Below are positions 1-53,761 of a stretch of 53,761 nt of DNA, piece after piece. The DNA is taken from NCBI GenBank assembly GCA_016794165.1, contig JAEUKV010000051.1:1-53761 (forward strand), written 5' to 3'. The stretch comes from Rhodospirillaceae bacterium (GTDB taxonomy: Bacteria; Pseudomonadota; Alphaproteobacteria; Dongiales; Dongiaceae). The notes under the pieces were generated by a model. The model was not told where the DNA came from and did no database searches. It saw only the letters and a program-made list of their open reading frames with translations. Positions within the stretch are counted from its first letter, which is position 1; each line of letters opens with the position of its first letter. A program made the position numbers and the translations under genes.

Positions 1-513
1 GCGGTGGGGACCCCGGCCACCGCCAGCGACGCCCACACCGTCGCCAGCTCCATACACTCACCCCTTGACATAGCGGGCGGCCGTTTCGCCATTGACGGGG
101 GTACCGGGGTGGTGACGGTCGCTGCGGCACTCGACCATGAAAGTGCCACCAGTCACGATATCACGGTGCTGGCGACCAGCAGCGATGGCTCCAGCAACAG
201 CCAGAATTTTACGATTCAGATCTCCAACGTGAACGACAATCCGGTGGTCGGACCGGTTGACAGCAATGGCGCGGCAAACCTGGTGGCCGAGAACGCCGCC
301 ATCGGCACGGCGGTCGGGATCACGGCGACGGCCAGCGACGCCGACACCGGCGCCACCATCAGCTACACTCTCAGTAACAATGCGGGCGGCCGCTTCGCCA
401 TCGACGGGGGTACCGGGGTGGTGACGGTGGCCGGGGCGCTGGACTATGAAAGTGCCACCAGTCACGACATCACGGTGCTGGCGACCAGCAGCGATGGTTC
501 CAGCAACAGCCAG
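1..513 (+). repeat. 309-bp tandem repeat encoding cadherin-like units
   Basis: Positions 73-204 and 382-513 are nearly identical over 132 bp with an exact 309-bp (103-codon) offset, and the flanking parts (1-72 versus 310-381) align more weakly. The unit encodes AGGRFAIDGGTGVVTV followed by ESATSHDITVLATSSDGSSNSQ. More units probably lie to the left of the window. The 48-72 segment of the first copy reads best in a shifted frame when compared with the second copy. Confidence 0.85.
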
Positions 514-2973
514 ACGTTCACTGTCGAAGTTGGCAATGTCAATGACGTGCCCGTTGCCGTGGACGATGATCCGGCCCTGACGATCACCGCACTGAACACA
601 CCGACCACTGGCATCAATTTGCTTGCCAATGACGAGATCGGCATCGATACGCCCGGCTTGATCAATGCCGTGAAGCTGGGCGACGGCGCCTTTGTCGCCG
701 TCGGTGCGGATGGTGTCGACATCCATGTCCGCGCGGACGGCTCGGCCGGCAGTGCCGGGGACAGCATCGGCACGATGCATATCAACCAGGATGGCAGCTG
801 GTCTTTCACGCAAGGCGTGGGTTCCAACCTGGCCGACCTGCAGTTCACCTACCGACTGGCAGACTCCAACGGTGATACGGACACGGCGGCGTTTTCGGTC
901 GATCTGCTTGACCCGGCGCCGATTAACTACAACGACGCAACGTCGACGCAGGCGGTAGACCAGCAGAACAACATCATGATTATCCTCGACTGCTCGGGGT
1001 CGATGGGGACGTCGATTGGCGGTACCACCCGCTTCGCCCTGGCCAAGGCGGCGCTGGCCAACATGCTTTCGCAATATGACCAGGCTGGCGACGTCAATGT
1101 CATGGTTGTCGGTTTCAGTTCCAGTGCGACGACCATGTCGGAGTGGGGCGATGTCGCGGAAGCCCTTGATTTCATCAACGGCCTCACGGCCAGCGGTGCC
1201 ACCAGCTATGCCAACGGCATCTCGGCGGCGACAAGCATCCTCAACAATGTCACGCTGCAGGACCAGTTGCTGTCGGGCCCGACCACAGTCTATTTCCTGT
1301 CCGATGGCGAGCCGTCATCCGGCAGCAGCCTTGCCAGCAACAGCGCGGTGCGCAACGCCTGGGATACCGCGCTGGTGAACAACGTCGACCGGATTCTGGC
1401 TGTCGCCCTGGGGTCCGATATCCAGACGACCGACCAGGACCTGATCGATGTCGCCAACCCAAACGGCGGCGGTGCACCAGCCAATGCGGTGATCCAGGTC
1501 AGCAATATCAACGATCTCAGCGCGGCGCTCGCCGCTACGACCGCGAGTGCCAGTGGCAACGTGCTGGATGGGTCGCTGACGGCCGGTGACGGCGATGGCG
1601 GGGTTGCCGGGGTTACGCCGGACAAGGAGGGTGATCCGCTGACCCGCCTCGCAAGTTTCAGCTATGTCGACCCGCAGCAGGGCAATGGCACCAACTCGCT
1701 ATCCATCTCCTGGAACGGCCTTGCCGCCGTGGTCAGCGGCGCCGCGGCCGGTCAGGTGATCTCCAATACCGGCGGCGTTGTTACCTTTGCCACCAATTTC
1801 GGGGTGATGACCTTCTTCTTCGTGGACAGCGGGACGCGCCTCGCCGGCGATTTCACCTTCACGGCGACCGCCTCGACAATCGCGCAGGTCGAGAATTTTC
1901 ATTATGCGACGATTGACGGCGACGGTGATCTTGATCCCGATGGCGGCGCCAATCTCGTGATCAACATTCCGGCCGACTTTTCATTGAAGATCGAGCCGGT
2001 AGTGACGAATTTCCAGCCGGGTTCATTAACGGGCAATCAAACCGGGAGCGGCAGCACCAGCAACACCTTCAATGGTGATTCTGGCAACAATCGCCTCGAT
2101 GGTGCCGGCGGCGACGACACCTTGAATGGCAACGATGGCAATGACTGGCTGATCGGCGGGCCGGGCGATGACAAGCTCAACGGCGGCAACGGCGATGACT
2201 ACCTGGATGGCGGTACCGGCAACGACACCATGGCGGGCGGCGCCGGCAACGACGCCTATATCGTCAACAGCGCTGGCGACACGGTATCGGAAGATCCCAA
2301 TGGCGGGACCGATATCGTCTTTGCCGGAGTTACCTATGCGATTGTCGATGTCGATGTGGAAAACCTGGTCCTGACCGGGTCCTCAAACATCAACGGCACA
2401 GGCAACGAGGCCGGCAACCAGATTTATGGCAACGTCGGCAACAACGTCCTGTCCGGGGCTGGTGGGGACGACTATCTGGCCGGCGGCGCCGGTAACGACA
2501 ACCTGGACGGTGGCAGTGGCGACGATTTTCTTTCGGGTGGTGCCGGCCGAGACGTCCTCACGGGCGGTGCCGGCAACGACATCTTCCACAATCAATCGAC
2601 AGGCGACAATTACAGCGTCGGTTCGAACGTGGCCGTCTCAACCATCGGCTCGGGGCTCCTGGACCAGATCACTGATTTCGATGCGGCGTCGGACAAGATC
2701 GTCTTCAGTGCCCTCTATGACGGAACGGGCGGCTGGGAGGCGGGGCATCTGTTCGTGGAAGGGATCGATTTCGCGACGATCACCGAAGAATACAACGGCA
2801 CCAATGGCACCGGCACCGCCTATGCCGACGGCAAGGCGTCGTTGATCCTGGATGCCGACAACAATCTCATCTATGACGCCAACGGCGCCGAGGCCGGGTA
2901 CACCATCGTCGCGCAGATCGACACCGCCGGTGGGTCGCCGGATGTCACCGCGAACAATGTGCTGGCGGCATGA
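1..2973 (+). CDS. Type I-secreted RTX adhesin with cadherin-like repeats and VWA domain (5' end missing)
   Basis: The reading frame is open to the left edge, so the N-terminus is outside the window. About 990 residues are visible. In order: two cadherin-like repeats ending in NVND motifs (residues 1-185), a VCBS/Ig-like linker (to about 310), a von Willebrand A domain whose MIDAS motif DCSGSMG starts at residue 329, a spacer, two blocks of GGxGxDxL calcium-binding RTX nonapeptides (about 688-755 and 800-862), and a C-terminal segment with LDQITDFDAASDKIVF typical of type I secretion substrates. It lies 28 bp before its own ABC exporter. By family knowledge this is a LapA/BapA-like surface or released adhesin. 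The bound ligand cannot be read from sequence. The domain order is seen directly; the adhesive role is inferred. Confidence 0.9.
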   Translation, partial: AVGTPATASDAHTVASSIHSPLDIAGGRFAIDGGTGVVTVAAALDHESATSHDITVLATSSDGSSNSQNFTIQISNVNDNPVVGPVDSNGAANLVAENAAIGTAVGITATASDADTGATISYTLSNNAGGRFAIDGGTGVVTVAGALDYESATSHDITVLATSSDGSSNSQTFTVEVGNVNDVPVAVDDDPALTITALNTPTTGINLLANDEIGIDTPGLINAVKLGDGAFVAVGADGVDIHVRADGSAGSAGDSIGTMHINQDGSWSFTQGVGSNLADLQFTYRLADSNGDTDTAAFSVDLLDPAPINYNDATSTQAVDQQNNIMIILDCSGSMGTSIGGTTRFALAKAALANMLSQYDQAGDVNVMVVGFSSSATTMSEWGDVAEALDFINGLTASGATSYANGISAATSILNNVTLQDQLLSGPTTVYFLSDGEPSSGSSLASNSAVRNAWDTALVNNVDRILAVALGSDIQTTDQDLIDVANPNGGGAPANAVIQVSNINDLSAALAATTASASGNVLDGSLTAGDGDGGVAGVTPDKEGDPLTRLASFSYVDPQQGNGTNSLSISWNGLAAVVSGAAAGQVISNTGGVVTFATNFGVMTFFFVDSGTRLAGDFTFTATASTIAQVENFHYATIDGDGDLDPDGGANLVINIPADFSLKIEPVVTNFQPGSLTGNQTGSGSTSNTFNGDSGNNRLDGAGGDDTLNGNDGNDWLIGGPGDDKLNGGNGDDYLDGGTGNDTMAGGAGNDAYIVNSAGDTVSEDPNGGTDIVFAGVTYAIVDVDVENLVLTGSSNINGTGNEAGNQIYGNVGNNVLSGAGGDDYLAGGAGNDNLDGGSGDDFLSGGAGRDVLTGGAGNDIFHNQSTGDNYSVGSNVAVSTIGSGLLDQITDFDAASDKIVFSALYDGTGGWEAGHLFVEGIDFATITEEYNGTNGTGTAYADGKASLILDADNNLIYDANGAEAGYTIVAQIDTAGGSPDVTANNVLAA

Positions 2974-3001
2974 TCCTGCGCGAAGGCCAAAGTGAAGCGA
3001 G

Positions 3002-4723
3002 ATGAACGGCCCGGAGAATAACCGTAGCGGTCGCTTCCGTTTGCTGGCCGATATCGTTGGCCCGGCCCTGCCGGGTCTTCTGATCATGTCCCTGTTCATC
3101 AATCTGCTGGCATTGGCGACACCGCTCTTTGTCATGCAGGTCTACGACCGCGTCATCTTTCACGCCGGCCTCACCACGCTGCAGGCGCTGGTACTGGGTA
3201 TTTGTGCCGTCATTCTGTTCGACTTCATCCTGCGCCAGGCGCGTAGCCGGGTCCTGCAACGAGTGGCACTGGCCGTTGATGTCGATCTTGGCCGCGCACT
3301 CTTTGCCAAGGTGGCGGGCCTGCCGCTGCAGGTCCTTGAATCCCGACCGGGCCATGCCTGGCAGTTCCTGTTTCGCGATCTCGAAACCGTGCGCAACACC
3401 GTGGCCGGTGCCGCGGTTATCGCTCTTGTCGACCTTCCCTTCATTGTATTCTTTCTCGGGCTGGTGATCTGGCTGGCGCCGCCATTGGCCTGGGTTTTTG
3501 CCCTGGTCGCCGTCGCCTTCGTCCTGCTGGGGCTGTGGAACGGCATTTCGGTCGGGCGCGCTTCCCGGATCGAGCGCGAAGCCACGATGCGCCGTGACCG
3601 GCTGCTCAACGAGATCGTGCTCGGGCGCACGGTCATGAAATCGGCCGCCATGGCGGGGCCGCTGCAGGCGCTGTGGGAAAAGGGCCAGGCAGCCAGCATC
3701 CAATCAGCGATCAAGCGCGGCCGCCTCGCCGATGGATCGATGAATGCGGGGGCGAGCCTCGGCGTAATCGCCACGATTGCGCTGACCAGCGTGGGCGCCG
3801 TCGCCATCCTCGATCTCAAGATGACCATTGGCACACTGGTGGCGGCCAATCTGCTCTCGAGCCGGCTCATCGCGCCGCTCTCCCAACTCATTACGTCCTG
3901 GCGTTCCCTGGCCGCGCTGCGCGAATCCGCGGGCCGGTTGAATGCCATTCTGGCCGAGCCGGATGACCGGCGGCTGGATGCGATCGATCTGCCGCGACCG
4001 TCCGGCAAGCTGCAGGTCGAGGAGGCGACTTTCACCTACGACCCGGAGGCCGCCCCGGCCCTCAAGGCGATCTCCGTACGGTTCGGGCCGGGTGGGCTTC
4101 ATGCCATTGTCGGTCCCAATGGCAGCGGCAAGACCACACTGCTCAAGCTCGCCCACGGGCTCTACCGGCCGGCCACGGGCCGCGTGCTGCTGGACGACGC
4201 CGATATCTCGCAGTTCAGTCGCGATCAGGTGGCGGCCTGGATCGGCTATGTGCCCCAGGACGGCTTTCTCTTCAGCGGCACGGTGCGGGAGAATATTGCG
4301 CGCTTCGCCACGGACGCCGCCGATGCTGATATTCTTGCCGCGGCCGAGCTCGCCGGCGTTCACAGCTTCGTCGCCGATCTGCCGGATGGCTACGATACAC
4401 AGGTGGGCGAGGGCGGCGGGCGTTTCTCGACCGGTCAGCGCCAGCGTATCGCCATCGCGCGCGCCCTGGTCGGCAATCCGCCGATCGTGCTGCTCGACGA
4501 GCCCACCAGCAATCTCGACCGGGACGCCGAGGACGACCTGCGTCGGCACCTCTGCGAGATGGCGCGCAGCCGTACCGTCGTCATGGTGACACACAGTCCG
4601 GCCTTGCTGCAGGCGAGCGACAGCATCACCGTGCTGGTCAAGGGTACTATCGCCCTCGCGGGTCGGACCGAGCAGGTTCTCCCGCGCCTCATGGGCAGCC
4701 ATGTCCGACAGGTCGGTACATGA
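3002..4723 (+). CDS. Type I secretion ABC exporter (fused permease-ATPase)
   Basis: This 573-residue half-transporter would dimerise in the inner membrane and power export of the upstream RTX protein. An N-terminal membrane domain (residues about 20-300, with segments near 25-45, 58-75, 135-180 and 255-300) precedes an ATPase domain with Walker A GPNGSGKT at 371-378 and Walker B IVLLDEPT. There is no N-terminal C39-like domain, so it is PrtD-like in length rather than HlyB/LapB-like. The ABC signature reads FSTGQRQ rather than LSGGQ, a variation seen in some exporters. It overlaps the next gene by ATGA, indicating translational coupling. The outer-membrane TolC partner is not in the window. 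Confidence 0.92.
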   Translation: MNGPENNRSGRFRLLADIVGPALPGLLIMSLFINLLALATPLFVMQVYDRVIFHAGLTTLQALVLGICAVILFDFILRQARSRVLQRVALAVDVDLGRALFAKVAGLPLQVLESRPGHAWQFLFRDLETVRNTVAGAAVIALVDLPFIVFFLGLVIWLAPPLAWVFALVAVAFVLLGLWNGISVGRASRIEREATMRRDRLLNEIVLGRTVMKSAAMAGPLQALWEKGQAASIQSAIKRGRLADGSMNAGASLGVIATIALTSVGAVAILDLKMTIGTLVAANLLSSRLIAPLSQLITSWRSLAALRESAGRLNAILAEPDDRRLDAIDLPRPSGKLQVEEATFTYDPEAAPALKAISVRFGPGGLHAIVGPNGSGKTTLLKLAHGLYRPATGRVLLDDADISQFSRDQVAAWIGYVPQDGFLFSGTVRENIARFATDAADADILAAAELAGVHSFVADLPDGYDTQVGEGGGRFSTGQRQRIAIARALVGNPPIVLLDEPTSNLDRDAEDDLRRHLCEMARSRTVVMVTHSPALLQASDSITVLVKGTIALAGRTEQVLPRLMGSHVRQVGT

Positions 4724-6027
4724 GCCAAACCCGGAAGATCGAGTCCCTCGATGCGCTCCGCCAGGAGACCCGCTCTTCCGGATGGGTGGTGCTGGCGGTG
4801 ACCAGCATTGCGCTGATCTGCGCTTTCTTTGCCTGGGCCGCGGTTGCGCGATTCGACCAGTTTTCGGTGGCCGAAGGAGAAGTGGCCCCCTCCGACAAGG
4901 TGAAGGTGATTCAGCATCTGGAAGGTGGCGCCATCGCCGCCATCCTCGTCAGCGATGGTCAGCTGGTGACCGCCGGGACCGAATTGGTTGAGGTTGAACT
5001 TGGCCTCGGTAGCGCTAACCGTGAGGAATTGCAGGCCCGCCTCGACAGCCTCGCTTTGGCGCGGGCGCGGTTGATGGCGGAATCGAGCGGCACGCCGCTC
5101 GCCTTGCCGCCGGATCTGGTGGCGCGCCGCCCGGATCTGGCCGCTGCCGAGGAGTCCGCTTACAACGCCCGCCAAACCGAACTCAACAACCGCATAGAAT
5201 CCGCCCAACAGCGGGTGCGCCAGCAGGAACTGGCAGTGAGCGAACTGCAGGCGACCTATAACGCCACCGCCACCGACTTCCAGATGTCGAACCAGAACCT
5301 CGCCATGTCGGCGGATCTCCTGCGCGATGGCCTCACCTCCAAGATGGAGCATCTCGCCCGCGAGCGCGAAGCCAAGCTGCTCGAAGGCAAGATCAGCGCC
5401 TTGCGCTCCTCCATCCCTAAGGCGCGCGCGGCACTTGACGAGGCTCAGGCCAATCTCAACGACGAAAAGCTAAAGTTTGACCGCAATTCCTTCGAGGAAC
5501 TCGGCCGGGTCGAGCAGGAAATCTCCGCCACCACCGAGATGTTCACCAAGGCCGACAGCCAGGCCTCGCGCAAGACTATCCGCGCCCCCGTGGACGGCAT
5601 CGTCAAGAACCTGCGCTATCACACCATCGGCGGCGTCATCGGCCCCGGCGATCCGATCATGGAGATCGTGCCGGTCAACGACAATGTCGTCATTGAGGCG
5701 CGGCTGCGACCCGAGGACAGCGGTATCGTCGAACTGGGCCAACCAGTTCGCATCAAAGTCAGCGCCTACGACTTCGTTCGCTTCGGCACGCTCTCCGGAA
5801 CGCTCAGCTATATCGGTGCGGACTCGGTTGCCGACGACGAGGGCAACACCTATTTCCAGGTGATGGTAACCCCCGACCGCACCTATTTGGGCGACGAGCC
5901 GGGTGAGTTTCCGATCCGCCCCGGGATGACGGCCATTGTCGACATCCGCACTGGCAATCGCACGGTGCTCGAATTCCTGCTGAAACCCGTGATGCGGCTG
6001 CGCTACGACAGCCTGCGGGAAAGCTAG
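4720..6027 (+). CDS. HlyD-family membrane fusion protein of the type I secretion system
   Basis: This 435-residue periplasmic adaptor would join the ABC exporter to TolC. One N-terminal membrane helix (about 22-44) is followed by a barrel-sandwich/lipoyl half-motif (VIQHLEGGAIAAILVSDGQLV, about 63-83), a long alpha-helical hairpin (about 100-280), the second lipoyl half (RAPVDGIVKNL, about 288) and a beta-barrel C-terminus ending near RTVLEFLLKPVMRLRYDSLRES. The ATG start lies inside the stop of the exporter gene. The following cyclase gene starts 7 bp after its stop, so all four genes appear to be one operon. Confidence 0.92.
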   Translation: MSQTRKIESLDALRQETRSSGWVVLAVTSIALICAFFAWAAVARFDQFSVAEGEVAPSDKVKVIQHLEGGAIAAILVSDGQLVTAGTELVEVELGLGSANREELQARLDSLALARARLMAESSGTPLALPPDLVARRPDLAAAEESAYNARQTELNNRIESAQQRVRQQELAVSELQATYNATATDFQMSNQNLAMSADLLRDGLTSKMEHLAREREAKLLEGKISALRSSIPKARAALDEAQANLNDEKLKFDRNSFEELGRVEQEISATTEMFTKADSQASRKTIRAPVDGIVKNLRYHTIGGVIGPGDPIMEIVPVNDNVVIEARLRPEDSGIVELGQPVRIKVSAYDFVRFGTLSGTLSYIGADSVADDEGNTYFQVMVTPDRTYLGDEPGEFPIRPGMTAIVDIRTGNRTVLEFLLKPVMRLRYDSLRES

Positions 6028-6034
6028 GATCGGC

Positions 6035-8689
6035 GTGGCGGAAGGATCGGCATCGCAGCGCCATAGCTTGGCGCGATTCTTCCTGCGGGGTCACTGGCTC
6101 GTGGGACTGTTGCTGATGGCCCTGCTCGGCCTGCGCTTTGTCGATCCGGCGGTGGTTGAAAAGCTGCGCTTTCTGCAGTTTGATATCTTTCAACAGATGG
6201 CACCACGGGATAGCAGTGCCGTTCCGTTGGTAATCGTCGACATCGACGAAGATAGTCTGCGCAAGGTCGGTCAATGGCCATGGCCGCGTACCATTCTGGC
6301 CACTCTCGTGGACAATCTCACGGCGGCAGGGACGGCCACAATCGCGTTCGACGTGACCTTTCCGGAGGCGGACAGGACGTCTCCGCAATGGCTGGTCGAC
6401 GCTGCCGGCAGCGAACTTTCACCCGCGACGCGGGCTGAACTTCTCGCCCAGCCGTCAAACGATACGCGGTTCGCCGATAGTCTACGCAAGAGTCGTGTTG
6501 TCCTTGGCATGACGGTGTCGGATCGTGAGGTGGCAGAGTCCGACCTGCCGATTGAAACACCGATCGCAAAGGGTGGCGATCCATGCAGCCTAGTAGAAAA
6601 GAAATATCAGGGTGTCATCGGCAATCTGCCTGAGCTGGATGCCGCCGCCAGTGGGCGCGGAGACTTCAGCCTCGAGCCGGATTGGGATGGCGTCGTGCGG
6701 CGCGTGCCGGCAATCGTCTGTATCGGTGACCGGATCTATCCCGCACTGTCGATCGATGCCCTGCGTGTTGCCACCGGCGAGCCGAGCTTCGCCATTCGAG
6801 CGACGTCGAACAACATTCAACATGTCTCGGTTGGAAAGGCTCGCATCCCCACGGATATTCATGGGTATCTCTGGGTCCACTATCAGCGGCGCGACCCGTC
6901 GATTTACGTGTCGGCGGCCGACGTTCTTGATGGTTCTGTGCCACCAGAAAGGCTGGCCGGCCGCATTGCATTGGTCGGCACTTCTGCAGCCGGTCTCGGC
7001 GATATCGCCGTGTCACCCTTCGGCGCCGTCCCCGGAGTCGAAGTTCACTGGCAAATTCTGGGTTCGATCCTTACCAACGATTACCTCACGCGGGCACCCT
7101 ATGCCGATGCAGCCGAACTTGGCGTCGTTCTGGCGATCGGGCTGTTCCTGCTCGTGGTGATGATCTGGCTCAGAGCGCGCTGGACCGCGTTTTTGCTGCT
7201 CGGGCTGCTGGCATTGCTTGGCGGGGCATCCTGGTATGCCTACCGTCGCCACGGCCTGTTGTTCGATGCAGTCTATCCGGCTATTGCCACCATCCTGCTC
7301 TACACCACGCAGGTTTACGTCAATCACTACCTCTCCGAGCGCCAGCGGCGGCAGGTGAGCGATGCCTTCGGTCGCTATGTCTCGCCTGTGCTCGTGCAGC
7401 GTCTCGCCAAGGATGCGGCGAGATTGGAGTTGGGTGGCGAGACCAAGGACATGACCATCCTGTTCTGCGATATCCGCGGCTTCACCCAGATTTCGGAGCG
7501 ATTCAAGGGCAATCCGCAGGGCCTTACCACGCTCATCAACCGCTTCCTGACGCCCCTCAGCGAAGAGGTCATGCAGCACCAGGGTACCATCGACAAATAT
7601 ATCGGCGATTGCATCATGGCTTTCTGGAATGCTCCGCTGGACGATCCGGATCACGCCCGCAATGCCTGCGCAGCGGCACTTGCCATGTTCGAGGCGCTCG
7701 ACCGGCTCAATGCGGAACTGGCACAGGAAGCGCGCCACACGCAGGAACCCGAGAATCTACCCCGCACCTATCGCAGGCTGAAGGAACTCGACGACAAGGA
7801 GCAGGACGAACGCCTGCAGATCGCTGCGACCCTGCGTGGCAGTGCCAGCGAAGGCCACGCCTATGCGCAATATGCGCTAGGCAAGGCCTATCGCGACGGT
7901 CTGGTGGGGCAGCGCAGCGCCGATGAGGCTGTGCGCTGGTTCTCGGCGGCGGCGGAACAAGGCTATTCCCTGGCCCAGCGCAATCTGGGTGAACGCCTGG
8001 CGCGGGGCGAGGGGGTACCGCGGGACGAAGTGATGGCGCTGCAGTGGCTCACACTGGCGGCGCGAGATGGCCTTGCCGCGGCGGAAGAGGTGCGGATCGA
8101 ACTCATGCAGCGCATGACCGTGGCCGAGATCGCCACCGCCGAGCGACGGGCGCGGGCCTGGCGCCCCAACAGCCCGCGGATCGGTATCACGGCGATTCAT
8201 ATGGGGATCGGCATCAATTCCGGCGAATGCGTCGTCGGCAACATGGGCTCGCGCCTGCGCTTCGACTATTCGGTATTGGGCGATGCGGTCAACGTCGCCG
8301 CGCGCATCGAATCCCAATCCAGCAACTATGGCGTCGACATCGTCATTAGCGAGTCGACCTATGCCCAGGCCAGAGATTTCGCCGCCCTGGAGATCGACCG
8401 CATCATCGTCAAGGGAAAGAGCGAGCCGGTCCGCATCTATGCGCTGCTGGGCACGCCGCAAGTAGCGCAAAGTGGTGCGTTCCGCGACCTGGCCTGGCGA
8501 CACGAGGCCCTGCTGCAGGCTTATCGCGAACGGCAATGGCAGGAATGCCTGCAGCACATCGAGGCCTGCGCCCATCTCTGGCCGAGCCTCGCGCCGCTCT
8601 ACGACCTTTATCGGGACCGCATCGAGAATTTCCTGGTCGATGCACCGAGCGCCGATTGGGATGGAGTCTTCGTCGCTCTCAAGAAATAG
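6035..8689 (+). CDS. CHASE2-domain class III adenylate/guanylate cyclase with Sel1 repeats inserted in the catalytic domain
   Basis: The start is GTG, 7 bp after the HlyD gene. This 884-residue membrane protein has an N-terminal helix (about 20-38), an extracytoplasmic CHASE2 sensor (about 40-355), three helices (about 360-430) and a class III cyclase domain. The first cyclase half carries FCDIRGFTQISE and KYIGDCIMAFW, giving metal-binding Asp and substrate Lys. The second half (from about 722) carries GIGINSGECVVGNMGS and DYSVLGDAVNVAARIE, giving the transition-state Asn/Arg. Between them, at about 600-680, sit two Sel1/TPR-like repeats (GHAYAQYALGKAYRDG and SLAQRNLGERLARGEG). All catalytic residues look intact, so activity is likely. 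The Lys and Asp in the substrate site favour ATP, but this is not certain. A link to adhesin secretion is inferred from operon position. Confidence 0.9.
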   Translation: MAEGSASQRHSLARFFLRGHWLVGLLLMALLGLRFVDPAVVEKLRFLQFDIFQQMAPRDSSAVPLVIVDIDEDSLRKVGQWPWPRTILATLVDNLTAAGTATIAFDVTFPEADRTSPQWLVDAAGSELSPATRAELLAQPSNDTRFADSLRKSRVVLGMTVSDREVAESDLPIETPIAKGGDPCSLVEKKYQGVIGNLPELDAAASGRGDFSLEPDWDGVVRRVPAIVCIGDRIYPALSIDALRVATGEPSFAIRATSNNIQHVSVGKARIPTDIHGYLWVHYQRRDPSIYVSAADVLDGSVPPERLAGRIALVGTSAAGLGDIAVSPFGAVPGVEVHWQILGSILTNDYLTRAPYADAAELGVVLAIGLFLLVVMIWLRARWTAFLLLGLLALLGGASWYAYRRHGLLFDAVYPAIATILLYTTQVYVNHYLSERQRRQVSDAFGRYVSPVLVQRLAKDAARLELGGETKDMTILFCDIRGFTQISERFKGNPQGLTTLINRFLTPLSEEVMQHQGTIDKYIGDCIMAFWNAPLDDPDHARNACAAALAMFEALDRLNAELAQEARHTQEPENLPRTYRRLKELDDKEQDERLQIAATLRGSASEGHAYAQYALGKAYRDGLVGQRSADEAVRWFSAAAEQGYSLAQRNLGERLARGEGVPRDEVMALQWLTLAARDGLAAAEEVRIELMQRMTVAEIATAERRARAWRPNSPRIGITAIHMGIGINSGECVVGNMGSRLRFDYSVLGDAVNVAARIESQSSNYGVDIVISESTYAQARDFAALEIDRIIVKGKSEPVRIYALLGTPQVAQSGAFRDLAWRHEALLQAYRERQWQECLQHIEACAHLWPSLAPLYDLYRDRIENFLVDAPSADWDGVFVALKK

Positions 8690-8795
8690 CCGAAATCTGC
8701 GGCGTCTTGTACCGGCGGCGTCGTGAGGTTAGCGTGGCAGTCCGATATTCCGATCAACCCTGTTCCCGGCCACCCGGAAAGGCTGCCTGGTACCG

Positions 8796-9722
8796 ATGAC
8801 CTCGCTGCGTCGATCCTTGCCCTCCGCCAACGCCATTTTCGTATTCGAGGCGGCGGCGCGATTCCTGAGCTTCACCCGCGCGGCCGTGGAACTCAACGTC
8901 ACCCAATCGGCGGTCAGTCGCATGATCGGTCGGCTGGAGGCGCATATCGATGCCAAGCTCTTCCTCCGAACGGCGACGGGGATCGAGCTTACCGATGACG
9001 GGCGCCAGCTCTATCATGCAGTGACCGGCAGCTTCCAGCACATCGAGATGGCGATCGAGGCGATCCGGGCGCGCCATGGCGATGCCGGCACGGTGACGCT
9101 GTCCCTGTCCTCGGCCTTCGCCATGCACTGGTTCATGCCGCGGCTCGACCGCTTCCAGGCACTTTACCCGGAAATCGATCTGCGCTTTCAATTGGTGCGC
9201 GGAGAGCCGACCGGACCGGTCGAGGATGTCGATTTTGCCATCCGTTACAATTTTCCGCGCGATGCCGATCACGAGAGCTGGCCGCTGATGGCCGAGAAGG
9301 TCCTGCCGGTGTGCAGTCCCGCTTATCTCGCCGATCATGGGCCATTGGTTCATGGTACCGATCTTGGTCGCCACACCCTGGTCCACCTCTCGGGCTCGAC
9401 CCGGATTCCCTGGACGCGCTATCTCGCCGAGTTCGACTATCCGTCACCGGCCGGCAGCCGCAGCCTGACGTTTTCCGACTATTCCCTGGTGATCCAAGCG
9501 GCGATCAGCGGGCGCGGAGTGGCGCTCGGCTGGTGGCATGTGGTGGCCCACGAACTGGCACAAAAGGAATTGGTTCCGGCGGCGCCGGAGGTACTGCTTA
9601 CAGGCGACCATTATTACCTGGTGGCAAGCAACCGGCGGCCCCTGCGCAACCCGGCAATCTTGGTGCGGGATTGGCTCCTCGCGGAAATGCAGGAATTACG
9701 CGACAAAATCTTGAGTGAATAG
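8796..9722 (+). CDS. LysR-family transcriptional regulator (GcvA-like)
   Basis: This 308-residue protein has an N-terminal winged helix-turn-helix (about 12-70; the core FTRAAVELNVTQSAVSRMI is typical of LysR) and a type 2 periplasmic-binding-like effector domain (about 95-300). The extended N-terminus with LPSANAIFVFEAAARFLSFTRAA resembles GcvA-type members. It is transcribed towards the acyl-CoA dehydrogenase and polyamine-type transporter genes, so these are its most likely targets. LysR regulators are more often divergent from their targets, so this is only moderately supported. Its effector cannot be predicted. Confidence 0.9.
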   Translation: MTSLRRSLPSANAIFVFEAAARFLSFTRAAVELNVTQSAVSRMIGRLEAHIDAKLFLRTATGIELTDDGRQLYHAVTGSFQHIEMAIEAIRARHGDAGTVTLSLSSAFAMHWFMPRLDRFQALYPEIDLRFQLVRGEPTGPVEDVDFAIRYNFPRDADHESWPLMAEKVLPVCSPAYLADHGPLVHGTDLGRHTLVHLSGSTRIPWTRYLAEFDYPSPAGSRSLTFSDYSLVIQAAISGRGVALGWWHVVAHELAQKELVPAAPEVLLTGDHYYLVASNRRPLRNPAILVRDWLLAEMQELRDKILSE

Positions 9723-9729
9723 GCTGGAT

Positions 9730-9781
9730 CTCTACCAGAAGCAGTAGAGCTTGGGTCTAACCCTCATGATCTCAGATCATG
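9730..9781. promoter_or_regulatory. Two inverted repeats upstream of the acyl-CoA dehydrogenase operon
   Basis: In the 141-bp gap after the LysR gene are an imperfect hairpin (CTCTAC, 8-nt loop, GTAGAG, 9730-9749) and a perfect palindrome (CATGATCT-C-AGATCATG, 9765-9781). Neither has a following T-run, so a terminator is unlikely. The palindrome lies about 80 bp before the acyl-CoA dehydrogenase start and looks like a dimeric-regulator operator. Which protein binds it is unknown. Confidence 0.5.
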
Positions 9782-9863
9782 CCCTGCTGATTATTGTGGC
9801 GCCTCGACCCACGGTCGCGCCTGTTAGAGTCACGCCCATTGGCAATCAAACGGGTGTTCGAGG

Positions 9864-11033
9864 ATGGATCTGGAATTCAGCCCCCGCGAGAAGGAACTGG
9901 CGGCCAAGGGGCGGGCCTTTTGCGACCAGGTCCTTCTGCCCTTGGAGAGCATTACGGACGAGCATGGCGAATTGCCGATGGAACGGCGCGCCGCCGTTCG
10001 GCAGGCGGTGCGGGATTGGGGCCTCGCCGGCATCAATCACGCCAAGGAGCATGGCGGCCTCGGTCTTACCATGGTCGAACAGGTGGCGATCGAGGAACAA
10101 TTGGGCCGCGTCACAAACGGCCTCTGGAGTTGTGTCTGGCGAGCACCCGTCAGCCTCAAATCCGGTACGCCGGCACAGATCGACGCCTATCTCCGCCCAT
10201 CGATCCAGGGTGAGCGGCGCGGCTGCTTTGCCATCACCGAAGCGGAGGCCGGGTCCGACCCCAGGCGAGTCAAGACCAAGGCGATCCGCAAGGGCGATCA
10301 GTGGCTGCTTACCGGCGAGAAGTGGTTCGTCACATCCTACAACGCCTCCGATTTCATCATTGTCCATGCCCATGTTGACGACGATCCGGACAAGCCCACG
10401 CTGTTCTTGGTCGACAAGCCGGTCGCGAATATGGTGCATCTGCGTTCTCCCAAATTCATGCACAACTTTGCCTTCGACCATGCGGAGCTGCGCTTCGAGG
10501 AAGCGGCGGTGCCGGCCGATCGCATGCTGGGTGCCGTCGGCCAGGGTCTGGAACTCACCAAGGATTGGTTCGTCGAGGCGCGGCTGCAGATCTCCTCGCA
10601 CACGCTGGGCGCGGCGATCCGCGCTGCCGAAATCGCCAATGACTACGCCACGACGCGGCATCAGTTCGAGCGGCCGATCCGCGATTTCCAGGGCGTCGAG
10701 TTCATGCTGGCCGACATGGCGGTGGAAATCTTTGCCGCCAAGTCCATGCTCTACCGTGTGGCCTGGGAGATCGACCGCGGCCTGGACCGCAAGACCATCC
10801 ACGCCCATGCCAGCGCCCTCAAGCTCCATTGCTCTGAAATGGCCGGGCGGGTGATCGACAAGGCGCTGCAGGTGCTGGGCGGGCGCGGTTACATGCGTGA
10901 GAATCCGGTCGAGCGCCTCTATCGCGATATCCGTGTCGATCGCATCTGGGAGGGCACCTCCGAGATTCAGCGTGTAGTGGTGGGTGGCCAGATCCGCAAG
11001 CGCGGTCTCGATATCTATAGCGGCTGGTATTGA
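9864..11033 (+). CDS. Acyl-CoA dehydrogenase
   Basis: This 389-residue flavoenzyme would oxidise an acyl-CoA to its trans-2-enoyl-CoA, passing electrons to ETF. It has the family's N-terminal helical domain, the FAD/beta-domain motif CFAITEAEAGSD, and the C-terminal helical domain with QFERPI, QVLGGRGYMRENPVERLYRDIR and RIWEGTSEIQ. The Glu of WEGT is in the position of the usual catalytic base. Length matches the family. Substrate cannot be assigned. It precedes a polyamine-type ABC importer by 41 bp, which suggests a shared catabolic role but does not show it. Confidence 0.92.
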   Translation: MDLEFSPREKELAAKGRAFCDQVLLPLESITDEHGELPMERRAAVRQAVRDWGLAGINHAKEHGGLGLTMVEQVAIEEQLGRVTNGLWSCVWRAPVSLKSGTPAQIDAYLRPSIQGERRGCFAITEAEAGSDPRRVKTKAIRKGDQWLLTGEKWFVTSYNASDFIIVHAHVDDDPDKPTLFLVDKPVANMVHLRSPKFMHNFAFDHAELRFEEAAVPADRMLGAVGQGLELTKDWFVEARLQISSHTLGAAIRAAEIANDYATTRHQFERPIRDFQGVEFMLADMAVEIFAAKSMLYRVAWEIDRGLDRKTIHAHASALKLHCSEMAGRVIDKALQVLGGRGYMRENPVERLYRDIRVDRIWEGTSEIQRVVVGGQIRKRGLDIYSGWY

Positions 11034-11074
11034 AGAGAGTGACGATGGCGACGATCAGAAGGTGCCGTTAACGG

Positions 11075-11908
11075 ATGTCACGGCAGAGACTGCACACAGT
11101 CTGCCTGTTGGCACCGGCCCTTTTCTTCCTCTTGCTGCTGTTCGTGCTGCCCCTGGCGCGGCTCTTTTCCCTTGCCTTCACCGATGAAGGAGGGGCGCTC
11201 TCGACGTTCGCCATTCTGGCGGAGAGCGAGGTCTATCGCCGCGTCATGGTGAACACGTTCATCGTGGCTGTTGCCGTCACCGCCATCACGGTGCTCCTGG
11301 CCTGGCCGGTCGCCTATGGCTTGACCCGGCTCAAGGGGATCTGGTTCGCGCTGGCCCTCTATGGCGTGCTGTTCCCGTTCTGGATTTCGGTTCTGGTGCG
11401 CACCTTCTCCTGGATGGTTCTGCTCGAGCGCAATGGCCCGATCAACCGGCTGCTGCAGGGAATCGGCGTCACCAACCAACCCCTTGCCCTGCTGTTCAAC
11501 GATACCGGGGTCATGATCGGCATGGTTCATGTGCTGCTGCCCTATGCCATCATGCCGCTCTATGCTGCGATGGCCCGAATCGACCGCCGCCTGCTGCTGG
11601 CCAGCGACGGGCTCGGCGCCGGCCTGCTTGACACTTTCTTCCGCATCTATTTCCCGCTGGCCCTGCCCGGGCTGCTGGGCGGCGCCACCTTTGTCTTCCT
11701 GCTCTCGCTGGGCTTCTTCATCACCCCGGCGCTGCTGGGCGGAGCGAACGCCATCACGCTTTCGATGCTGATCGCTAGCTTTGTCACCGATCGCCTGGCC
11801 TGGTCTCTGGCGGCGGCGGGCTCCCTGGTACTGCTGGTTGTGGTGCTGGCGCTTCTTGCCCTCACGGCGCGGTTGCTGCCGCTCGACAAGGGGATGTTCG
11901 CCAGATGA
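11075..11908 (+). CDS. ABC transporter permease, spermidine/putrescine (PotB) type
   Basis: This 277-residue inner-membrane protein has six predicted helices. The N-terminal APALFFLLLLFVLPLARLFSLAF segment and the EAA-like loop around DGLGAGLLDTFFRIYFPLALPGL fit type I importer permeases of the PotB/PotH group. Its stop overlaps the next permease start (ATGA). Together with the following three genes it forms a complete importer. The substrate is likely a polyamine, amino-acid-derived amine or related organic cation, inferred only from family. Confidence 0.88.
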   Translation: MSRQRLHTVCLLAPALFFLLLLFVLPLARLFSLAFTDEGGALSTFAILAESEVYRRVMVNTFIVAVAVTAITVLLAWPVAYGLTRLKGIWFALALYGVLFPFWISVLVRTFSWMVLLERNGPINRLLQGIGVTNQPLALLFNDTGVMIGMVHVLLPYAIMPLYAAMARIDRRLLLASDGLGAGLLDTFFRIYFPLALPGLLGGATFVFLLSLGFFITPALLGGANAITLSMLIASFVTDRLAWSLAAAGSLVLLVVVLALLALTARLLPLDKGMFAR

Positions 11909-12705
11909 GCAGACTACCGCTCCCGCTTCGTATCCTTGCCCATGGTGGCGCTGGCTTGGTGCTGGCCTTCCTCGTGCTGCCGATCCTGGCGGTGCTGCCG
12001 GCCTCGTTCAACAAGGCGAGTTTCATCTATCTGCCGCCGAATGCCTATTCCCTGCGCTGGTACGAGGCCTTCTTCCTCGATCGGGAATGGCAAAGCGCAC
12101 TCGTCAACAGCACCCATGTCGCCGTGATTGCGACCGTTGTGGCCGTCATTCTGGGCACGCTCTCGGCCATCGGCCTGCGCCGCATCCGGGGGCGGTTGCA
12201 GCGGCTTATCACCGGGCTTTTCCTCGCCCCGATGATCGTCCCGGTGATCGTGACGGCGGTCGCCGTCTATCGCAGCGCGCTTGATGTCGGCCTCAGCGGC
12301 ACGCCGATCGGCCTTGGGCTCAGTCATGCCATGCTGGCCTTTCCCTTTGTCGTCATCAATGTCGGCATCGCCCTTCGGGCCGTCGACGAAAACTGGCTGC
12401 GGGCCGCGGCCGGGCTCGGCGCATCGCCCTGGACCATCTTCCACACCGTGACCCTGCCCAACATCACGCCGGGTCTGGTCGGCGGCGGCGTCTTCGCCTT
12501 CATTACCTCCTTTGACGAGGTGGTGGTGGCGGTGTTCATGGCCGGGTATGCCAGCAAGACACTGCCGGTAAAGATGTGGGAGGCGATCCGCATCGAATTC
12601 ACGCCGGTCGTCGCGGTGGCGGCGGTCATTCTCATTCTGCTGGCGGTCCTGCTGTTCGGGATCGCGCAGATGCTGACAAAAAAAGCGGAGCAATCGGTAC
12701 CATGA
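11905..12705 (+). CDS. ABC transporter permease, spermidine/putrescine (PotC) type
   Basis: This 266-residue protein has six predicted helices and the EAA loop AAAGLGASPWTIFHTVTLPNITPGLVGG, as expected for PotC/PotI permeases. Its start lies in the stop of the upstream permease, and its own stop overlaps the ATG of the ATPase gene at 12702. It would pair with the upstream permease to form the membrane channel of the importer. Confidence 0.88.
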   Translation: MSRLPLPLRILAHGGAGLVLAFLVLPILAVLPASFNKASFIYLPPNAYSLRWYEAFFLDREWQSALVNSTHVAVIATVVAVILGTLSAIGLRRIRGRLQRLITGLFLAPMIVPVIVTAVAVYRSALDVGLSGTPIGLGLSHAMLAFPFVVINVGIALRAVDENWLRAAAGLGASPWTIFHTVTLPNITPGLVGGGVFAFITSFDEVVVAVFMAGYASKTLPVKMWEAIRIEFTPVVAVAAVILILLAVLLFGIAQMLTKKAEQSVP

Positions 12706-13769
12706 GTACGGTCGGCCAGTCCCTGCGCTTTGTCGGTGCCGCCAAGAGCTATGGCGACGTCGCTGCGCTGAAGCCGACCGATCTCATGGTCGAACCCGGC
12801 GAGTTCCTGACCCTGCTCGGTCCGTCTGGATCCGGCAAGACGACCCTGCTCAACCTGCTGGCGGGCTATGTCGAGCCCAGTGCCGGGAAGATTTTCATCG
12901 GGTCGCGCGAGGTGACGCATCTGCCGGCGCGCCACCGCAATATCGGCATGGTGTTCCAGAACTACGCCCTCTTTCCGCACATGAACGTGCGAGAGAATGT
13001 CGCCTACGGGCTCAAGGTGCGGCGGTTGTCCCGAGCCGAGGTCGAGCGCCGCGTCGAGGCGGCATTGCATCTGGTCCATCTCGATGGCTATGCCGACCGT
13101 GCTATCCAGCAGATGTCCGGCGGCCAGCAGCAGCGCGTGGCGCTGGCGCGCGCCATCGTGATCGAACCCGACGTGCTGCTGATGGATGAGCCGCTGGGCG
13201 CCCTCGACAAGCAGCTGCGCCGCTCGGTGCAGCTGGAGTTGCGGCGCCTGCACGAGGAGCATCGTCGCACCACGATCTATGTCACCCATGACCAGGAAGA
13301 GGCATTGGTACTCTCCGACCGGGTGGCGGTGATGCGTGATGGGCGGATCGAACAGTTGGGTGGCGTCGACGATCTCTACGACCGGCCGGTCAACGCCTTT
13401 GTAGCTGGTTTCATCGGGGAATCCAATTTGCTGCCCGCCCGCGTGACGGCGATCGATGGCAGCGACGCCACAGTCGACGTGCCAGCGCTGGGATGGACGG
13501 TGGTGGCACCGGCAGCGTCCGGCATCGCCCCCGGCCAGGACGCCTCGCTGCTGCTGCGGCCGGAACATGTGCTGATCAATGCCGGCGACGGGATCGCCGC
13601 GGAGATCGACGAGGTCGTCTATCTCGGGGAACTCACGGCCCTCCATCTCCGGCTCGGCAGCGGCGACCGGCTCTGGGCCCGGCAGATCACCAATCGCAGC
13701 CTGCGCCGCGGGACGCAGGTCACGCTGTCCTGGCAACAGGAGAATGCCCGCATCGTGCCGAACGATTGA
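12702..13769 (+). CDS. ABC transporter ATP-binding protein, PotA type
   Basis: The ATG at 12702 is preferred to in-frame starts upstream because it overlaps the permease stop as ATGA and gives a standard N-terminus (about 355 residues). It shows Walker [11 protein letters not shown]-loop VFQNYALFPHMNV, signature [14 protein letters not shown], Walker B VLLMDEPLGALD and switch His in [10 protein letters not shown]-terminal TOBE domain (about 270-355) is typical of PotA/CUT1-like ATPases. It energises the two permeases upstream. Confidence 0.9.
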   Translation: MSTVGQSLRFVGAAKSYGDVAALKPTDLMVEPGEFLTLLGPSGSGKTTLLNLLAGYVEPSAGKIFIGSREVTHLPARHRNIGMVFQNYALFPHMNVRENVAYGLKVRRLSRAEVERRVEAALHLVHLDGYADRAIQQMSGGQQQRVALARAIVIEPDVLLMDEPLGALDKQLRRSVQLELRRLHEEHRRTTIYVTHDQEEALVLSDRVAVMRDGRIEQLGGVDDLYDRPVNAFVAGFIGESNLLPARVTAIDGSDATVDVPALGWTVVAPAASGIAPGQDASLLLRPEHVLINAGDGIAAEIDEVVYLGELTALHLRLGSGDRLWARQITNRSLRRGTQVTLSWQQENARIVPND

Positions 13770-13805
13770 TGAGTGACGGACAACAACCAGAATAGGGAGT
13801 GGACC

Positions 13806-14858
13806 ATGCGTAGACGTGAATTTCTCGCCACCGCCGCGGCGGCTGGCGCCTTGACCGGCCTGGCCGGAGCGATGTCGCCGGCCTTTGCGGCGCGACCCTT
13901 TACCTTCACTTCCTGGGGCGGCGCGCTGTCGGATGCCGAGAAGGCGGCTTTTACCGATCCCTTCGCCCAGATGAAGGGCATCGAGATCATCAACACCTCG
14001 CCGACCGAAACCGCCAAGATCAAGGCGATGGTCGAAGCCGGCGCGGTCGAATGGGATCTGGTTGACGTCGGTGGTCGCACGGTCTGGCAGGGCGGCGAAG
14101 ATGGGTTCCTGGAGAAGCTCGATCTCTCGAAAATTCCCAATGCCGCGGCGCTCGAGCCGGGCTGGGTCTCGCCCTATGGCATCGCCACTTCGACCGGGGC
14201 AACCATCATTGCCTGGTCGAGCAATGCCTTTCCCGATGGCGGGCCACAATCCTGGGCGGACTTCTACGACGTGAAACGGTTCCCCGGACCGCGCGGCCTC
14301 TACAAGTACTTCTACTACAACTATGAAGCGGCCCTGCTGGCCGCTGGCGTCAAGCGGGACGAGGTATTCCCGATGACCGAGGAAAAGGTCGAGATGGCAT
14401 TGGCCAAGGTGGCCGAGCTGAAGCCGAATGTCTCGGTCTGGTGGGGCGCCGGGGCGCAGCCGCCGCAGCTTCTCTCCACCGGCGAACTGGCCCTGTCATC
14501 GGCCTGGAGCGGGCGCATGCTCGCCGCCACGGCGGAAGGCGCCCCGGTCGGCTATACCTACAAGGACGGCATCGCCTGGGCCAATTGGTGGGTCATCCCC
14601 AAGGGCTCGCCCCATGTGGAGACGGCGCACGAACTGCTGAACTATGCCCTGGCCGCCGAGAACCAGGCGAAGCTGCTGGAGTTGAAAACATATGGGCCGG
14701 TGCTCGGTAGCGCCACCGACAGTGCCGATGCCGAGACCAGGAAGATCCTGGTCATGACTGAGGACAACATCAAGGACATGGTGATCCTCAATGAAGAGGA
14801 AGCCAACAAGTACTCGCGCGCCTATGAGGAGCGCTGGAACCAGCTGATGCTGGGCTGA
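13806..14858 (+). CDS. ABC transporter substrate-binding protein, PotD type, with Tat-like signal
   Basis: The ATG at 13806 follows a good ribosome site (AGGGAG, 13793-13798) and opens with RRREFLATAAAAGALTGLAGA, a twin-arginine-type signal peptide cleaved near residue 30 (AFA-ARPF). An in-frame start at 13773 would add 11 residues in front of the signal and is less likely. The mature protein (about 320 residues) is a periplasmic binding protein of the PotD/PotF superfamily (FTFTSWGG at its N-terminus). It completes the importer encoded by the three genes before it. Confidence 0.88.
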   Translation: MRRREFLATAAAAGALTGLAGAMSPAFAARPFTFTSWGGALSDAEKAAFTDPFAQMKGIEIINTSPTETAKIKAMVEAGAVEWDLVDVGGRTVWQGGEDGFLEKLDLSKIPNAAALEPGWVSPYGIATSTGATIIAWSSNAFPDGGPQSWADFYDVKRFPGPRGLYKYFYYNYEAALLAAGVKRDEVFPMTEEKVEMALAKVAELKPNVSVWWGAGAQPPQLLSTGELALSSAWSGRMLAATAEGAPVGYTYKDGIAWANWWVIPKGSPHVETAHELLNYALAAENQAKLLELKTYGPVLGSATDSADAETRKILVMTEDNIKDMVILNEEEANKYSRAYEERWNQLMLG

Positions 14859-14879
14859 GCCGTCGGCGCGGACAGGAAG

Positions 14880-14909
14880 GGCCCGCACCCGCAAGGGGGC
14901 GGGCCTTTT
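14880..14909 (+). terminator. Intrinsic terminator of the polyamine-type transporter operon
   Basis: Stem GGCCCGC (14880-14886) pairs with GCGGGCC (14899-14905), extended inside by CCC/GGG, and is followed by TTTT. It lies between the binding-protein gene and the convergent modC stop. Confidence 0.85.
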
Positions 14910-16013
14910 CTATGGCGCACCGAAACCGGGCGCGTCGAACGTCACCGACTTCACCAGGGCGAAGATGTCCGCGCCCGGCACCAGGCCGAGTTCCACTACC
15001 GACGCGCGGGTGATGCGGGCACGGAGGTGCCGGCCGCTGCCGATATCGAGCAGCAAATCGGCCTGGGCTGCGTCCGCGGGGGCCGCTATCTCCGCGATCC
15101 GCGCCGTCAGGATGTTGCGGATGCTGATGCCCTGCGGCCGCTCCGTCGCGATGGAAATGTCCCGCGCCTTTATGCGCAGGCGCAGGCTGGTCCCAATCGG
15201 CGCATCCAGTTCCGGCACGGACAGGATCTGATCGTCGAGATCGAGCTGGCTCAATCGGTAGCGCGGATCGTGTCCTACAATTCGGGCGGTCAGCGCGACA
15301 CCGGGCTCAAAACGCTCGCCATTGCCCGGCAGGTCGAGTCTCTCCAGCACGACATCGACCGGGCCTGCGGCCAGCAGCCGCCCATTCCGCAGCACCATCA
15401 TGCGGTCGGCAAGGCGTGCCACCTCATCGATATCATGGCTGACATAGATCGTGGGAATATCGAATGCCCGCGGCAGGCGCTCGAGATAGGGCAGGATCTC
15501 CGCCTTGCGCTTGAAGTCGAGGGCGGCCAGGGGCTCGTCCATCAGCAGCAGACGCGGTCGTGTGAGCAGGGTGCGGCCGATGGCGACACGCTGCCTCTCC
15601 CCGCCCGAGAGCGACGTGACGCGGCGCCCGAGCAGGGGGGCGAGGTCAAGCGCGGAGATGACCTGATCAAGACCAATGCCGCTTGCGACATGACGCGAGC
15701 GCCTCTCCGCATAGCTGAGATTGCCCTCCACATCGAGATGCGGGAACAGGCGCGCATCCTGGAACACATAGCCGGCACCGCGCTTGTGTGCCGCAAGCTG
15801 TTGGTGCCCTGTGCCCGACTGCCAGATTTCGCCCGAGAACTCGATCCGTCCTTCGGCCTTGCACTCAAGGCCGGCAAGAATCCGCAGCAAGGTACTCTTG
15901 CCGCAGCCGGAAGGACCGAACAGGGCCGTGATGCCCTCAAGCGGGATGGCGTGCGCGACCTCGAGCGTAAAGTCGGGATACGAAATCTTGAGGTCGAATT
16001 TGAGGGTACTCAT
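14910..16013 (-). CDS. modC: Molybdate ABC transporter ATP-binding protein
   Basis: This 367-residue ATPase has Walker A GPSGCGKST (33-41), signature LSGGERQRVAIGRTLL, Walker B LLLMDEPLAALD and switch VSHDIDEVARLADR. A C-terminal MOP/TOBE domain (about 290-360, including GTSLRLRIKARDISIA) binds oxyanions and is typical of ModC. Its ATG overlaps the modB stop. Molybdate uptake would supply the molybdenum cofactor of the nicotinate dehydrogenase encoded further on. Confidence 0.93.
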   Translation of the reverse strand: MSTLKFDLKISYPDFTLEVAHAIPLEGITALFGPSGCGKSTLLRILAGLECKAEGRIEFSGEIWQSGTGHQQLAAHKRGAGYVFQDARLFPHLDVEGNLSYAERRSRHVASGIGLDQVISALDLAPLLGRRVTSLSGGERQRVAIGRTLLTRPRLLLMDEPLAALDFKRKAEILPYLERLPRAFDIPTIYVSHDIDEVARLADRMMVLRNGRLLAAGPVDVVLERLDLPGNGERFEPGVALTARIVGHDPRYRLSQLDLDDQILSVPELDAPIGTSLRLRIKARDISIATERPQGISIRNILTARIAEIAAPADAAQADLLLDIGSGRHLRARITRASVVELGLVPGADIFALVKSVTFDAPGFGAP

Positions 16014-16696
16014 GCACCGCTACCGACATGCAGCGGAAAGCGCCGGTTCATCACATAGACAAAGAGCAAAACCATGAAGGAAAAGGCCAGCAAGCCCGCC
16101 GCCAGCACATGGGCCTCGGCATAGCGGATCGTTTCGACATGCTCGTAAATGGCGATCGAGATGACCTTGGTTTCGCCCGGGATGTTGCCGCCGACCATCA
16201 ACACGACACCGAACTCGCCAATGGTATGGGCGAAGGTCAGAACGACGGCGGTGAGGAAGCCGCGCGCGGCCAGCGGCACGATCACGGTCAGGAAGGCGTC
16301 AAAAGGCGCGGCGCGCAGGGTTGCCGCCGCTTCCATTGGCGCTCGCCCCAGGGTCTCGAAAGTTGCCTGCAGTGGCTGCACGGTGAAGGGCAGGGAATAG
16401 ATCACCGACGCGACGACCAGGCCCACGAAGGAGAAGGTGAGCTGGGTCCCGGTCATGTCGACCCACAGCCCGCCGATCGTTGAATTCGGACTGAAGAAGA
16501 CCAGCATGTAGAAACCGAGCACGGTGGGCGGCAGGACCAGGGGCAAGGCGGTGACGGCTTCGACCACCGCCTTGATGCGCCACCTGGTTACCGAGAGCCA
16601 CCAGGCAATCGGCGTTCCCACGATCAGCAGAATGAACGTGGTGAGGGTTGCCAGGTGAAGCGTGAGCCAGAGCGGGCCGAGATCCGGGATTGTCAT
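16010..16696 (-). CDS. modB: Molybdate ABC transporter permease
   Basis: With the ATG at 16696 the protein is 228 residues and begins MTIPDLGPLWLTLHLATLT, aligning with the usual ModB start. A TTG at 16741 would add 15 residues and sit 3 bp after modA; it is a possible alternative. About five or six membrane helices are visible, with LPLVLPPTVLGFYML and the EAA-like loop TLGRAPMEAAATLRAAPFDAFL typical of ModB. The stop overlaps the modC start. Confidence 0.9.
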   Translation of the reverse strand: MTIPDLGPLWLTLHLATLTTFILLIVGTPIAWWLSVTRWRIKAVVEAVTALPLVLPPTVLGFYMLVFFSPNSTIGGLWVDMTGTQLTFSFVGLVVASVIYSLPFTVQPLQATFETLGRAPMEAAATLRAAPFDAFLTVIVPLAARGFLTAVVLTFAHTIGEFGVVLMVGGNIPGETKVISIAIYEHVETIRYAEAHVLAAGLLAFSFMVLLFVYVMNRRFPLHVGSGA

Positions 16697-16744
16697 CGCC
16701 CGGATTGTATCCGCCGCCGCTGCCTCATGCGCAACCCCCAAATA

Positions 16745-17521
16745 TCATTCAATGCCATAGCCGAAGCTTTCGATCACGGCATGGGCCTCATCGGTCTTGA
16801 GATAGTCGAGGAAAGCCCTGGCAGCCTCATTGTCCCGGCCGGCATTGGTGAGGATCGCATCCTGTTTGATCGGCTGGAACAATTCCTGCGGCACGATCCA
16901 GGCCGAGCCGGTCGACGGTTTGGTTGGGCTTTGCACGGCGGAGAGGGCGACGAAACCCAGCTCCGCATTGCCCGTGGCTACCATGGAATGGGTCTGGCCG
17001 ATATTCTCGCCCATGACGATCCTGGGTTGCAGCGTTGCCCAGAGGTCAAGGGATTCAAGCGTCTGCTGCGCCGCGATGCCATAGGGGGCCAGTTCCGGAT
17101 TGGCGATGGCGAGATGCGCGAAGCTGCCGGCCCTCAATGTCTCGGCGCCGTCGCTGCCGATCAGATCCTGCTTGGCGCTCCAGAGGGCGAGTTTTCCCAC
17201 GGCATAGGTGAACCGGCTGCTGCCGTCACCGGCACCTTCTGCGGCCAGTTTCGCCGGCGTCTTGGCATCGGCTGAAAGCAGGATGTGGAAAGGTGCGCCT
17301 TCCTTGATCTGGGCATAGAGTTTTCCGGTGGAGCCGGTGGTGGCAAGTATCCTGTGCCCGGTGGAGGCCTCGAATTTCGGCGCCAGCTGCTCGATCGCCT
17401 CGGCGAAATTGGCGGCGACGGCGACCAAGGCCTCGTCGGCCCTGGCGATGGGTGCGCCGGCCAGGACGACGAGCGCAGTGAGGCTGGCGACGAACGGCCG
17501 GATAACGGATAGGCGCAGCAT
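16745..17521 (-). CDS. modA: Molybdate-binding periplasmic protein
   Basis: This 258-residue protein has a Sec signal peptide (1-28, ending PIARA) and the ModA hallmarks VAVAANFAEAIEQL, GSTGKLYAQIKEGAPFHILLSAD and the C-terminal FLDYLKTDEAHAVIESFGY. It is first in the modABC operon. A ModE-like box lies 20-43 bp before its start, so molybdate-responsive repression is likely. Confidence 0.94.
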   Translation of the reverse strand: MLRLSVIRPFVASLTALVVLAGAPIARADEALVAVAANFAEAIEQLAPKFEASTGHRILATTGSTGKLYAQIKEGAPFHILLSADAKTPAKLAAEGAGDGSSRFTYAVGKLALWSAKQDLIGSDGAETLRAGSFAHLAIANPELAPYGIAAQQTLESLDLWATLQPRIVMGENIGQTHSMVATGNAELGFVALSAVQSPTKPSTGSAWIVPQELFQPIKQDAILTNAGRDNEAARAFLDYLKTDEAHAVIESFGYGIE

Positions 17522-17540
17522 GGGATCCCTTCATGTTGAG

Positions 17541-17564
17541 CGTTATATGCCATCGTATATATCG
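17541..17564. promoter_or_regulatory. Candidate ModE (molybdenum) box
   Basis: The 24-bp site CGTTATAT-N8-ATATATCG is an imperfect palindrome with the same length and arm pattern as the E. coli modA ModE operator as I recall it. It lies 20 bp upstream of modA and 120 bp upstream of the divergent enamidase gene. No modE gene is in the window, so the binding protein must be encoded elsewhere. Confidence 0.7.
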
Positions 17565-17683
17565 AATTCGAAACGACGTCAAAGCCCAACCACTTCATCC
17601 ATTCTCCCTTGTATTTCTTGGATAATGTCGGCATCTCGACTAACATCCACAGCATCACGACGCCAAGAGACAGGGAGAATTCC

Positions 17684-18892
17684 ATGGCGCATGACGCACC
17701 GGCCGGCGGGGCCGGCCCCGGCAAGCTGGCCATCCGCAATATCGGTATGATCCTCTCCGGCGATCTCGCCAATCCGATCCTCGCCGGTGACGCGCTGCTG
17801 GCCGAGAACGGCAAGATCGTCGCATGGGGCAGGGCCAAGGACCTCGACCTCGACGATGCGGCGACGGTGATCGATGCGCAGGGTGTCACCTTGGCGCCTG
17901 GGCTCATTGACAGCCATGTGCATCCAGTGGCCGGCGACTGGACGCCGCGCCAGAACCAGATCGGCTGGATCGATTCATCGCTTCATGGCGGAGTGACCAC
18001 CATGATCTCGGCGGGCGAGGTGCATATGCCCGGCCGGCCCAAGGACATCGTCGGCTTGAAGGCCATGGCGATCTTCCATGCCCGCGCCTTCGGCGCCTTC
18101 CGCCCGGGCGGTGTGAAGGTACATGGCGGGGCACCGGTGATCGAACCCGGCATGACGGAGCAGGATTTCAAGGATCTTGCCGATGCCGGGGTGCGGCTCC
18201 TGGGCGAGATCGGCCTTGGCGGCGTCAAGGAAGGGGTGACGGGACGGCAGATGGTTGGCTGGGCGAGGAAATACGGTATCCAGTCGACCATCCATACCGG
18301 CGGCCCCTCGATTCCGGGCTCGGGTCTCATCGACAAGGATGTGGTTCTCGAGGTGGACGCCGACGTGGTCGGGCATATCAATGGCGGTCATACCGCACTT
18401 CCCGACAGCCAGATCCGTTGCATCTGCGAGGGCTGCCAGCGCGGTCTTGAGATCGTGCACAACGGCAATGAACGCGCGGCCCTCTATACGCTCCGCACGG
18501 CCAGGGAAATGGGGGAACTCCGCCGCGTCATCCTCGGCACCGATGCGCCGGCAGGCTCGGGCGTACAGCCCTTGGGCATTCTGCGCATGGTCGCGATGCT
18601 CTCGTCACTGGGCGATATCCCGGCGGAGGTGGCCTTCTGTTTCGCCACCGGCAACACCACGCGCATGCGCAATCTCAATGCAGGCCTCATCGAGAAGGGC
18701 ATGGCGGCCGATTTCGTCTTCCTCGACAAGGCGCAGCATTCCGCTGGCAAGGATCTGCTCCAATCCGTGCAGCTTGGCGATCTGCCGGGGGTCGGCATGG
18801 TGGTGATCGACGGTATTCCCCGCATCCAGCGCAGCCGCAACACCCCGCCGGCGACGCGCATTCCGGACCTGGCGAAGGGGAAGCTGGGTTAG
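17684..18892 (+). CDS. Enamidase (6-oxo-1,4,5,6-tetrahydronicotinate amidohydrolase)
   Basis: The ATG at 17684 follows AGGGAGA and gives 402 residues. In the nicotinate pathway this amidohydrolase opens the reduced ring of 1,4,5,6-tetrahydro-6-oxonicotinate to 2-formylglutarate and ammonia. Metal and active-site motifs of the amidohydrolase fold are present: DSHVHP, HTGG followed by SIPGSG, GHINGG and GTDAPAGSG. The stretch SLHGGVTTMISAGEVHMPGR matches my memory of the Eubacterium barkeri enzyme closely. It is divergent from modABC and convergent with the nicotinate operon. A general dihydroorotase-like hydrolase is the alternative, but the context makes that unlikely. Confidence 0.88.
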   Translation: MAHDAPAGGAGPGKLAIRNIGMILSGDLANPILAGDALLAENGKIVAWGRAKDLDLDDAATVIDAQGVTLAPGLIDSHVHPVAGDWTPRQNQIGWIDSSLHGGVTTMISAGEVHMPGRPKDIVGLKAMAIFHARAFGAFRPGGVKVHGGAPVIEPGMTEQDFKDLADAGVRLLGEIGLGGVKEGVTGRQMVGWARKYGIQSTIHTGGPSIPGSGLIDKDVVLEVDADVVGHINGGHTALPDSQIRCICEGCQRGLEIVHNGNERAALYTLRTAREMGELRRVILGTDAPAGSGVQPLGILRMVAMLSSLGDIPAEVAFCFATGNTTRMRNLNAGLIEKGMAADFVFLDKAQHSAGKDLLQSVQLGDLPGVGMVVIDGIPRIQRSRNTPPATRIPDLAKGKLG

Positions 18893-18941
18893 TTTCGACA
18901 CGTTTGTGCCCAGGCCCTTGAGGGGGTAGGGCCGGGTGGGA

Positions 18942-19391
18942 TCAGCTCATCGCCTTCAGCAATGTGATCAGCTGCGCCCGCTGCGTGGCATCCAGTGGCG
19001 CCAGCGTCTCGTCGCTGATCCGCTGGGCGAGGGCAAAGCCGCGTTCCGCTTCGGCGCGGCCGGCGTCGGTCAGTGCCACCACCACACGCCGCGCATCGTC
19101 GGGATCGGGACTGGTTTCGGTGAAGCCGCGCACTGAAAGGCGATCGACAATCCCCTTGATGGTGGCGGCATCAAGGGCGATCAACCGTCCGAGCTGGTTC
19201 TGCGAGGTCGGCCCCATCTCATAGAGCTTGGCGAGCGTCGCCCATTGCGGCGCGGTGAGATCGTTGCCGAAGGCGGCGGAAAAGATCGCCGTATGGCGTT
19301 GGCTGACCTTGCGCAAGATAAACCCGATCTGGTCGTCGAGAGTGTAGCCGGCGACGGTCGGTTCACTCTTCTTGCCGGGTGCGACAGCCAT
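18942..19391 (-). CDS. MarR-family regulator, NicR/BpsR-like
   Basis: This 149-residue protein has a MarR winged helix (about 45-110; LGRLIALDAATIKGIVDRL is the recognition region, followed by the wing around DARRVVVALTDAG). The N-terminal LRKVSQRHTAIF resembles NicR of Pseudomonas putida and BpsR of Bordetella, which repress nicotinate catabolism and respond to 6-hydroxynicotinate. Its start overlaps the preceding gene's stop (TGATG), so it is the last gene of the nicotinate operon. It is the best candidate to bind the 20-bp motif at 26595 and 28202. Confidence 0.85.
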   Translation of the reverse strand: MAVAPGKKSEPTVAGYTLDDQIGFILRKVSQRHTAIFSAAFGNDLTAPQWATLAKLYEMGPTSQNQLGRLIALDAATIKGIVDRLSVRGFTETSPDPDDARRVVVALTDAGRAEAERGFALAQRISDETLAPLDATQRAQLITLLKAMS

Positions 19392-19975
19392 CAGCGCAGC
19401 CCGTCCTCGCCCTTGATCTCGCTCTTGGTCAGGCCACCCACCCGGGGCAGGGGGCGGCCGCTATCGGTGACGGCGATCGCCACCATGATTTCGTTCGCCC
19501 TGGGCGCATCGTTGATCTGCACCTCCATGCCGTCGAAATGGCTGCGCACATAGGCGGCATCCTTGTGTCCGAGGGGCACGTCGAGCACGCAGCCAAGTCC
19601 GCCGCGTTTCTTGGAAGAGGGGATGAGGGCGGCACCTCTCTCCAGCACCTTGCGGACCGGGGTCCCCATCTTGGGGTGCAGGATGGCGGCGGCATGCTCC
19701 AACTCGCCATTCTCGCCTACCGCCGCCGCCTTGCCGTAACTTTCGGCCCTGGCCCCGTCGATACCCAGCGCCGCCACGGCCCTCTCGGCCAGGATCTTGC
19801 CCAGTTCCTCGCCGATTTCCATTAGCGGCGTCAAATCCTCGACATACTTCCCGGCGAAGGGATTGGCGATCACCGCGACGGCCGCCGCGCGGCGGGTCGG
19901 CGGGTTGATGCCTCTCTCCATCTCGCGATGGGTTTCCTCGACGAAGGTCACGATCTTGCGGATTTCAGCTTTCAT
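19391..19975 (-). CDS. AA_synth (DUF1185, PF06684) family protein, copy 2
   Basis: This 194-residue protein starts KAEIRKIVTFVEETHREMERGI and carries family blocks VIANPFAGKYVEDL, SYGKAAAVGENGELEHAAA and YVRSHFDGMEV. The family has a chorismate-mutase-like fold in solved Bordetella structures, but no established reaction. Two paralogues lie head to tail here (ATGA overlap), as in Bordetella, inside the nicotinate operon. A role after ring opening, on 2-formylglutarate or a derived product, is a plausible inference. The name 'amino acid synthesis' should not be taken as function. Confidence 0.8.
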   Translation of the reverse strand: MKAEIRKIVTFVEETHREMERGINPPTRRAAAVAVIANPFAGKYVEDLTPLMEIGEELGKILAERAVAALGIDGARAESYGKAAAVGENGELEHAAAILHPKMGTPVRKVLERGAALIPSSKKRGGLGCVLDVPLGHKDAAYVRSHFDGMEVQINDAPRANEIMVAIAVTDSGRPLPRVGGLTKSEIKGEDGLR

Positions 19976-20556
19976 CGCAATCCATCCTCTCCCTTGATAT
20001 CGGCGGCGGCAAGACCGCCGGCACGGTTGTGGATGCGCGCTCCCGTGGTCATCACCAAGGCCAGTAGTATCTCATCGGCGCGCGGGCTGTCCGGAATGCC
20101 GACCTCAATGGCGTCGAAATGGCTGCGCACATATGAAGCGTTGATATGCGTGACCGGCACATCGAGACGCGCGCCCGGCCCACCGACCTTCTTGGTCGAG
20201 GGCACGATCGCCTTGCTGTCACCCAGCACCTCGCGCATGGCATAGCCGCCCGGGGCGTGCCAGAGGGCCCCGTGTTCGATCTCGCCAGCCGAGCCGACAA
20301 TGGCTCCCTTGCCATAGCCTTGGACGATGGATCGATCGCCGCCCAGGGCCTTCACCATGTCCTGGGCGAGGGCAAGGCCGATCGGCTTCAGATCGTCCAT
20401 GAAATCGACGATGTGTTCGACATAGCGCCCGGCAAACGGGTTGCGGATCACAACCAACCCGGCTGCGCGCCGCAGCGGCTTGTTGGCGCGCGGGCCGCCT
20501 TCGTGGAAGATCTCCTCGACCGAAATCAGGCGCTTGCGGATTTCAACCTGCGGCAT
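19972..20556 (-). CDS. AA_synth (DUF1185, PF06684) family protein, copy 1
   Basis: The ATG at 20556 (start PQVEIRKRLISVEEIFHEGG) gives 194 residues, exactly the size of its neighbour; the longer in-frame extension overlaps UPF0280 and has non-protein-like composition. Shared blocks are VIRNPFAGRYVEHIVDFM, GYGKGAIVGSAGEIEHGA, SYVRSHFDAIEV and the identical C-terminal DIKGEDGLR. It overlaps the UPF0280 gene by 14 bp and the second paralogue by ATGA. Two tandem paralogues of equal length suggest a hetero-oligomer. Function is unknown. Confidence 0.8.
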   Translation of the reverse strand: MPQVEIRKRLISVEEIFHEGGPRANKPLRRAAGLVVIRNPFAGRYVEHIVDFMDDLKPIGLALAQDMVKALGGDRSIVQGYGKGAIVGSAGEIEHGALWHAPGGYAMREVLGDSKAIVPSTKKVGGPGARLDVPVTHINASYVRSHFDAIEVGIPDSPRADEILLALVMTTGARIHNRAGGLAAADIKGEDGLR

Positions 20557-21439
20557 GGCTGCGCCACTCCTTCTGTTCAGGTGGCAGGGACAGGGCGTTG
20601 ATGGGCGCCACGCCCAGCATTCTGGTTTCGTCGGCAAGATGCAGGGCGGCGCCGAGGATGTGGCCGTCCTGCAGCAATCGGTCCGCGAAACGGGCGCCAC
20701 TGGCCAGGGCCCGCTGGACGTCGTCCCGCGAGAGCGGCCCGACTGCGCGGGTGACAAGGCGCCCGCCAAGGTCGCTGCCCGGCTGCAGAGTGTCGGCCGG
20801 GATGCGGGTTATTGCCGGGTGACCGGGCAGATCGACCCGGTTGGCGATCAGGGTCGCGGCGGCGTCTGCGGCAGCGGCGTCGGCTGCCAGGACAGTCACC
20901 GCGTTGGCGATGCCGAGCGAGAAGGACCGACCGTGGCGGCCGCTGGTGGCAATCCCATGAATGCCGTCCCCGGCGCGAAGCGTGATGTTGCCGCAGAGCG
21001 ATGCCGTCCTGGGATCGGCGATCATGCCGATCCGATAGCTGGCGTCACCGGCGAGATGGAGCGCGATGTCGCCGCCATTGTTGACATAGGCACGCGTGAG
21101 GGGGGCAACCTTCAGCATCGCAGCAAGGATCGTATCGGCCCCGGCGCCGGCAACGGCCGCCATCGGTGTAATGAACTCGTTCGCCGCATAGGGAAACGTT
21201 GCCGCCACCATGCGACGGCCGGTCTCGCTTTGCGCATCGGTGCCGGTCGGCTGGCGCAGCAAGGGCAACTCGGCGCAGAGTTCGTCGAGCAGGGTAGCAA
21301 AACGAGCCGTGGCGGCGTCATAGGCGGCGGCGATCGCATTCCGGCTGCCATCGGCACCGATGATGAGGTCGATGGGTCCATCCTGCAGATGCAGGCGGCG
21401 CCCGTCAGGCAGCATCCCTATCTGTTGGCGTCCGCTCAA
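20543..21439 (-). CDS. UPF0280 family protein (ApbE-like fold)
   Basis: This 298-residue protein has the UPF0280 blocks QDGPIDLIIGADGSR, YVNNGGDIALHL and GIATSGRHGRSFSLGIANAVTV. The family is related to ApbE flavin transferases (compare the NNGGDIAL and GIATSG motifs). It overlaps 6-hydroxynicotinate reductase by ATGA. The E. barkeri reductase is reported to carry covalently bound flavin, so a role in flavinylating the partner is a reasonable inference. No reaction has been shown for UPF0280 to my knowledge. Confidence 0.85.
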   Translation of the reverse strand: MSGRQQIGMLPDGRRLHLQDGPIDLIIGADGSRNAIAAAYDAATARFATLLDELCAELPLLRQPTGTDAQSETGRRMVAATFPYAANEFITPMAAVAGAGADTILAAMLKVAPLTRAYVNNGGDIALHLAGDASYRIGMIADPRTASLCGNITLRAGDGIHGIATSGRHGRSFSLGIANAVTVLAADAAAADAAATLIANRVDLPGHPAITRIPADTLQPGSDLGGRLVTRAVGPLSRDDVQRALASGARFADRLLQDGHILGAALHLADETRMLGVAPINALSLPPEQKEWRSHAAG

Positions 21440-22923
21440 TGCTTGCGGTCTTTCCTTGTATGAAAACTGAGTGGCCAGGGTGTCTCTCGATGCAGAGAAA
21501 CCTGCTGTCGCTTCAAGCCGTCGGTTTCCAGCGCATCGATTCGGCGCACATGGTCCATGTGCCCGCCGAGCTGGGCATAATCCGAAAGCCGCAGGGTGAA
21601 CTCGATCGGCGCCACCAGGGCCGGCGTCGGCACATAACCGAAGGCGTTCTGCGGCAGCAGGGTGACGTCGACCATGAGCGTGATGCCGCCACCCGGCCAG
21701 ATATAGGCCGGCGCCCCGCCGCAGGTGACGTAGGTGAGCGCATCCTTCACCGATTGCGTCAGCCGCACCGGGTTCTCGGTCACTCCCGCGCGCAGGGATC
21801 CGCCGGCACCGCCCATGAACAATACGGTGGAGAGGGCCGGCTCACAGTTTTCCTTGATGCGCGCGACCGAATCCCTGAGTGGTTGCGGCATTTCCGTTTC
21901 GACCGGCTTCAACTCGCCGTCGAGCACGTAATAGCCGGCATGTTCGCCGGTGGTGCTGACCATCAGCATGGTCGTGCCTGGCTTGGCGACCTTAGGATCG
22001 AATGGCAGCAGAATGGACAAGGGATCGGAAATGTCAGTACCGCCCCAGCCGGTACCGGGCTCAGCCACCTGGAAATAGCGGCCGGGGGTCGACCGGCGAC
22101 CGCGCATCTTGATGCCGGTTTCGGGAATGCCAAGGAGCTTTCCCGCTTGGTGTTCCGACAGCACGCCGGTGATGTGGTCGTCGACCACCACGACCTCGTC
22201 GACCTTGCCCTGCCATTGCTTGGCGAACATGCCGATGGTGGCGGAACCGCAGCCCACGCGCATGCGCTCCTCCGGCTGGCCGTTCACGACGGGCGCCTTG
22301 CCCGCCTCGACGATCACGGTCGAGCCACCGTCGATGGTGAGTTCGACCGGCCGCGTATTGCAAAGCTCCAGCAGCGTGTCGCAGGTGACGCGACCTTCTT
22401 TCTTGGAGCCGCCGGTCAGGTGATGCACGCCACCAAGCGACAGCATCTGCGAGCCGTATTCGCCGGTCGTCACATGGCCGACCGCCTCGCCTTGCGCCCG
22501 TACGGTCGCCTGTTCCGGACCGAGATGCCGGTCGGTGTCGATCTTTATCTTCACACCGCAATAGCTGAAGATTCCCTCGGTCACCACGGTGACCATGTCG
22601 ACGCCTTCAACCTCGGCGGCGACGATAAAGGGGGCGGGCTTGTAGTCGGGATAGGTTGTACCGGCGCCGATCGCGGTCACGAAGGTGTTGCCGGCCTGCA
22701 GCAGATCCCCGTCCCAGTCGCGACCGCCGCCGAAGGGCACCACGGCCTGGCCCTCGGCCAGTGTCTTGCCGAGGAGGATGTGCGGGTCGACCCGAACCAG
22801 CTCGCCTGCCACATTGGCATAGCGATCGCAGGCACCGCTGGCACCCTCGCGGATGTAACAAAGGACCGGACAGGCGTCGCAGCGGATCTTGCCGTCATCG
22901 GTTCTGGCCGGGATGCCACTCAT
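21436..22923 (-). CDS. 6-hydroxynicotinate reductase (ferredoxin-dependent)
   Basis: This 495-residue protein would reduce 6-hydroxynicotinate to 1,4,5,6-tetrahydro-6-oxonicotinate (EC 1.3.7.1 type). Near its N-terminus CDACPVLCYIREGASGACDR gives four Cys for an Fe-S cluster. Further conserved features include VVTEGIFSYCGVKIKID, GGVHHLTGGSKKEGRVTC, VGCGSATIGMF and a Gly-rich LFMGGAGGSLRAG. Identification rests on recognition of the family plus the neighbouring nicotinate dehydrogenase and enamidase. The GSAT in VGCGSATIGMF resembles the Ser/Ala-Thr flavinylation motif used by ApbE. It overlaps both neighbours by ATGA. Confidence 0.86.
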   Translation of the reverse strand: MSGIPARTDDGKIRCDACPVLCYIREGASGACDRYANVAGELVRVDPHILLGKTLAEGQAVVPFGGGRDWDGDLLQAGNTFVTAIGAGTTYPDYKPAPFIVAAEVEGVDMVTVVTEGIFSYCGVKIKIDTDRHLGPEQATVRAQGEAVGHVTTGEYGSQMLSLGGVHHLTGGSKKEGRVTCDTLLELCNTRPVELTIDGGSTVIVEAGKAPVVNGQPEERMRVGCGSATIGMFAKQWQGKVDEVVVVDDHITGVLSEHQAGKLLGIPETGIKMRGRRSTPGRYFQVAEPGTGWGGTDISDPLSILLPFDPKVAKPGTTMLMVSTTGEHAGYYVLDGELKPVETEMPQPLRDSVARIKENCEPALSTVLFMGGAGGSLRAGVTENPVRLTQSVKDALTYVTCGGAPAYIWPGGGITLMVDVTLLPQNAFGYVPTPALVAPIEFTLRLSDYAQLGGHMDHVRRIDALETDGLKRQQVSLHRETPWPLSFHTRKDRKH

Positions 22924-25682
22924 CGCCGCGCCTCCTGGATTGCCGCGCGGATCCGATCGGGGGTGGCCGGGGCACGGTAGATACGCACGCCCGTAGCATC
23001 GGCGATGGCGTTGAAGATGGCAGGCGCCGTCGGGATTAAAGCCTGCTCGCCGATTCCCTTGGCGCCGAAGGGTCCCACCGGCGAGGGGTCCTCGATCAGG
23101 ATGCTCTCGATCGGTGGCACATCGCCGATGGTGGGAATGAGATAGTCGTGCAGGTTTTCGCCGCGCCCGGGGTGAAACTCCTCCATGAGGGCAAGACCGA
23201 TCCCCTGGGCGATGCCACCCTCGATCTGGCCTTCGACCAGGGTTGGGTTGACGGCTCGGCCGACATCGTGGGCAGCGGTGATTTTGAGAAGCCGCACGGT
23301 GCCGAGTTCGCTGTCAACGGCAAGTTCCACCAGATGCGCGCCGAAGCCATAGACGGCATAGGGAACGCCCTGGCCGTCGGCATCGAGGGGTGAGGTCGGC
23401 GGATCGAAGGTTTCCTCCGCCACCATTACATAACCGCGTTCGTCGCGCGTCAGGTTGGCAAGGTCGATCCTGTGCGCCGCCGCGCCGTCACGGACGACGA
23501 TCGCGCCGGCGGCGAACTCCAGCACGGCATCGGCACCGGCATTGGCCTGGCGCAGGATCTGCCGCCGCAGCGCCTCGCCGGCCATTTGCGCGGCCTTGCC
23601 GGTCACGAAAGTCTGGCGCGAGGCGGAGGTCTTGCCGCAATCGGGAGTAAGGTCGGTATCCGCCGAAACGAGGTCGATCTGGGCGATGGAAATACCCAGC
23701 GCGTCGGCACAGAGTTGGGTCACCACCGTATTCGATCCCTGGCCGATATCGACCGCGCCCTGGTGCAAGGCGAGCCGTCCGTCCGACTTCAGCCCGAGGC
23801 GAATGGTCGAGGGGTTGGGTAGGGAGGTATTGCCGCAGCCATACCACATGCCGGCAACACCAACGCCGCGCCGGGACCCATCGGTCGCCTGCGCATTCGC
23901 CATGACGGCTTCCTCGCGTGCTCGCTGCCAATGCGGTTTCAGTGCCTCGAAACAGGTACGAATGCCGGTTCCCGCACCCAGAATCTGGCCGGTCGCCGTC
24001 GGCTGCTCGCCGGTTAGGGCGTTGATCAGGCGGAAGTCCAGCTTGTCGATGCCCAGTTTCTCCGCCAGCATGTCGTAGAGTTGTTCCTGGGCGATGGTTG
24101 CTTGCGGCACGCCGAAGCCGCGAAAGGCGCCGGCCGGCACGGCATGGGTGTGCACGGCACGGGTAAGGGCGCGGTAGTGCGGCAGGTAGTAGGGGCCGGA
24201 GGCATGCACCGGCACGCGATTGGCGACCGTCGGTCCCCAGGAGGCATAGGCGCCGGTATTGAAATCGCCCTGGAAATCCATTGCCACCAGCTTGCCGTCG
24301 CGGCTAGCGCCGATTCGTGCCCACATGCGGCCGGGATGGCGCTTGGTGGTGGTCGCGATCGACTCGCTACGGGAATAGACCATGCGCACGGGTTTGCCCG
24401 TCACCCAGGCTGCGACCGCGATAAAGGGCTGGACGGAAAGGTCGAGCTTGCTGCCGAATCCGCCGCCCACGGCGGTGGGAATGATGCGGACCCGGTCGGC
24501 AGCAAGGCCGAGGATCTTCGCCACGTCGTCGCGGTCCATATAGGGCGATTGGGTGCAGGCCTGCACCTCGATGCGATCGCCGATGCGTCGGGCGATACCG
24601 GCCTCGGGTTCGATATAGGCATGCTCGACGAAACCGGTTTCGAAGCGGCCCTCGACCACGCAATCAGCCGCAGCCATTTCCGCCTCGACATCGCCCTTGG
24701 TGACCCGCCCGCGCACCAGAATGTTGCCGGGGCGGGTGTCGTGCAGCGGCTCGCTATCTGTCTCGAGTGCGGCATCGAGCGACAGCTGCGCCGGCAGTTC
24801 CTCCCAAGTGACAGGAAAGGCGGCAAGATCGAGCGCCTCGATGCTCGTAGCTTCTCCCACCACCGCCGCTACCGCCTCGCCGCGGAACCGTGTGCGCTCG
24901 ACGGCAAAGACCGGCTGGTCGGCAAAGGGCGGAATGACGCCGAAGCGGTTCTCTCCCGGCACATCGGCCGCCGTCAGGATGCGTTCGATGCCAGGATGCG
25001 CCGCCTGGAAGGTGGCGAGGTCGCCGAAGACAAAGCGTGCATGGTGATGGGGCGAGCGAATGGCGCGCAGCAGCAGCGCCTTGCTTTCATGCCCGTCGGC
25101 ACCGAAGCGATCGCTGCCATCAGTCTTGCGGCGGCCGTCGAGACGCTCGATGCGAGCACCCACTGCGGCGCCGGCGACGGGGCTGGCCCCGGGACCCGCC
25201 TCCTGGCCGGCATCCATCACCGCCGCCACGATCTTGCGATAGCCGGTGCAGCGGCACAGCACGCCGCCCAGCGCATCCATCACCTCGACTTCGCTGGGTG
25301 CCGCCTGCCGCTCCAGCAGCGCGGCGGCTGAGACCAGCATGCCCGGCGTGCATATCCCGCATTGCGCGGCGCCGTGGCGCAGGAAGGCCGCCTGCAGTCG
25401 CGCGCCGGCCGTGCTGCCGCTCCGCAGCCCCTCGATGGTGGTGATGCGGGCGCCGGCAACCTGGCCCAGAGCAACCAGACAGGCACAGACCGGCTGCCCG
25501 TCCAGCAGCACGGTACAGGCGCCGCAATCCCCGGCATCGCATCCGACCTTGGTGCCTTCGAGGCGGAGTTCATCGCGCAGCACTTTTGAGAGGCGCCATT
25601 CCGACGGCGCGGCGATTTCGGTCTCGCGGCCGTTGAGGATGATGCGGGTGCCGGCGATGGTGTCGTACATGGCGAGCCTCAT
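22920..25682 (-). CDS. Nicotinate dehydrogenase-type molybdenum hydroxylase, fused [2Fe-2S] and molybdopterin subunits
   Basis: The ATG at 25682 overlaps the upstream stop (ATGA) and gives 920 residues. The N-terminal ~160 residues are a CoxS-like ferredoxin domain with VGCDAGDCGACTVL and a four-helix domain with QCGICTPGML and GVLCRCTGYRK (two [2Fe-2S]). The rest is a CoxL/XdhB-like Mo domain with GGGFGSKLDLSVQPF, PAGAFRGFGVPQ and GAKGIGEQAL, whose Glu is in the catalytic position of xanthine dehydrogenases. The S and L subunits are separate in E. barkeri, so the fusion is a variation. Substrate assignment to nicotinate comes from context. Confidence 0.87.
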   Translation of the reverse strand: MRLAMYDTIAGTRIILNGRETEIAAPSEWRLSKVLRDELRLEGTKVGCDAGDCGACTVLLDGQPVCACLVALGQVAGARITTIEGLRSGSTAGARLQAAFLRHGAAQCGICTPGMLVSAAALLERQAAPSEVEVMDALGGVLCRCTGYRKIVAAVMDAGQEAGPGASPVAGAAVGARIERLDGRRKTDGSDRFGADGHESKALLLRAIRSPHHHARFVFGDLATFQAAHPGIERILTAADVPGENRFGVIPPFADQPVFAVERTRFRGEAVAAVVGEATSIEALDLAAFPVTWEELPAQLSLDAALETDSEPLHDTRPGNILVRGRVTKGDVEAEMAAADCVVEGRFETGFVEHAYIEPEAGIARRIGDRIEVQACTQSPYMDRDDVAKILGLAADRVRIIPTAVGGGFGSKLDLSVQPFIAVAAWVTGKPVRMVYSRSESIATTTKRHPGRMWARIGASRDGKLVAMDFQGDFNTGAYASWGPTVANRVPVHASGPYYLPHYRALTRAVHTHAVPAGAFRGFGVPQATIAQEQLYDMLAEKLGIDKLDFRLINALTGEQPTATGQILGAGTGIRTCFEALKPHWQRAREEAVMANAQATDGSRRGVGVAGMWYGCGNTSLPNPSTIRLGLKSDGRLALHQGAVDIGQGSNTVVTQLCADALGISIAQIDLVSADTDLTPDCGKTSASRQTFVTGKAAQMAGEALRRQILRQANAGADAVLEFAAGAIVVRDGAAAHRIDLANLTRDERGYVMVAEETFDPPTSPLDADGQGVPYAVYGFGAHLVELAVDSELGTVRLLKITAAHDVGRAVNPTLVEGQIEGGIAQGIGLALMEEFHPGRGENLHDYLIPTIGDVPPIESILIEDPSPVGPFGAKGIGEQALIPTAPAIFNAIADATGVRIYRAPATPDRIRAAIQEARR

Positions 25683-26527
25683 CCCCGCGCCGATGTCGCG
25701 GAATGCAGGCAGTCGACGATGGCGCGCCGAGTGAGCGTGAGGGCGGAATCGCGCCGATAGGCGGCGGTTGCACGCACGTCGTCGATGGGGGCGAGCTCGC
25801 TGAACTGCGACGCCGTCACGCATTCGGCCAGGTCGCCATCGGCCAAAGCACCGATCAGGGCCTGTTCGATTCGTGGCATACGCTGGGCGACCGCCGAGCA
25901 GGATCCGATGGCGATCCGCGCGTCCGCGATTTTTCCATCCTCGACGGCAAGGGTCACGGCGACCATGGCAATCGAGATCACGAGATAGCGCCGGGCGCCG
26001 AGCTTGGAAAAATGGCTGGCATGATGGGCGACGTTGCGCGGCACCAGCACTGCGGTGACGATCTCGCTGGGCCTAAGCGCCGTGCGGCGATTGCCAAGGA
26101 TGAAATCGGCCAGCGGGATTTGTCGCACACCGCCTGGGGAGGCAAGCTCGACCTTTGCATCCAGGGTAAGGAGCGGCGGCACGCTGTCGGCCGCCGGCGA
26201 CGCGTTGCAGAGATTGCCGCCGATGGTGCCGCGATTCTGGATCTGGATGGAGCCTACTTCCCGTGCCGCTGCCTTCAACCCGTCGAAGCAGCGGGGCAGG
26301 GGATGTGCCACGATCTCGCTCCAGCGCGCGGCGGCGCCGATGCGATAGCCGGAGTCATCGAGGGTGATGCCGCGCAGCTCGGCAAGGCGCGAGATGTCGA
26401 TCACCGGCTGAACCGGTACCTGCTGCCCCAGGGCGGGGAAGAAATCCGTGCCGCCAGCCAGCAGACGACCGCCATGCTGGGTCATCAAGTCGAGCGCCGC
26501 GGCAATGGATGCGGGCTGCAGAAACAT
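25679..26527 (-). CDS. FAD-binding subunit of the nicotinate dehydrogenase (CoxM-like)
   Basis: This 282-residue protein has the CoxM/XdhA FAD motifs LLAGGTDFFPAL near residue 22 and GTIGGNLCNASPAAD near residue 100, plus IVTAVLVPRNV. It passes electrons from the Fe-S/Mo subunit to an acceptor. It is first in the seven-gene overlapping operon running down to the MarR gene. A conserved 20-bp motif lies about 70 bp upstream of its start. Confidence 0.88.
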   Translation of the reverse strand: MFLQPASIAAALDLMTQHGGRLLAGGTDFFPALGQQVPVQPVIDISRLAELRGITLDDSGYRIGAAARWSEIVAHPLPRCFDGLKAAAREVGSIQIQNRGTIGGNLCNASPAADSVPPLLTLDAKVELASPGGVRQIPLADFILGNRRTALRPSEIVTAVLVPRNVAHHASHFSKLGARRYLVISIAMVAVTLAVEDGKIADARIAIGSCSAVAQRMPRIEQALIGALADGDLAECVTASQFSELAPIDDVRATAAYRRDSALTLTRRAIVDCLHSATSARG

Positions 26528-26594
26528 GCTGGCTGGAATCCTCCTACTTGTTGGCAGCCTTCCAGGCGATCCCCCGACAGAGTGGCATCAGGTA

Positions 26595-26614
26595 GATCGT
26601 TTGTATGCAAATAA
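26595..26614 (-). promoter_or_regulatory. Candidate nicotinate-regulon operator, dehydrogenase side
   Basis: On the minus strand the site reads TTATTTGCATACAAACGATC. It matches the site at 28202-28221 at 18 of 20 positions and contains a near-palindrome TTTGYATRCAAA. It lies about 68 bp upstream of the FAD-subunit start and also in front of the divergent membrane-protein gene. The MarR protein encoded at the end of the operon is the most likely binder (inference). Confidence 0.65.
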
Positions 26615-26739
26615 TTCTCCTGCGACAGCCCCGGGCCGTCAAGAGCGTAGTTCGAGTGCCACTTCCTTGCGCCGCCGCGGCGAATCCCGGAACAATGCCG
26701 TCTCTCATCGGGGCGGATAGGATGCTAGAAGGGATAATT

Positions 26740-28158
26740 GTGCAATTTCGCCGCCTGATCCTTGGCCTTGCCCTGCTCGCGGCCGGCACCTTCCCGGCCG
26801 TCGCGCATACTTCCGAAATGGCCTTCGTCCTGCTGCTGCCAACGGGCTACTACCTGGTGGGCGGGACTCTCGCCGTCGCGATCACCTTCGGTCTCATTTA
26901 TTTCGTGCCGCGCATCTGGCTGGATCAGGCTGTCATTCGCCGCTGGTCGATTGGCTCGGTCCATCTGCCGAAGCGGGTCTGGACCAGTGCCGCTGCCTTC
27001 CTGTTCCTCGCCGCCCTGGTCGCCCTCGGCTTTCTCGGCAGCCGCGATCCGCGTGCCAATCCGCTGCCGGTCTATGTCTGGTCCCTGTGGTGGGTAGGGT
27101 TCACCTTTCTCCAGGCACTGCTGGGAAATCTGTGGCGCTGGGGCAATCCCTTTCTGGCACCGCACCGGGCACTGCTCCTCATTGCCGGGCGTCGCGGCAA
27201 GCTGCCGCTGCTCGACTATCCGGACTGGCTCGGCTACTGGCCGGCGACACTCTTTTTCCTCTGCTTTGCCTGGTTCGAACTGGTTGATCTTGCCCCCGAT
27301 GATCCGGCGCGCCTCGCCCGCGCGGTCATCGGCTATTTACTGGTGACGCAGATCGGCATGCTACTTTTCGGGGCCAGGGCCTGGTTGGGCCGGGCTGAGG
27401 CCTTCTCGGTCTTCCTGGGCTTCATCGCCCAGCTGTCGCCACTGCGGGCGCGGCGCGAAACGGGCCGACGCTATTCCCTCACCCTTGGCCCTCCCGGCGC
27501 GCGTCTGCTCGACATCACGCCGCTGCCGGTCAGCGGCGTCCTCTTTCTCCTGCTGACACTGGCCTCGGTGTCCTTCGACGGCCTGTCGCGCAGTTTCTGG
27601 TGGCTCGATCTCGGCGGCATCAATCCGCTGGAATTCCCCGGCCGCAGCGCGGTGCTGTGGCAGAATTCAATTGGCCTGGTGGCGATGTGGCTGGCACTTG
27701 CCGGTGCCTATTTCTTGGCGATGGCATTGGGGCGCGCCGTCAACCCGGCTCTTGGCACCCGTCGGGCCGCCGGGCTCTTCGTTACCAGCATCATACCCAT
27801 TGCACTCGCCTATCACTTCGCCCATTACCTGACGATCCTGTTGGTCGACCTGCAATACGGATTGCGGGTGACGAGCGACCCGCTCGCCAACGGTGCCGAC
27901 CTCCTTGGCCTCGGTCGCTTCTACGTCACCACCTCGTTTCTCAACGACTATCATTCAGTGGTAATGATCTGGAACGCACAAGCCGGTGCCATCATCCTCG
28001 GGCACGTTATTGCCGTGGCGGCGGCGCATCTGCTCAGCGGTCGCGCCGCAGAAGTTGCTCCGCGTGCCGCCTATCTCGGCCAGATTCCGCTGGCTGTCCT
28101 GATGGTGCTCTACACCCTGTTCGGCCTCTGGCTGATGGCGACGCCGACGGCCGGTTGA
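26740..28158 (+). CDS. Polytopic membrane protein of unknown function
   Basis: The GTG at 26740 sits 5 nt after a strong ribosome site (AGAAGGGA) and opens with a signal-like FRRLILGLALLAAGTFPAVAHT; ATG at 26722 or 26605 are weaker alternatives. The protein (about 472 residues) has roughly ten hydrophobic segments, and conserved-looking loops WWVGFTFLQALLGNLWRWGNP and AYHFAHYLTILLVDLQ with His pairs. It resembles membrane proteins sometimes annotated 'fenitrothion hydrolase', a name I would not trust. It lies between the nicotinate operon and the Liv-type importer and shares a regulatory region with the former, suggesting a role in pyridine uptake, export or electron transfer. Function is unknown. 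Confidence 0.75.
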   Translation: MQFRRLILGLALLAAGTFPAVAHTSEMAFVLLLPTGYYLVGGTLAVAITFGLIYFVPRIWLDQAVIRRWSIGSVHLPKRVWTSAAAFLFLAALVALGFLGSRDPRANPLPVYVWSLWWVGFTFLQALLGNLWRWGNPFLAPHRALLLIAGRRGKLPLLDYPDWLGYWPATLFFLCFAWFELVDLAPDDPARLARAVIGYLLVTQIGMLLFGARAWLGRAEAFSVFLGFIAQLSPLRARRETGRRYSLTLGPPGARLLDITPLPVSGVLFLLLTLASVSFDGLSRSFWWLDLGGINPLEFPGRSAVLWQNSIGLVAMWLALAGAYFLAMALGRAVNPALGTRRAAGLFVTSIIPIALAYHFAHYLTILLVDLQYGLRVTSDPLANGADLLGLGRFYVTTSFLNDYHSVVMIWNAQAGAIILGHVIAVAAAHLLSGRAAEVAPRAAYLGQIPLAVLMVLYTLFGLWLMATPTAG

Positions 28159-28201
28159 CAGCTTGTGCCCGGCCATCTTGAGTTTTGCCGGTTCCCGTGT
28201 T

Positions 28202-28221
28202 TTATTTGTATGCAAACGGTC
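28202..28221 (+). promoter_or_regulatory. Candidate nicotinate-regulon operator, importer side
   Basis: The site TTATTTGTATGCAAACGGTC lies 75 bp before the importer binding-protein start. It has the same orientation and distance relative to its gene as the site at 26595-26614 relative to the dehydrogenase operon. Confidence 0.65.
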
Positions 28222-28296
28222 GTCACAAGACCGAGCAGATTGGACCAGTTCGAGGCCGAGTGATTCTGACGTCCACTCACGACAGGGAGTAGTGCA

Positions 28297-29613
28297 ATGA
28301 ATCCGAAAACACCGACCATCGGCGGCAAGAAAAACCTGATCACCCGCCGTTCTGCCATCAAGAAAATGGGTGCTGCGGCCGGGGCCGCAAGCGCACTTAC
28401 CTTGGCGCCGGGCTTCGTGCGTTATGTCCAAGCGCAGTCGAGCGCCCCGATCAAGCTGGGTTTTCAGGTTCACAGCACCGGCATCGGCGCCGCATACGGC
28501 CGATGGTATGATCGTACCACTCAGGCGGCGGTGAAACTGATCAACGAGCAAGGCGGAATCTCCGGTCGCCCGATCGAACTGGTGAGCGAGGATGACGGCA
28601 CCGATCCCAAACGCGGCGCCGAGGTGGTCGAGAAATTTGCCAGCCAGCACCAGGTCGATCTCGTTTTCGGCACACTCTTTTCCCATGTCGTGATCGGCGC
28701 GGCGCCGCGCGCGGGCGAATTGAAGATGCCCTATTTCGTGGTGAGCGAGGGCTATCATGTCGCCTCCGGCTCGCTCAATCGCTACGTCTTCCAGCCGGGC
28801 ATCACTGATGTGCGTTCGCAGGTAAGCTCGATGGCGCCTTGGATCGCCGGCAATCTTGGCAAGAAGGTCACCATGATCTTTCCGGACTACGCCTTCGGCC
28901 ACGACCATCGCGACTACTTCTCGGCAGCGATCGCGGCCCAGGGCGGCTCCATCGCCGCATTGCTGCCGATCCCGCCCACGGAATCCTCCTATACCAAGTA
29001 TTTCCCGCAGATTCCCTCGGATACCGAGGTGATCTATCACGTCATGGTCGGCCCCGGCGTTCTCACATTTGTCAAGGAAATGGGCGAGCATTACGGCTCC
29101 AACCGGCCGCAGATCTTCGGCTTCGTTGATTCTCTGGAGGCCGTCGACCTCGCGAGCCCGGGCCTCGAATTCCTCGAAGGGACCTATTTCTGGGAGGCCA
29201 ACCCGCGCTATGCCGGCCCCAACCAGACCGCGTTCGACAAGTTTTACCGCGAAAAGGTCGGCGTCGATGCCAATGGCGCCAGCGTTTCCGATCCGAAGGA
29301 CATCTCGACCTATTCCCACATGTTCGGTTGCTGGGAAACGCTCTACGTCATCAAGCAGGCCATCGAGGCCAGCGGGTATCAGGGCCCGGCCGACAAGGCC
29401 AGGCTGATCGAGGCGACCGAGGCCATGACCGGCTTTTCGGCCAGCAACGAGCACCCGCAGGGCGACAAACTGTTCGACGGCAAGCGGCATCAATGCTACG
29501 GCCATCAGTTCATTTCCAAGGTCGAGGGTCAGAAACTCAGCGTCGTCCACCAGACCTCGATCGAAGACGGGCAATACGAGAACGACACCGATTACACCAA
29601 GCAATCGCTGTAG
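28297..29613 (+). CDS. ABC transporter substrate-binding protein, Liv/UrtA type
   Basis: This 438-residue protein starts with a Tat-like signal (ITRRSAIKKMGAAAGAASAL; cleavage near VQAQS) and is a type I periplasmic binding protein (KLGFQVHSTGIGAAYGRWYDRTTQAAVKLINEQGG is typical: quoted here only as its start IKLGFQVH and end VKLINEQGG). It is first in a five-gene importer operon. Because the operon carries the same upstream motif as nicotinate dehydrogenase and ends next to nicotinamidase, nicotinate, nicotinamide or a related pyridine is a likelier ligand than a branched amino acid. That is inference. Confidence 0.86.
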   Translation: MNPKTPTIGGKKNLITRRSAIKKMGAAAGAASALTLAPGFVRYVQAQSSAPIKLGFQVHSTGIGAAYGRWYDRTTQAAVKLINEQGGISGRPIELVSEDDGTDPKRGAEVVEKFASQHQVDLVFGTLFSHVVIGAAPRAGELKMPYFVVSEGYHVASGSLNRYVFQPGITDVRSQVSSMAPWIAGNLGKKVTMIFPDYAFGHDHRDYFSAAIAAQGGSIAALLPIPPTESSYTKYFPQIPSDTEVIYHVMVGPGVLTFVKEMGEHYGSNRPQIFGFVDSLEAVDLASPGLEFLEGTYFWEANPRYAGPNQTAFDKFYREKVGVDANGASVSDPKDISTYSHMFGCWETLYVIKQAIEASGYQGPADKARLIEATEAMTGFSASNEHPQGDKLFDGKRHQCYGHQFISKVEGQKLSVVHQTSIEDGQYENDTDYTKQSL

Positions 29614-29631
29614 CGTTCCCACCTTGAGATA

Positions 29632-29664
29632 GGACCGGGCGGTCGCTTCAGCACCGTCCGGTTC
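29632..29664 (+). other. Strong intercistronic hairpin between binding protein and permease
   Basis: A 12-bp stem (GGACCGGGCGGT / ACCGTCCGGTTC with two G-U pairs) encloses a 9-nt loop in the 82-bp gap. No T-run follows, so it is more likely an mRNA-stability element that raises binding-protein yield than a terminator. Confidence 0.6.
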
Positions 29665-29695
29665 ATCCGCCGCACCCGTCTGCTGGATACGCGCC

Positions 29696-30577
29696 TTGGA
29701 CCTGGGACCACATCTTCTGCTCGCCCTGCTCGAAGGGACCGTGGCCGCCTTCGTGCTGGCGGTCACGGCGCTCGGTCTGTCGCTGGTGTTCGGCGTCATG
29801 CGCATCGTCAATGTGGCGCATGGCGAGTTCTTCATGCTGGGCGCGGTGCTGGCCTGGTTCTTGACCTCGCTGCTGCCGGAAATGCCGTTCTGGGGCTTCA
29901 TGCTGGCAATCGTCGGCGCGCCGCTGGTGGTCGGCATGATCGCGGTGATGGCCGATGCCCTGGTATTGCGGCGCCTCAACTACGAGCCGGAAGCCACCAT
30001 CGTTGCCACCATCGGCCTGCTCTACATCCTGCAGCAGGCGGTGCTCACGATCTACGGTCCGGATGCCCGGCCGGTGGTGGCGCCGATCAGTTTCCGGGTA
30101 CAGTTCCCCTGGTTCGGCTATTCCGGCTACAAGTTTATCGCCATCGGCGCGGCCGCCCTGCTGCTCCTTGCTGCCTGGTATGGCGTCACGCGGACCAAAT
30201 TTGGTCTGATCATGCGCGCGACGCAGTTCGACCGCGAGACGGCGCAGGCGTTCGGCGTGCCGGTGAAGCTGGTCTATGCCGCGGTCTTCGCCCTCGGCGC
30301 CATGCTGGCGGCACTGGCCGGCGTTCTCATCGTGCCGCTGCAGCAGGCGCATTATCTGATGGGGCTTGATCCCCTGCTGCTCTCCTTCATCGTGGTGATC
30401 ATCGGCGGCCTCGATTCGCTCAAGGGAACCATCCTTGCCGCTTTCATCATTGGCATCAGCGATGGCATCATCTCGGTTTTCTTCTCTCCCACCCTGGCCA
30501 AGATCATCGCCACCCTTGCCGTGGCGCTGGTGCTGGTGTTTCGGCCGAACGGGCTCTTCGGGGGACGATCGCGATGA
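29696..30577 (+). CDS. ABC transporter permease, LivH type
   Basis: This 293-residue protein starts at TTG; no ATG or GTG upstream is in frame close by, and MDLGPHLLLALLEGTVAAF fits the usual LivH N-terminus. About eight helices are predicted, with the hallmark GLSLVFGVMRIVNVAHGEFFMLGA. Its stop overlaps the LivM-type start (ATGA). It would form half of the membrane channel of the importer. Confidence 0.88.
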   Translation: MDLGPHLLLALLEGTVAAFVLAVTALGLSLVFGVMRIVNVAHGEFFMLGAVLAWFLTSLLPEMPFWGFMLAIVGAPLVVGMIAVMADALVLRRLNYEPEATIVATIGLLYILQQAVLTIYGPDARPVVAPISFRVQFPWFGYSGYKFIAIGAAALLLLAAWYGVTRTKFGLIMRATQFDRETAQAFGVPVKLVYAAVFALGAMLAALAGVLIVPLQQAHYLMGLDPLLLSFIVVIIGGLDSLKGTILAAFIIGISDGIISVFFSPTLAKIIATLAVALVLVFRPNGLFGGRSR

Positions 30578-31539
30578 GGCTGCGCCTCGCCGATCGCCGC
30601 ATCTGGGGGCTGCATCTCGGCCTGATCGCGGTGCTGTTCTTGCTCCAGTTCGTGCTGCCCGACTATCATCACACCAATGTCGCGCGCATCCTGGTGCTGG
30701 CGACCTATGCCATGGGCTACAATCTGCTGGTTGGCTATACCGGCCTCCTCAGCCTCGGCCATGCCATGTTCTTCGCCGCCGGACTCTATGGCGCTGGCCT
30801 TTCCATCTATTACTTCGACCTGCATCCGGTGTTGGGATTTCTGCTGGGCAGCGCCGCTGCGCTGGTTTTCGCGATCGCGGTCGGGTTGATTGCCCTGCGC
30901 ACCACCGGCGTCGCCTTCATGATCGTCACCATGATGTTCGCCCAGGCCTTCTATCTGGCGACCCTCTATTTCAACAGCATCACGCGCGGCGACGAGGGGC
31001 TGGTTCTGGCACCGGAGGCGCGGCGTTTCGCCTTTTTCGGCCTCGACTTCGACCTCGCCGAACCGGTGACGCGCTACAACATGGCGCTGGCGCTGTTCGT
31101 GGGTGGGTTGATCGTCTGCCTGATGCTGGTGCGCTCGCCGGTCGGCCGGGTGATGGTGGCGATTCGCGAAAACGAGGAACGTACCCGGATGCTGGGCTAC
31201 AACGCCCGCGACTACAAACTGCTGGCGCTGTCGCTCTCGGGGCTGCTGTCGGGCGCGGCGGGGGCCGCCTATGTGCTGCTCTTTGCCTATATGGGCTCGA
31301 CCTTCGCCGGCATCCAGTATTCGATCCTGCCGCTGCTCTGGGTGCTGCTGGGCGGGGTGGGCACCGTGGTCGGCCCGCTCATCGGCACCCTGCTGATGTT
31401 CTATCTGATCGACAAGACCAGCGAGGTCATGTCGAGCTACCTCATCGTCGTGGGCGCCGTGCTCGTGCTGCTGGTACTGTTCTTCCCCAAGGGCATCGCC
31501 GGGACCCTGCGCGCCCGCTATGCGAGGTGGATGCCGTGA
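30574..31539 (+). CDS. ABC transporter permease, LivM type
   Basis: This 321-residue permease has the hallmarks NLLVGYTGLLSLGHAMFFAAG, IRENEERTRMLGYNARDYKL and LGGVGTVVGPLIG of LivM. Ten or so helices are predicted. The gene overlaps both neighbours (ATGA in, GTGA out), indicating tight coupling within the operon. Confidence 0.89.
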   Translation: MRLRLADRRIWGLHLGLIAVLFLLQFVLPDYHHTNVARILVLATYAMGYNLLVGYTGLLSLGHAMFFAAGLYGAGLSIYYFDLHPVLGFLLGSAAALVFAIAVGLIALRTTGVAFMIVTMMFAQAFYLATLYFNSITRGDEGLVLAPEARRFAFFGLDFDLAEPVTRYNMALALFVGGLIVCLMLVRSPVGRVMVAIRENEERTRMLGYNARDYKLLALSLSGLLSGAAGAAYVLLFAYMGSTFAGIQYSILPLLWVLLGGVGTVVGPLIGTLLMFYLIDKTSEVMSSYLIVVGAVLVLLVLFFPKGIAGTLRARYARWMP

Positions 31540-32270
31540 CGTTCCTTGCCACCAGCGCGCTGTCGCGCAGCTTCGGGGGCCTGGCGGCGGTCGCGAATGT
31601 CGATCTGGCGCTGGTGCCGGGCGAAATCCGCGCCATCATCGGCCCCAATGGTGCCGGCAAGACCACCCTGGTCAGCCTGATCTCCGGCCGTGTACCGCCA
31701 TCTTCCGGCTCGATCGTCTTCGAGGGCGACGACATTACCGATCTCAAGCCCTGGGAACGGGTGCTGCGCGGCATTGTCTATACGTTCCAGATCACCAGCG
31801 TGTTCCGCAATCTCACATTGGGCGAGAACGTTGCCCTGTCCGTGCAGCGCGCCCTTACCCGCGACAGGCCGATCTGGCGGCACATCGATTCCGATCTTGT
31901 GGCGGAGGAGGTGAAAGCGGCGCTCGACCGGGTTGGCCTCGGCCTTCGTGCCGACGAGGTGGCGGGCGAACTCGCCTATGGCCACCAGCGCCTCCTTGAA
32001 GTCGCGATGGGCCTGGCACTGAAACCCAAGCTGCTGATACTCGACGAACCGACCCAGGGCCTGTCGGAGCAGGAGATCGCTGATTTCTGTGCGCTTGTGC
32101 GGATCATCTCACTCGACGCCACGATCCTGCTGATCGAGCACAACATGGATGTGGTGATGGCCTTGGCCGACCGCATCACGGTGATGAACAATGGCACGCT
32201 GCTGGCCGAAGGTACGCCGGACGAGATCATGGCCAATGCCGAGGTGCAGTGCGCCTATCTGGGGAATTGA
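31536..32270 (+). CDS. ABC transporter ATP-binding protein, LivG type
   Basis: The GTG at 31536 overlaps the upstream stop and gives 244 residues; the much longer in-frame extension runs through LivM and is not real. It shows Walker A GPNGAGKTT, the LivG-type YTFQITSVFRNLTLGENV Q-loop, ELAYGHQRLLEVAMGLA as a variant signature, Walker B LLILDEPTQGLS and switch LIEHNMDVVM. The signature lacks the usual SGGQ, which is normal for LivG (YGxQRxLE). Confidence 0.9.
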   Translation: MTFLATSALSRSFGGLAAVANVDLALVPGEIRAIIGPNGAGKTTLVSLISGRVPPSSGSIVFEGDDITDLKPWERVLRGIVYTFQITSVFRNLTLGENVALSVQRALTRDRPIWRHIDSDLVAEEVKAALDRVGLGLRADEVAGELAYGHQRLLEVAMGLALKPKLLILDEPTQGLSEQEIADFCALVRIISLDATILLIEHNMDVVMALADRITVMNNGTLLAEGTPDEIMANAEVQCAYLGN

Positions 32271-32983
32271 TGCTGAAGGTGGATCACATCGATTGCTTTT
32301 ATGGCAACGTGCAGGTGCTGCGCGGCTTTTCGCTCGAATTGAGGGCGGGAGAGGTGCTCTGCCTGCTGGGCCGCAACGGTGCCGGCAAGACCACGGCACT
32401 GAAGTCTATCATGGGCATCATCAAGCCGCGCAGCGGCCACATTTTGCTGGACGGCACCGACCTTACCGAACTTCCCGCGCATGACGTACCGAAGCAGGGA
32501 ATCGGCTATGTGCCTCAAGGTCGCCGCCTGTTCTCGGAACTCACCGTGGCCGAGAACCTGCAGATCGGCCTGATGACGCGCAAGCGCGGCGCGGCGACAT
32601 TGGCGCATGTGCTCGAGTTGTTCCCGATCCTGAGGGAGCGCCTCGATCAGCGTGCCGGCACCCTGAGCGGTGGCGAGCAGCAGATGCTGGCCACCGCTCG
32701 CGCCCTTTGCCTCGAGCCCCGAATCCTTCTGCTGGACGAACCCACCGAGGGCCTGATGCCGACCATGATCGCCAAGATCCTGGAAATCGTGACGCGGCTG
32801 CGCGAGATGGGTGTCGCCACCATCCTGGTAGAGCAGCGGGTGGAATCAGCACTCCATGTCGCGGACCGTATCGCCTTCATCGAGAATGGCCGTTCCGCCG
32901 AAGTGGTGGCGCCGGCGGCCCTGCGCGAGGATCCCGGGTTGCTGCACCACTATGTCGGGGTCGGCATCCGTGCCACCAGGTAG
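32270..32983 (+). CDS. ABC transporter ATP-binding protein, LivF type
   Basis: The ATG at 32270 overlaps the LivG-type stop (TGATG) and gives 237 residues. It shows Walker A GRNGAGKTT, GIGYVPQGRRLFSELTVAENL, signature LSGGEQQMLATARAL, Walker B ILLLDEPTEGLMP and switch VEQRVESAL. It is the last gene of the importer operon and is convergent with nicotinamidase. Confidence 0.9.
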   Translation: MLKVDHIDCFYGNVQVLRGFSLELRAGEVLCLLGRNGAGKTTALKSIMGIIKPRSGHILLDGTDLTELPAHDVPKQGIGYVPQGRRLFSELTVAENLQIGLMTRKRGAATLAHVLELFPILRERLDQRAGTLSGGEQQMLATARALCLEPRILLLDEPTEGLMPTMIAKILEIVTRLREMGVATILVEQRVESALHVADRIAFIENGRSAEVVAPAALREDPGLLHHYVGVGIRATR

Positions 32984-33019
32984 CGCGACGGCGCGGTAGT
33001 TCGGCTAGAGTAGAAGGCC

Positions 33020-33628
33020 TCAGGCGAGGACTACGTCCGCTGCGCGCATCCGCTCGCTCATCGCGGCCAGCGAGCCGCCGAGATCGATGGCGCGGCAGGC
33101 GCCCATCTGCACGCGGGTGTCAAAGCCGAGCTTGCGCGCATCGAGGGCCGAATAGGCGACGCAGTAATCGGTGGCAAGACCGACCAGGGTAAGGCGGGTA
33201 AGGCCGCGCTCGCGCAGATAGCCGGCAAGGCCGGTGGGTGTCGTGTGATCGTTCTCGAAGAAGGCGGAATAGGAATCGATCGCCGGGCGGAAACCCTTGC
33301 GGATCACCAGCTCTGCCTTGGTCCAGGCGAGCGCCGGATGGAACTCCGATCCCTTGCTGCCCTGCACGCAATGATCCGGCCACAGGGTTTGGCTCCCATA
33401 GGGAAGCTCGATGCTCTCGAACGGCGCCTTTCCGGCATGGGCGCTGGCAAAGCTGGTATGACCCGCCGGATGCCAGTCCTGGGTCAGGATAACATGGGCA
33501 TGGGACTGGATCAGCCGGTTGACCAGCGGAACGATCTCGTCGCCACCGGCCACCGCCAGGGCACCGCCGGGGCAGAAGTCGTTCTGCACGTCGATGACGA
33601 TGAGCGCTTCGCTGTTGTCCCTGGTCAT
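33020..33628 (-). CDS. pncA: Nicotinamidase
   Basis: The ATG at 33628 follows GGAGAG at a good distance and gives 202 residues; an ATG at 33655 would add nine. The enzyme hydrolyses nicotinamide to nicotinate and ammonia. The catalytic Asp is in VIDVQNDFCPGG, the Lys in LVIRKGF and the Cys in GLATDYCV; the metal site is DWHPAGHTSFA. It fits the B3 module directly by feeding nicotinate to the dehydrogenase, and would also serve NAD salvage. Confidence 0.92.
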   Translation of the reverse strand: MTRDNSEALIVIDVQNDFCPGGALAVAGGDEIVPLVNRLIQSHAHVILTQDWHPAGHTSFASAHAGKAPFESIELPYGSQTLWPDHCVQGSKGSEFHPALAWTKAELVIRKGFRPAIDSYSAFFENDHTTPTGLAGYLRERGLTRLTLVGLATDYCVAYSALDARKLGFDTRVQMGACRAIDLGGSLAAMSERMRAADVVLA

Positions 33629-33738
33629 GTCGCTCTCCGGGTCCATCTCGTCCATTGTGATGGCAATCCTACTGGAGGCCTCGCCCTCCCGTAAACAGTG
33701 CGCGCAACTGCCAGAATGGTGTCAGTGGGGAGATAGGA

Positions 33739-34488
33739 TCAGGGGCGCAGCACCTGGCCGCCATCGACCACCAGGGTCTGGCCTGTGACCCAACTGGCGA
33801 GGGGCGAGGCCAGGAACAGGACTGCGTTGGCGATTTCCTCCGGGCGACCATAACGGCCGAAGGGGATCTCGTCGCGTACTTCGGCATAGATCTCGGGGCT
33901 CTCCACCCGACAGCGATCCCAGAATCCGCCGGGAAAGTCGATCGATCCGGGCGCCACGCAATTGACCCGGACCTTCTTCGGCGCAAGGCGCACGGCCTCC
34001 GAGGTCGTGAACTGGATGAGCGCTGCCTTCGCTGCGGCATAGGCCGGCTGCGTCGCCGAGGGAATCATGGCGGAGATCGAGGAGATATTGATGATGGCGC
34101 CGCTGCCGGATGCTGCGAGGAAACCCTCCGCCGCCGCGGCACTGCGTACAGCCGCCATCACATCGACATTGAAACAGTCGGCCCAGGGATCGTCGCTGGC
34201 GTCGATTCCGGACGCGTTGCTGACCAGGACATCGATTCCCCCCAGGGCGGCTGCCGCGTCGGCGATATAGCCCGTGACCGCCCCACCGTTGGCAAGGTCG
34301 CAGGTGGCGGCGTGAACCTTGCCGCCGATGGCCGCCAGTTCGCGCCGCGTTTCTTCCAAAGTGCCTGCGCCGCGCGCGCAGATCGAGACGGCGGCCCCGG
34401 CCCGGGAAAAGCCCGTGGCAATGGCACGGCCGATGCCGCGGCTGCCGCCGGTGACAATGATGCGGCGATCCTTGAAATCGAAAGTCAT
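33739..34488 (-). CDS. Short-chain dehydrogenase/reductase (SDR)
   Basis: This 249-residue classical SDR has TGGSRGIGRA for NAD(P) binding, LVSNASG in place of NNAG, and the catalytic Ser/Tyr/Lys in NISSIS and YAAAKAAL. The C-terminus ends with the family's GQTLVVDGGQ. It is the last gene of the Rrf2-CysA-TauE-Gfo/Idh run, 12 bp after the preceding gene. Substrate is unknown. Confidence 0.88.
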   Translation of the reverse strand: MTFDFKDRRIIVTGGSRGIGRAIATGFSRAGAAVSICARGAGTLEETRRELAAIGGKVHAATCDLANGGAVTGYIADAAAALGGIDVLVSNASGIDASDDPWADCFNVDVMAAVRSAAAAEGFLAASGSGAIINISSISAMIPSATQPAYAAAKAALIQFTTSEAVRLAPKKVRVNCVAPGSIDFPGGFWDRCRVESPEIYAEVRDEIPFGRYGRPEEIANAVLFLASPLASWVTGQTLVVDGGQVLRP

Positions 34489-34500
34489 GCGAACTCTTCC

Positions 34501-35409
34501 CTATGCCGTGGCGTTCAACATCCGCTCGACCAGTTCCACCACCGCTAGACCCTCGTCGAAACTGGCGAGCCCATGCGGCTTGCCGTCGAGGAGGTCCGCC
34601 AGCGCATCGAGCGGCGCCGAATCCGGGAGGACCGGGCCGGCGTCGCCAGCGTAGTCGAGGTGGCTCCAGTCGACCAGCGCGATCTCGCCCTTGTCGCCCC
34701 GTACCAGAAAGCGGTTGTCGTCGTCGCGTGTGCCGCCGATGCCGGCATCGATGGTAAAGGCGATGTTGCCGTGCCGGATCTCCGCCGTGAGCTTCGTTTC
34801 GGTGCCGGCGTCGCCGCGTTCTACCGTTGCGGCTCGCAACTGACCCGGCCCCAACAAGCGATTGGCGAGGAACACGAAATGCGAGATCACCTCGCGGGTG
34901 AAGCCGCCTTCCTCCGGCCCTGCCAGCCAGGCACCGGCGCCCGACTGCCATTGGCGCGGCCAGGTCCCGAAACGGACCCGCAGGTTGACGTCCCGGACCG
35001 CACCGAGGGCGCCGCTGGCCACCACTCGGTGGAGGCGAACTGCCACGTCGCGGGCGGCGAAGGAGAAGTTGACCGCCGCGGGCAAGCCAGCGGCGTAGAC
35101 CAGATCGCGGCAGGCGCGTGCCGAAGCGATGCTGTGCGCCAGCGGCTTTTCGCACAGGATCGGTTTGCGCGCCTCCACGGCCAGGCGGACGATCGCTTCG
35201 TGATGCCGGGGCGGTGTTGCCGCGTAAATCGCGTCAACTCCCCCTTTCTGGATCAGGGTCGCCGCATCTTCGAACAGTGGAAAGGAAACATCCGGATGCC
35301 TTGGATCGACACCGGCCACCACCCTGAAGCGGGGATGTGCGTCGAGTGTTGCGGCCATCTCGCGGCCCATCACGCCGAGGCCAACAATACCGATGCGATA
35401 GGTCTTCAT
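34501..35409 (-). CDS. Gfo/Idh/MocA-family oxidoreductase
   Basis: This 302-residue protein has an N-terminal Rossmann fold (GIVGLGVMGREMAATLD) and the family's catalytic Lys region LCEKPLAHS near residue 95, followed by a C-terminal alpha/beta domain. Members oxidise sugars, inositols or related hydroxyls with NAD(P). It lies 10 bp after the TauE-like gene and 12 bp before the SDR. The two dehydrogenases and a sulfur-anion exporter together suggest catabolism of a sulfonated or sugar-like compound, but this is weak inference. Confidence 0.87.
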   Translation of the reverse strand: MKTYRIGIVGLGVMGREMAATLDAHPRFRVVAGVDPRHPDVSFPLFEDAATLIQKGGVDAIYAATPPRHHEAIVRLAVEARKPILCEKPLAHSIASARACRDLVYAAGLPAAVNFSFAARDVAVRLHRVVASGALGAVRDVNLRVRFGTWPRQWQSGAGAWLAGPEEGGFTREVISHFVFLANRLLGPGQLRAATVERGDAGTETKLTAEIRHGNIAFTIDAGIGGTRDDDNRFLVRGDKGEIALVDWSHLDYAGDAGPVLPDSAPLDALADLLDGKPHGLASFDEGLAVVELVERMLNATA

Positions 35410-35419
35410 GAGATTGGCC

Positions 35420-36238
35420 TCAGGTCAGGGAATAGAACATGCGCATGGAGGTGGCGAGGAGGAAGAGTGCAAAGAACTTGCGCAGGATGTCGCCGGAAAC
35501 GGTATGTGCGACCCTGGCGCCGATTGGGGCGAAGACCAGGCTGCTGGGAACGAGGGCAGCCACGGCCAGCAGATTGACATAGCCGAGCGACGCCGCCGGC
35601 AGGCCATCAAGACCCCAACCGGTTGCCATGAAGCTGATGGCCCCCGGCACCGCGATGATCAGGCCGACCGCCGAAGCGGTGCCGACCGCCCGCCGGATCG
35701 GATAGCTGCTCAATGTCAGGGTCGGCACCATGAAACTGCCGCCGCCGATGCCCATCATGGCGGAAAAGCCGCCGATGGCGATGCTGATCAATTGGCGGAG
35801 CGGCGTTGTCGGCAGGGACTTCGAGATGTGATAGTCGCTGCGCACGAAGGCAAGGTAACCCGCCACCACCAGGGCCATGACCGCGAAGATCGCGGTAAGT
35901 GTTGCACCGCGCGCGAAACTCGCGAGGACGGAGCCGATCACCACGCCCAAGGCGATCCAGGGCGCCCATTGTCGCCATAGCGGCCAATCGACCCCGCCGC
36001 GCCGGCGATGCGACCAGAGGGAAATGATCGAGGTCGGCACGATCGAGCCCAGCGACGTGCCGATGGCAATATGCATGCGCAGATCAAGAGAAACGTCGAA
36101 AGCGCCGAGGACATGGAACAGCGCCGGCACTACGACGATCCCGCCGCCTACACCCAGCAGGCCAGCAAGGAAACCGGAGCCGCAACCCGCCAGGGCGAGA
36201 ATTCCGGCCAGCAGCAGGGCCTGTTGATCGAGCGCCAT
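35420..36238 (-). CDS. TauE/SafE-family sulfite/anion exporter
   Basis: This 272-residue membrane protein has about eight helices and the duplicated TauE/SafE motifs FLAGLLGVGGGIVVVPAL (first half) and MGIGGGSFMVPTLTL (second half). The family exports sulfite, sulfoacetate or other organic anions. It lies 13 bp after the CysA-like ATPase gene in the same direction. Confidence 0.88.
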   Translation of the reverse strand: MALDQQALLLAGILALAGCGSGFLAGLLGVGGGIVVVPALFHVLGAFDVSLDLRMHIAIGTSLGSIVPTSIISLWSHRRRGGVDWPLWRQWAPWIALGVVIGSVLASFARGATLTAIFAVMALVVAGYLAFVRSDYHISKSLPTTPLRQLISIAIGGFSAMMGIGGGSFMVPTLTLSSYPIRRAVGTASAVGLIIAVPGAISFMATGWGLDGLPAASLGYVNLLAVAALVPSSLVFAPIGARVAHTVSGDILRKFFALFLLATSMRMFYSLT

Positions 36239-36251
36239 CCGCGGTCAGCGC

Positions 36252-37313
36252 CTAGGCCTGGAGAACATCGAGCTTTTGAAACCGGAGGCTGACGCGCTGG
36301 CCCTTGGCAATCATGGCATCGGCCGTTTCCGGCGGCAGCGTGATGTCGAGCGAAACCGGTGTGTCCGCCAGCGTCACCTCGACGCGGGGCAGGGCGCTGG
36401 CGCGGAAGACATGCTGCACGATGGCCGGAACGCCGGCAATCTCCGGCCCATTGATGATGATTTCTTCCGGCCGCACATAGGCGATGCCCGCGCCATCCCC
36501 GCCGGCCCGCAAGCTCGATGCCGGTACTTCGATCCCACCCACGGTCACGCGGCCGTTTTTGATGTCGCAGGGGACACGGTTGGCGCCGCCGAGGAACTCA
36601 TATACGAAGGCGGTGCCGGGCCGGTGATAGACCTCTTCCGGCGTGCCCACCTGTTCGATGCGGCCGTGATTCATCACCACCACCTTGTCGGCAAGCTCGA
36701 GCGCTTCTTCCTGGTCGTGGGTCACGAAGACGCTGGTCAACTGCATGGTGTCGTGCAGCCGCCGCAGCCAGCGGCGCAGATCCTTGCGTACCTTGGCATC
36801 CAGCGCACCGAAAGGTTCGTCGAGCAGCAGCACTGAGGGCTCGATGGCAAGGGCGCGGGCGAGGGCCACTCGCTGCCGCTGGCCGCCCGAAAGCTGGCTG
36901 GGATAGCGGTCGCCGAGGTTTTCCAACTGCACCAGATGCAGCAGTTCATCGACCCGGCGCTTGATCTCGCCTTTCTCGGGGCGCTGATCGCGCGGTCGCA
37001 CATTGAGACCGAAGGCGACATTGTCGGCCACGGTCATGTGCCGGAACAGGGCATAGTGCTGAAACACGAAGCCGACCTGCCGCTCGCGCAGCTTGCGCCC
37101 GCTCATGTCCTGCGCGTCGAACAGCACTTTGCCCCGATCCTGCGTGTCGAGCCCGGCCAGGATCCGGAGCAAGGTGGTCTTGCCGGAGCCCGAGGGTCCA
37201 AGCAGGGCCACAAATTCGCCCTTCTCGATCTCGAGGTCGACGCCGCTCAGGGCGGCAAAGGAGCCAAACGTCTTGACAACATTCTGGATCTGCAGCGTCA
37301 CGACGTCCTCCAT
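36252..37313 (-). CDS. Sulfate/thiosulfate-type ABC transporter ATP-binding protein (CysA-like)
   Basis: This 353-residue ATPase has Walker [10 protein letters not shown], the CysA-typical [22 protein letters not shown], signature [15 protein letters not shown], Walker [13 protein letters not shown] and switch [13 protein letters not shown], with a C-terminal TOBE-like domain. It is an orphan: no CysT, CysW or sulfate-binding protein is in the window, so its membrane partners are encoded elsewhere or it serves another permease. It lies 50 bp after the Rrf2 regulator gene. Confidence 0.88.
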
Positions 37314-37363
37314 TCAGATGGTCAGGCCGCTTGGCCGGTCGCAGCCGGCGATCGCGGGAAAGT

Positions 37364-37822
37364 TCAGATGCCGTCGCCCATCACCATTCCCCCCGAACGG
37401 CCATCGAGCACGTCGGAGAGCGAGGTGCGGTCGAGGATGCCGGCGGAAGCGTCGCGCACCTGCTTCAGCACATGGCGAATGGCACAGGTGGCTTCGTCCT
37501 CGCAATCGGCACAGCGGCGATAGGCGGTGAGGCTGGCGCAGGGGAGCTGGGCCAGGGGGCCATCGATCAGGCGGATGACGTCGCCGAAATAGATCCCTTC
37601 CGGGGCCTTGGCGAGGGCATAACCGCCATGTTTGCCGCGATAGCTCTGCACCAGGCCGTGGCGCTTCAGTTCCAGCAGGATCAGCTCCAGGAACTTGCGC
37701 GGCACGGCTTGCTTGGCAGCAATTTCGGCGATTCCGACCGGCGGCGTATCGGCCTTGTCGTCGCGGGCCTTGGCCAGATAGATCAACGCCCGCATGGCAT
37801 ATTTGGCTTTTTGGGACAGCAT
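37364..37822 (-). CDS. Rrf2-family regulator with Fe-S-type cysteines
   Basis: The ATG at 37822 gives 152 residues starting MLSQKAKYAMRALIYLA, the classic Rrf2 start; a longer in-frame extension crosses its promoter. The winged helix occupies about 1-80. The loop PCASLTAYRRCADCEDEATC carries four Cys (spacing 8, 2, 5), close to IscR/RirA/NsrR, so an Fe-S sensor is likely. A perfect inverted repeat overlaps its promoter, suggesting autoregulation. It heads a run with CysA- and TauE-like genes, so sulfur or cysteine status may be its signal. Confidence 0.87.
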   Translation of the reverse strand: MLSQKAKYAMRALIYLAKARDDKADTPPVGIAEIAAKQAVPRKFLELILLELKRHGLVQSYRGKHGGYALAKAPEGIYFGDVIRLIDGPLAQLPCASLTAYRRCADCEDEATCAIRHVLKQVRDASAGILDRTSLSDVLDGRSGGMVMGDGI

Positions 37823-37830
37823 ACTTAAAA

Positions 37831-37876
37831 TCTCTATAGGGTTAATAGAGAATATGTCTTGTCCCTGAAATGTCAA
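37831..37876 (-). promoter_or_regulatory. Promoter and candidate operator of the Rrf2 operon
   Basis: On the minus strand a -35 TTGACA (37876-37871), a 16-nt spacer and a -10-like TATTCT (37854-37849) are seen. An inverted repeat with perfect 7-bp arms, TCTCTAT-N7-ATAGAGA (37831-37851), overlaps the -10 and start-site region, where a bound repressor would block transcription. Confidence 0.7.
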
Positions 37877-38012
37877 GCATCCAAGCCGTACTTTTCGGGC
37901 GACGATGTTTGGGGGCAGGTGAGTCGGCGGCAAATCCTAACGCGGTCGGCCGGGCGGCACAATGGCGCCCGCCGATCCATCGTCCTTGCCAATTGGTTCA
38001 GGTGGCGTCCCG

Positions 38013-39641
38013 TTACGATCCCCGCTGCTCGCTCTCCCTGATCAGGTCGGCGGCACGTTCGGCGATCATCACTACGGCGGCGTTGATGTTGCCGGTGGTC
38101 ATGTCCGGCATGACGGACGCATCCACCACGCGCAGCCCCTCGGCGCCGCGCACGCGCAATTCCTGGTCGACCACCGCCAGCGGATCGTTGTCGAGACCCA
38201 TCTTGCAGGTTCCCAGCGGATGGTGAACCGTGATGGCCGTCTTGCGGATGTGCTCGTCGATCTCGGCATCCGAGCCCTTGTCGCTTCCGGGGAAGAACTC
38301 CCGCTCGATGAAGGGGCGCATCGCGGGCTGCGCCGCCACCTCGCGCGCCATCCGCACTCCGGCGCGCAACGAACGCCAATCCCCCTCGGTGCCGAGAAAT
38401 CGCTGCAGGATGCGCGGATGTTCCGTCGGATCCTGCGATTTCAGGCTTACCGTGCCGCGGCTTTCCGGATGCAGCATGACGATGCGGCAGGCAAAGCCGT
38501 CCTTGAACGGCGCCTTGAACGGTTCGAGGTAGGGCCAGGCACCCAGCGGCGCCGCGGTCAGCAGGAACTGGATGTCCGGCAGCGGCAGATCCGGGCGGCT
38601 CTTGAGAAATGCGGTGACGCCGCCCGGCACGTCGGCGGCGAAACCCTTGCCCAGGAAATAGGCCTTGCCGAGCTCGCGCACGATGCGGTCATAACGCATC
38701 ATGTTGTAGAACGGGCTCGGTTCCTTGCGGTGATACATCAGGATCACCGAGACATGATCCTGCAGGTTGCGCCCAATGCCGGGCAGGCCGATGCGCACCG
38801 GAATGCCGAGACGCTTCAACTCCTCCGGATCGCCGATGCCGGAGAGTGTCAGCAATTGCGGCGAGTTGATCACGCCGCCGGAAAGGATCACCTCGCGCTT
38901 CGCCCGCACCACGCGTTTGACGCCGCGCTGCAGGAATTCAATGCCGACGGCGCGGCTGCCCTCCATCACGATCCCGGTCGCCAGTCCATGCACCTCGATG
39001 CTGAGGTTGGGGCGCTTGCGGGCCGGCTTCAGGTAGGCGGTGGCACCACTTGAGCGCCGGCCGTTGCGGATGGTCATCTGCAGGCGGCCGAAACCTTCCT
39101 GCCGGGCGCCGTTGTAATCGTCGGTCCAGCCATGCCCGGCGCTCTGCCCGGCATCGATGAAGCCCTGCAGCAGTGGATCCTGGTAATGGCAGTACTGGGT
39201 GCCGATAGGCCCGTCGCCTCCGCGAAAGGCGTTGCCACCGCCTTCCCAGCTTTCCTGCCTGCGGAAATAGGGCAGGGCCTTGTCGTAGGACCACCCGTCG
39301 AGCCCCGAAGCGGCCCAACGGTCGTAATCGCCGCGGTTGCCGCGCACATAGGCCATGGCATTGGTGGACGAGCAGCCGCCCACCACCTTGCCGCGGGCGC
39401 ATTCGACCGCGCGGCCGCCGACGCTGGCCTCGGGCTCGCAGAAGTAGTTCCAGTCGTGGAGCCGTTTCTGCAGGATCTTGCCCCAGCCAAGGGGAATATG
39501 AATCCAGGGGTCTCGGTCCCAACCGCCGGCTTCCAGTACCAGTACGGAGGTGTTGGGGTCGGCCGAGAGGCGATTGGCAAGTACGCAGCCGGCAGAACCG
39601 GCGCCGACAATTATGTAATCGTAGCTGGCGTCCTGGGCCAT
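38013..39641 (-). CDS. GMC-family FAD oxidoreductase, candidate 4-pyridoxic acid dehydrogenase
   Basis: The ATG at 39641 gives 542 residues starting [20 protein letters not shown], the FAD-binding motif. GMC signatures include [15 protein letters not shown] and [18 protein letters not shown]; the C-terminal active-site His lies in [13 protein letters not shown] enzymes oxidise primary alcohols. The B6 pathway needs an FAD enzyme that oxidises the 5-hydroxymethyl of 4-pyridoxate to FHMPC, and no other candidate is visible, so that assignment is proposed. A choline-dehydrogenase-like alcohol oxidase is the neutral alternative. Operator-like sites lie upstream at 39719-39758. Confidence 0.85.
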
Positions 39642-39718
39642 GGTGGATCCCCCGTCTGCGTCGGCCCCCGATTGCTCCCGGGGTCGCGCACCCCAGTCCG
39701 GACCATTCTGAGGGGATG

Positions 39719-39758
39719 CTCCAATTGGTCCGGCACCGATACCGAATTCGAACCAATT
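39719..39758. promoter_or_regulatory. Candidate GntR operators in front of the GMC gene
   Basis: The stretch holds TCCAATTGGTCC (39719-39730) and CGAATTCGAACCAATT (39743-39758). The reverse complement of the latter, AATTGGTTCGAATTCG, shares 13 bp with the site at 53242-53256 and AATTGGTTC with the palindrome at 40832-40854. It lies 80-120 bp before the GMC start. Confidence 0.55.
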
Positions 39759-39848
39759 TTTCACCCCTGTTACCAATGGCTAACACGGGGTGCTGCCATT
39801 CGACAAGCCACCGGCCGATTCCCTGCCGGCGCAATTGCTATCGCAAGG

Positions 39849-40664
39849 TTATTGCTGGGCGGTGCCGGCGGGGAAGGCGTGCTCGAAAATGTAGCGCTGC
39901 ACGTCGCTGAGGTGCTGGTGCATCAGTTCCTGGGCGCGGTCGCCCTGCCGGGCCGCGATCGCCGCCGAAATCTCGTGGTGGAAATCGGCATAGACAGACT
40001 GGCGCTTGTAGCAGTTCGCGTTTTCGCCCAGACGCCGCCAGCCCGTGTCGCGCTGACTGGCATGGAGCGTGTCGAACACGGCCAGGAACAGGGTGTTGCG
40101 TGCGACCTCGGCGATGGTCCGGTGAAAGCTGGCATCGGCCGCCTGATAGCTGGCGGGGTCGGCGGCCGACCTGGTTTCCTCGGCCAGGGATTGCAGGCGA
40201 TTGATCTCCGTCTGCGAGGCCCGGAAAGCCGCGAGGCGCGCCATCACTGGCTCGATTGCAAGGCGAACTTCGATCACTTCCAGCGGATTGGTATGGTCGA
40301 GGATCTGTTCGTAACTCTGGCGCGCGGCAGTCGCGCCGGGCAAGGCCCGGCCGGATGTCATCGCGGCGGTCATCAGTTCCGTCGCGGCGCCTGCGGCTTG
40401 CTGGCCGTTGCCCCCATTTTGGCCATTGCGATTGCCGTTGCTTCGCGTGACAAAGGTGCCGCGGCCCTGATGGCGCGAGATCTGGCCTTCCTGTTCCAGG
40501 ATATCGAGGGCGCGGCGCAGGGAGCGGCGACCGACACCCAACTCGCTCGCCAGGGAGCGTTCCGGCGGCATGCGGCCATCCCCGTCCCAGTCATGGCCGG
40601 CGATCAGCCGGCGCAGTTTGGCCAGGGTCGGGTCGTTGCGCTCGATGGTTGTTTCCGGGGGCAT
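39849..40664 (-). CDS. GntR-family regulator, FCD (FadR-like) subfamily
   Basis: This 271-residue protein has a winged helix at about 32-75 (MPPERSLASELGVGRRSLRRAL, then the wing SRHQGRGTFV), a Gly/Asn-rich linker near 75-90 and an all-helical FCD effector domain with putative metal ligands in DASFHRTIAE, DFHHEISAAI and HQHLSDV. It is divergent from the ten-gene B6 operon, with a perfect palindrome between. It is the likely B6-catabolism regulator, with a pyridoxine derivative as effector (inference). Confidence 0.88.
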   Translation of the reverse strand: MPPETTIERNDPTLAKLRRLIAGHDWDGDGRMPPERSLASELGVGRRSLRRALDILEQEGQISRHQGRGTFVTRSNGNRNGQNGGNGQQAAGAATELMTAAMTSGRALPGATAARQSYEQILDHTNPLEVIEVRLAIEPVMARLAAFRASQTEINRLQSLAEETRSAADPASYQAADASFHRTIAEVARNTLFLAVFDTLHASQRDTGWRRLGENANCYKRQSVYADFHHEISAAIAARQGDRAQELMHQHLSDVQRYIFEHAFPAGTAQQ

Positions 40665-40831
40665 TGTCTATCCGCGTTCCGGGGCGATTCGAGTGAGACC
40701 ATTGTTACAGCTATCGATACCACGATCGCCGCTTCCTCACAATCTCCGCACCAATTCGCCGAAAGTTTGTGGCCCGTTGACGCTGCCGCTGAGAAATGGT
40801 TACGTTGACGCCGAGAAAACACAGGAATGTT

Positions 40832-40854
40832 TGAACCAATTCGGAATTGGTTCA
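40832..40854. promoter_or_regulatory. Perfect palindromic operator between GntR and the B6 operon
   Basis: Arms TGAACCAATTC and GAATTGGTTCA surround a single G, giving 11-bp perfect arms in the 248-bp divergent region. A -35-like TTGACG lies at 40805-40810. The site is 58 bp before the cupin start. A half-site CCAATTCGCC lies nearby at 40751. Confidence 0.75.
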
Positions 40855-40912
40855 GTTGGCGCCCGCAGCACCGCTGATCCAGAGTGTCGCCTGAACAACG
40901 GAGGCTTTCTAC

Positions 40913-42091
40913 ATGACTGCTCAGCGTATCAAGGCCGGGGAAAAAAAAGCCGCTGGCCTCGGCGACGGCAGCAACCTCCAGGCGGCACTCGACCAGCTTC
41001 ATGCCGATGTCGCCAAGGCCAACATGGCCGGCTATTGGGTGGTCGACCGCAGTGTCAAGAATGACGAAGACCGCCAGGTAATGGATACCCGCAAGGCGAT
41101 CCCTTTCCTGTGGCAGTACAAGGGAGATATCGAGCCGCTGCTCTATCGCTCGGCTGAACTGATCACGACCGAGAGTTCCGAGCGTCGCTCGCTCGTCCTG
41201 GTCAATCCGGGTCTGGCGCCCAAGCGCGCCACAACCACCAACATGTACGTCTCCTATCGCCTCAACGACCCCAACGAGATCATGCCTCCGCACCGGCATT
41301 CGCCCAACGCTATCCGGCTTGGTCTCATCGGAAATCAGAACTTCACCGGCGTCGAGGGCGAGAACATCGTCTTCGGACCCGGCGATCTGGTGCTGACGCC
41401 GCACGACACTTGGCACAACCATGGCAATCAGGGCGACGCGAACGCGATCAATCTGTCGGTTCTCGACCTTCCCCTGGCCGAGACCATGAACTGCATGTAT
41501 TTCGAGCACGACTATACGGAGGAGGAAGAAGGCATCCGCGTTGCGCGCAAGATGCAGTCGGAGCGCTTTCCGCCGACCTATTCGCAAATGGTCTACGGTC
41601 ATGGCGGGCTGATGCCGCGCTTCGTTTCGCACAATCGCGGTGCCGGGGCTGCTTCGCCGATGTATGTCTATCGCTATGACATGATGCGCGAAGCGCTGGA
41701 GAAGTTCCGCGACTGGGACGGCGACCCCTATGAGGCGCTGATGATCGAGTATGTCGATCCCACGAACGGCCTTTCCGTGTTCAAGACCATTACGTTTTTC
41801 ATGCAGATGCTGCGTCCGGGCGAGAAGACGCTGCCGTTGAAGCAGAGCGCCAGCCTGGTTGTCTCGCCCTTCGAGGGCCAGGGCCACAGCATCATCGGCG
41901 ACAAGAAGATCGCCTGGGACCGCTTCGATACGCTGGCGGTACCGGGTGGTTCCTGGTGCCAGCATGTCAATACCTCGGCCACGCAGCCGGCGATCCTGTT
42001 CGTTGCCAGCGACGAACCGGCGCTGAAGGCACTGGCTTTCTACCAGAAGCATGGCCGGAATCAGAACGGCGACATTGTCAAGCTGAGCTGA
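40913..42091 (+). CDS. Gentisate/salicylate 1,2-dioxygenase-like bicupin
   Basis: This 392-residue protein follows GGAGG and belongs to the ring-cleaving Fe(II) bicupin family. The N-terminal cupin has three His in the positions of the iron ligands: H127 and H129 in PPHRHSP and H168 in TWHNHGN. The spacing equals that of salicylate 1,2-dioxygenase as I recall it (119, 121, 160). The second cupin (from about 300; EGQGHSIIGDKKIAWDRFD) lacks the HxH pair. Such enzymes cleave between a hydroxyl- and a carboxyl-bearing ring carbon. As first gene of a B6 operon it may act on the hydroxypyridine dicarboxylate (inference). It may instead act on a different aromatic acid. Confidence 0.85.
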   Translation: MTAQRIKAGEKKAAGLGDGSNLQAALDQLHADVAKANMAGYWVVDRSVKNDEDRQVMDTRKAIPFLWQYKGDIEPLLYRSAELITTESSERRSLVLVNPGLAPKRATTTNMYVSYRLNDPNEIMPPHRHSPNAIRLGLIGNQNFTGVEGENIVFGPGDLVLTPHDTWHNHGNQGDANAINLSVLDLPLAETMNCMYFEHDYTEEEEGIRVARKMQSERFPPTYSQMVYGHGGLMPRFVSHNRGAGAASPMYVYRYDMMREALEKFRDWDGDPYEALMIEYVDPTNGLSVFKTITFFMQMLRPGEKTLPLKQSASLVVSPFEGQGHSIIGDKKIAWDRFDTLAVPGGSWCQHVNTSATQPAILFVASDEPALKALAFYQKHGRNQNGDIVKLS

Positions 42092-42131
42092 CCCCCGATA
42101 TCACTCTCGCCGCGGAAGACCGACGAATACC

Positions 42132-43259
42132 ATGGCACGTTCGAAAAACTGCAACTTGCTCGCCAATTTCGACTGCCCCGGCGGCGGTCAGGTCTGGGTC
42201 GAGAAGAACATCCTCTATGTCGGCCACATGCGCCAGCCGACCGGCACGACGATCGTCGACGTCTCGGATCCGCGCAAGCCGAAGACCCTGGCACGGATCG
42301 AGATGCCGCCCGGCTGGCATTCCCACAAGGTGCGCGTCGCCAACGACATTATGGTGGTCAATCACGAGCGCCAGGGAATGGAGGGCGATGCCGGTTTCGG
42401 CGGCGGCCTCGGCATCTATGACGTCTCGAAACCGGCCAATCCGCGCCTCATTTCGAAATGGCGTACCCATGGCAAAGGGGTGCATCGCTACGATTTCGAC
42501 GGCCGCTACGCCTATATCTCGCCGACCGCCGAGGGGTATGTCGGCAACATCGCCATGATTCTCGATCTCCAGAATCCGGATAAGCCCGAGGAAGTCGGAC
42601 GCTGGTGGATCCCTGGCCAGTGGCAGGCCGGCGGCGAGGAATATCCCTGGGACAACTGGACGCCGCCGCGCTGCCACCATCCATTGCGGGTCGGTAACCG
42701 GCTCTATGTGAGCTACTGGCATCACGGTTTTTTCATCCTCGACATCGAGGACATGGCGCGACCGCAGCTGGTCTCAGCTGTCAACACCTCGCCCGCCTTT
42801 CCGCACCCGACCCATACCTGCCTGCGCCTGAAGCAGAAACTCAAGGGCCGCGACATCATGGTTGTGGCCGATGAGGACGTGGCGAAGCTGTGGCCGGCGG
42901 CCCCCGCCTTTGCCTGGGTCTATGACATCACCAATGAGCATTGCCCGATCCCTATCTCCACCTTCCAGGTGGAGGGACTCGACAAGGACGGTTCGCCGCA
43001 GCCGCCGATGATGGGCTGCCATCAGCCATCGGAGCGATTCAATGGCACCATCATTCCCTTCGCCTGGTTCGCCCAGGGTCTGCGCCTGGTCGATTTCGCC
43101 GATCCGTTCAAGCCGGTTGAAGTCGGCTTCTACGAAACCGACGCGCCGCCGGGCTTCGACCTTGCCTCGTCCAACGACGTCACCATGGACGACCGTGGCA
43201 TCCTCTATCTGATCGACCGCCAGCGCGGCGTCGATATCATCGAAACGTCGGTATTCTAA
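42132..43259 (+). CDS. LVIVD-repeat beta-propeller protein, unknown function
   Basis: This 375-residue protein has repeated beta-propeller blades of LVIVD type (TTIVDVSDPRKPKTLAR, LGIYDVSKPANPRLIS, ILDIEDMARPQLVS, LRLVDFADPFKPVEVG). No signal peptide is evident. His-rich loops recur at equivalent blade positions: GWHSHKV, GVHRYDF, RCHHPLRV, HPTHTCLR and GCHQPSERF, a pattern seen in metal-binding propellers. It could therefore be an enzyme. It lies 40 bp after the cupin gene and 17 bp before RidA. I do not recognise a named function. Confidence 0.8.
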   Translation: MARSKNCNLLANFDCPGGGQVWVEKNILYVGHMRQPTGTTIVDVSDPRKPKTLARIEMPPGWHSHKVRVANDIMVVNHERQGMEGDAGFGGGLGIYDVSKPANPRLISKWRTHGKGVHRYDFDGRYAYISPTAEGYVGNIAMILDLQNPDKPEEVGRWWIPGQWQAGGEEYPWDNWTPPRCHHPLRVGNRLYVSYWHHGFFILDIEDMARPQLVSAVNTSPAFPHPTHTCLRLKQKLKGRDIMVVADEDVAKLWPAAPAFAWVYDITNEHCPIPISTFQVEGLDKDGSPQPPMMGCHQPSERFNGTIIPFAWFAQGLRLVDFADPFKPVEVGFYETDAPPGFDLASSNDVTMDDRGILYLIDRQRGVDIIETSVF

Positions 43260-43276
43260 CAATCGCGGGGACAGGC

Positions 43277-43657
43277 ATGAGTGACGACATCATTCCGATC
43301 GGCAAGAAGAACCCGAACCTGCCATTCCACCCGGCCGCGCGCGCGGGAGATTTCATCTTTGTATCGGGACAAGTTGCCAAGGATGAGAACGGCAACATGT
43401 GCGTCGGCAACATCGAGGAAGAGACCCGCTGGACCCTGGAATCGATCAAGCGGATCCTGGCTTTGGATGGTGCCGATCTCGGCGATGTCGTAAAAGTGAC
43501 CGTCTATCTGGAAGACGCGCGAAACTTCGGCCGCTACAATCGAATTTTCGCGGAATACTTTCCGGACGGTCGGGTTTCGCGGACCACCGTGGAGGCGCGC
43601 GCCGCGATCGAATGCAAGCTCGAGATGGATGCCGTCGCCTACAAGCCCAAGCGTTGA
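43277..43657 (+). CDS. RidA-family imine/enamine deaminase
   Basis: This 126-residue protein has the RidA/YjgF/UK114 features FIFVSGQVAKDENG, DVVKVTVYLEDARNF and VSRTTVEARA. The catalytic-type Arg of RidA is present at R102, so imine hydrolysis is possible; many relatives without it are inactive. RidA hydrolyses 2-imino/enamine acids such as 2-iminopropionate. Its place after a ring dioxygenase suggests it processes an imine released from the pyridine ring (inference). Confidence 0.9.
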   Translation: MSDDIIPIGKKNPNLPFHPAARAGDFIFVSGQVAKDENGNMCVGNIEEETRWTLESIKRILALDGADLGDVVKVTVYLEDARNFGRYNRIFAEYFPDGRVSRTTVEARAAIECKLEMDAVAYKPKR

Positions 43658-43717
43658 GCTGGGCTTGAGATAGGGTAGAAGTTAAAGGCGGCGGTTGCCG
43701 TCGCCGGCAAGAAGAAT

Positions 43718-43735
43718 GCGGGGCTTCGGCCCCGC
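43718..43735 (+). other. UUCG tetraloop hairpin between RidA and GST genes
   Basis: GCGGGGC-TTCG-GCCCCGC forms a perfect 7-bp stem closed by an extra-stable UUCG loop, 20 bp before the GST start. No T-run follows. It may set differential mRNA stability inside the operon. Confidence 0.6.
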
Positions 43736-43755
43736 CTCGACAGGGAGATTGAAAA

Positions 43756-44358
43756 ATGCTGCGAGTTCTCGGCCGCGCCACATCGGGCAACGTACAGAAG
43801 GTTCTGTTTCTGCTCGAGGAGATGAAACTGCCCTATCAGCGGGAAGATTACGGACGGCAGTTCAACAACACCCAGGATGCGAGCTATCTCGGCCTCAATC
43901 CCAACGGCAAGGTACCGACCCTGGTCGATGGCGACATCGCGGTTTGGGAATCGAACACCATCCTGCGCTATCTCGCGAACAAACATGGGGCGACGGCACT
44001 CTATCCCACCGACCCGGCGGCGCGCAGCCAGGTCGAACGCTGGATGGACTGGTTGCTGGCCTCACTCAATGGCCCCTACGTCGCCATCTTCAAGGAATCG
44101 AAGAAGCCGGCCGGCGAGCGAGCCGCCAGCTGGGACGCCGATGCCAAGGAACTGAAGGCGCAACTCGACATCCTGGCCAAGGGGACTGCCGGCCGCGAGT
44201 ATCTTGCCGGCAAGGACTTCACGCTGGCAGATATCAGCCTTGCGCCGATCGTGCATCGCTGCCTCGATTTTCCGGTCGATCTGCCGGGGTTGGAGGGACT
44301 GCGTGCCTGGCGCGACAAGGTGACATCGCGCCCGGCCTTCAAGAAGGCGGCCGGCTGA
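43756..44358 (+). CDS. Glutathione S-transferase family protein
   Basis: This 200-residue protein has an N-terminal thioredoxin-like domain (GRATSGNVQKVLFLLEEM; Ser10 is in the activating position) with the GSH-binding NPNGKVPTL and ESNTIL (E65, S66), and a helical C-terminal domain with FTLADISLAPIVHR. GST relatives act as GSH-dependent cis-trans isomerases after gentisate-type ring cleavage, so in this operon an isomerase or dehalogenase-like role is plausible. The substrate is unknown. Confidence 0.88.
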   Translation: MLRVLGRATSGNVQKVLFLLEEMKLPYQREDYGRQFNNTQDASYLGLNPNGKVPTLVDGDIAVWESNTILRYLANKHGATALYPTDPAARSQVERWMDWLLASLNGPYVAIFKESKKPAGERAASWDADAKELKAQLDILAKGTAGREYLAGKDFTLADISLAPIVHRCLDFPVDLPGLEGLRAWRDKVTSRPAFKKAAG

Positions 44359-44455
44359 GTGGAACGTGGTTGGCGAAGGCGGCAGCAAGACCGCCAGACA
44401 TGAATGGCCGGAAAAGATTAGCTGAGCGACGCGACAATTTCGCTTGAGGGAGCAG

Positions 44456-45373
44456 ATGACGACCGCAGCCGTGATCGGCCTGGGCACCATGGGACCGGGG
44501 ATTGTCGCCACGCTGGCGCGCGCCGGTGTGGCTGTCTGCGCTTACGATACCGACGCTGCTCAGCATGCCAGGGCGGCGGCCGGTTTTGATCTCGCGGCCA
44601 AGGTGCTGGATTCCCTGGCTGTTGCTACCCAGCCGGGCGGTTCGATCCGCATTGCCGACACGCTGGCGGGGGCCGTTGCCGGCGCTGACCTGGTGATCGA
44701 GAATGTGCCTGAGAAACTTGAACTCAAGATTGAGGTCTTCCGCGCCATCGAGGCTCTGGTGCGCCCGGATTGCGTCCTGGCTTCCGACACGTCCGGCATT
44801 CCCATCACACGCATCCAGGAAGGCCTCGCCAACCCGACGCGCGTGATCGGCATGCACTGGTCGAATCCACCGCACATCATTCCCATGATCGAGGTGGTTG
44901 CCGGCAAACGGACCGCGCCGGAGATCGTAACCTGGATGGTGGATCTCGTCCGGCGCATCGGCCATCTTCCCGTCGTGATCAAGCGGGACGTACCGGGATT
45001 CGTGGAGAACCGGGTACTCTACTCCGTGATGCGCGAATGCATCGACCTCGTTGAGCAGGGTGTCATCGATCCGGAGGATCTCGATACCTGTGTCTCCTGG
45101 GGCATCGGCTACAAATTGGCGGTTGTGGGGCCGATGGCGCTCCTCGACATGGCGGGCCTGGACATCTATCAAGCCGTCGGCAGCTATCTCAACAAGGAGC
45201 TGTGCGATCGCGACGACGTTGCCGGCTACGTCACCGATCGCACGGCCGCGGGCAAACTCGGCATGAAGAGCGGTGCCGGCATTTTCGACTATACACCCGA
45301 GCGAATTGCAGAACTGCGCGACTGGCGGGCCCGAAAACTGGTCGCCGTGCGCCAGGCGCTGCAGTCGCGATGA
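44456..45373 (+). CDS. 5-formyl-3-hydroxy-2-methylpyridine-4-carboxylate (FHMPC) 5-dehydrogenase
   Basis: The ATG at 44456 follows GAGGGAG and gives 305 residues. The fold is that of 3-hydroxyacyl-CoA dehydrogenases (AVIGLGTMGPGIVATLARAG for NAD). The catalytic His134 lies in GMHWSNPPHIIPMIE. Long blocks such as SDTSGIPIT, PGFVENRVLY and EDLDTCVSWGIGYK match the M. loti FHMPC dehydrogenase (mlr6793) as I remember it. It oxidises the 5-formyl of FHMPC to 3-hydroxy-2-methylpyridine-4,5-dicarboxylate. A plain 3-hydroxyacyl-CoA dehydrogenase is the less likely alternative. Confidence 0.88.
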   Translation: MTTAAVIGLGTMGPGIVATLARAGVAVCAYDTDAAQHARAAAGFDLAAKVLDSLAVATQPGGSIRIADTLAGAVAGADLVIENVPEKLELKIEVFRAIEALVRPDCVLASDTSGIPITRIQEGLANPTRVIGMHWSNPPHIIPMIEVVAGKRTAPEIVTWMVDLVRRIGHLPVVIKRDVPGFVENRVLYSVMRECIDLVEQGVIDPEDLDTCVSWGIGYKLAVVGPMALLDMAGLDIYQAVGSYLNKELCDRDDVAGYVTDRTAAGKLGMKSGAGIFDYTPERIAELRDWRARKLVAVRQALQSR

Positions 45374-45561
45374 GAATCCACCAGGTTTAGTCAGGCAAGG
45401 ACAAGAGGGAGGAAGCGAGGAAGTCGACCGGGACCATGGCAATCGCGCCACCATGAGATCAGGAACTGCGCGGCGCGGGGAGTACAGAGAGCGTGAAGCA
45501 AGCGCAGTATCCCGGAACGAGATGCGAAATGACAATTCACCGAAGAGCAGGAGGCTTCGAA

Positions 45562-46623
45562 ATGAGCAAATTCTCGAGAAGATCAGTAGCGCGGTCGGCA
45601 TTGGCCGCCGCCATGATGACCAGCGTGTTCGCCATCTCCGGTGGCGCGCTCGCGGCCGATGTCAAGTCGATCGCCGTGCTGACCCCGGAAGAGCCGACCG
45701 ATTTCGGCTGGAACCAGCAGGGCCATGACGCCGCCAAGGCAGTAGCCGAGAAGTTCGGCCTGGAATTCATCCCGGCGACCGGTCTCGGGTATGGCGATGT
45801 GCATCCGCAATTGCGCGAAGTGGCCGATGACGGCGCCAGCCTGATCATCGCCCATGCCAGCGGTTACAACACGGCGGCGCCCGAAGTCGGTGCCGAGAAG
45901 AATGTGGCGGTGGCAATCGTCGACCGGCCGGACGCCAACAAGCCGGGCGCCGTCGCCGATTATACGCTGAGCGGCCATGAAGGCGCCTATCTCGCTGGTA
46001 TTCTGGCGGCCAAGACCTCGACCACGGGGACCGTGGGCATCGTCGTCTCGGGCGAACCGCCGTCATGGAACTCGCAGTCGGCGGCTTTCGCGCAGGGCGT
46101 CAAGGCGGCAAATGCGGACATGAAAGTCCTCTATGCCGTCATCGGCCCGGCCGCCTATTCCGATGCCGCCGGCGGCCGCCGCGTCACCGATCAGGTCATA
46201 GCCGCCGGTGCGGACGTGATCTTCGGCCAGGGCGACGGTGCCACCTTCGGTATGCTGCAGGCGACCGAGACCGGCAAGTCGGCCTCGGGCGGCAAGGTCC
46301 TGTTCATCGACGTGATCGGTGACAAGAGCGGCATGGAAGGCGCAACCAGTCTGCTGTCCTCGGTCGTCTGGAACCTGGTCCCGGTCTATACGGCCATGGT
46401 CGAGGATCTGAAGGCCGACAAGTTCGGTACCCGTGGCTACTCGATCCAGCTCGCCGATGATTCCGTGCAGCTGATCAGGACCGGCAACGGGTCGGACGAG
46501 GCCTGGGCGGCAGTCGAGGAGGTCAAGAAGCAGATCATCGATGGAAGCCTGAAGATCGAGCCGGTCTGGGATGCCAAGGACGTTCGCGCCCTGATGAGCT
46601 CGGTAACCGACGCCCCGCAATAA
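45562..46623 (+). CDS. BMP-family ABC transporter substrate-binding protein
   Basis: The ATG at 45562 follows AGGAGG (45549-45554) and gives 353 residues with a signal peptide (about 1-31, SGGALAA-DVK). It has the BMP/Med/PnrA fold hallmarks TPEEPTDFGWNQQGHDAAK and GHEGAYLAGILAAKT. BMP proteins bind nucleosides and, in spirochaetes, riboflavin. Standing between FHMPC dehydrogenase and 4-pyridoxolactonase genes, a B6 vitamer ligand is likely here (inference). Confidence 0.88.
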   Translation: MSKFSRRSVARSALAAAMMTSVFAISGGALAADVKSIAVLTPEEPTDFGWNQQGHDAAKAVAEKFGLEFIPATGLGYGDVHPQLREVADDGASLIIAHASGYNTAAPEVGAEKNVAVAIVDRPDANKPGAVADYTLSGHEGAYLAGILAAKTSTTGTVGIVVSGEPPSWNSQSAAFAQGVKAANADMKVLYAVIGPAAYSDAAGGRRVTDQVIAAGADVIFGQGDGATFGMLQATETGKSASGGKVLFIDVIGDKSGMEGATSLLSSVVWNLVPVYTAMVEDLKADKFGTRGYSIQLADDSVQLIRTGNGSDEAWAAVEEVKKQIIDGSLKIEPVWDAKDVRALMSSVTDAPQ

Positions 46624-46695
46624 ACCCGCGTTGGCGATCATGTGCACAGGGCCACGCCGCGGGGTTCGCGACGTGGCCCGCTGCAGAGTGGAAGA

Positions 46696-48312
46696 ATGAG
46701 CGAAATTGAACCGCCGGCGATGTCGTCCGGGATATCGCATGCCGCACCGCCCGTCGTCGCCGTCCGCCAGGTTACCAAGCGGTTTCCGGGTGTTCTCGCC
46801 AATGACCGGATCTCGCTCGAGTTCCGCGCTGGCGAGGTGCATGTCCTCCTCGGCGAGAATGGGGCGGGCAAATCCACCCTGATCGGCATTCTCGCTGGCA
46901 TGCAGCAACCCGACGAGGGTGAAGTCCTGGTCGACGGCCGCGCGGTCACGATCGGTTCGCCGCGGGAAAGTCTGGAATACGGCATCGGCACGGTTTTCCA
47001 GCATGTGTTGCTGGTGCCGAGCCTGAGTGTAATCGAAAACCTGATGCTCGGCGGCAATTGGTGGCAGCGCCTGAGCCGCGGCCCGGCTCTGGCGCGGTTC
47101 AGGGAACTCTCGGCCCTGCTCGGCGTGACCATTGATCCCGATGCCGAGGTTGGGCGCCTGTCCCTCGGCGAGCAGCAGCAGGTTGAGATCATGCGCGCCC
47201 TGTGGCGCGGCGAGAAGGTCCTGATCCTCGACGAACCCACCTCGATGCTGACCCCGCAGGGTGTCCACGACCTTGGCCAGGTCATGCGCCGTCTTCGCGA
47301 CAAGGGAGTCGCCCTCATCCTGATCACCCACAAGCTGATGGAAGCCTATGAATTCGGTGATCGCATCTCGGTCCTGCGCCTCGGCCGCGTGGTGGGTGAC
47401 ATCCCGCCCGAACGTCTGCGATCGATGAGCGAGGCGGAAACCACGGAGGCCGTCATCGAGATGATGTTCGGTTCCACCGCTGAACATGCGCGCGACGCGG
47501 AGACGCTGGTTGGCCGTGGTCGCCCGGTGCACAGGGATCGCACCGTGGACCGCAGCGCCCCGCCGCTCCTTGCGGTTCGCGACCTGGAAACCGAGGCGAC
47601 ACGCGGCGAATGCCCGTTGCGGCATGTGAGTTTCGATTTGTGGCCGGGCGAAGTGCTCGGCATCGCCGGGGTCGATGGCAATGGGCAGAAGCACCTGGCC
47701 GAAGTCCTCGCCGGGCAGCGCGCAGTGGCCGCCGGTCGGATCGACCTTGCCGGCATGGACGTGACGGATGACGGCGTTCCGGCACGACGGCGCCACGGTG
47801 TACGCTATGTCACTGACGAGCGGCTGGGCGAGGGCACCGTCGGCATTTTTTCGGTTGCCACCAATCTGGTTCTTAAGGAAATCGGTACCGAGCCGCTCTG
47901 GCGGCGCGGCTGGAGCGATTGGGGTCGAATCCACGAGCACGCGCGCGACCAGATCGAGCGCAACGATATCCGCACCCCTTCGGAAAAGACCCCGGTCGCG
48001 CGGCTGTCCGGCGGCAACATCCAGAAGGTGCTGCTGGCGCGCGAACTCAACACCGATGCCAGAGTGGCAGTGTTCAACAAGCCCACTTACGGGCTCGACC
48101 TGCAGAACACCCGCATCGCCCACGAACGGATCGTCACCAGCGCCGATCGTGGCGTGGCCGTGGTCGTTGTTTCCACCGATCTCGACGAACTCATCCAGGT
48201 GAGCGACCGAATCGGCGTCATGTTCCAGGGCCGCCTTGCCGGAATCGTCGAGAACGGTCCGGATGTGGAGCGCCGGGTCGGCCTCCTGATGACCGGGGCG
48301 GAGGCGGCATGA
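46696..48312 (+). CDS. ABC transporter ATP-binding protein with two ATPase domains
   Basis: The ATG at 46696 gives 538 residues. The first domain is canonical: Walker A GENGAGKST (53-61), signature LSLGEQQQVEIMRAL, Walker B LILDEPTSML. The second is degenerate (GVDGNGQKHL at Walker A, NKPTYGLD at Walker B) with an intact signature LSGGNIQKVLLAREL, as usual in this nucleoside-type group. Its stop overlaps the next permease (ATGA). Confidence 0.9.
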   Translation: MSEIEPPAMSSGISHAAPPVVAVRQVTKRFPGVLANDRISLEFRAGEVHVLLGENGAGKSTLIGILAGMQQPDEGEVLVDGRAVTIGSPRESLEYGIGTVFQHVLLVPSLSVIENLMLGGNWWQRLSRGPALARFRELSALLGVTIDPDAEVGRLSLGEQQQVEIMRALWRGEKVLILDEPTSMLTPQGVHDLGQVMRRLRDKGVALILITHKLMEAYEFGDRISVLRLGRVVGDIPPERLRSMSEAETTEAVIEMMFGSTAEHARDAETLVGRGRPVHRDRTVDRSAPPLLAVRDLETEATRGECPLRHVSFDLWPGEVLGIAGVDGNGQKHLAEVLAGQRAVAAGRIDLAGMDVTDDGVPARRRHGVRYVTDERLGEGTVGIFSVATNLVLKEIGTEPLWRRGWSDWGRIHEHARDQIERNDIRTPSEKTPVARLSGGNIQKVLLARELNTDARVAVFNKPTYGLDLQNTRIAHERIVTSADRGVAVVVVSTDLDELIQVSDRIGVMFQGRLAGIVENGPDVERRVGLLMTGAEAA

Positions 48313-49397
48313 GCATCGAAACCAAAGTTGATTCGCTGCCAGGCGACCCGTTCCGGGGTGAACGTGCGCGCGAGATCCAGGCGGCGATCCTGCGCGTCCT
48401 CATTCCGATCCTGGCGGCGCTGGTGATCGGCGGTCTCATCCTGCTGATCCTCGGCAAGAACCCGCTCGAATATTATGGCTATGTCCTGCGCCGCGGCCTG
48501 CTGACCTGGGGCGGGTTGCAGGAGACCTTCACGCGCATGGCGCCGCTGCTGCTGATCTCGGCGGGGCTCATCGTCGCCTTCCGTGCCGGCATCTGGAATC
48601 TGGGTTGCGACGGCCAGTTCCTGCTGGCGGCGGTTATTTCCGCGGCGGTGGGCCCGGCCCTCATTGACGTCCTGCCGCGCGGCATCACCCTGGTCGCCTG
48701 CATGGTGGTCTCGGTGCTGGTAGCGGCTCTCTGGTCCCTGATCCCGGCGATTCTGAAGTCGCGCTATGGCATCAACGAAATCATTACCTCGCTGATGATG
48801 AGTTTCCTCGGCATCAGCTTCGCCAATGTGCTCGTGAAGCTGTTCTTCGCCGATCCCGGCACCACTGTGCCGCAGACCCGCGATCTCGCCGTTGTCGACC
48901 GCCTGCCGCGCCTGTTCGACACGACCATCCATGCCGGGCTGCTGATCGCCCTTGCCGTGGTGATCCTGGTTCATCTGATGATGACCCGCACTGCCTTCGG
49001 CCTGAAGCTGCAAGTAGTGGGTGCCAATCCCGCCGCCGCCATCCATGCCGGGCTCAATGTGGGCTGGCTGACGATCCTGACCTTCGCCATCAGCGCCGGT
49101 TTGATCGGTCTCGGCGGGTCGATCGAAATTCTCGGCGTCTGGGGCAATGTGCGGGCAGACTGGAATCCGGCCTTCGGCCTGCTCGTCGTGCCGTTGGTGT
49201 TCCTTGCCCGCTTCAATGGCTATGCGGTGATCGGCTTCACCCTGTTCTTCTCGGCCCTGATGATCGGCGGCGATTCCGCGGCGCGCCGGGTCGGTGTGCC
49301 GAGCGATTTTGTGCTGGTGCTGGTTGCCCTGGTGCTGATTTTTCTGGCGGTGGTCGAATACCTCGATCATCTGCGGCGCAAACGGACCACGGCCTGA
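48309..49397 (+). CDS. ABC transporter permease, nucleoside (BmpB/YufP) type
   Basis: The ATG at 48309 overlaps the upstream stop and gives 362 residues; longer in-frame starts run into the ATPase gene. About nine helices are predicted, with hallmarks FRAGIWNLGCDGQF, GINEIITSLMMSFLG and LGGSIEILGVWGNV of this permease family. It is partnered by the next gene. Confidence 0.9.
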   Translation: MSIETKVDSLPGDPFRGERAREIQAAILRVLIPILAALVIGGLILLILGKNPLEYYGYVLRRGLLTWGGLQETFTRMAPLLLISAGLIVAFRAGIWNLGCDGQFLLAAVISAAVGPALIDVLPRGITLVACMVVSVLVAALWSLIPAILKSRYGINEIITSLMMSFLGISFANVLVKLFFADPGTTVPQTRDLAVVDRLPRLFDTTIHAGLLIALAVVILVHLMMTRTAFGLKLQVVGANPAAAIHAGLNVGWLTILTFAISAGLIGLGGSIEILGVWGNVRADWNPAFGLLVVPLVFLARFNGYAVIGFTLFFSALMIGGDSAARRVGVPSDFVLVLVALVLIFLAVVEYLDHLRRKRTTA

Positions 49398-49400
49398 CTC

Positions 49401-50336
49401 ATGGAAGGACTCCTCACCCAGCCGTTCCTCACGGCACTGCTCTTCGGCGCGGTCACCGCCGGCATACCGTTGCTGCTCGCGGGGCTTGGCGAACAGATCT
49501 CGGAGAAGGCCGGGGTTCTCAACATCGGTATCGAAGGGATGATGCTCTTTGGCGCCTATACCGGCTTCGTTGCCGCCTATTATTCCGGCTCCTTCGGGTT
49601 GGGTTTCCTTGCTGGAGGACTGGGCGGGATGCTGGTGGCCAGCCTCGTCATGCTCTTCTGCATCCGTTTCGGCCTGAACCAGATCGTCATCGGCATCGCC
49701 GTGACCCTGGGCTTCGAGGGCCTCACCTCGCTGCTGCATCACTTCCAGTTCAGTCGCACCTATCCGCGTCTTTCGGCAGCACCTACCCTGGCCATTCCGG
49801 GCCTGTCCGAGATTCCCGTGCTGGGGCCGGGGCTCTTCCAGCAGAACGCGATGGTCTATCTGGCGGTGGCGCTGGTAGTCTTCATGGCCTGGCTGTTTCG
49901 CAACACTTATGTCGGCCTCAATCTCGAGGCGGCGGGCAGCAAGCCGGCGGCGCTAGATGCCGCCGGGGTCGATGTCCTGCGCACTCGGGCCTGCGCCGTA
50001 TTGAGCACCGGTTTCCTGGCAGGTGTCGGGGGTGCCTTCATGGCCAATGTCGGGGCTGGCATCTTCGTGCCCTTCATGACCGGCGGCGCCGGTTTCATCG
50101 GCATCGTGCTCGCCATGCTGGCGCGGGGGCGGCCAATCTGGGTCCTGCTTGGGGCCATCCTGTTCGGCGTCAGCCTCGCCATGACCACCGCGCTGCAGGT
50201 TGCCGGCGTCAACATTCCGACCGACGTTGTGCAGATGCTGCCATTCGCCATGGTGATGCTGGTTCTGGTAATCTTTGCCCGCCACAGCGTATTGCCGCCG
50301 GCCTTGGGCTTGCCCTATGTGCGGGGCGATCGGTAA
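49401..50336 (+). CDS. ABC transporter permease, nucleoside (YufQ) type
   Basis: This 311-residue protein has about eight to nine helices and the hallmark LGEQISEKAGVLNIGIEGMML near its N-terminus, with GLNQIVIGIAVTLG and an alternating TM pattern. It starts 3 bp after the preceding permease. Together with the binding protein and ATPase it completes the importer. Confidence 0.9.
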   Translation: MEGLLTQPFLTALLFGAVTAGIPLLLAGLGEQISEKAGVLNIGIEGMMLFGAYTGFVAAYYSGSFGLGFLAGGLGGMLVASLVMLFCIRFGLNQIVIGIAVTLGFEGLTSLLHHFQFSRTYPRLSAAPTLAIPGLSEIPVLGPGLFQQNAMVYLAVALVVFMAWLFRNTYVGLNLEAAGSKPAALDAAGVDVLRTRACAVLSTGFLAGVGGAFMANVGAGIFVPFMTGGAGFIGIVLAMLARGRPIWVLLGAILFGVSLAMTTALQVAGVNIPTDVVQMLPFAMVMLVLVIFARHSVLPPALGLPYVRGDR

Positions 50337-50375
50337 CGACTACCTAGAGGCGATTGATTCAAGGGAGGTTCGACG

Positions 50376-51182
50376 ATGTCCGACACGAAAGTCTATCTGC
50401 TTGATGGTGGAACGCTGGTGATCGACGGCTTTCACGCATTCTGGAATCGCGGCCCGGCAGGCGAAGTACGGTTTCCCTGCTATTCGGTGCTGATCGAGCA
50501 CAAGGATGGCCGCTACATGTTCGACACCGGCTATGACTTCGACCATGTCATGCGCGTGCTGCCATTCGAAAAGCCGATCCAGGACGAAAGCCAAAAAGTC
50601 CCCGGGCAGCTCGCCAAGGTCGGCCTCAAGACCAGCGACATCAACTATGTCATCAACTCGCACTATCACTTCGATCATTGCGGCGGGAACAAGCACCTGC
50701 ATGAGGCGTGTACCATCTGCCATGCCAAGGAACTGGAACAGAGCGCCAACTGCCAGCCCTTCGAGCATCTCGGCTATTCCGATCTGACCTTCGCGCCGGA
50801 TATCGCGAAGGGGAAAGGCGTCGAGCTGCCGCCGGATCCGGCCCTCGACATGTACACGCCGAAGTTCGAGACCCTGAGCGGCGATCAGGAGATCGCCAAG
50901 GGGCTATGGCTGTTCGAGACCCCGGGGCATACCGCCGGTCATTACAGCCTGATGGTGGAGTTGAAGAACCGCCGGCCGATGCTGTTCACGGCCGATGCCT
51001 GCTACAGCAAGAAGAACATGGACATGATGTGCATCTCCAGCTTCCACCTCGATCCCACCGCCAGCCTCAATTCGATGAAGCGGTTGAAGGCGCTGGCCGA
51101 AAAGCACGATGCGGAACTGTTCTTCTCCCACGACCTGGAGAGCTTCCAGACCTACCAGACCGGCGCCAATTTCTATTCCTGA
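50376..51182 (+). CDS. 4-pyridoxolactonase
   Basis: This 268-residue metallo-beta-lactamase-fold enzyme hydrolyses 4-pyridoxolactone to 4-pyridoxate. The zinc motif NSHYHFDH gives H96, H98, D100 and H101; H185, D207 and H252 supply the rest. These numbers equal those of the M. loti enzyme (mlr6805) as I recall them, and the N-terminus DTKVYLLDGGTLVIDG matches it closely. It is preceded by GGGAGG and closes the plus-strand operon. A generic N-acyl homoserine lactonase is the older annotation for this family. Confidence 0.9.
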   Translation: MSDTKVYLLDGGTLVIDGFHAFWNRGPAGEVRFPCYSVLIEHKDGRYMFDTGYDFDHVMRVLPFEKPIQDESQKVPGQLAKVGLKTSDINYVINSHYHFDHCGGNKHLHEACTICHAKELEQSANCQPFEHLGYSDLTFAPDIAKGKGVELPPDPALDMYTPKFETLSGDQEIAKGLWLFETPGHTAGHYSLMVELKNRRPMLFTADACYSKKNMDMMCISSFHLDPTASLNSMKRLKALAEKHDAELFFSHDLESFQTYQTGANFYS

Positions 51183-51198
51183 GGTTGCCCGGGAAACC

Positions 51199-51232
51199 AA
51201 AAAAGCGGCCCGCATCCGGGGGGATGCGGGCC
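51199..51232 (-). terminator. Intrinsic terminator between convergent B6 genes
   Basis: GGCCCGCATCC (51207-51217) pairs perfectly with GGATGCGGGCC (51222-51232) over an 11-bp stem with a 4-nt loop. Six A at 51199-51204 give a U-run on the minus strand, so it ends the pyridoxal-dehydrogenase operon. It may also act on the plus strand, where the tail is CTTAGTT. Confidence 0.88.
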
Positions 51233-51252
51233 CTTAGTTCCTCTGGGATGGT

Positions 51253-51993
51253 TCAGTAACGCACCATGCCGGCGTCGACATTGAGCGCCTGCCCGGTGAT
51301 CCAGTGCGCTTCCTCGGAAGCAAGGAAGGCGACCGCCGGTACGATATCGTTCGGCATGCCCTTGCCCTTGATCGCCTGCAGCATCTCGACGAAGCCGAAG
51401 GCATCCTTGTGCGGGGTGGTCTGCACGCCTTCGGTATCGACGAGGCCCGGCATGACCGTGTTGACCGTGATCTTGTAGGCGCCGAGTTCCGTGGCAAGGG
51501 CCCGGCCGAAGGCGAGGACGCCGCCCTTGGAGGCGACGTAATGCGCCATGTTGGGTGTGCCGGCCAGCATGCTGTTGGAGCCGAAATTGACGATGCGTCC
51601 ATAGCCGTTCTTGCGCATCAACTCCGACCCGGCGCGGCACATCAGATAGAGCCCGTCATAATTCACCCGGGCCACGCGACGCCATTCTTCGAAGGTAAGG
51701 TCGTCCCATTTCACGAACGGGACGATGGCCGCCACGTTGACCAGCACATCGAGCTTGCCGGCCTTGGCCGTGACCGCCTCGAACAGCTTGGCGACCGAAT
51801 CGGGCTCGCCGATATCGACTTGCTGGCCGAACGACTTGCCGCCGATTTCCTTGGCGGTGGCACCGGCACCCGCACCGTTGATGTCGGCGGCGATCACGGT
51901 GGCGCCCTCCTGGCCCAGCCGCAAGGCCACCGCCTTGCCCATGCCCTGCGCGGCACCGCTCACCACCGCCACGCGACCTTCGAATCTGCGCAT
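51253..51993 (-). CDS. Pyridoxal 4-dehydrogenase (SDR family)
   Basis: The ATG at 51993 follows AGGGAG and gives 246 residues. It oxidises pyridoxal (hemiacetal) to 4-pyridoxolactone with NAD. SDR motifs are GAAQGMGKA for NAD, GSNSML for the Ser and YVASKGG for the Tyr/Lys. The blocks ASIVPFV-like AAIVPFVKWDD, AGTPNMAHYVASKGG and NVDAGMVRY match M. loti PLDH (mlr6807) as I recall. It lies 44 bp after the aminotransferase gene in the same direction. Confidence 0.88.
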   Translation of the reverse strand: MRRFEGRVAVVSGAAQGMGKAVALRLGQEGATVIAADINGAGAGATAKEIGGKSFGQQVDIGEPDSVAKLFEAVTAKAGKLDVLVNVAAIVPFVKWDDLTFEEWRRVARVNYDGLYLMCRAGSELMRKNGYGRIVNFGSNSMLAGTPNMAHYVASKGGVLAFGRALATELGAYKITVNTVMPGLVDTEGVQTTPHKDAFGFVEMLQAIKGKGMPNDIVPAVAFLASEEAHWITGQALNVDAGMVRY

Positions 51994-52037
51994 TCTCTGC
52001 TCCCTCACTCTGGTTGGATCTTGTTGTTCCGGAATGG

Positions 52038-53222
52038 TCAGGCCTTGCCCTGGGCGATCACGGCGCTCGCCGCCTCGATGCCGGCGCCGAGATCGACCTT
52101 GCGGCCGAGTTTCCGGAGGGCGCCGCCGAAGGCGGTGAGGGCCACGATGGCATAGATCGGCTCGGCCACTGGCCCCATATGGCCGATGCGGATCAGCTTG
52201 CCGAGGGTGTCGTTGCGCCCGGAAGAGAACACCACGCCGAATTCGGCCCGCGCCGCCGCGATGATGTCGCTGTCCTTCATGCCGTCCGGCACCTTGACCG
52301 CCGTGCATGTGGGAGACGCGATGGCCTCGGATTTGGCCCAGAGCGAGAGGCCCATGGCCTGGATGCCGGCGCGGGTCGCCCTGGCGGTAAGGGCATGGCG
52401 ATGCCAGACCTTTTCCGCGCCCTCCTCAAGATATTGATCGAGTGCCGCGTCGAGCCCGTTCACCTCCGCCACCGAGGGGGTAAAGGGGAAGGGTTTATCC
52501 TTGCTCCAGGCATCCTTCCAGTCCTTGAGGCTGAGCGCCGAGGCGAAGGGGGCCTTCGGATTGGCCGCGATATGCTGCCAGGCTCGCTCGCTCACCGACA
52601 TCACGGTAAGGCCGGGTGCCCCGCCCAGGCATTTTCCCGGGCCGGTGATGAAGACATCGGCGAAACAATCGTCGGGGTGAATGTCCATCCCGCCGAAGGA
52701 GGAAACCGCATCGACAATGAGAAGCGCACCATGGTCGCGCACGATCTTGCCGATCTCGCGGGCCGGGTTGATCGTGCCCGACGGGGTATCGTGATGCACC
52801 AGGGAGACGACCTTGATGTCCGGTCGCTGCTTGAAGGCGGCGGCGACCGCCGCCGGGCCGATCGATTCGTTGAACGGCACCTCGATCTCGACCATCTCCT
52901 TGTGATAGCGCGCCGACCAATAGCCGAAGCCCTTGCCGTAGACGCCTGAAGCGAGATTGAGCACCACATCGTCGGGGCCGATCAGCGAGGCGGCCGTGGC
53001 CTCGATCCCCGGCGCCGGCTCGCAATGGAGAATGAGGGCCGGCTGTGCCACCCGCATCGCCTTCGCTGCCTTGCGCGCGACGTCCTCGTAGAATTGCTGG
53101 AACCAGGGGTCGTAATCATACTCCACCGGCCGTGCCAGTCCCTGCAGGACGCGGGGATAGAGGGCCACTGGTCCGGCCGAAAGTGTGATCACCGGCGGTT
53201 TGATGCTGGATCTGGATGACAT
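52038..53222 (-). CDS. ppaT: Pyridoxamine-pyruvate aminotransferase
   Basis: This 394-residue class V aminotransferase converts pyridoxamine plus pyruvate to pyridoxal plus alanine. E68 in LHCEPA, D171 in VDAVSSFGG, the Schiff-base K197 in TGPGKCLGG, R336 and R345 sit at the same positions as in the M. loti enzyme (mlr6806), and the long block DDVVLNLASGVYGKGFGYW matches. This enzyme uses pyridoxal as a substrate rather than a bound PLP cofactor. Alanine-glyoxylate aminotransferases are relatives. It is divergent from the pyridoxine oxidase-like gene. Confidence 0.92.
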   Translation of the reverse strand: MSSRSSIKPPVITLSAGPVALYPRVLQGLARPVEYDYDPWFQQFYEDVARKAAKAMRVAQPALILHCEPAPGIEATAASLIGPDDVVLNLASGVYGKGFGYWSARYHKEMVEIEVPFNESIGPAAVAAAFKQRPDIKVVSLVHHDTPSGTINPAREIGKIVRDHGALLIVDAVSSFGGMDIHPDDCFADVFITGPGKCLGGAPGLTVMSVSERAWQHIAANPKAPFASALSLKDWKDAWSKDKPFPFTPSVAEVNGLDAALDQYLEEGAEKVWHRHALTARATRAGIQAMGLSLWAKSEAIASPTCTAVKVPDGMKDSDIIAAARAEFGVVFSSGRNDTLGKLIRIGHMGPVAEPIYAIVALTAFGGALRKLGRKVDLGAGIEAASAVIAQGKA

Positions 53223-53241
53223 CTTGGTTCGGCCTCCCCCA

Positions 53242-53326
53242 TTTGGTTCGAATTGGCGCTTGGGCGCCGTAACATTGAATTCGATGATAGACTGGCGGCG
53301 AAAAAAGTGAAAACACTATCGCCAGT
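53242..53326. promoter_or_regulatory. Divergent regulatory region of the aminotransferase and pyridoxine oxidase genes
   Basis: Between the two divergent starts lie TTTGGTTCGAATTGG (53242-53256), which shares 13 bp with the GMC-gene site at 39743, and a half-site CAATTGGTTCC at 53334-53344. A separate nested inverted repeat, ACTGGCG (53291-53297) with CGCCAGT (53320-53326) around AGTG-AAAA-CACT, could be a second operator or cruciform. Confidence 0.55.
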
Positions 53327-53349
53327 GCCGCGACAATTGGTTCCGTAGG

Positions 53350-53761
53350 ATGCCAAAAACTGCCGACGATTGGTTCGATATTCTGGTAATTGGTGCGGGA
53401 ACAGCGGGGGCCGTGCTGGCCGCCCGGCTGAGCGAGGAGTCCGACCGGGTCGTTGGCCTGGTGGAGGCGGGTGGCCAGGCCGGCAACCCGATGATCGCCC
53501 GAATGATCGCTCAGCCGGCGCAGTGGCCGCTGCTGCAAGGAAGCGAGATCGATTGGCGCTATCGTACGGTGCCGCAGCGCCATACCGCGGGCCGGATTCA
53601 TGATTGGCCGCGCGGCCGCATCATCGGCGGATCCACCGCGATCAACGCCATGGCCCATGTGCGCGGCCATCCCAGCGATTTCGACGGCTGGGTGACAGAT
53701 GGCTGCACTGGCTGGGGTTATGCCGACCTGCTGCCCTATTTCATCAGATCGGAGACCTACA
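53350..53761 (+). CDS. Pyridoxine 4-oxidase-like GMC oxidoreductase (3' end missing)
   Basis: The frame runs from the ATG at 53350 to the window edge without a stop (137 residues). It starts MPKTADDWFDILVIGAGTAG, an FAD-binding motif, followed by the GMC signature RGRIIGGSTAINAMAHVRGH. It would oxidise the 4-hydroxymethyl of pyridoxine to pyridoxal. Assignment over another GMC alcohol oxidase rests on resemblance to M. loti pyridoxine 4-oxidase (LVEAG, RYRTVPQ-type and HDWPRG motifs) and on the divergent aminotransferase. The C-terminal catalytic His is outside the window. Confidence 0.82.
   Translation, partial: MPKTADDWFDILVIGAGTAGAVLAARLSEESDRVVGLVEAGGQAGNPMIARMIAQPAQWPLLQGSEIDWRYRTVPQRHTAGRIHDWPRGRIIGGSTAINAMAHVRGHPSDFDGWVTDGCTGWGYADLLPYFIRSETY

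Follow-up and report, generated by a model that had tools for sequence, protein, structure and literature searches.

A vitamin B6 catabolic gene cluster with a candidate bicupin ring-opening module in place of the M. loti lower steps

In the vitamin B6 pathway of Mesorhizobium loti and Pseudomonas MA-1, FHMPC dehydrogenase yields 3-hydroxy-2-methylpyridine-4,5-dicarboxylate (HMPDC), and the lower steps depend on HMPDC decarboxylase, MHPC oxygenase and an amide hydrolase, referred to here as the M. loti trio. The 5-pyridoxate route of Pseudomonas IA and Arthrobacter Cr-7 uses the flavoprotein 5-pyridoxate oxygenase. Gentisate gene sets consist of a cupin dioxygenase, a GST-type isomerase and a hydrolase. 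Only two bacterial routes of B6 breakdown have been described (PMC3538738), and residues Q108, W172 and D174 are conserved in all gentisate dioxygenases (PMC11264262). A B6 branch that employs a cupin was not found in the open-access literature, which was the scope of the search and takes in few subscription journals.

We analysed a contig of 53,761 nucleotides from a Rhodospirillaceae bacterium, and the whole of this stretch is called the window. Genes for a bicupin, an LVIVD-repeat protein, RidA, a glutathione S-transferase (GST) and FHMPC dehydrogenase occupy positions 40913-45373, all on the plus strand, within the following set of features:

38013..39641, minus strand: GMC flavoprotein, probable 4-pyridoxate dehydrogenase (69% identity to the GMC gene of locus L106)
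39849..40664, minus strand: GntR/FadR-type regulator, divergent from the operon (Pfam GntR and FCD)
40913..42091, plus strand: bicupin, proposed HMPDC ring-cleaving dioxygenase (Fe ligands H127, H129, H168; family-specific R116, N180, S182)
42132..43259, plus strand: LVIVD-repeat beta-propeller, proposed ring-fission-product hydrolase (Pfam LVIVD 48.6 bits, cut-off 20.2)
43277..43657, plus strand: RidA-family imine/enamine deaminase, accessory (Pfam PF01042 85.9 bits)
43756..44358, plus strand: glutathione S-transferase family protein, accessory (profile matches)
44456..45373, plus strand: FHMPC 5-dehydrogenase (NF042925 510.4 bits, cut-off 500; 4om8 404 bits)
45562..46623, plus strand: B6 ABC transporter substrate-binding protein, BMP family (NF047927 462.7 bits, cut-off 400)
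46642..48312, plus strand: B6 ABC transporter ATP-binding protein (NF047930 824.2 bits, cut-off 670)
48303..49397, plus strand: B6 ABC transporter permease 2 (NF047929 556.5 bits, cut-off 400)
49401..50336, plus strand: B6 ABC transporter permease 1 (NF047928 551.5 bits, cut-off 465)
50376..51182, plus strand: 4-pyridoxolactonase (NF047925 487.5 bits, cut-off 325)
51253..51990, minus strand: pyridoxal 4-dehydrogenase, SDR type (NF047923 409.5 bits, cut-off 325)
52038..53222, minus strand: pyridoxamine-pyruvate transaminase (NF046070 647.5 bits, cut-off 600)
53350..53761, plus strand: second GMC oxidoreductase, start only (the contig end cuts the gene), candidate pyridoxine 4-oxidase

The M. 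loti-type upper gene set down to HMPDC is present at this locus. The best solved relative of the FHMPC dehydrogenase is the M. loti enzyme (4om8), which scored 404 bits against 149 for the next structure. In L106, an M. loti-type locus, the GMC gene lies between those for HMPDC decarboxylase and FHMPC dehydrogenase, and the truncated second GMC gene of the window shares 53% identity over 123 residues with the second GMC gene there (L106:1147-2727). The initial annotation had placed the cupin, RidA, GST and FHMPC dehydrogenase genes in one operon. All four were recovered, the dehydrogenase above its curated cut-off, and the LVIVD gene (42132-43259) between cupin and RidA had been missed. The B6 context proved stronger than had been stated, with the transporter, lactonase, pyridoxal 4-dehydrogenase and transaminase all passing curated cut-offs. 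The locus is a full vitamin B6 catabolic cluster whose lower part is probably a different ring-opening module. The arrangement recurs in dozens of independent contigs and is thus not due to chance, and the regulator adjoining the cupin is kept in most relatives.

No gene for the decarboxylase, MHPC oxygenase or amide hydrolase was detected in the window or elsewhere in the source genome (G000, 98.7% complete), as the initial annotation had anticipated from the window, and a search of the same genome for MHPC-oxygenase-like flavoproteins gave none at an E value of 1e-20. The co-occurrence check that it had proposed was run on 28 genomes with FHMPC dehydrogenase. This cupin without any of the trio was present in 23/28, the full trio without this cupin in 5/28, and none carried both. 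The cupin was at least 58% identical in the 23 genomes, and the best cupin in the other five reached 34%. Within the 23 cupin-type genomes, HMPDC decarboxylase was not found (best match 32%), nor was MHPC oxygenase (best match 42%, unlinked, in G302; the rest at most 32%), and the amide hydrolase gave no match at 1e-25. The odds of so complete an exclusion are 1 in 98,280 if the genomes are taken as independent. The cupin form was the commoner of the two in this sample, which is skewed towards the family of the window.

Module type has switched at least twice on the FHMPC-dehydrogenase tree, within otherwise matching Rhizobiales loci. One cupin-type locus (L109, genome G606) nests inside the M. 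loti-like group and has a transporter subunit that is 96% identical. Cupin and LVIVD (at least 70% identity) are confined to exactly the same 7/397 Rhizobiales genomes, and in the minimal cluster, L049, the additions are cupin and LVIVD only. In G397, L064, L076 and L081 the cupin-LVIVD pair stands without FHMPC dehydrogenase and can therefore serve another, or a more direct, input. Plasmid searches with FHMPC dehydrogenase (best 43%) and 4-pyridoxolactonase (best 31%) revealed no B6 locus. In genome G013 a TGA falls within the cupin match but precedes the start codon, so the gene is not broken.

The cupin is akin to gentisate and salicylate 1,2-dioxygenases by sequence (TIGR02272) and by fold (2d40, 3bu7, 2phd). 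The three iron-type histidines proposed at the outset are H127, H129 and H168. The equivalents of R83, R127 and H162 are retained, the latter two as R135 and H170. In all relatives whose residues at these sites were read, Q108, W172 and D174 of the gentisate dioxygenases give way to R116, N180 and S182. The residues of the cupin match an ortho-hydroxy-carboxylate substrate and not gentisate, and the added Arg116 could bind a second carboxylate. Use of Arg116/Asn180/Ser182 as a marker exclusive to B6 was ruled out because a sister clade with the same residues adjoins unrelated genes and has no B6 genes.

We propose that the upper route runs as in M. loti, with uptake and conversion of pyridoxamine through pyridoxal, 4-pyridoxolactone, 4-pyridoxate and FHMPC to HMPDC. 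The bicupin would then, most likely, use O2 to cleave HMPDC directly between C3-OH and C4-COOH, with no prior decarboxylation, and the expected product is HOOC-C(CH3)=N-CH=C(COOH)-CO-COOH. The LVIVD propeller, as kin of a metal-dependent hydrolase, would most likely hydrolyse this product, and the predicted end products are pyruvate, ammonia and a C5 acid of the formyl-oxaloacetate type. RidA probably accelerates ammonia loss from the aminomethylene half, and GST may be an optional helper. We regard this scheme as a whole as probable; the cupin-LVIVD pairs that lack FHMPC dehydrogenase, the sister clade that shares the residue pattern and, for LVIVD, the remoteness of the similarity and the relatives found apart from the cupin count against it. 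Upper-pathway identity, module replacement, the cupin-LVIVD pair and the residue pattern are supported by comparative sequence data. Ring cleavage by the cupin is well supported by the module replacement together with the residue pattern, with HMPDC as its predicted substrate, and we infer that the C3-C4 bond is the one cut, as well as the parts given to LVIVD, RidA and GST.

FHMPC and 4-pyridoxate also bear the 3-OH/4-COOH pair, and the cupin might open one of these instead, or open the ring of a B6 intermediate at another bond. Clusters with cupin, LVIVD and a GMC enzyme that lack FHMPC dehydrogenase (L081, L150) are consistent with this reading. It is nonetheless unlikely, since FHMPC dehydrogenase adjoins the cupin in almost every B6 cluster and Arg116, the additional arginine, would be suited to a second carboxylate.

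Both LVIVD repeats and a propeller fold were found in the product of 42132..43259, and its best relative by sequence and by fold is the Sphingobium phosphotriesterase 5hrm. Many His, Asp and Glu residues are invariant, the histidines including H63, H65, H118, H182, H183, H197, H198, H225, H228 and H297. Relatives at 55% identity exist without the cupin. No other protein accompanies the cupin as faithfully as LVIVD, which is likelier than RidA or GST to be its core partner; remote similarity points to hydrolysis as its most likely role. Cupin decarboxylases exist, and some beta-propellers are metal oxygenases. The cupin might accordingly decarboxylate HMPDC and the His-rich propeller open the ring, the module still replacing the M. 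loti steps. The constancy of LVIVD, which equals that of the cupin, its many invariant histidines and the absence of an HMPDC decarboxylase homologue would agree with such a division of labour. We consider it quite improbable, as the cupin retains the Arg and His with which gentisate/salicylate dioxygenases activate O2 as well as their iron ligands, its nearest folds are ring-cleaving dioxygenases and not oxalate decarboxylase, and the nearest relative of LVIVD is a hydrolase.

RidA and GST were rejected as essential steps because otherwise complete clusters lack them. RidA is absent from L049, L058, L065, L066, L085 and L090, and GST from some clusters. The new branch suggested initially was thus supported in part, in its cupin route without the trio. 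GST scored 59.4 bits against the maleylpyruvate/maleylacetoacetate isomerase profile TIGR01262, under the cut-off of 171, which leaves assignment as a maleylpyruvate isomerase without support. The RidA fold is present, and Arg108, equivalent to the catalytic Arg, is kept in 28/29. RutC and 2-aminomuconate deaminase act on enamines, and RidA relatives deaminate ring-cleavage enamines; by analogy, the aminomethylene (enamine) half is the likelier target of RidA here. All five module proteins are of small size and look soluble, and the chemistry of the substrate is known.

That the cupin module serves to degrade gentisate, an aminosalicylate or another unrelated aromatic and sits in a B6 locus by accident, with canonical B6 genes elsewhere or the pathway ending at HMPDC, would fit its best named matches, the gentisate and 5-aminosalicylate dioxygenases, and is highly improbable, given that both scores are less than half of the curated cut-offs (205.3 bits against 442 for the gentisate 1,2-dioxygenase equivalog TIGR02272; 195 against 650 for the 5-aminosalicylate dioxygenase profile), three gentisate-contacting residues are swapped, the canonical genes are missing genome-wide and the association with B6 loci is repeated across Alpha-, Beta- and Gammaproteobacteria.

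If the preferred scheme of HMPDC cleavage by the cupin is true, it would be a third bacterial strategy for opening the B6 ring, used in soil and water bacteria and based on an iron enzyme with a partner. It would also give gentisate-type cupins a new pyridine substrate and LVIVD propellers a candidate function, and would clearly exemplify the replacement of one module by a non-homologous one within a single vitamin pathway. More tentatively, and with somewhat less than even confidence, we suggest that the Arg116/Asn180/Ser182 clade opens 3-hydroxypyridine carboxylates or related N-heterocycles, that LVIVD proteins form a new class of aza-ring-fission hydrolases, and that the pair is a portable cassette for B6 or, where FHMPC dehydrogenase is missing, another N-heterocycle.

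Compared with gentisate/salicylate 1,2-dioxygenases, the cupin has the same fold, N-terminal three-His iron site and R83/R127/H162 equivalents, but differs in overall sequence (25-29% identity), in Q108R, W172N and D174S and in gene context; the C-terminal cupin HxH motif of 3bu7 is missing. The gentisate gene set offers an analogy in its logic of cupin dioxygenase, GST and hydrolase candidate, although here the candidate hydrolase has a beta-propeller fold and the GST, which falls outside the maleylpyruvate isomerase family, is dispensable. RutC and 2-aminomuconate deaminase share the RidA fold and conserved Arg, whereas RidA here scores below the curated cut-offs (RutC 67 against 169; TIGR00004 75.5 against 106). 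The haloalkylphosphorus hydrolase of Sphingobium TCM1 (5hrm) has the LVIVD-type propeller in common, at about 20% identity and with a different substrate. With the M. loti/Pseudomonas MA-1 pathway the locus shares the B6 transporter, transaminase, pyridoxal dehydrogenase, lactonase, GMC enzyme and FHMPC dehydrogenase, down to HMPDC; beyond that point HMPDC decarboxylase (2z7b), MHPC oxygenase (3alj) and acetamidomethylene-succinate hydrolase (3kxp) give way to the cupin and LVIVD, frequently joined by RidA and GST.

The operon of cupin, RidA, GST and FHMPC dehydrogenase genes proposed in the initial annotation was confirmed, and it additionally contains a gene for an LVIVD-repeat beta-propeller that had been overlooked:

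40913-45373, plus strand: bicupin, LVIVD-repeat beta-propeller, RidA, GST and FHMPC dehydrogenase, with small intergenic gaps

The FHMPC dehydrogenase, which makes 3-hydroxy-2-methylpyridine-4,5-dicarboxylate (HMPDC), scored above its curated cut-off, and its top solved relative was the M. loti enzyme (4om8). Downstream lie the four genes of a B6 ABC transporter, followed by genes for 4-pyridoxolactonase, pyridoxal 4-dehydrogenase and pyridoxamine-pyruvate transaminase, all above curated cut-offs. The GMC enzyme encoded upstream of the bicupin is 69% identical to the product of a GMC gene that, in an M. loti-type locus, is flanked by the HMPDC decarboxylase and FHMPC dehydrogenase genes; the position of this counterpart suggests that the enzyme is a candidate 4-pyridoxate dehydrogenase. 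A second GMC gene, truncated by the contig end, resembles the remaining GMC gene of the same M. loti-type locus and may encode pyridoxine 4-oxidase. Elsewhere on this contig, a nicotinamidase/pyrazinamidase is encoded at 33020-33655 (215 bits against a curated cut-off of 174). A minus-strand cluster at 18942-26527 encodes a MarR regulator, an AA_synth (PF06684) protein, a molybdenum hydroxylase with its FAD subunit, a protein above the cut-off of hypothetical family NF003322 and an unassigned 495-residue protein that is Cys-rich at its start; we take it to resemble another N-heterocycle degradation set, perhaps nicotinate-like.

Reference enzymes for the lower pathway of the M. loti type were taken from locus L106, where they were identified through solved structures: MHPC oxygenase (3alj, 844 bits), HMPDC decarboxylase (2z7b, 460 bits) and amide hydrolase (3kxp, 509 bits). 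They were compared with 28 genomes carrying FHMPC dehydrogenase, drawn from the order and class of the window and from the order of another cupin-carrying genome, labelled Rhizobiales here. The cupin was present at 58% identity or more in 23 of the 28. None of these 23 had the HMPDC decarboxylase (best match 32%), the amide hydrolase (no match at E 1e-25) or the MHPC oxygenase (best match 42%, unlinked, in genome G302; 32% or less elsewhere). An extra MHPC-oxygenase paralogue of the G302 kind is also carried by two canonical genomes, G662 and G645. The remaining five genomes encode all three M. loti-type enzymes at 73-100% identity, and a cupin of the window's family was not found in them (best 34%). 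The source genome of the window is 98.7% complete. The co-occurrence check proposed in the initial annotation thus gave the cupin without M. loti-type genes in 23 of 28 genomes and the reverse in five. Comparative genomics gives good support to a branch in which the pathway runs through the cupin and skips the decarboxylase, flavin oxygenase and amide hydrolase. So clean a split has a probability of 1 in 98,280 if genomes are independent; because they are not, the FHMPC dehydrogenase tree counts for more than this figure.

On that tree three switches of module label are needed, all within the Rhizobiales clade; well-supported branches make at least two of them unavoidable. The cupin-type locus L109 branches among the M. 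loti-like loci, and its transporter binding protein shares 96% identity with the one in canonical L106. L109 has the cupin, LVIVD, RidA and GST genes and is without those for the decarboxylase, oxygenase and hydrolase. The most parsimonious interpretation is that, beyond HMPDC, both modules fulfil the same overall function.

With each species represented by a single genome, a search for close cupin relatives found 48 loci in Alpha-, Beta- and Gammaproteobacteria. FHMPC dehydrogenase was encoded in the same stretch in about 36 of the 48, nearly always together with LVIVD. RidA and/or GST were absent from several FHMPC dehydrogenase clusters (L049, L056, L058, L065, L066, L077, L085 and L090). 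In the compact cluster L049, which encodes FHMPC dehydrogenase, transporter, lactonase, dehydrogenase and transaminase, cupin and LVIVD are the sole additions to the B6 pathway genes. Since such clusters do without RidA and/or GST, cupin and LVIVD form the module's core, and RidA and GST are accessory. In the Rhizobiales sample, cupin and LVIVD (at least 70% identity) occurred in the identical 7 of 397 genomes, six of which have FHMPC dehydrogenase. The gene order in L090 (8124-19145) is cupin, FHMPC dehydrogenase and LVIVD, and then a pyruvate carboxylase-like gene and a hydantoinase A/B-like pair, these last named by sequence reading; the pyruvate carboxylase-like gene would fit a pyruvate-yielding pathway.

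Clusters of cupin, LVIVD and GMC enzyme genes without FHMPC dehydrogenase occur in genome G397 and at locus L081, and the genomes of L064 and L076 also have cupin and LVIVD with FHMPC dehydrogenase absent. Such clusters might use 4-pyridoxate directly or another pyridine. The betaproteobacterial L081 cluster (9099-17799) encodes a GntR-like regulator, cupin, LVIVD, RidA, GST, a GMC enzyme and a TRAP-type transporter; FHMPC dehydrogenase was not found in its genome, and the cluster possibly serves 4-pyridoxate scavenging.

By salicylate dioxygenase chemistry, the cupin would cleave HMPDC between C3 and C4 to give HOOC-C(CH3)=N-CH=C(COOH)-CO-COOH. The LVIVD propeller has to join the scheme of this branch. 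Its predicted structure (mean pLDDT 85.7) and sequence are both nearest to a Sphingobium TCM1 phosphotriesterase that is likewise a beta-propeller, and numerous His, Asp and Glu positions of LVIVD are invariant; it is probably a metal-dependent hydrolase of the ring-fission product. LVIVD relatives at about 55% identity also exist without the cupin. Four of these (L153, L154, L155 and L156; 54-57% identity), with no adjacent cupin of the window's family, have transporters and amidohydrolase-like genes as neighbours. The RidA of the window matches 2-aminomuconate deaminase, RutC and general RidA proteins. It had been assigned to the pyruvate imine; because 2-aminomuconate deaminase and RutC act on enamines from ring cleavage, it would instead act at the aminomethylene half. 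The maleylpyruvate isomerase signature was not found in the GST.

Counterparts of the iron ligands His119, His121 and His160, as well as of Arg83, Arg127 and His162, are retained in the bicupin. Its scores against the gentisate and 5-aminosalicylate dioxygenase models are less than half of the respective curated cut-offs. Gln108, Trp172 and Asp174 are reported to touch the substrate and to be conserved in all gentisate dioxygenases (PMC11264262); every relative read at these positions has Arg116, Asn180 and Ser182. The Arg/Asn/Ser pattern is shared by a sister cupin clade (L069-L075 and L078-L080), in which Phe replaces Tyr at SDO position 104; several of its members adjoin a molybdenum hydroxylase gene and some lie near a CoA ligase gene. 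Compared with salicylate, HMPDC is a pyridine with a salicylate-like 3-OH/4-COOH arrangement plus a second carboxylate, which the extra pocket arginine of the bicupin would suit.

Follow-up and report, generated by a model that had tools for sequence, protein, structure and literature searches.

A vitamin B6 catabolic cluster in a Dongia-genus bacterium has had its ring-opening enzymes replaced, suggesting an undescribed mode of B6 ring cleavage. The stretch analysed, hereafter referred to as the window, comprises positions 1-53,761 of contig JAEUKV010000051.1 (assembly GCA_016794165.1), from a draft genome of 332 contigs that is 98.7% complete. Four B6 catabolic enzymes had been proposed at 50376-53761 in a preliminary description, and we found that the cluster extends upstream of 50376 back to ~38 kb. 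The membership of a cupin-containing module in this cluster is well supported, and the reaction assigned to it is inferred. Judged from sequence, this is probably a B6 catabolic cluster whose second half has been altered, in which an Fe(II) cupin would cleave 3-hydroxy-2-methylpyridine-4,5-dicarboxylate (HMPDC) between C3 and C4, and a propeller protein and a RidA-family protein would process the product. The features are as follows:

38013..39776, minus strand: GMC oxidoreductase, probable 4-pyridoxate dehydrogenase (68% identity to a GMC gene of Mesorhizobium loti CJ3sym; TTG start uncertain)
39849..40664, minus strand: GntR/FCD regulator, divergent from the cupin gene (Pfam GntR and FCD)
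40913..42091, plus strand: bicupin ring-cleaving dioxygenase, predicted HMPDC 3,4-dioxygenase (Foldseek, co-occurrence, mutual exclusion, active-site pattern)
42132..43259, plus strand: LVIVD propeller, predicted metallohydrolase (locus conservation, profile and Foldseek matches)
43277..43657, plus strand: RidA/RutC-family protein (Pfam PF01042, 85.9 bits; cut-off 27.3)
43756..44358, plus strand: glutathione S-transferase-like (GST) protein, possible GSH-dependent isomerase (Pfam GST_N/GST_C)
44444..45373, plus strand: FHMPC 5-dehydrogenase, predicted product HMPDC (NF042925, 510.4 bits; cut-off 500)
45493..46623, plus strand: B6 ABC transporter substrate-binding protein (NF047927, 462.4 bits; cut-off 400)
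46642..48312, plus strand: B6 ABC transporter ATP-binding protein (NF047930, 824.2 bits; cut-off 670)
48309..49397, plus strand: B6 ABC transporter permease 2 (NF047929, 556.6 bits; cut-off 400)
49401..50336, plus strand: B6 ABC transporter permease 1 (NF047928, 551.5 bits; cut-off 465)
50376..51182, plus strand: 4-pyridoxolactonase, 268 aa (NF047925, 487.5 bits; cut-off 325; metal ligands)
51207..51232, minus strand: GC-rich hairpin between convergent genes (11-bp stem, 9 G-C pairs, T run on the minus strand only)
~51253..51993, minus strand: SDR pyridoxal 4-dehydrogenase (NF047923, 409.4 bits; cut-off 325; start chosen by us, the longest ORF reaching 52308)
52038..53222, minus strand: pyridoxamine-pyruvate transaminase (PPAT), a class-V aminotransferase (NF046070, 647.5 bits; cut-off 600)
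53350..53761, plus strand: pyridoxine 4-oxidase (GMC), first 137 codons, cut by the contig end (closest solved match 4ha6)

The steps from uptake to HMPDC are supported by close homology. B6 would be taken up by the B6 ABC transporter, pyridoxamine and pyridoxine would be converted to pyridoxal by PPAT and pyridoxine 4-oxidase, respectively, and pyridoxal would pass to 4-pyridoxolactone (SDR), 4-pyridoxate (lactonase), FHMPC (GMC 4-pyridoxate dehydrogenase) and finally HMPDC (FHMPC dehydrogenase). The four enzymes first proposed were borne out, as the lactonase, SDR and PPAT pass NCBIfam equivalog cut-offs and the GMC protein is closest to pyridoxine 4-oxidase. The lactonase aligned to the solved 3aj3 without a gap (151/267 identities), and H96, H98, D100, H101, H185, D207 and H252 lie at the numbers originally given, with identical letters in 3aj3 at all seven. 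For PPAT, E68, K197, R336 and R345, which we take to define this enzyme, likewise carry the numbers claimed and are conserved in 2z9u, but the count in 2z9u is one lower (window 9-389 = 2z9u chain 8-388); the published M. loti numbering is presumably that of the window. Such named residues together with the equivalog scores are, on the sequence comparisons, far from chance.

Closer similarity to generic families had been named as the observation that would speak against these assignments, and the B6 enzymes proved much closer in all four cases. PPAT scored 568 bits against 2z9u/2z9v (labelled 'aspartate aminotransferase', and which we assume to be M. loti PPAT) versus 134 for the next solved aminotransferase; the lactonase scored 375 bits against the B6 enzyme versus 97 for AiiA, and the SDR 292 bits against 3ndr/3nug/3rwb versus 182 for the next. 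On these and the equivalog scores, a generic lactonase or an alanine-glyoxylate aminotransferase was rejected. The remainder of the GMC gene lies in contig C284 (to L007:1334), which starts with the window's last 141 bases in an exact overlap, and the joined protein (534 aa, two contigs) scored 456.8 bits against pyridoxine 4-oxidase 4ha6 and 456.5 against 3t37 (annotated 'probable dehydrogenase' and presumably identical to 4ha6), the next match being 291. The pyridoxine 4-oxidase assignment thus follows the nearest solved GMC protein, and the substrate is predicted. The terminator proposed to be shared by the convergent genes is only half borne out: a hairpin lies between them, but a T run follows it solely on the minus strand, as would be expected where the aminotransferase/SDR unit ends. 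Four such sites were returned versus 2.3 expected by chance, and this stem was the longest. A promoter scan gave two weak sites versus 1.1 expected. Overall, the original B6 reading is supported, and it included the difference in gene order, but the main point, a ring-opening module other than that of M. loti MAFF303099, lies upstream of the part then described and was missed.

We further compared the distribution of the cupin with that of the B6 genes. Among 385 class genomes, six carried FHMPC dehydrogenase (E <= 1e-80), and the same six, one of them (G071) only 82% complete, carried a cupin orthologue (554-910 bits and 63-100% identity, versus 287 bits for the next match) 0.06-2.4 kb away. 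Among 17 genomes of the order, both were present in the same 14 and missing from the same 3; the two samples share five genomes (three with and two without the cupin). The lactonase was detected in 15/15 cupin-bearing genomes and 0/3 genomes lacking the cupin (18 tested), including three in which the cupin lies away from the other B6 genes. Next, we examined the best 80 of 272 FHMPC-dehydrogenase loci (L044-L048, the same places as L051, L060, L058, L108 and L099, were uncounted). Forty of the 80 encoded MHPCO, the decarboxylase and PEBP with neither cupin nor propeller, 39 of these also encoding AAMS hydrolase, and another 39 encoded the cupin and propeller without MHPCO, decarboxylase, PEBP or AAMS hydrolase (the last two searched for in the loci only). 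Both modules together were found in none, and one locus is a contig cut at the GST gene. The genes absent from the cupin-type loci match M. loti-type enzymes of solved structure (3alj, 2z7b and 3kxp). At the level of whole genomes, an MHPCO relative (E <= 1e-30) was found in 1/16 cupin-type genomes (a Mesorhizobium; 39%), and a cupin relative in 3/19 MHPCO-type genomes (29-35%). In Mesorhizobium, the cupin module is found between the regulator and the FHMPC dehydrogenase, where M. loti has its ring-opening genes, and relatives of the GntR/FCD regulator hold the same position in many cupin-type loci. A tree of FHMPC dehydrogenases (80 rows: the window and 79 loci, truncated L070 left out) needs at least three module changes, of which the starred branches force only one; L096 and L124 are long.

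The cupin has the bicupin fold, the three His (H127, H129, H168) and the carboxylate/phenolate Arg (R91, R135) of the gentisate/salicylate-type 3-His bicupin superfamily. Its predicted structure is modest (pLDDT 75), and the best Foldseek matches were gentisate dioxygenase 3bu7 (4e-28) and salicylate dioxygenase 2phd, at ~25-28% identity. The three Fe-binding His and the equivalents of R83, R127 and H162 were kept in 39/39 cupin-module sequences (L054, a 178-aa fragment, left out). The D174 position was Ser in 39/39 and Asp in 24/24 other relatives, the W172 position was Asn versus Trp in 24/24, and the Q108 position was Arg versus Gln in 21/24. According to PMC10306065, D174 and W104 bind the gentisate 5-OH, and R83, Q108, R127 and H162 contact the substrate carboxylate. 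Only the Asp of the two 5-OH contacts is lost, the W104 position (112 in the cupin) being Tyr in 39/39 sequences, as in most gentisate dioxygenases; the change from Gln to Arg may suit an extra carboxylate. The Gly106 position (114) is Ala, as in gentisate dioxygenases, a residue reportedly connected with loss of salicylate activity. A gentisate dioxygenase was rejected on the lost Asp and on the NCBIfam score (205 versus a cut-off of 442). The one plasmid relative of the cupin is labelled only 'cupin domain-containing protein'.

We infer that HMPDC skips decarboxylation and MHPCO oxygenation. The 3-His Fe(II) cupin would instead take HMPDC as an aza-salicylate (OH at C3, COOH at C4) and cleave C3-C4, giving CH3-C(COOH)=N-CH=C(COOH)-CO-COOH, a pyruvate-type imine/enamine. 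Hydrolysis of this product by the putative propeller metallohydrolase, together with RidA in the loci that encode it, would then release pyruvate, ammonia and a smaller oxo-acid, and the GST is perhaps a glutathione-dependent isomerase. The missing decarboxylase would fit this scheme, since such a cupin enzyme should need a carboxylate ortho to the OH. Against it, HMPDC is monohydroxylated, and cleavage of monohydroxylated substrates is called unique in the family to salicylate dioxygenase in PMC11264262. The Tyr at the W104 position and the Ala at the Gly106 position also weigh against it. We regard it as unlikely that the cupin opens the ring earlier, at 4-pyridoxate or FHMPC, with the FHMPC dehydrogenase homologue oxidizing the ring-opened product. 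Both compounds do bear the salicylate motif (3-OH, 4-COOH), a close 4-pyridoxate dehydrogenase is missing from 4 of the 6 first-found cupin genomes (best GMC 44-46%), and the FHMPC dehydrogenases straddle the curated cut-off, falling below it in 4/14 order and 2/6 class genomes. However, the window holds both a 4-pyridoxate dehydrogenase candidate, at 68% identity to the CJ3sym gene that adjoins the FHMPC dehydrogenase there (presumably mlr6792), and an FHMPC dehydrogenase that passes NF042925, albeit narrowly (561 bits for the CJ3sym protein), and the Arg replacing Gln would again suit the extra carboxylate.

The roles given to the propeller, RidA and GST are family-based guesses. The propeller, present in 39/39 cupin loci, has a mean column identity of 82% (31 sequences) with many invariant His, Glu and Asp. 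It matched 5hrm by profile (E 6e-11) and Foldseek (1.7e-17), but the fold alone did not indicate a function, as 5hrm (Z 30.9 over 347 residues, 23% identity) was tied with WD40 propellers (Z ~30 at 12% identity). RidA scored 75.5 for TIGR00004, below the cut-off of 106, and the GST gave 150 bits to GST 4iel and fell below all listed NCBIfam cut-offs (maiA 59 versus 171); they were missing from 6/39 and 4/39 cupin loci, respectively, within the fetched flanks. The propeller is better conserved than the cupin (70% mean column identity), which would suit a propeller that performs the key chemistry, such as decarboxylation, before the cupin acts; this order is improbable, given that the solved protein nearest to the propeller is a phosphotriesterase and that the carboxylate-binding arginines kept in the cupin would be idle without a 4-carboxylate.

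Similarly improbable is an aromatic pathway of the gentisate/salicylate type, unrelated to the B6 genes beside it, to which the cupin, propeller, RidA and GST would belong. The nearest solved cupin relatives and the gentisate-dioxygenase-like Tyr 112 and Ala 114 would suit such a pathway, and GST and RidA proteins are found in other pathways too, but the Asp of all known gentisate dioxygenases is lost, the gentisate equivalog score is far too low, the cupin tracks the FHMPC dehydrogenase (385 and 17 genomes) and the lactonase (18/18), and in Mesorhizobium the module sits where the M. loti ring-opening genes would be. Hardly credible is an ordinary M. loti route throughout, with the decarboxylase, MHPCO and AAMS hydrolase elsewhere in this 332-contig draft and the cupin module a mere neighbour: despite two MHPCO-like genes in G289, one of the six class cupin genomes (41-43%), and the one in a cupin-type Mesorhizobium, the modules are mutually exclusive in the 80 loci, the window genome yielded at best 34 bits for MHPCO and no match at E <= 0.001 for the HMPDC decarboxylase (mlr6791 type) versus 844-874 bits (MHPCO) and 477-545 bits (decarboxylase) in two Mesorhizobium genomes used as controls, the query's own genome among them, and the other five first-found cupin genomes gave at most 63 bits (33%) for the decarboxylase and, except G289, at most 36 for MHPCO.

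Together, we lean towards a third way of B6 ring opening, in which C3-C4 cleavage by the cupin yields a pyruvate imine that is converted to pyruvate and ammonia via the propeller and RidA, and in which this module has been swapped for the decarboxylase/MHPCO/AAMS-hydrolase one in B6 clusters that are otherwise shared. These products would replace acetate and succinic semialdehyde, and the exchange would extend even to strains named Mesorhizobium loti. Known ring-opening genes are absent from 39 of the best 80 FHMPC-dehydrogenase loci, a gap that recurs in Dongia relatives and several Mesorhizobium strains, and the cupin, LVIVD propeller, RidA and GST would gain a concrete, testable role. If true, a pyridine would join the substrates of salicylate-type 3-His dioxygenases. 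No such route appeared in the titles and abstract starts of the papers on B6 catabolism or an alternative route among the matches listed, in a literature collection that leaves out most subscription journals.

Compared with B6 degradation pathway I (the 4-pyridoxate route of Pseudomonas MA-1 and M. loti MAFF303099), the cluster has in common pyridoxine 4-oxidase, pyridoxal 4-dehydrogenase, PPAT, 4-pyridoxolactonase, the GMC 4-pyridoxate dehydrogenase, FHMPC dehydrogenase and the B6 ABC transporter, but it lacks HMPDC decarboxylase, MHPCO, AAMS hydrolase and PEBP, and carries cupin-propeller-RidA-GST and other putative regulators instead. With the gentisate and salicylate 1,2-dioxygenases (3bu7, 2phd), the cupin shares the bicupin fold, the 3-His iron site, the R83/R127/H162 equivalents and Tyr at 104, and differs in overall sequence and in D174 to Ser, W172 to Asn and Q108 to Arg. 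The propeller has the fold of the haloalkylphosphorus hydrolase/phosphotriesterase of Sphingobium sp. TCM1 (5hrm), but is shorter (375 aa). In the gentisate pathway, a cupin ring-cleaving enzyme is followed by a GST-fold, GSH-dependent maleylpyruvate isomerase, and the same logic may apply here, albeit with a nitrogen-containing ring, an added RidA and propeller, and a GST far below the maiA cut-off.

The B6 cluster of the window extends beyond the four genes of the preliminary description, which had placed a lactonase, an SDR, an aminotransferase (PPAT) and a GMC gene at 50376-53761. All four are present with the claimed active-site residues, and NCBIfam equivalog models named three of them with scores above cut-off. 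The genome is a draft (3.74 Mb, 332 contigs, 98.67% complete, 3.44% contaminated) in which the window makes up all of contig C295, and the last 141 bases of the window (53621-53761) are identical to positions 1-141 of contig C284, so the two contigs were joined and the GMC gene completed; the nearest match of the joined protein was pyridoxine 4-oxidase 4ha6. This gene identification is right, an ordinary, correct annotation. The accompanying proposal of a shared terminator held by half: a hairpin (51207-51232) does lie between the convergent genes, with a T run on the minus strand only. Upstream, the plus strand carries, in order, the lactonase, two B6 ABC permeases, the B6 ABC ATPase, the B6 substrate-binding protein and the FHMPC 5-dehydrogenase, every one over its curated cut-off. 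The identities of the upstream B6 enzymes are shown by computation. Farther upstream, the genes encode GST-like, RidA-family and LVIVD-repeat proteins and a bicupin whose relatives are gentisate and salicylate dioxygenases. A GntR regulator gene lies divergent from the cupin gene, as does a GMC gene with 68% identity to that adjoining the FHMPC dehydrogenase in M. loti CJ3sym. The cluster was also found in two single-contig genomes (G428 and G429). Adjoining it in the window (33020-37313, minus strand) are genes for an isochorismatase-fold hydrolase, an SDR, a Gfo/Idh/MocA oxidoreductase, a TauE-type permease and a sulfate-type ABC ATPase.

The M. loti genes acting on 3-hydroxy-2-methylpyridine-4,5-dicarboxylate (HMPDC), the product of the FHMPC dehydrogenase, and on its products are absent from the window's cluster. 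The corresponding locus of M. loti CJ3sym (L090) runs from pyridoxine oxidase through AAMS hydrolase, MHPCO, YbhB/PEBP protein, class-II aldolase and GMC to FHMPC dehydrogenase, transporters, lactonase and PPAT. Searches against the Protein Data Bank linked the MHPCO gene to 3alj/3gmb (851 bits), the aldolase to Mlr6791 2z7b (462 bits) and the hydrolase to 3kxp (555 bits), and no NCBIfam model passed for these three. MHPCO, the Mlr6791-type HMPDC decarboxylase and the AAMS hydrolase are the enzymes of the M. loti route as published (PMC3538738).

We then searched the genome_contigs collection for relatives of the FHMPC dehydrogenase encoded in the window and kept the best 80 of 272. Computed across these loci, two mutually exclusive modules lie beside the shared B6 genes. 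MHPCO, the decarboxylase and PEBP occurred together in 40 of these best 80 loci, with the AAMS hydrolase in 39 of the 40 (the exception, L106, lies on a contig that starts inside MHPCO), and the cupin, propeller, RidA and GST had no match in any of the 40. The cupin and LVIVD propeller occurred in a further 39 of the best 80, accompanied by RidA and GST in 33, by GST only in two and by neither in four, and a search of these 39 loci found none of the M. loti module genes, the AAMS hydrolase included. The remaining locus, L070, begins at a contig end and had GST as its sole match. In Mesorhizobium, both modules sit between the oxidase/regulator and the FHMPC dehydrogenase, the M. loti module preceding and the cupin module following the GMC gene; because they lie on opposite sides of this gene, they share an interval and not a slot. 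Two loci under the same species name, L114 (M. loti DSM 2626) and L090, carry opposite ring-opening modules. The FHMPC dehydrogenase tree needs at least three module changes, of which its starred branches force one.

Whole-genome searches gave an MHPCO relative (E<=1e-30) in one of 16 cupin-type genomes, at 39% identity, and a cupin relative in three of 19 MHPCO-type genomes, at 29-35% identity, and found no orthologue of MHPCO or the decarboxylase in the window genome. Across the six first-found cupin genomes, scores were at most 36 bits for MHPCO, G289 excepted, and at most 63 bits for the decarboxylase; two Mesorhizobium controls, one of them the query's own genome, gave 844-874 and 477-545 bits, respectively. 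G289, which also has the cupin module, encodes two tandem MHPCO-like flavoproteins (C37, 82444-84662; 41-43%, 259-275 bits).

The cupin also tracked the FHMPC dehydrogenase across genomes. Within the class, it scored at least 554 bits in six of 385 genomes (next best, 287 bits), and the dehydrogenase (E<=1e-80) was present in exactly the same six, over its curated cut-off in four. Within the order sample (n = 17, five genomes in common with the class sample), both were present in 14 genomes and both were missing from the same three; the genomes are related and not independent, so the independent events are fewer than these counts. Among the genomes tested for the lactonase (E<=1e-40, 61-88% identity), it was found in 15/15 cupin-bearing and 0/3 cupin-lacking ones. 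The cupin-bearing set included the three genomes whose cupin, FHMPC dehydrogenase and propeller genes are separate from other B6 genes. Within 10 kb of these trios (L099, 8695-12065; L122, 8786-12066; L125, 8708-12068) there was no RidA, no GST and no further B6 gene; the lactonase lies elsewhere in the genomes, and a putative HyuA-type hydantoinase/oxoprolinase-like gene follows downstream. Four of the six first-found genomes (G340, G071, G163 and G289) had no close 4-pyridoxate dehydrogenase (best GMC, 44-46%), and another enzyme may carry out this step there. Six loci (L085, L094, L104, L109, L064 and L090) had an extra transporter-like set between the genes for FHMPC dehydrogenase and the B6 substrate-binding protein, one of two alternatives (putative ABC2 or TRAP) in the same place in both cluster types.

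To read the cupin active site, we carried salicylate-dioxygenase numbering onto the window protein by sequence alignment and compared 39 cupin-module sequences (the window and 38 loci) with 24 other relatives. As described in PMC10306065, R83, Q108, R127 and H162 of salicylate dioxygenase contact the carboxylate, R127 assists phenol deprotonation, and D174 and W104 read the 5-OH of gentisate. Gln108, Arg127, His162, Trp172 and Asp174 are given as conserved among all gentisate dioxygenases in PMC11264262, as is Asp174 in PMC4019311. The iron ligands H127, H129 and H168, together with R91, R135 and H170, were invariant in both groups. In the cupin-module sequences, D174 and W172 are replaced by S182 and N180, whereas the other relatives retained Asp and Trp (24/24 each), and Q108 is replaced by R116 (Gln in 21/24 others). 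The W104 position was Tyr in 39/39 cupin-module sequences and 17/24 others, and the G106 position Ala in 38/39 (Ser in the window) and Gly in 22/24 others; judged from sequence, this Tyr and Ala speak for a gentisate-like rather than a salicylate-like pocket. The core for a salicylate-like head is thus retained, the gentisate-reading Asp is lost, and a positive charge is gained that would suit a second carboxylate.

In HMPDC, the C3 hydroxyl stands beside the C4 carboxylate, an arrangement shared with salicylate. By analogy with 5-nitrosalicylate, whose nitro group lowers the hydroxyl pKa (PMC10306065), the electron-poor pyridine may lower that of HMPDC. The cupin would probably cleave between C3 and C4 to give CH3-C(COOH)=N-CH=C(COOH)-CO-COOH, a pyruvate-type imine. 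Imines and enamines are hydrolysed by RidA-family proteins. Loss of the decarboxylase fits this cupin route because such an enzyme needs the carboxylate next to the hydroxyl. A propeller is predicted for the LVIVD protein (model pLDDT 82), and its profile and fold led to the TCM1 phosphotriesterase, with WD40 propellers tying in Z; the numerous His, Glu and Asp residues that are invariant in this protein suggest a putative metal site. We infer the substrate, the bond cleaved and the product, and likewise the roles of the propeller, RidA and GST. No description of an alternative B6 ring-opening module was found among the literature matches listed for B6 catabolism and alternative routes. Compared with that of M. 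loti, the cluster is a B6 pathway variant with another ring-opening module.
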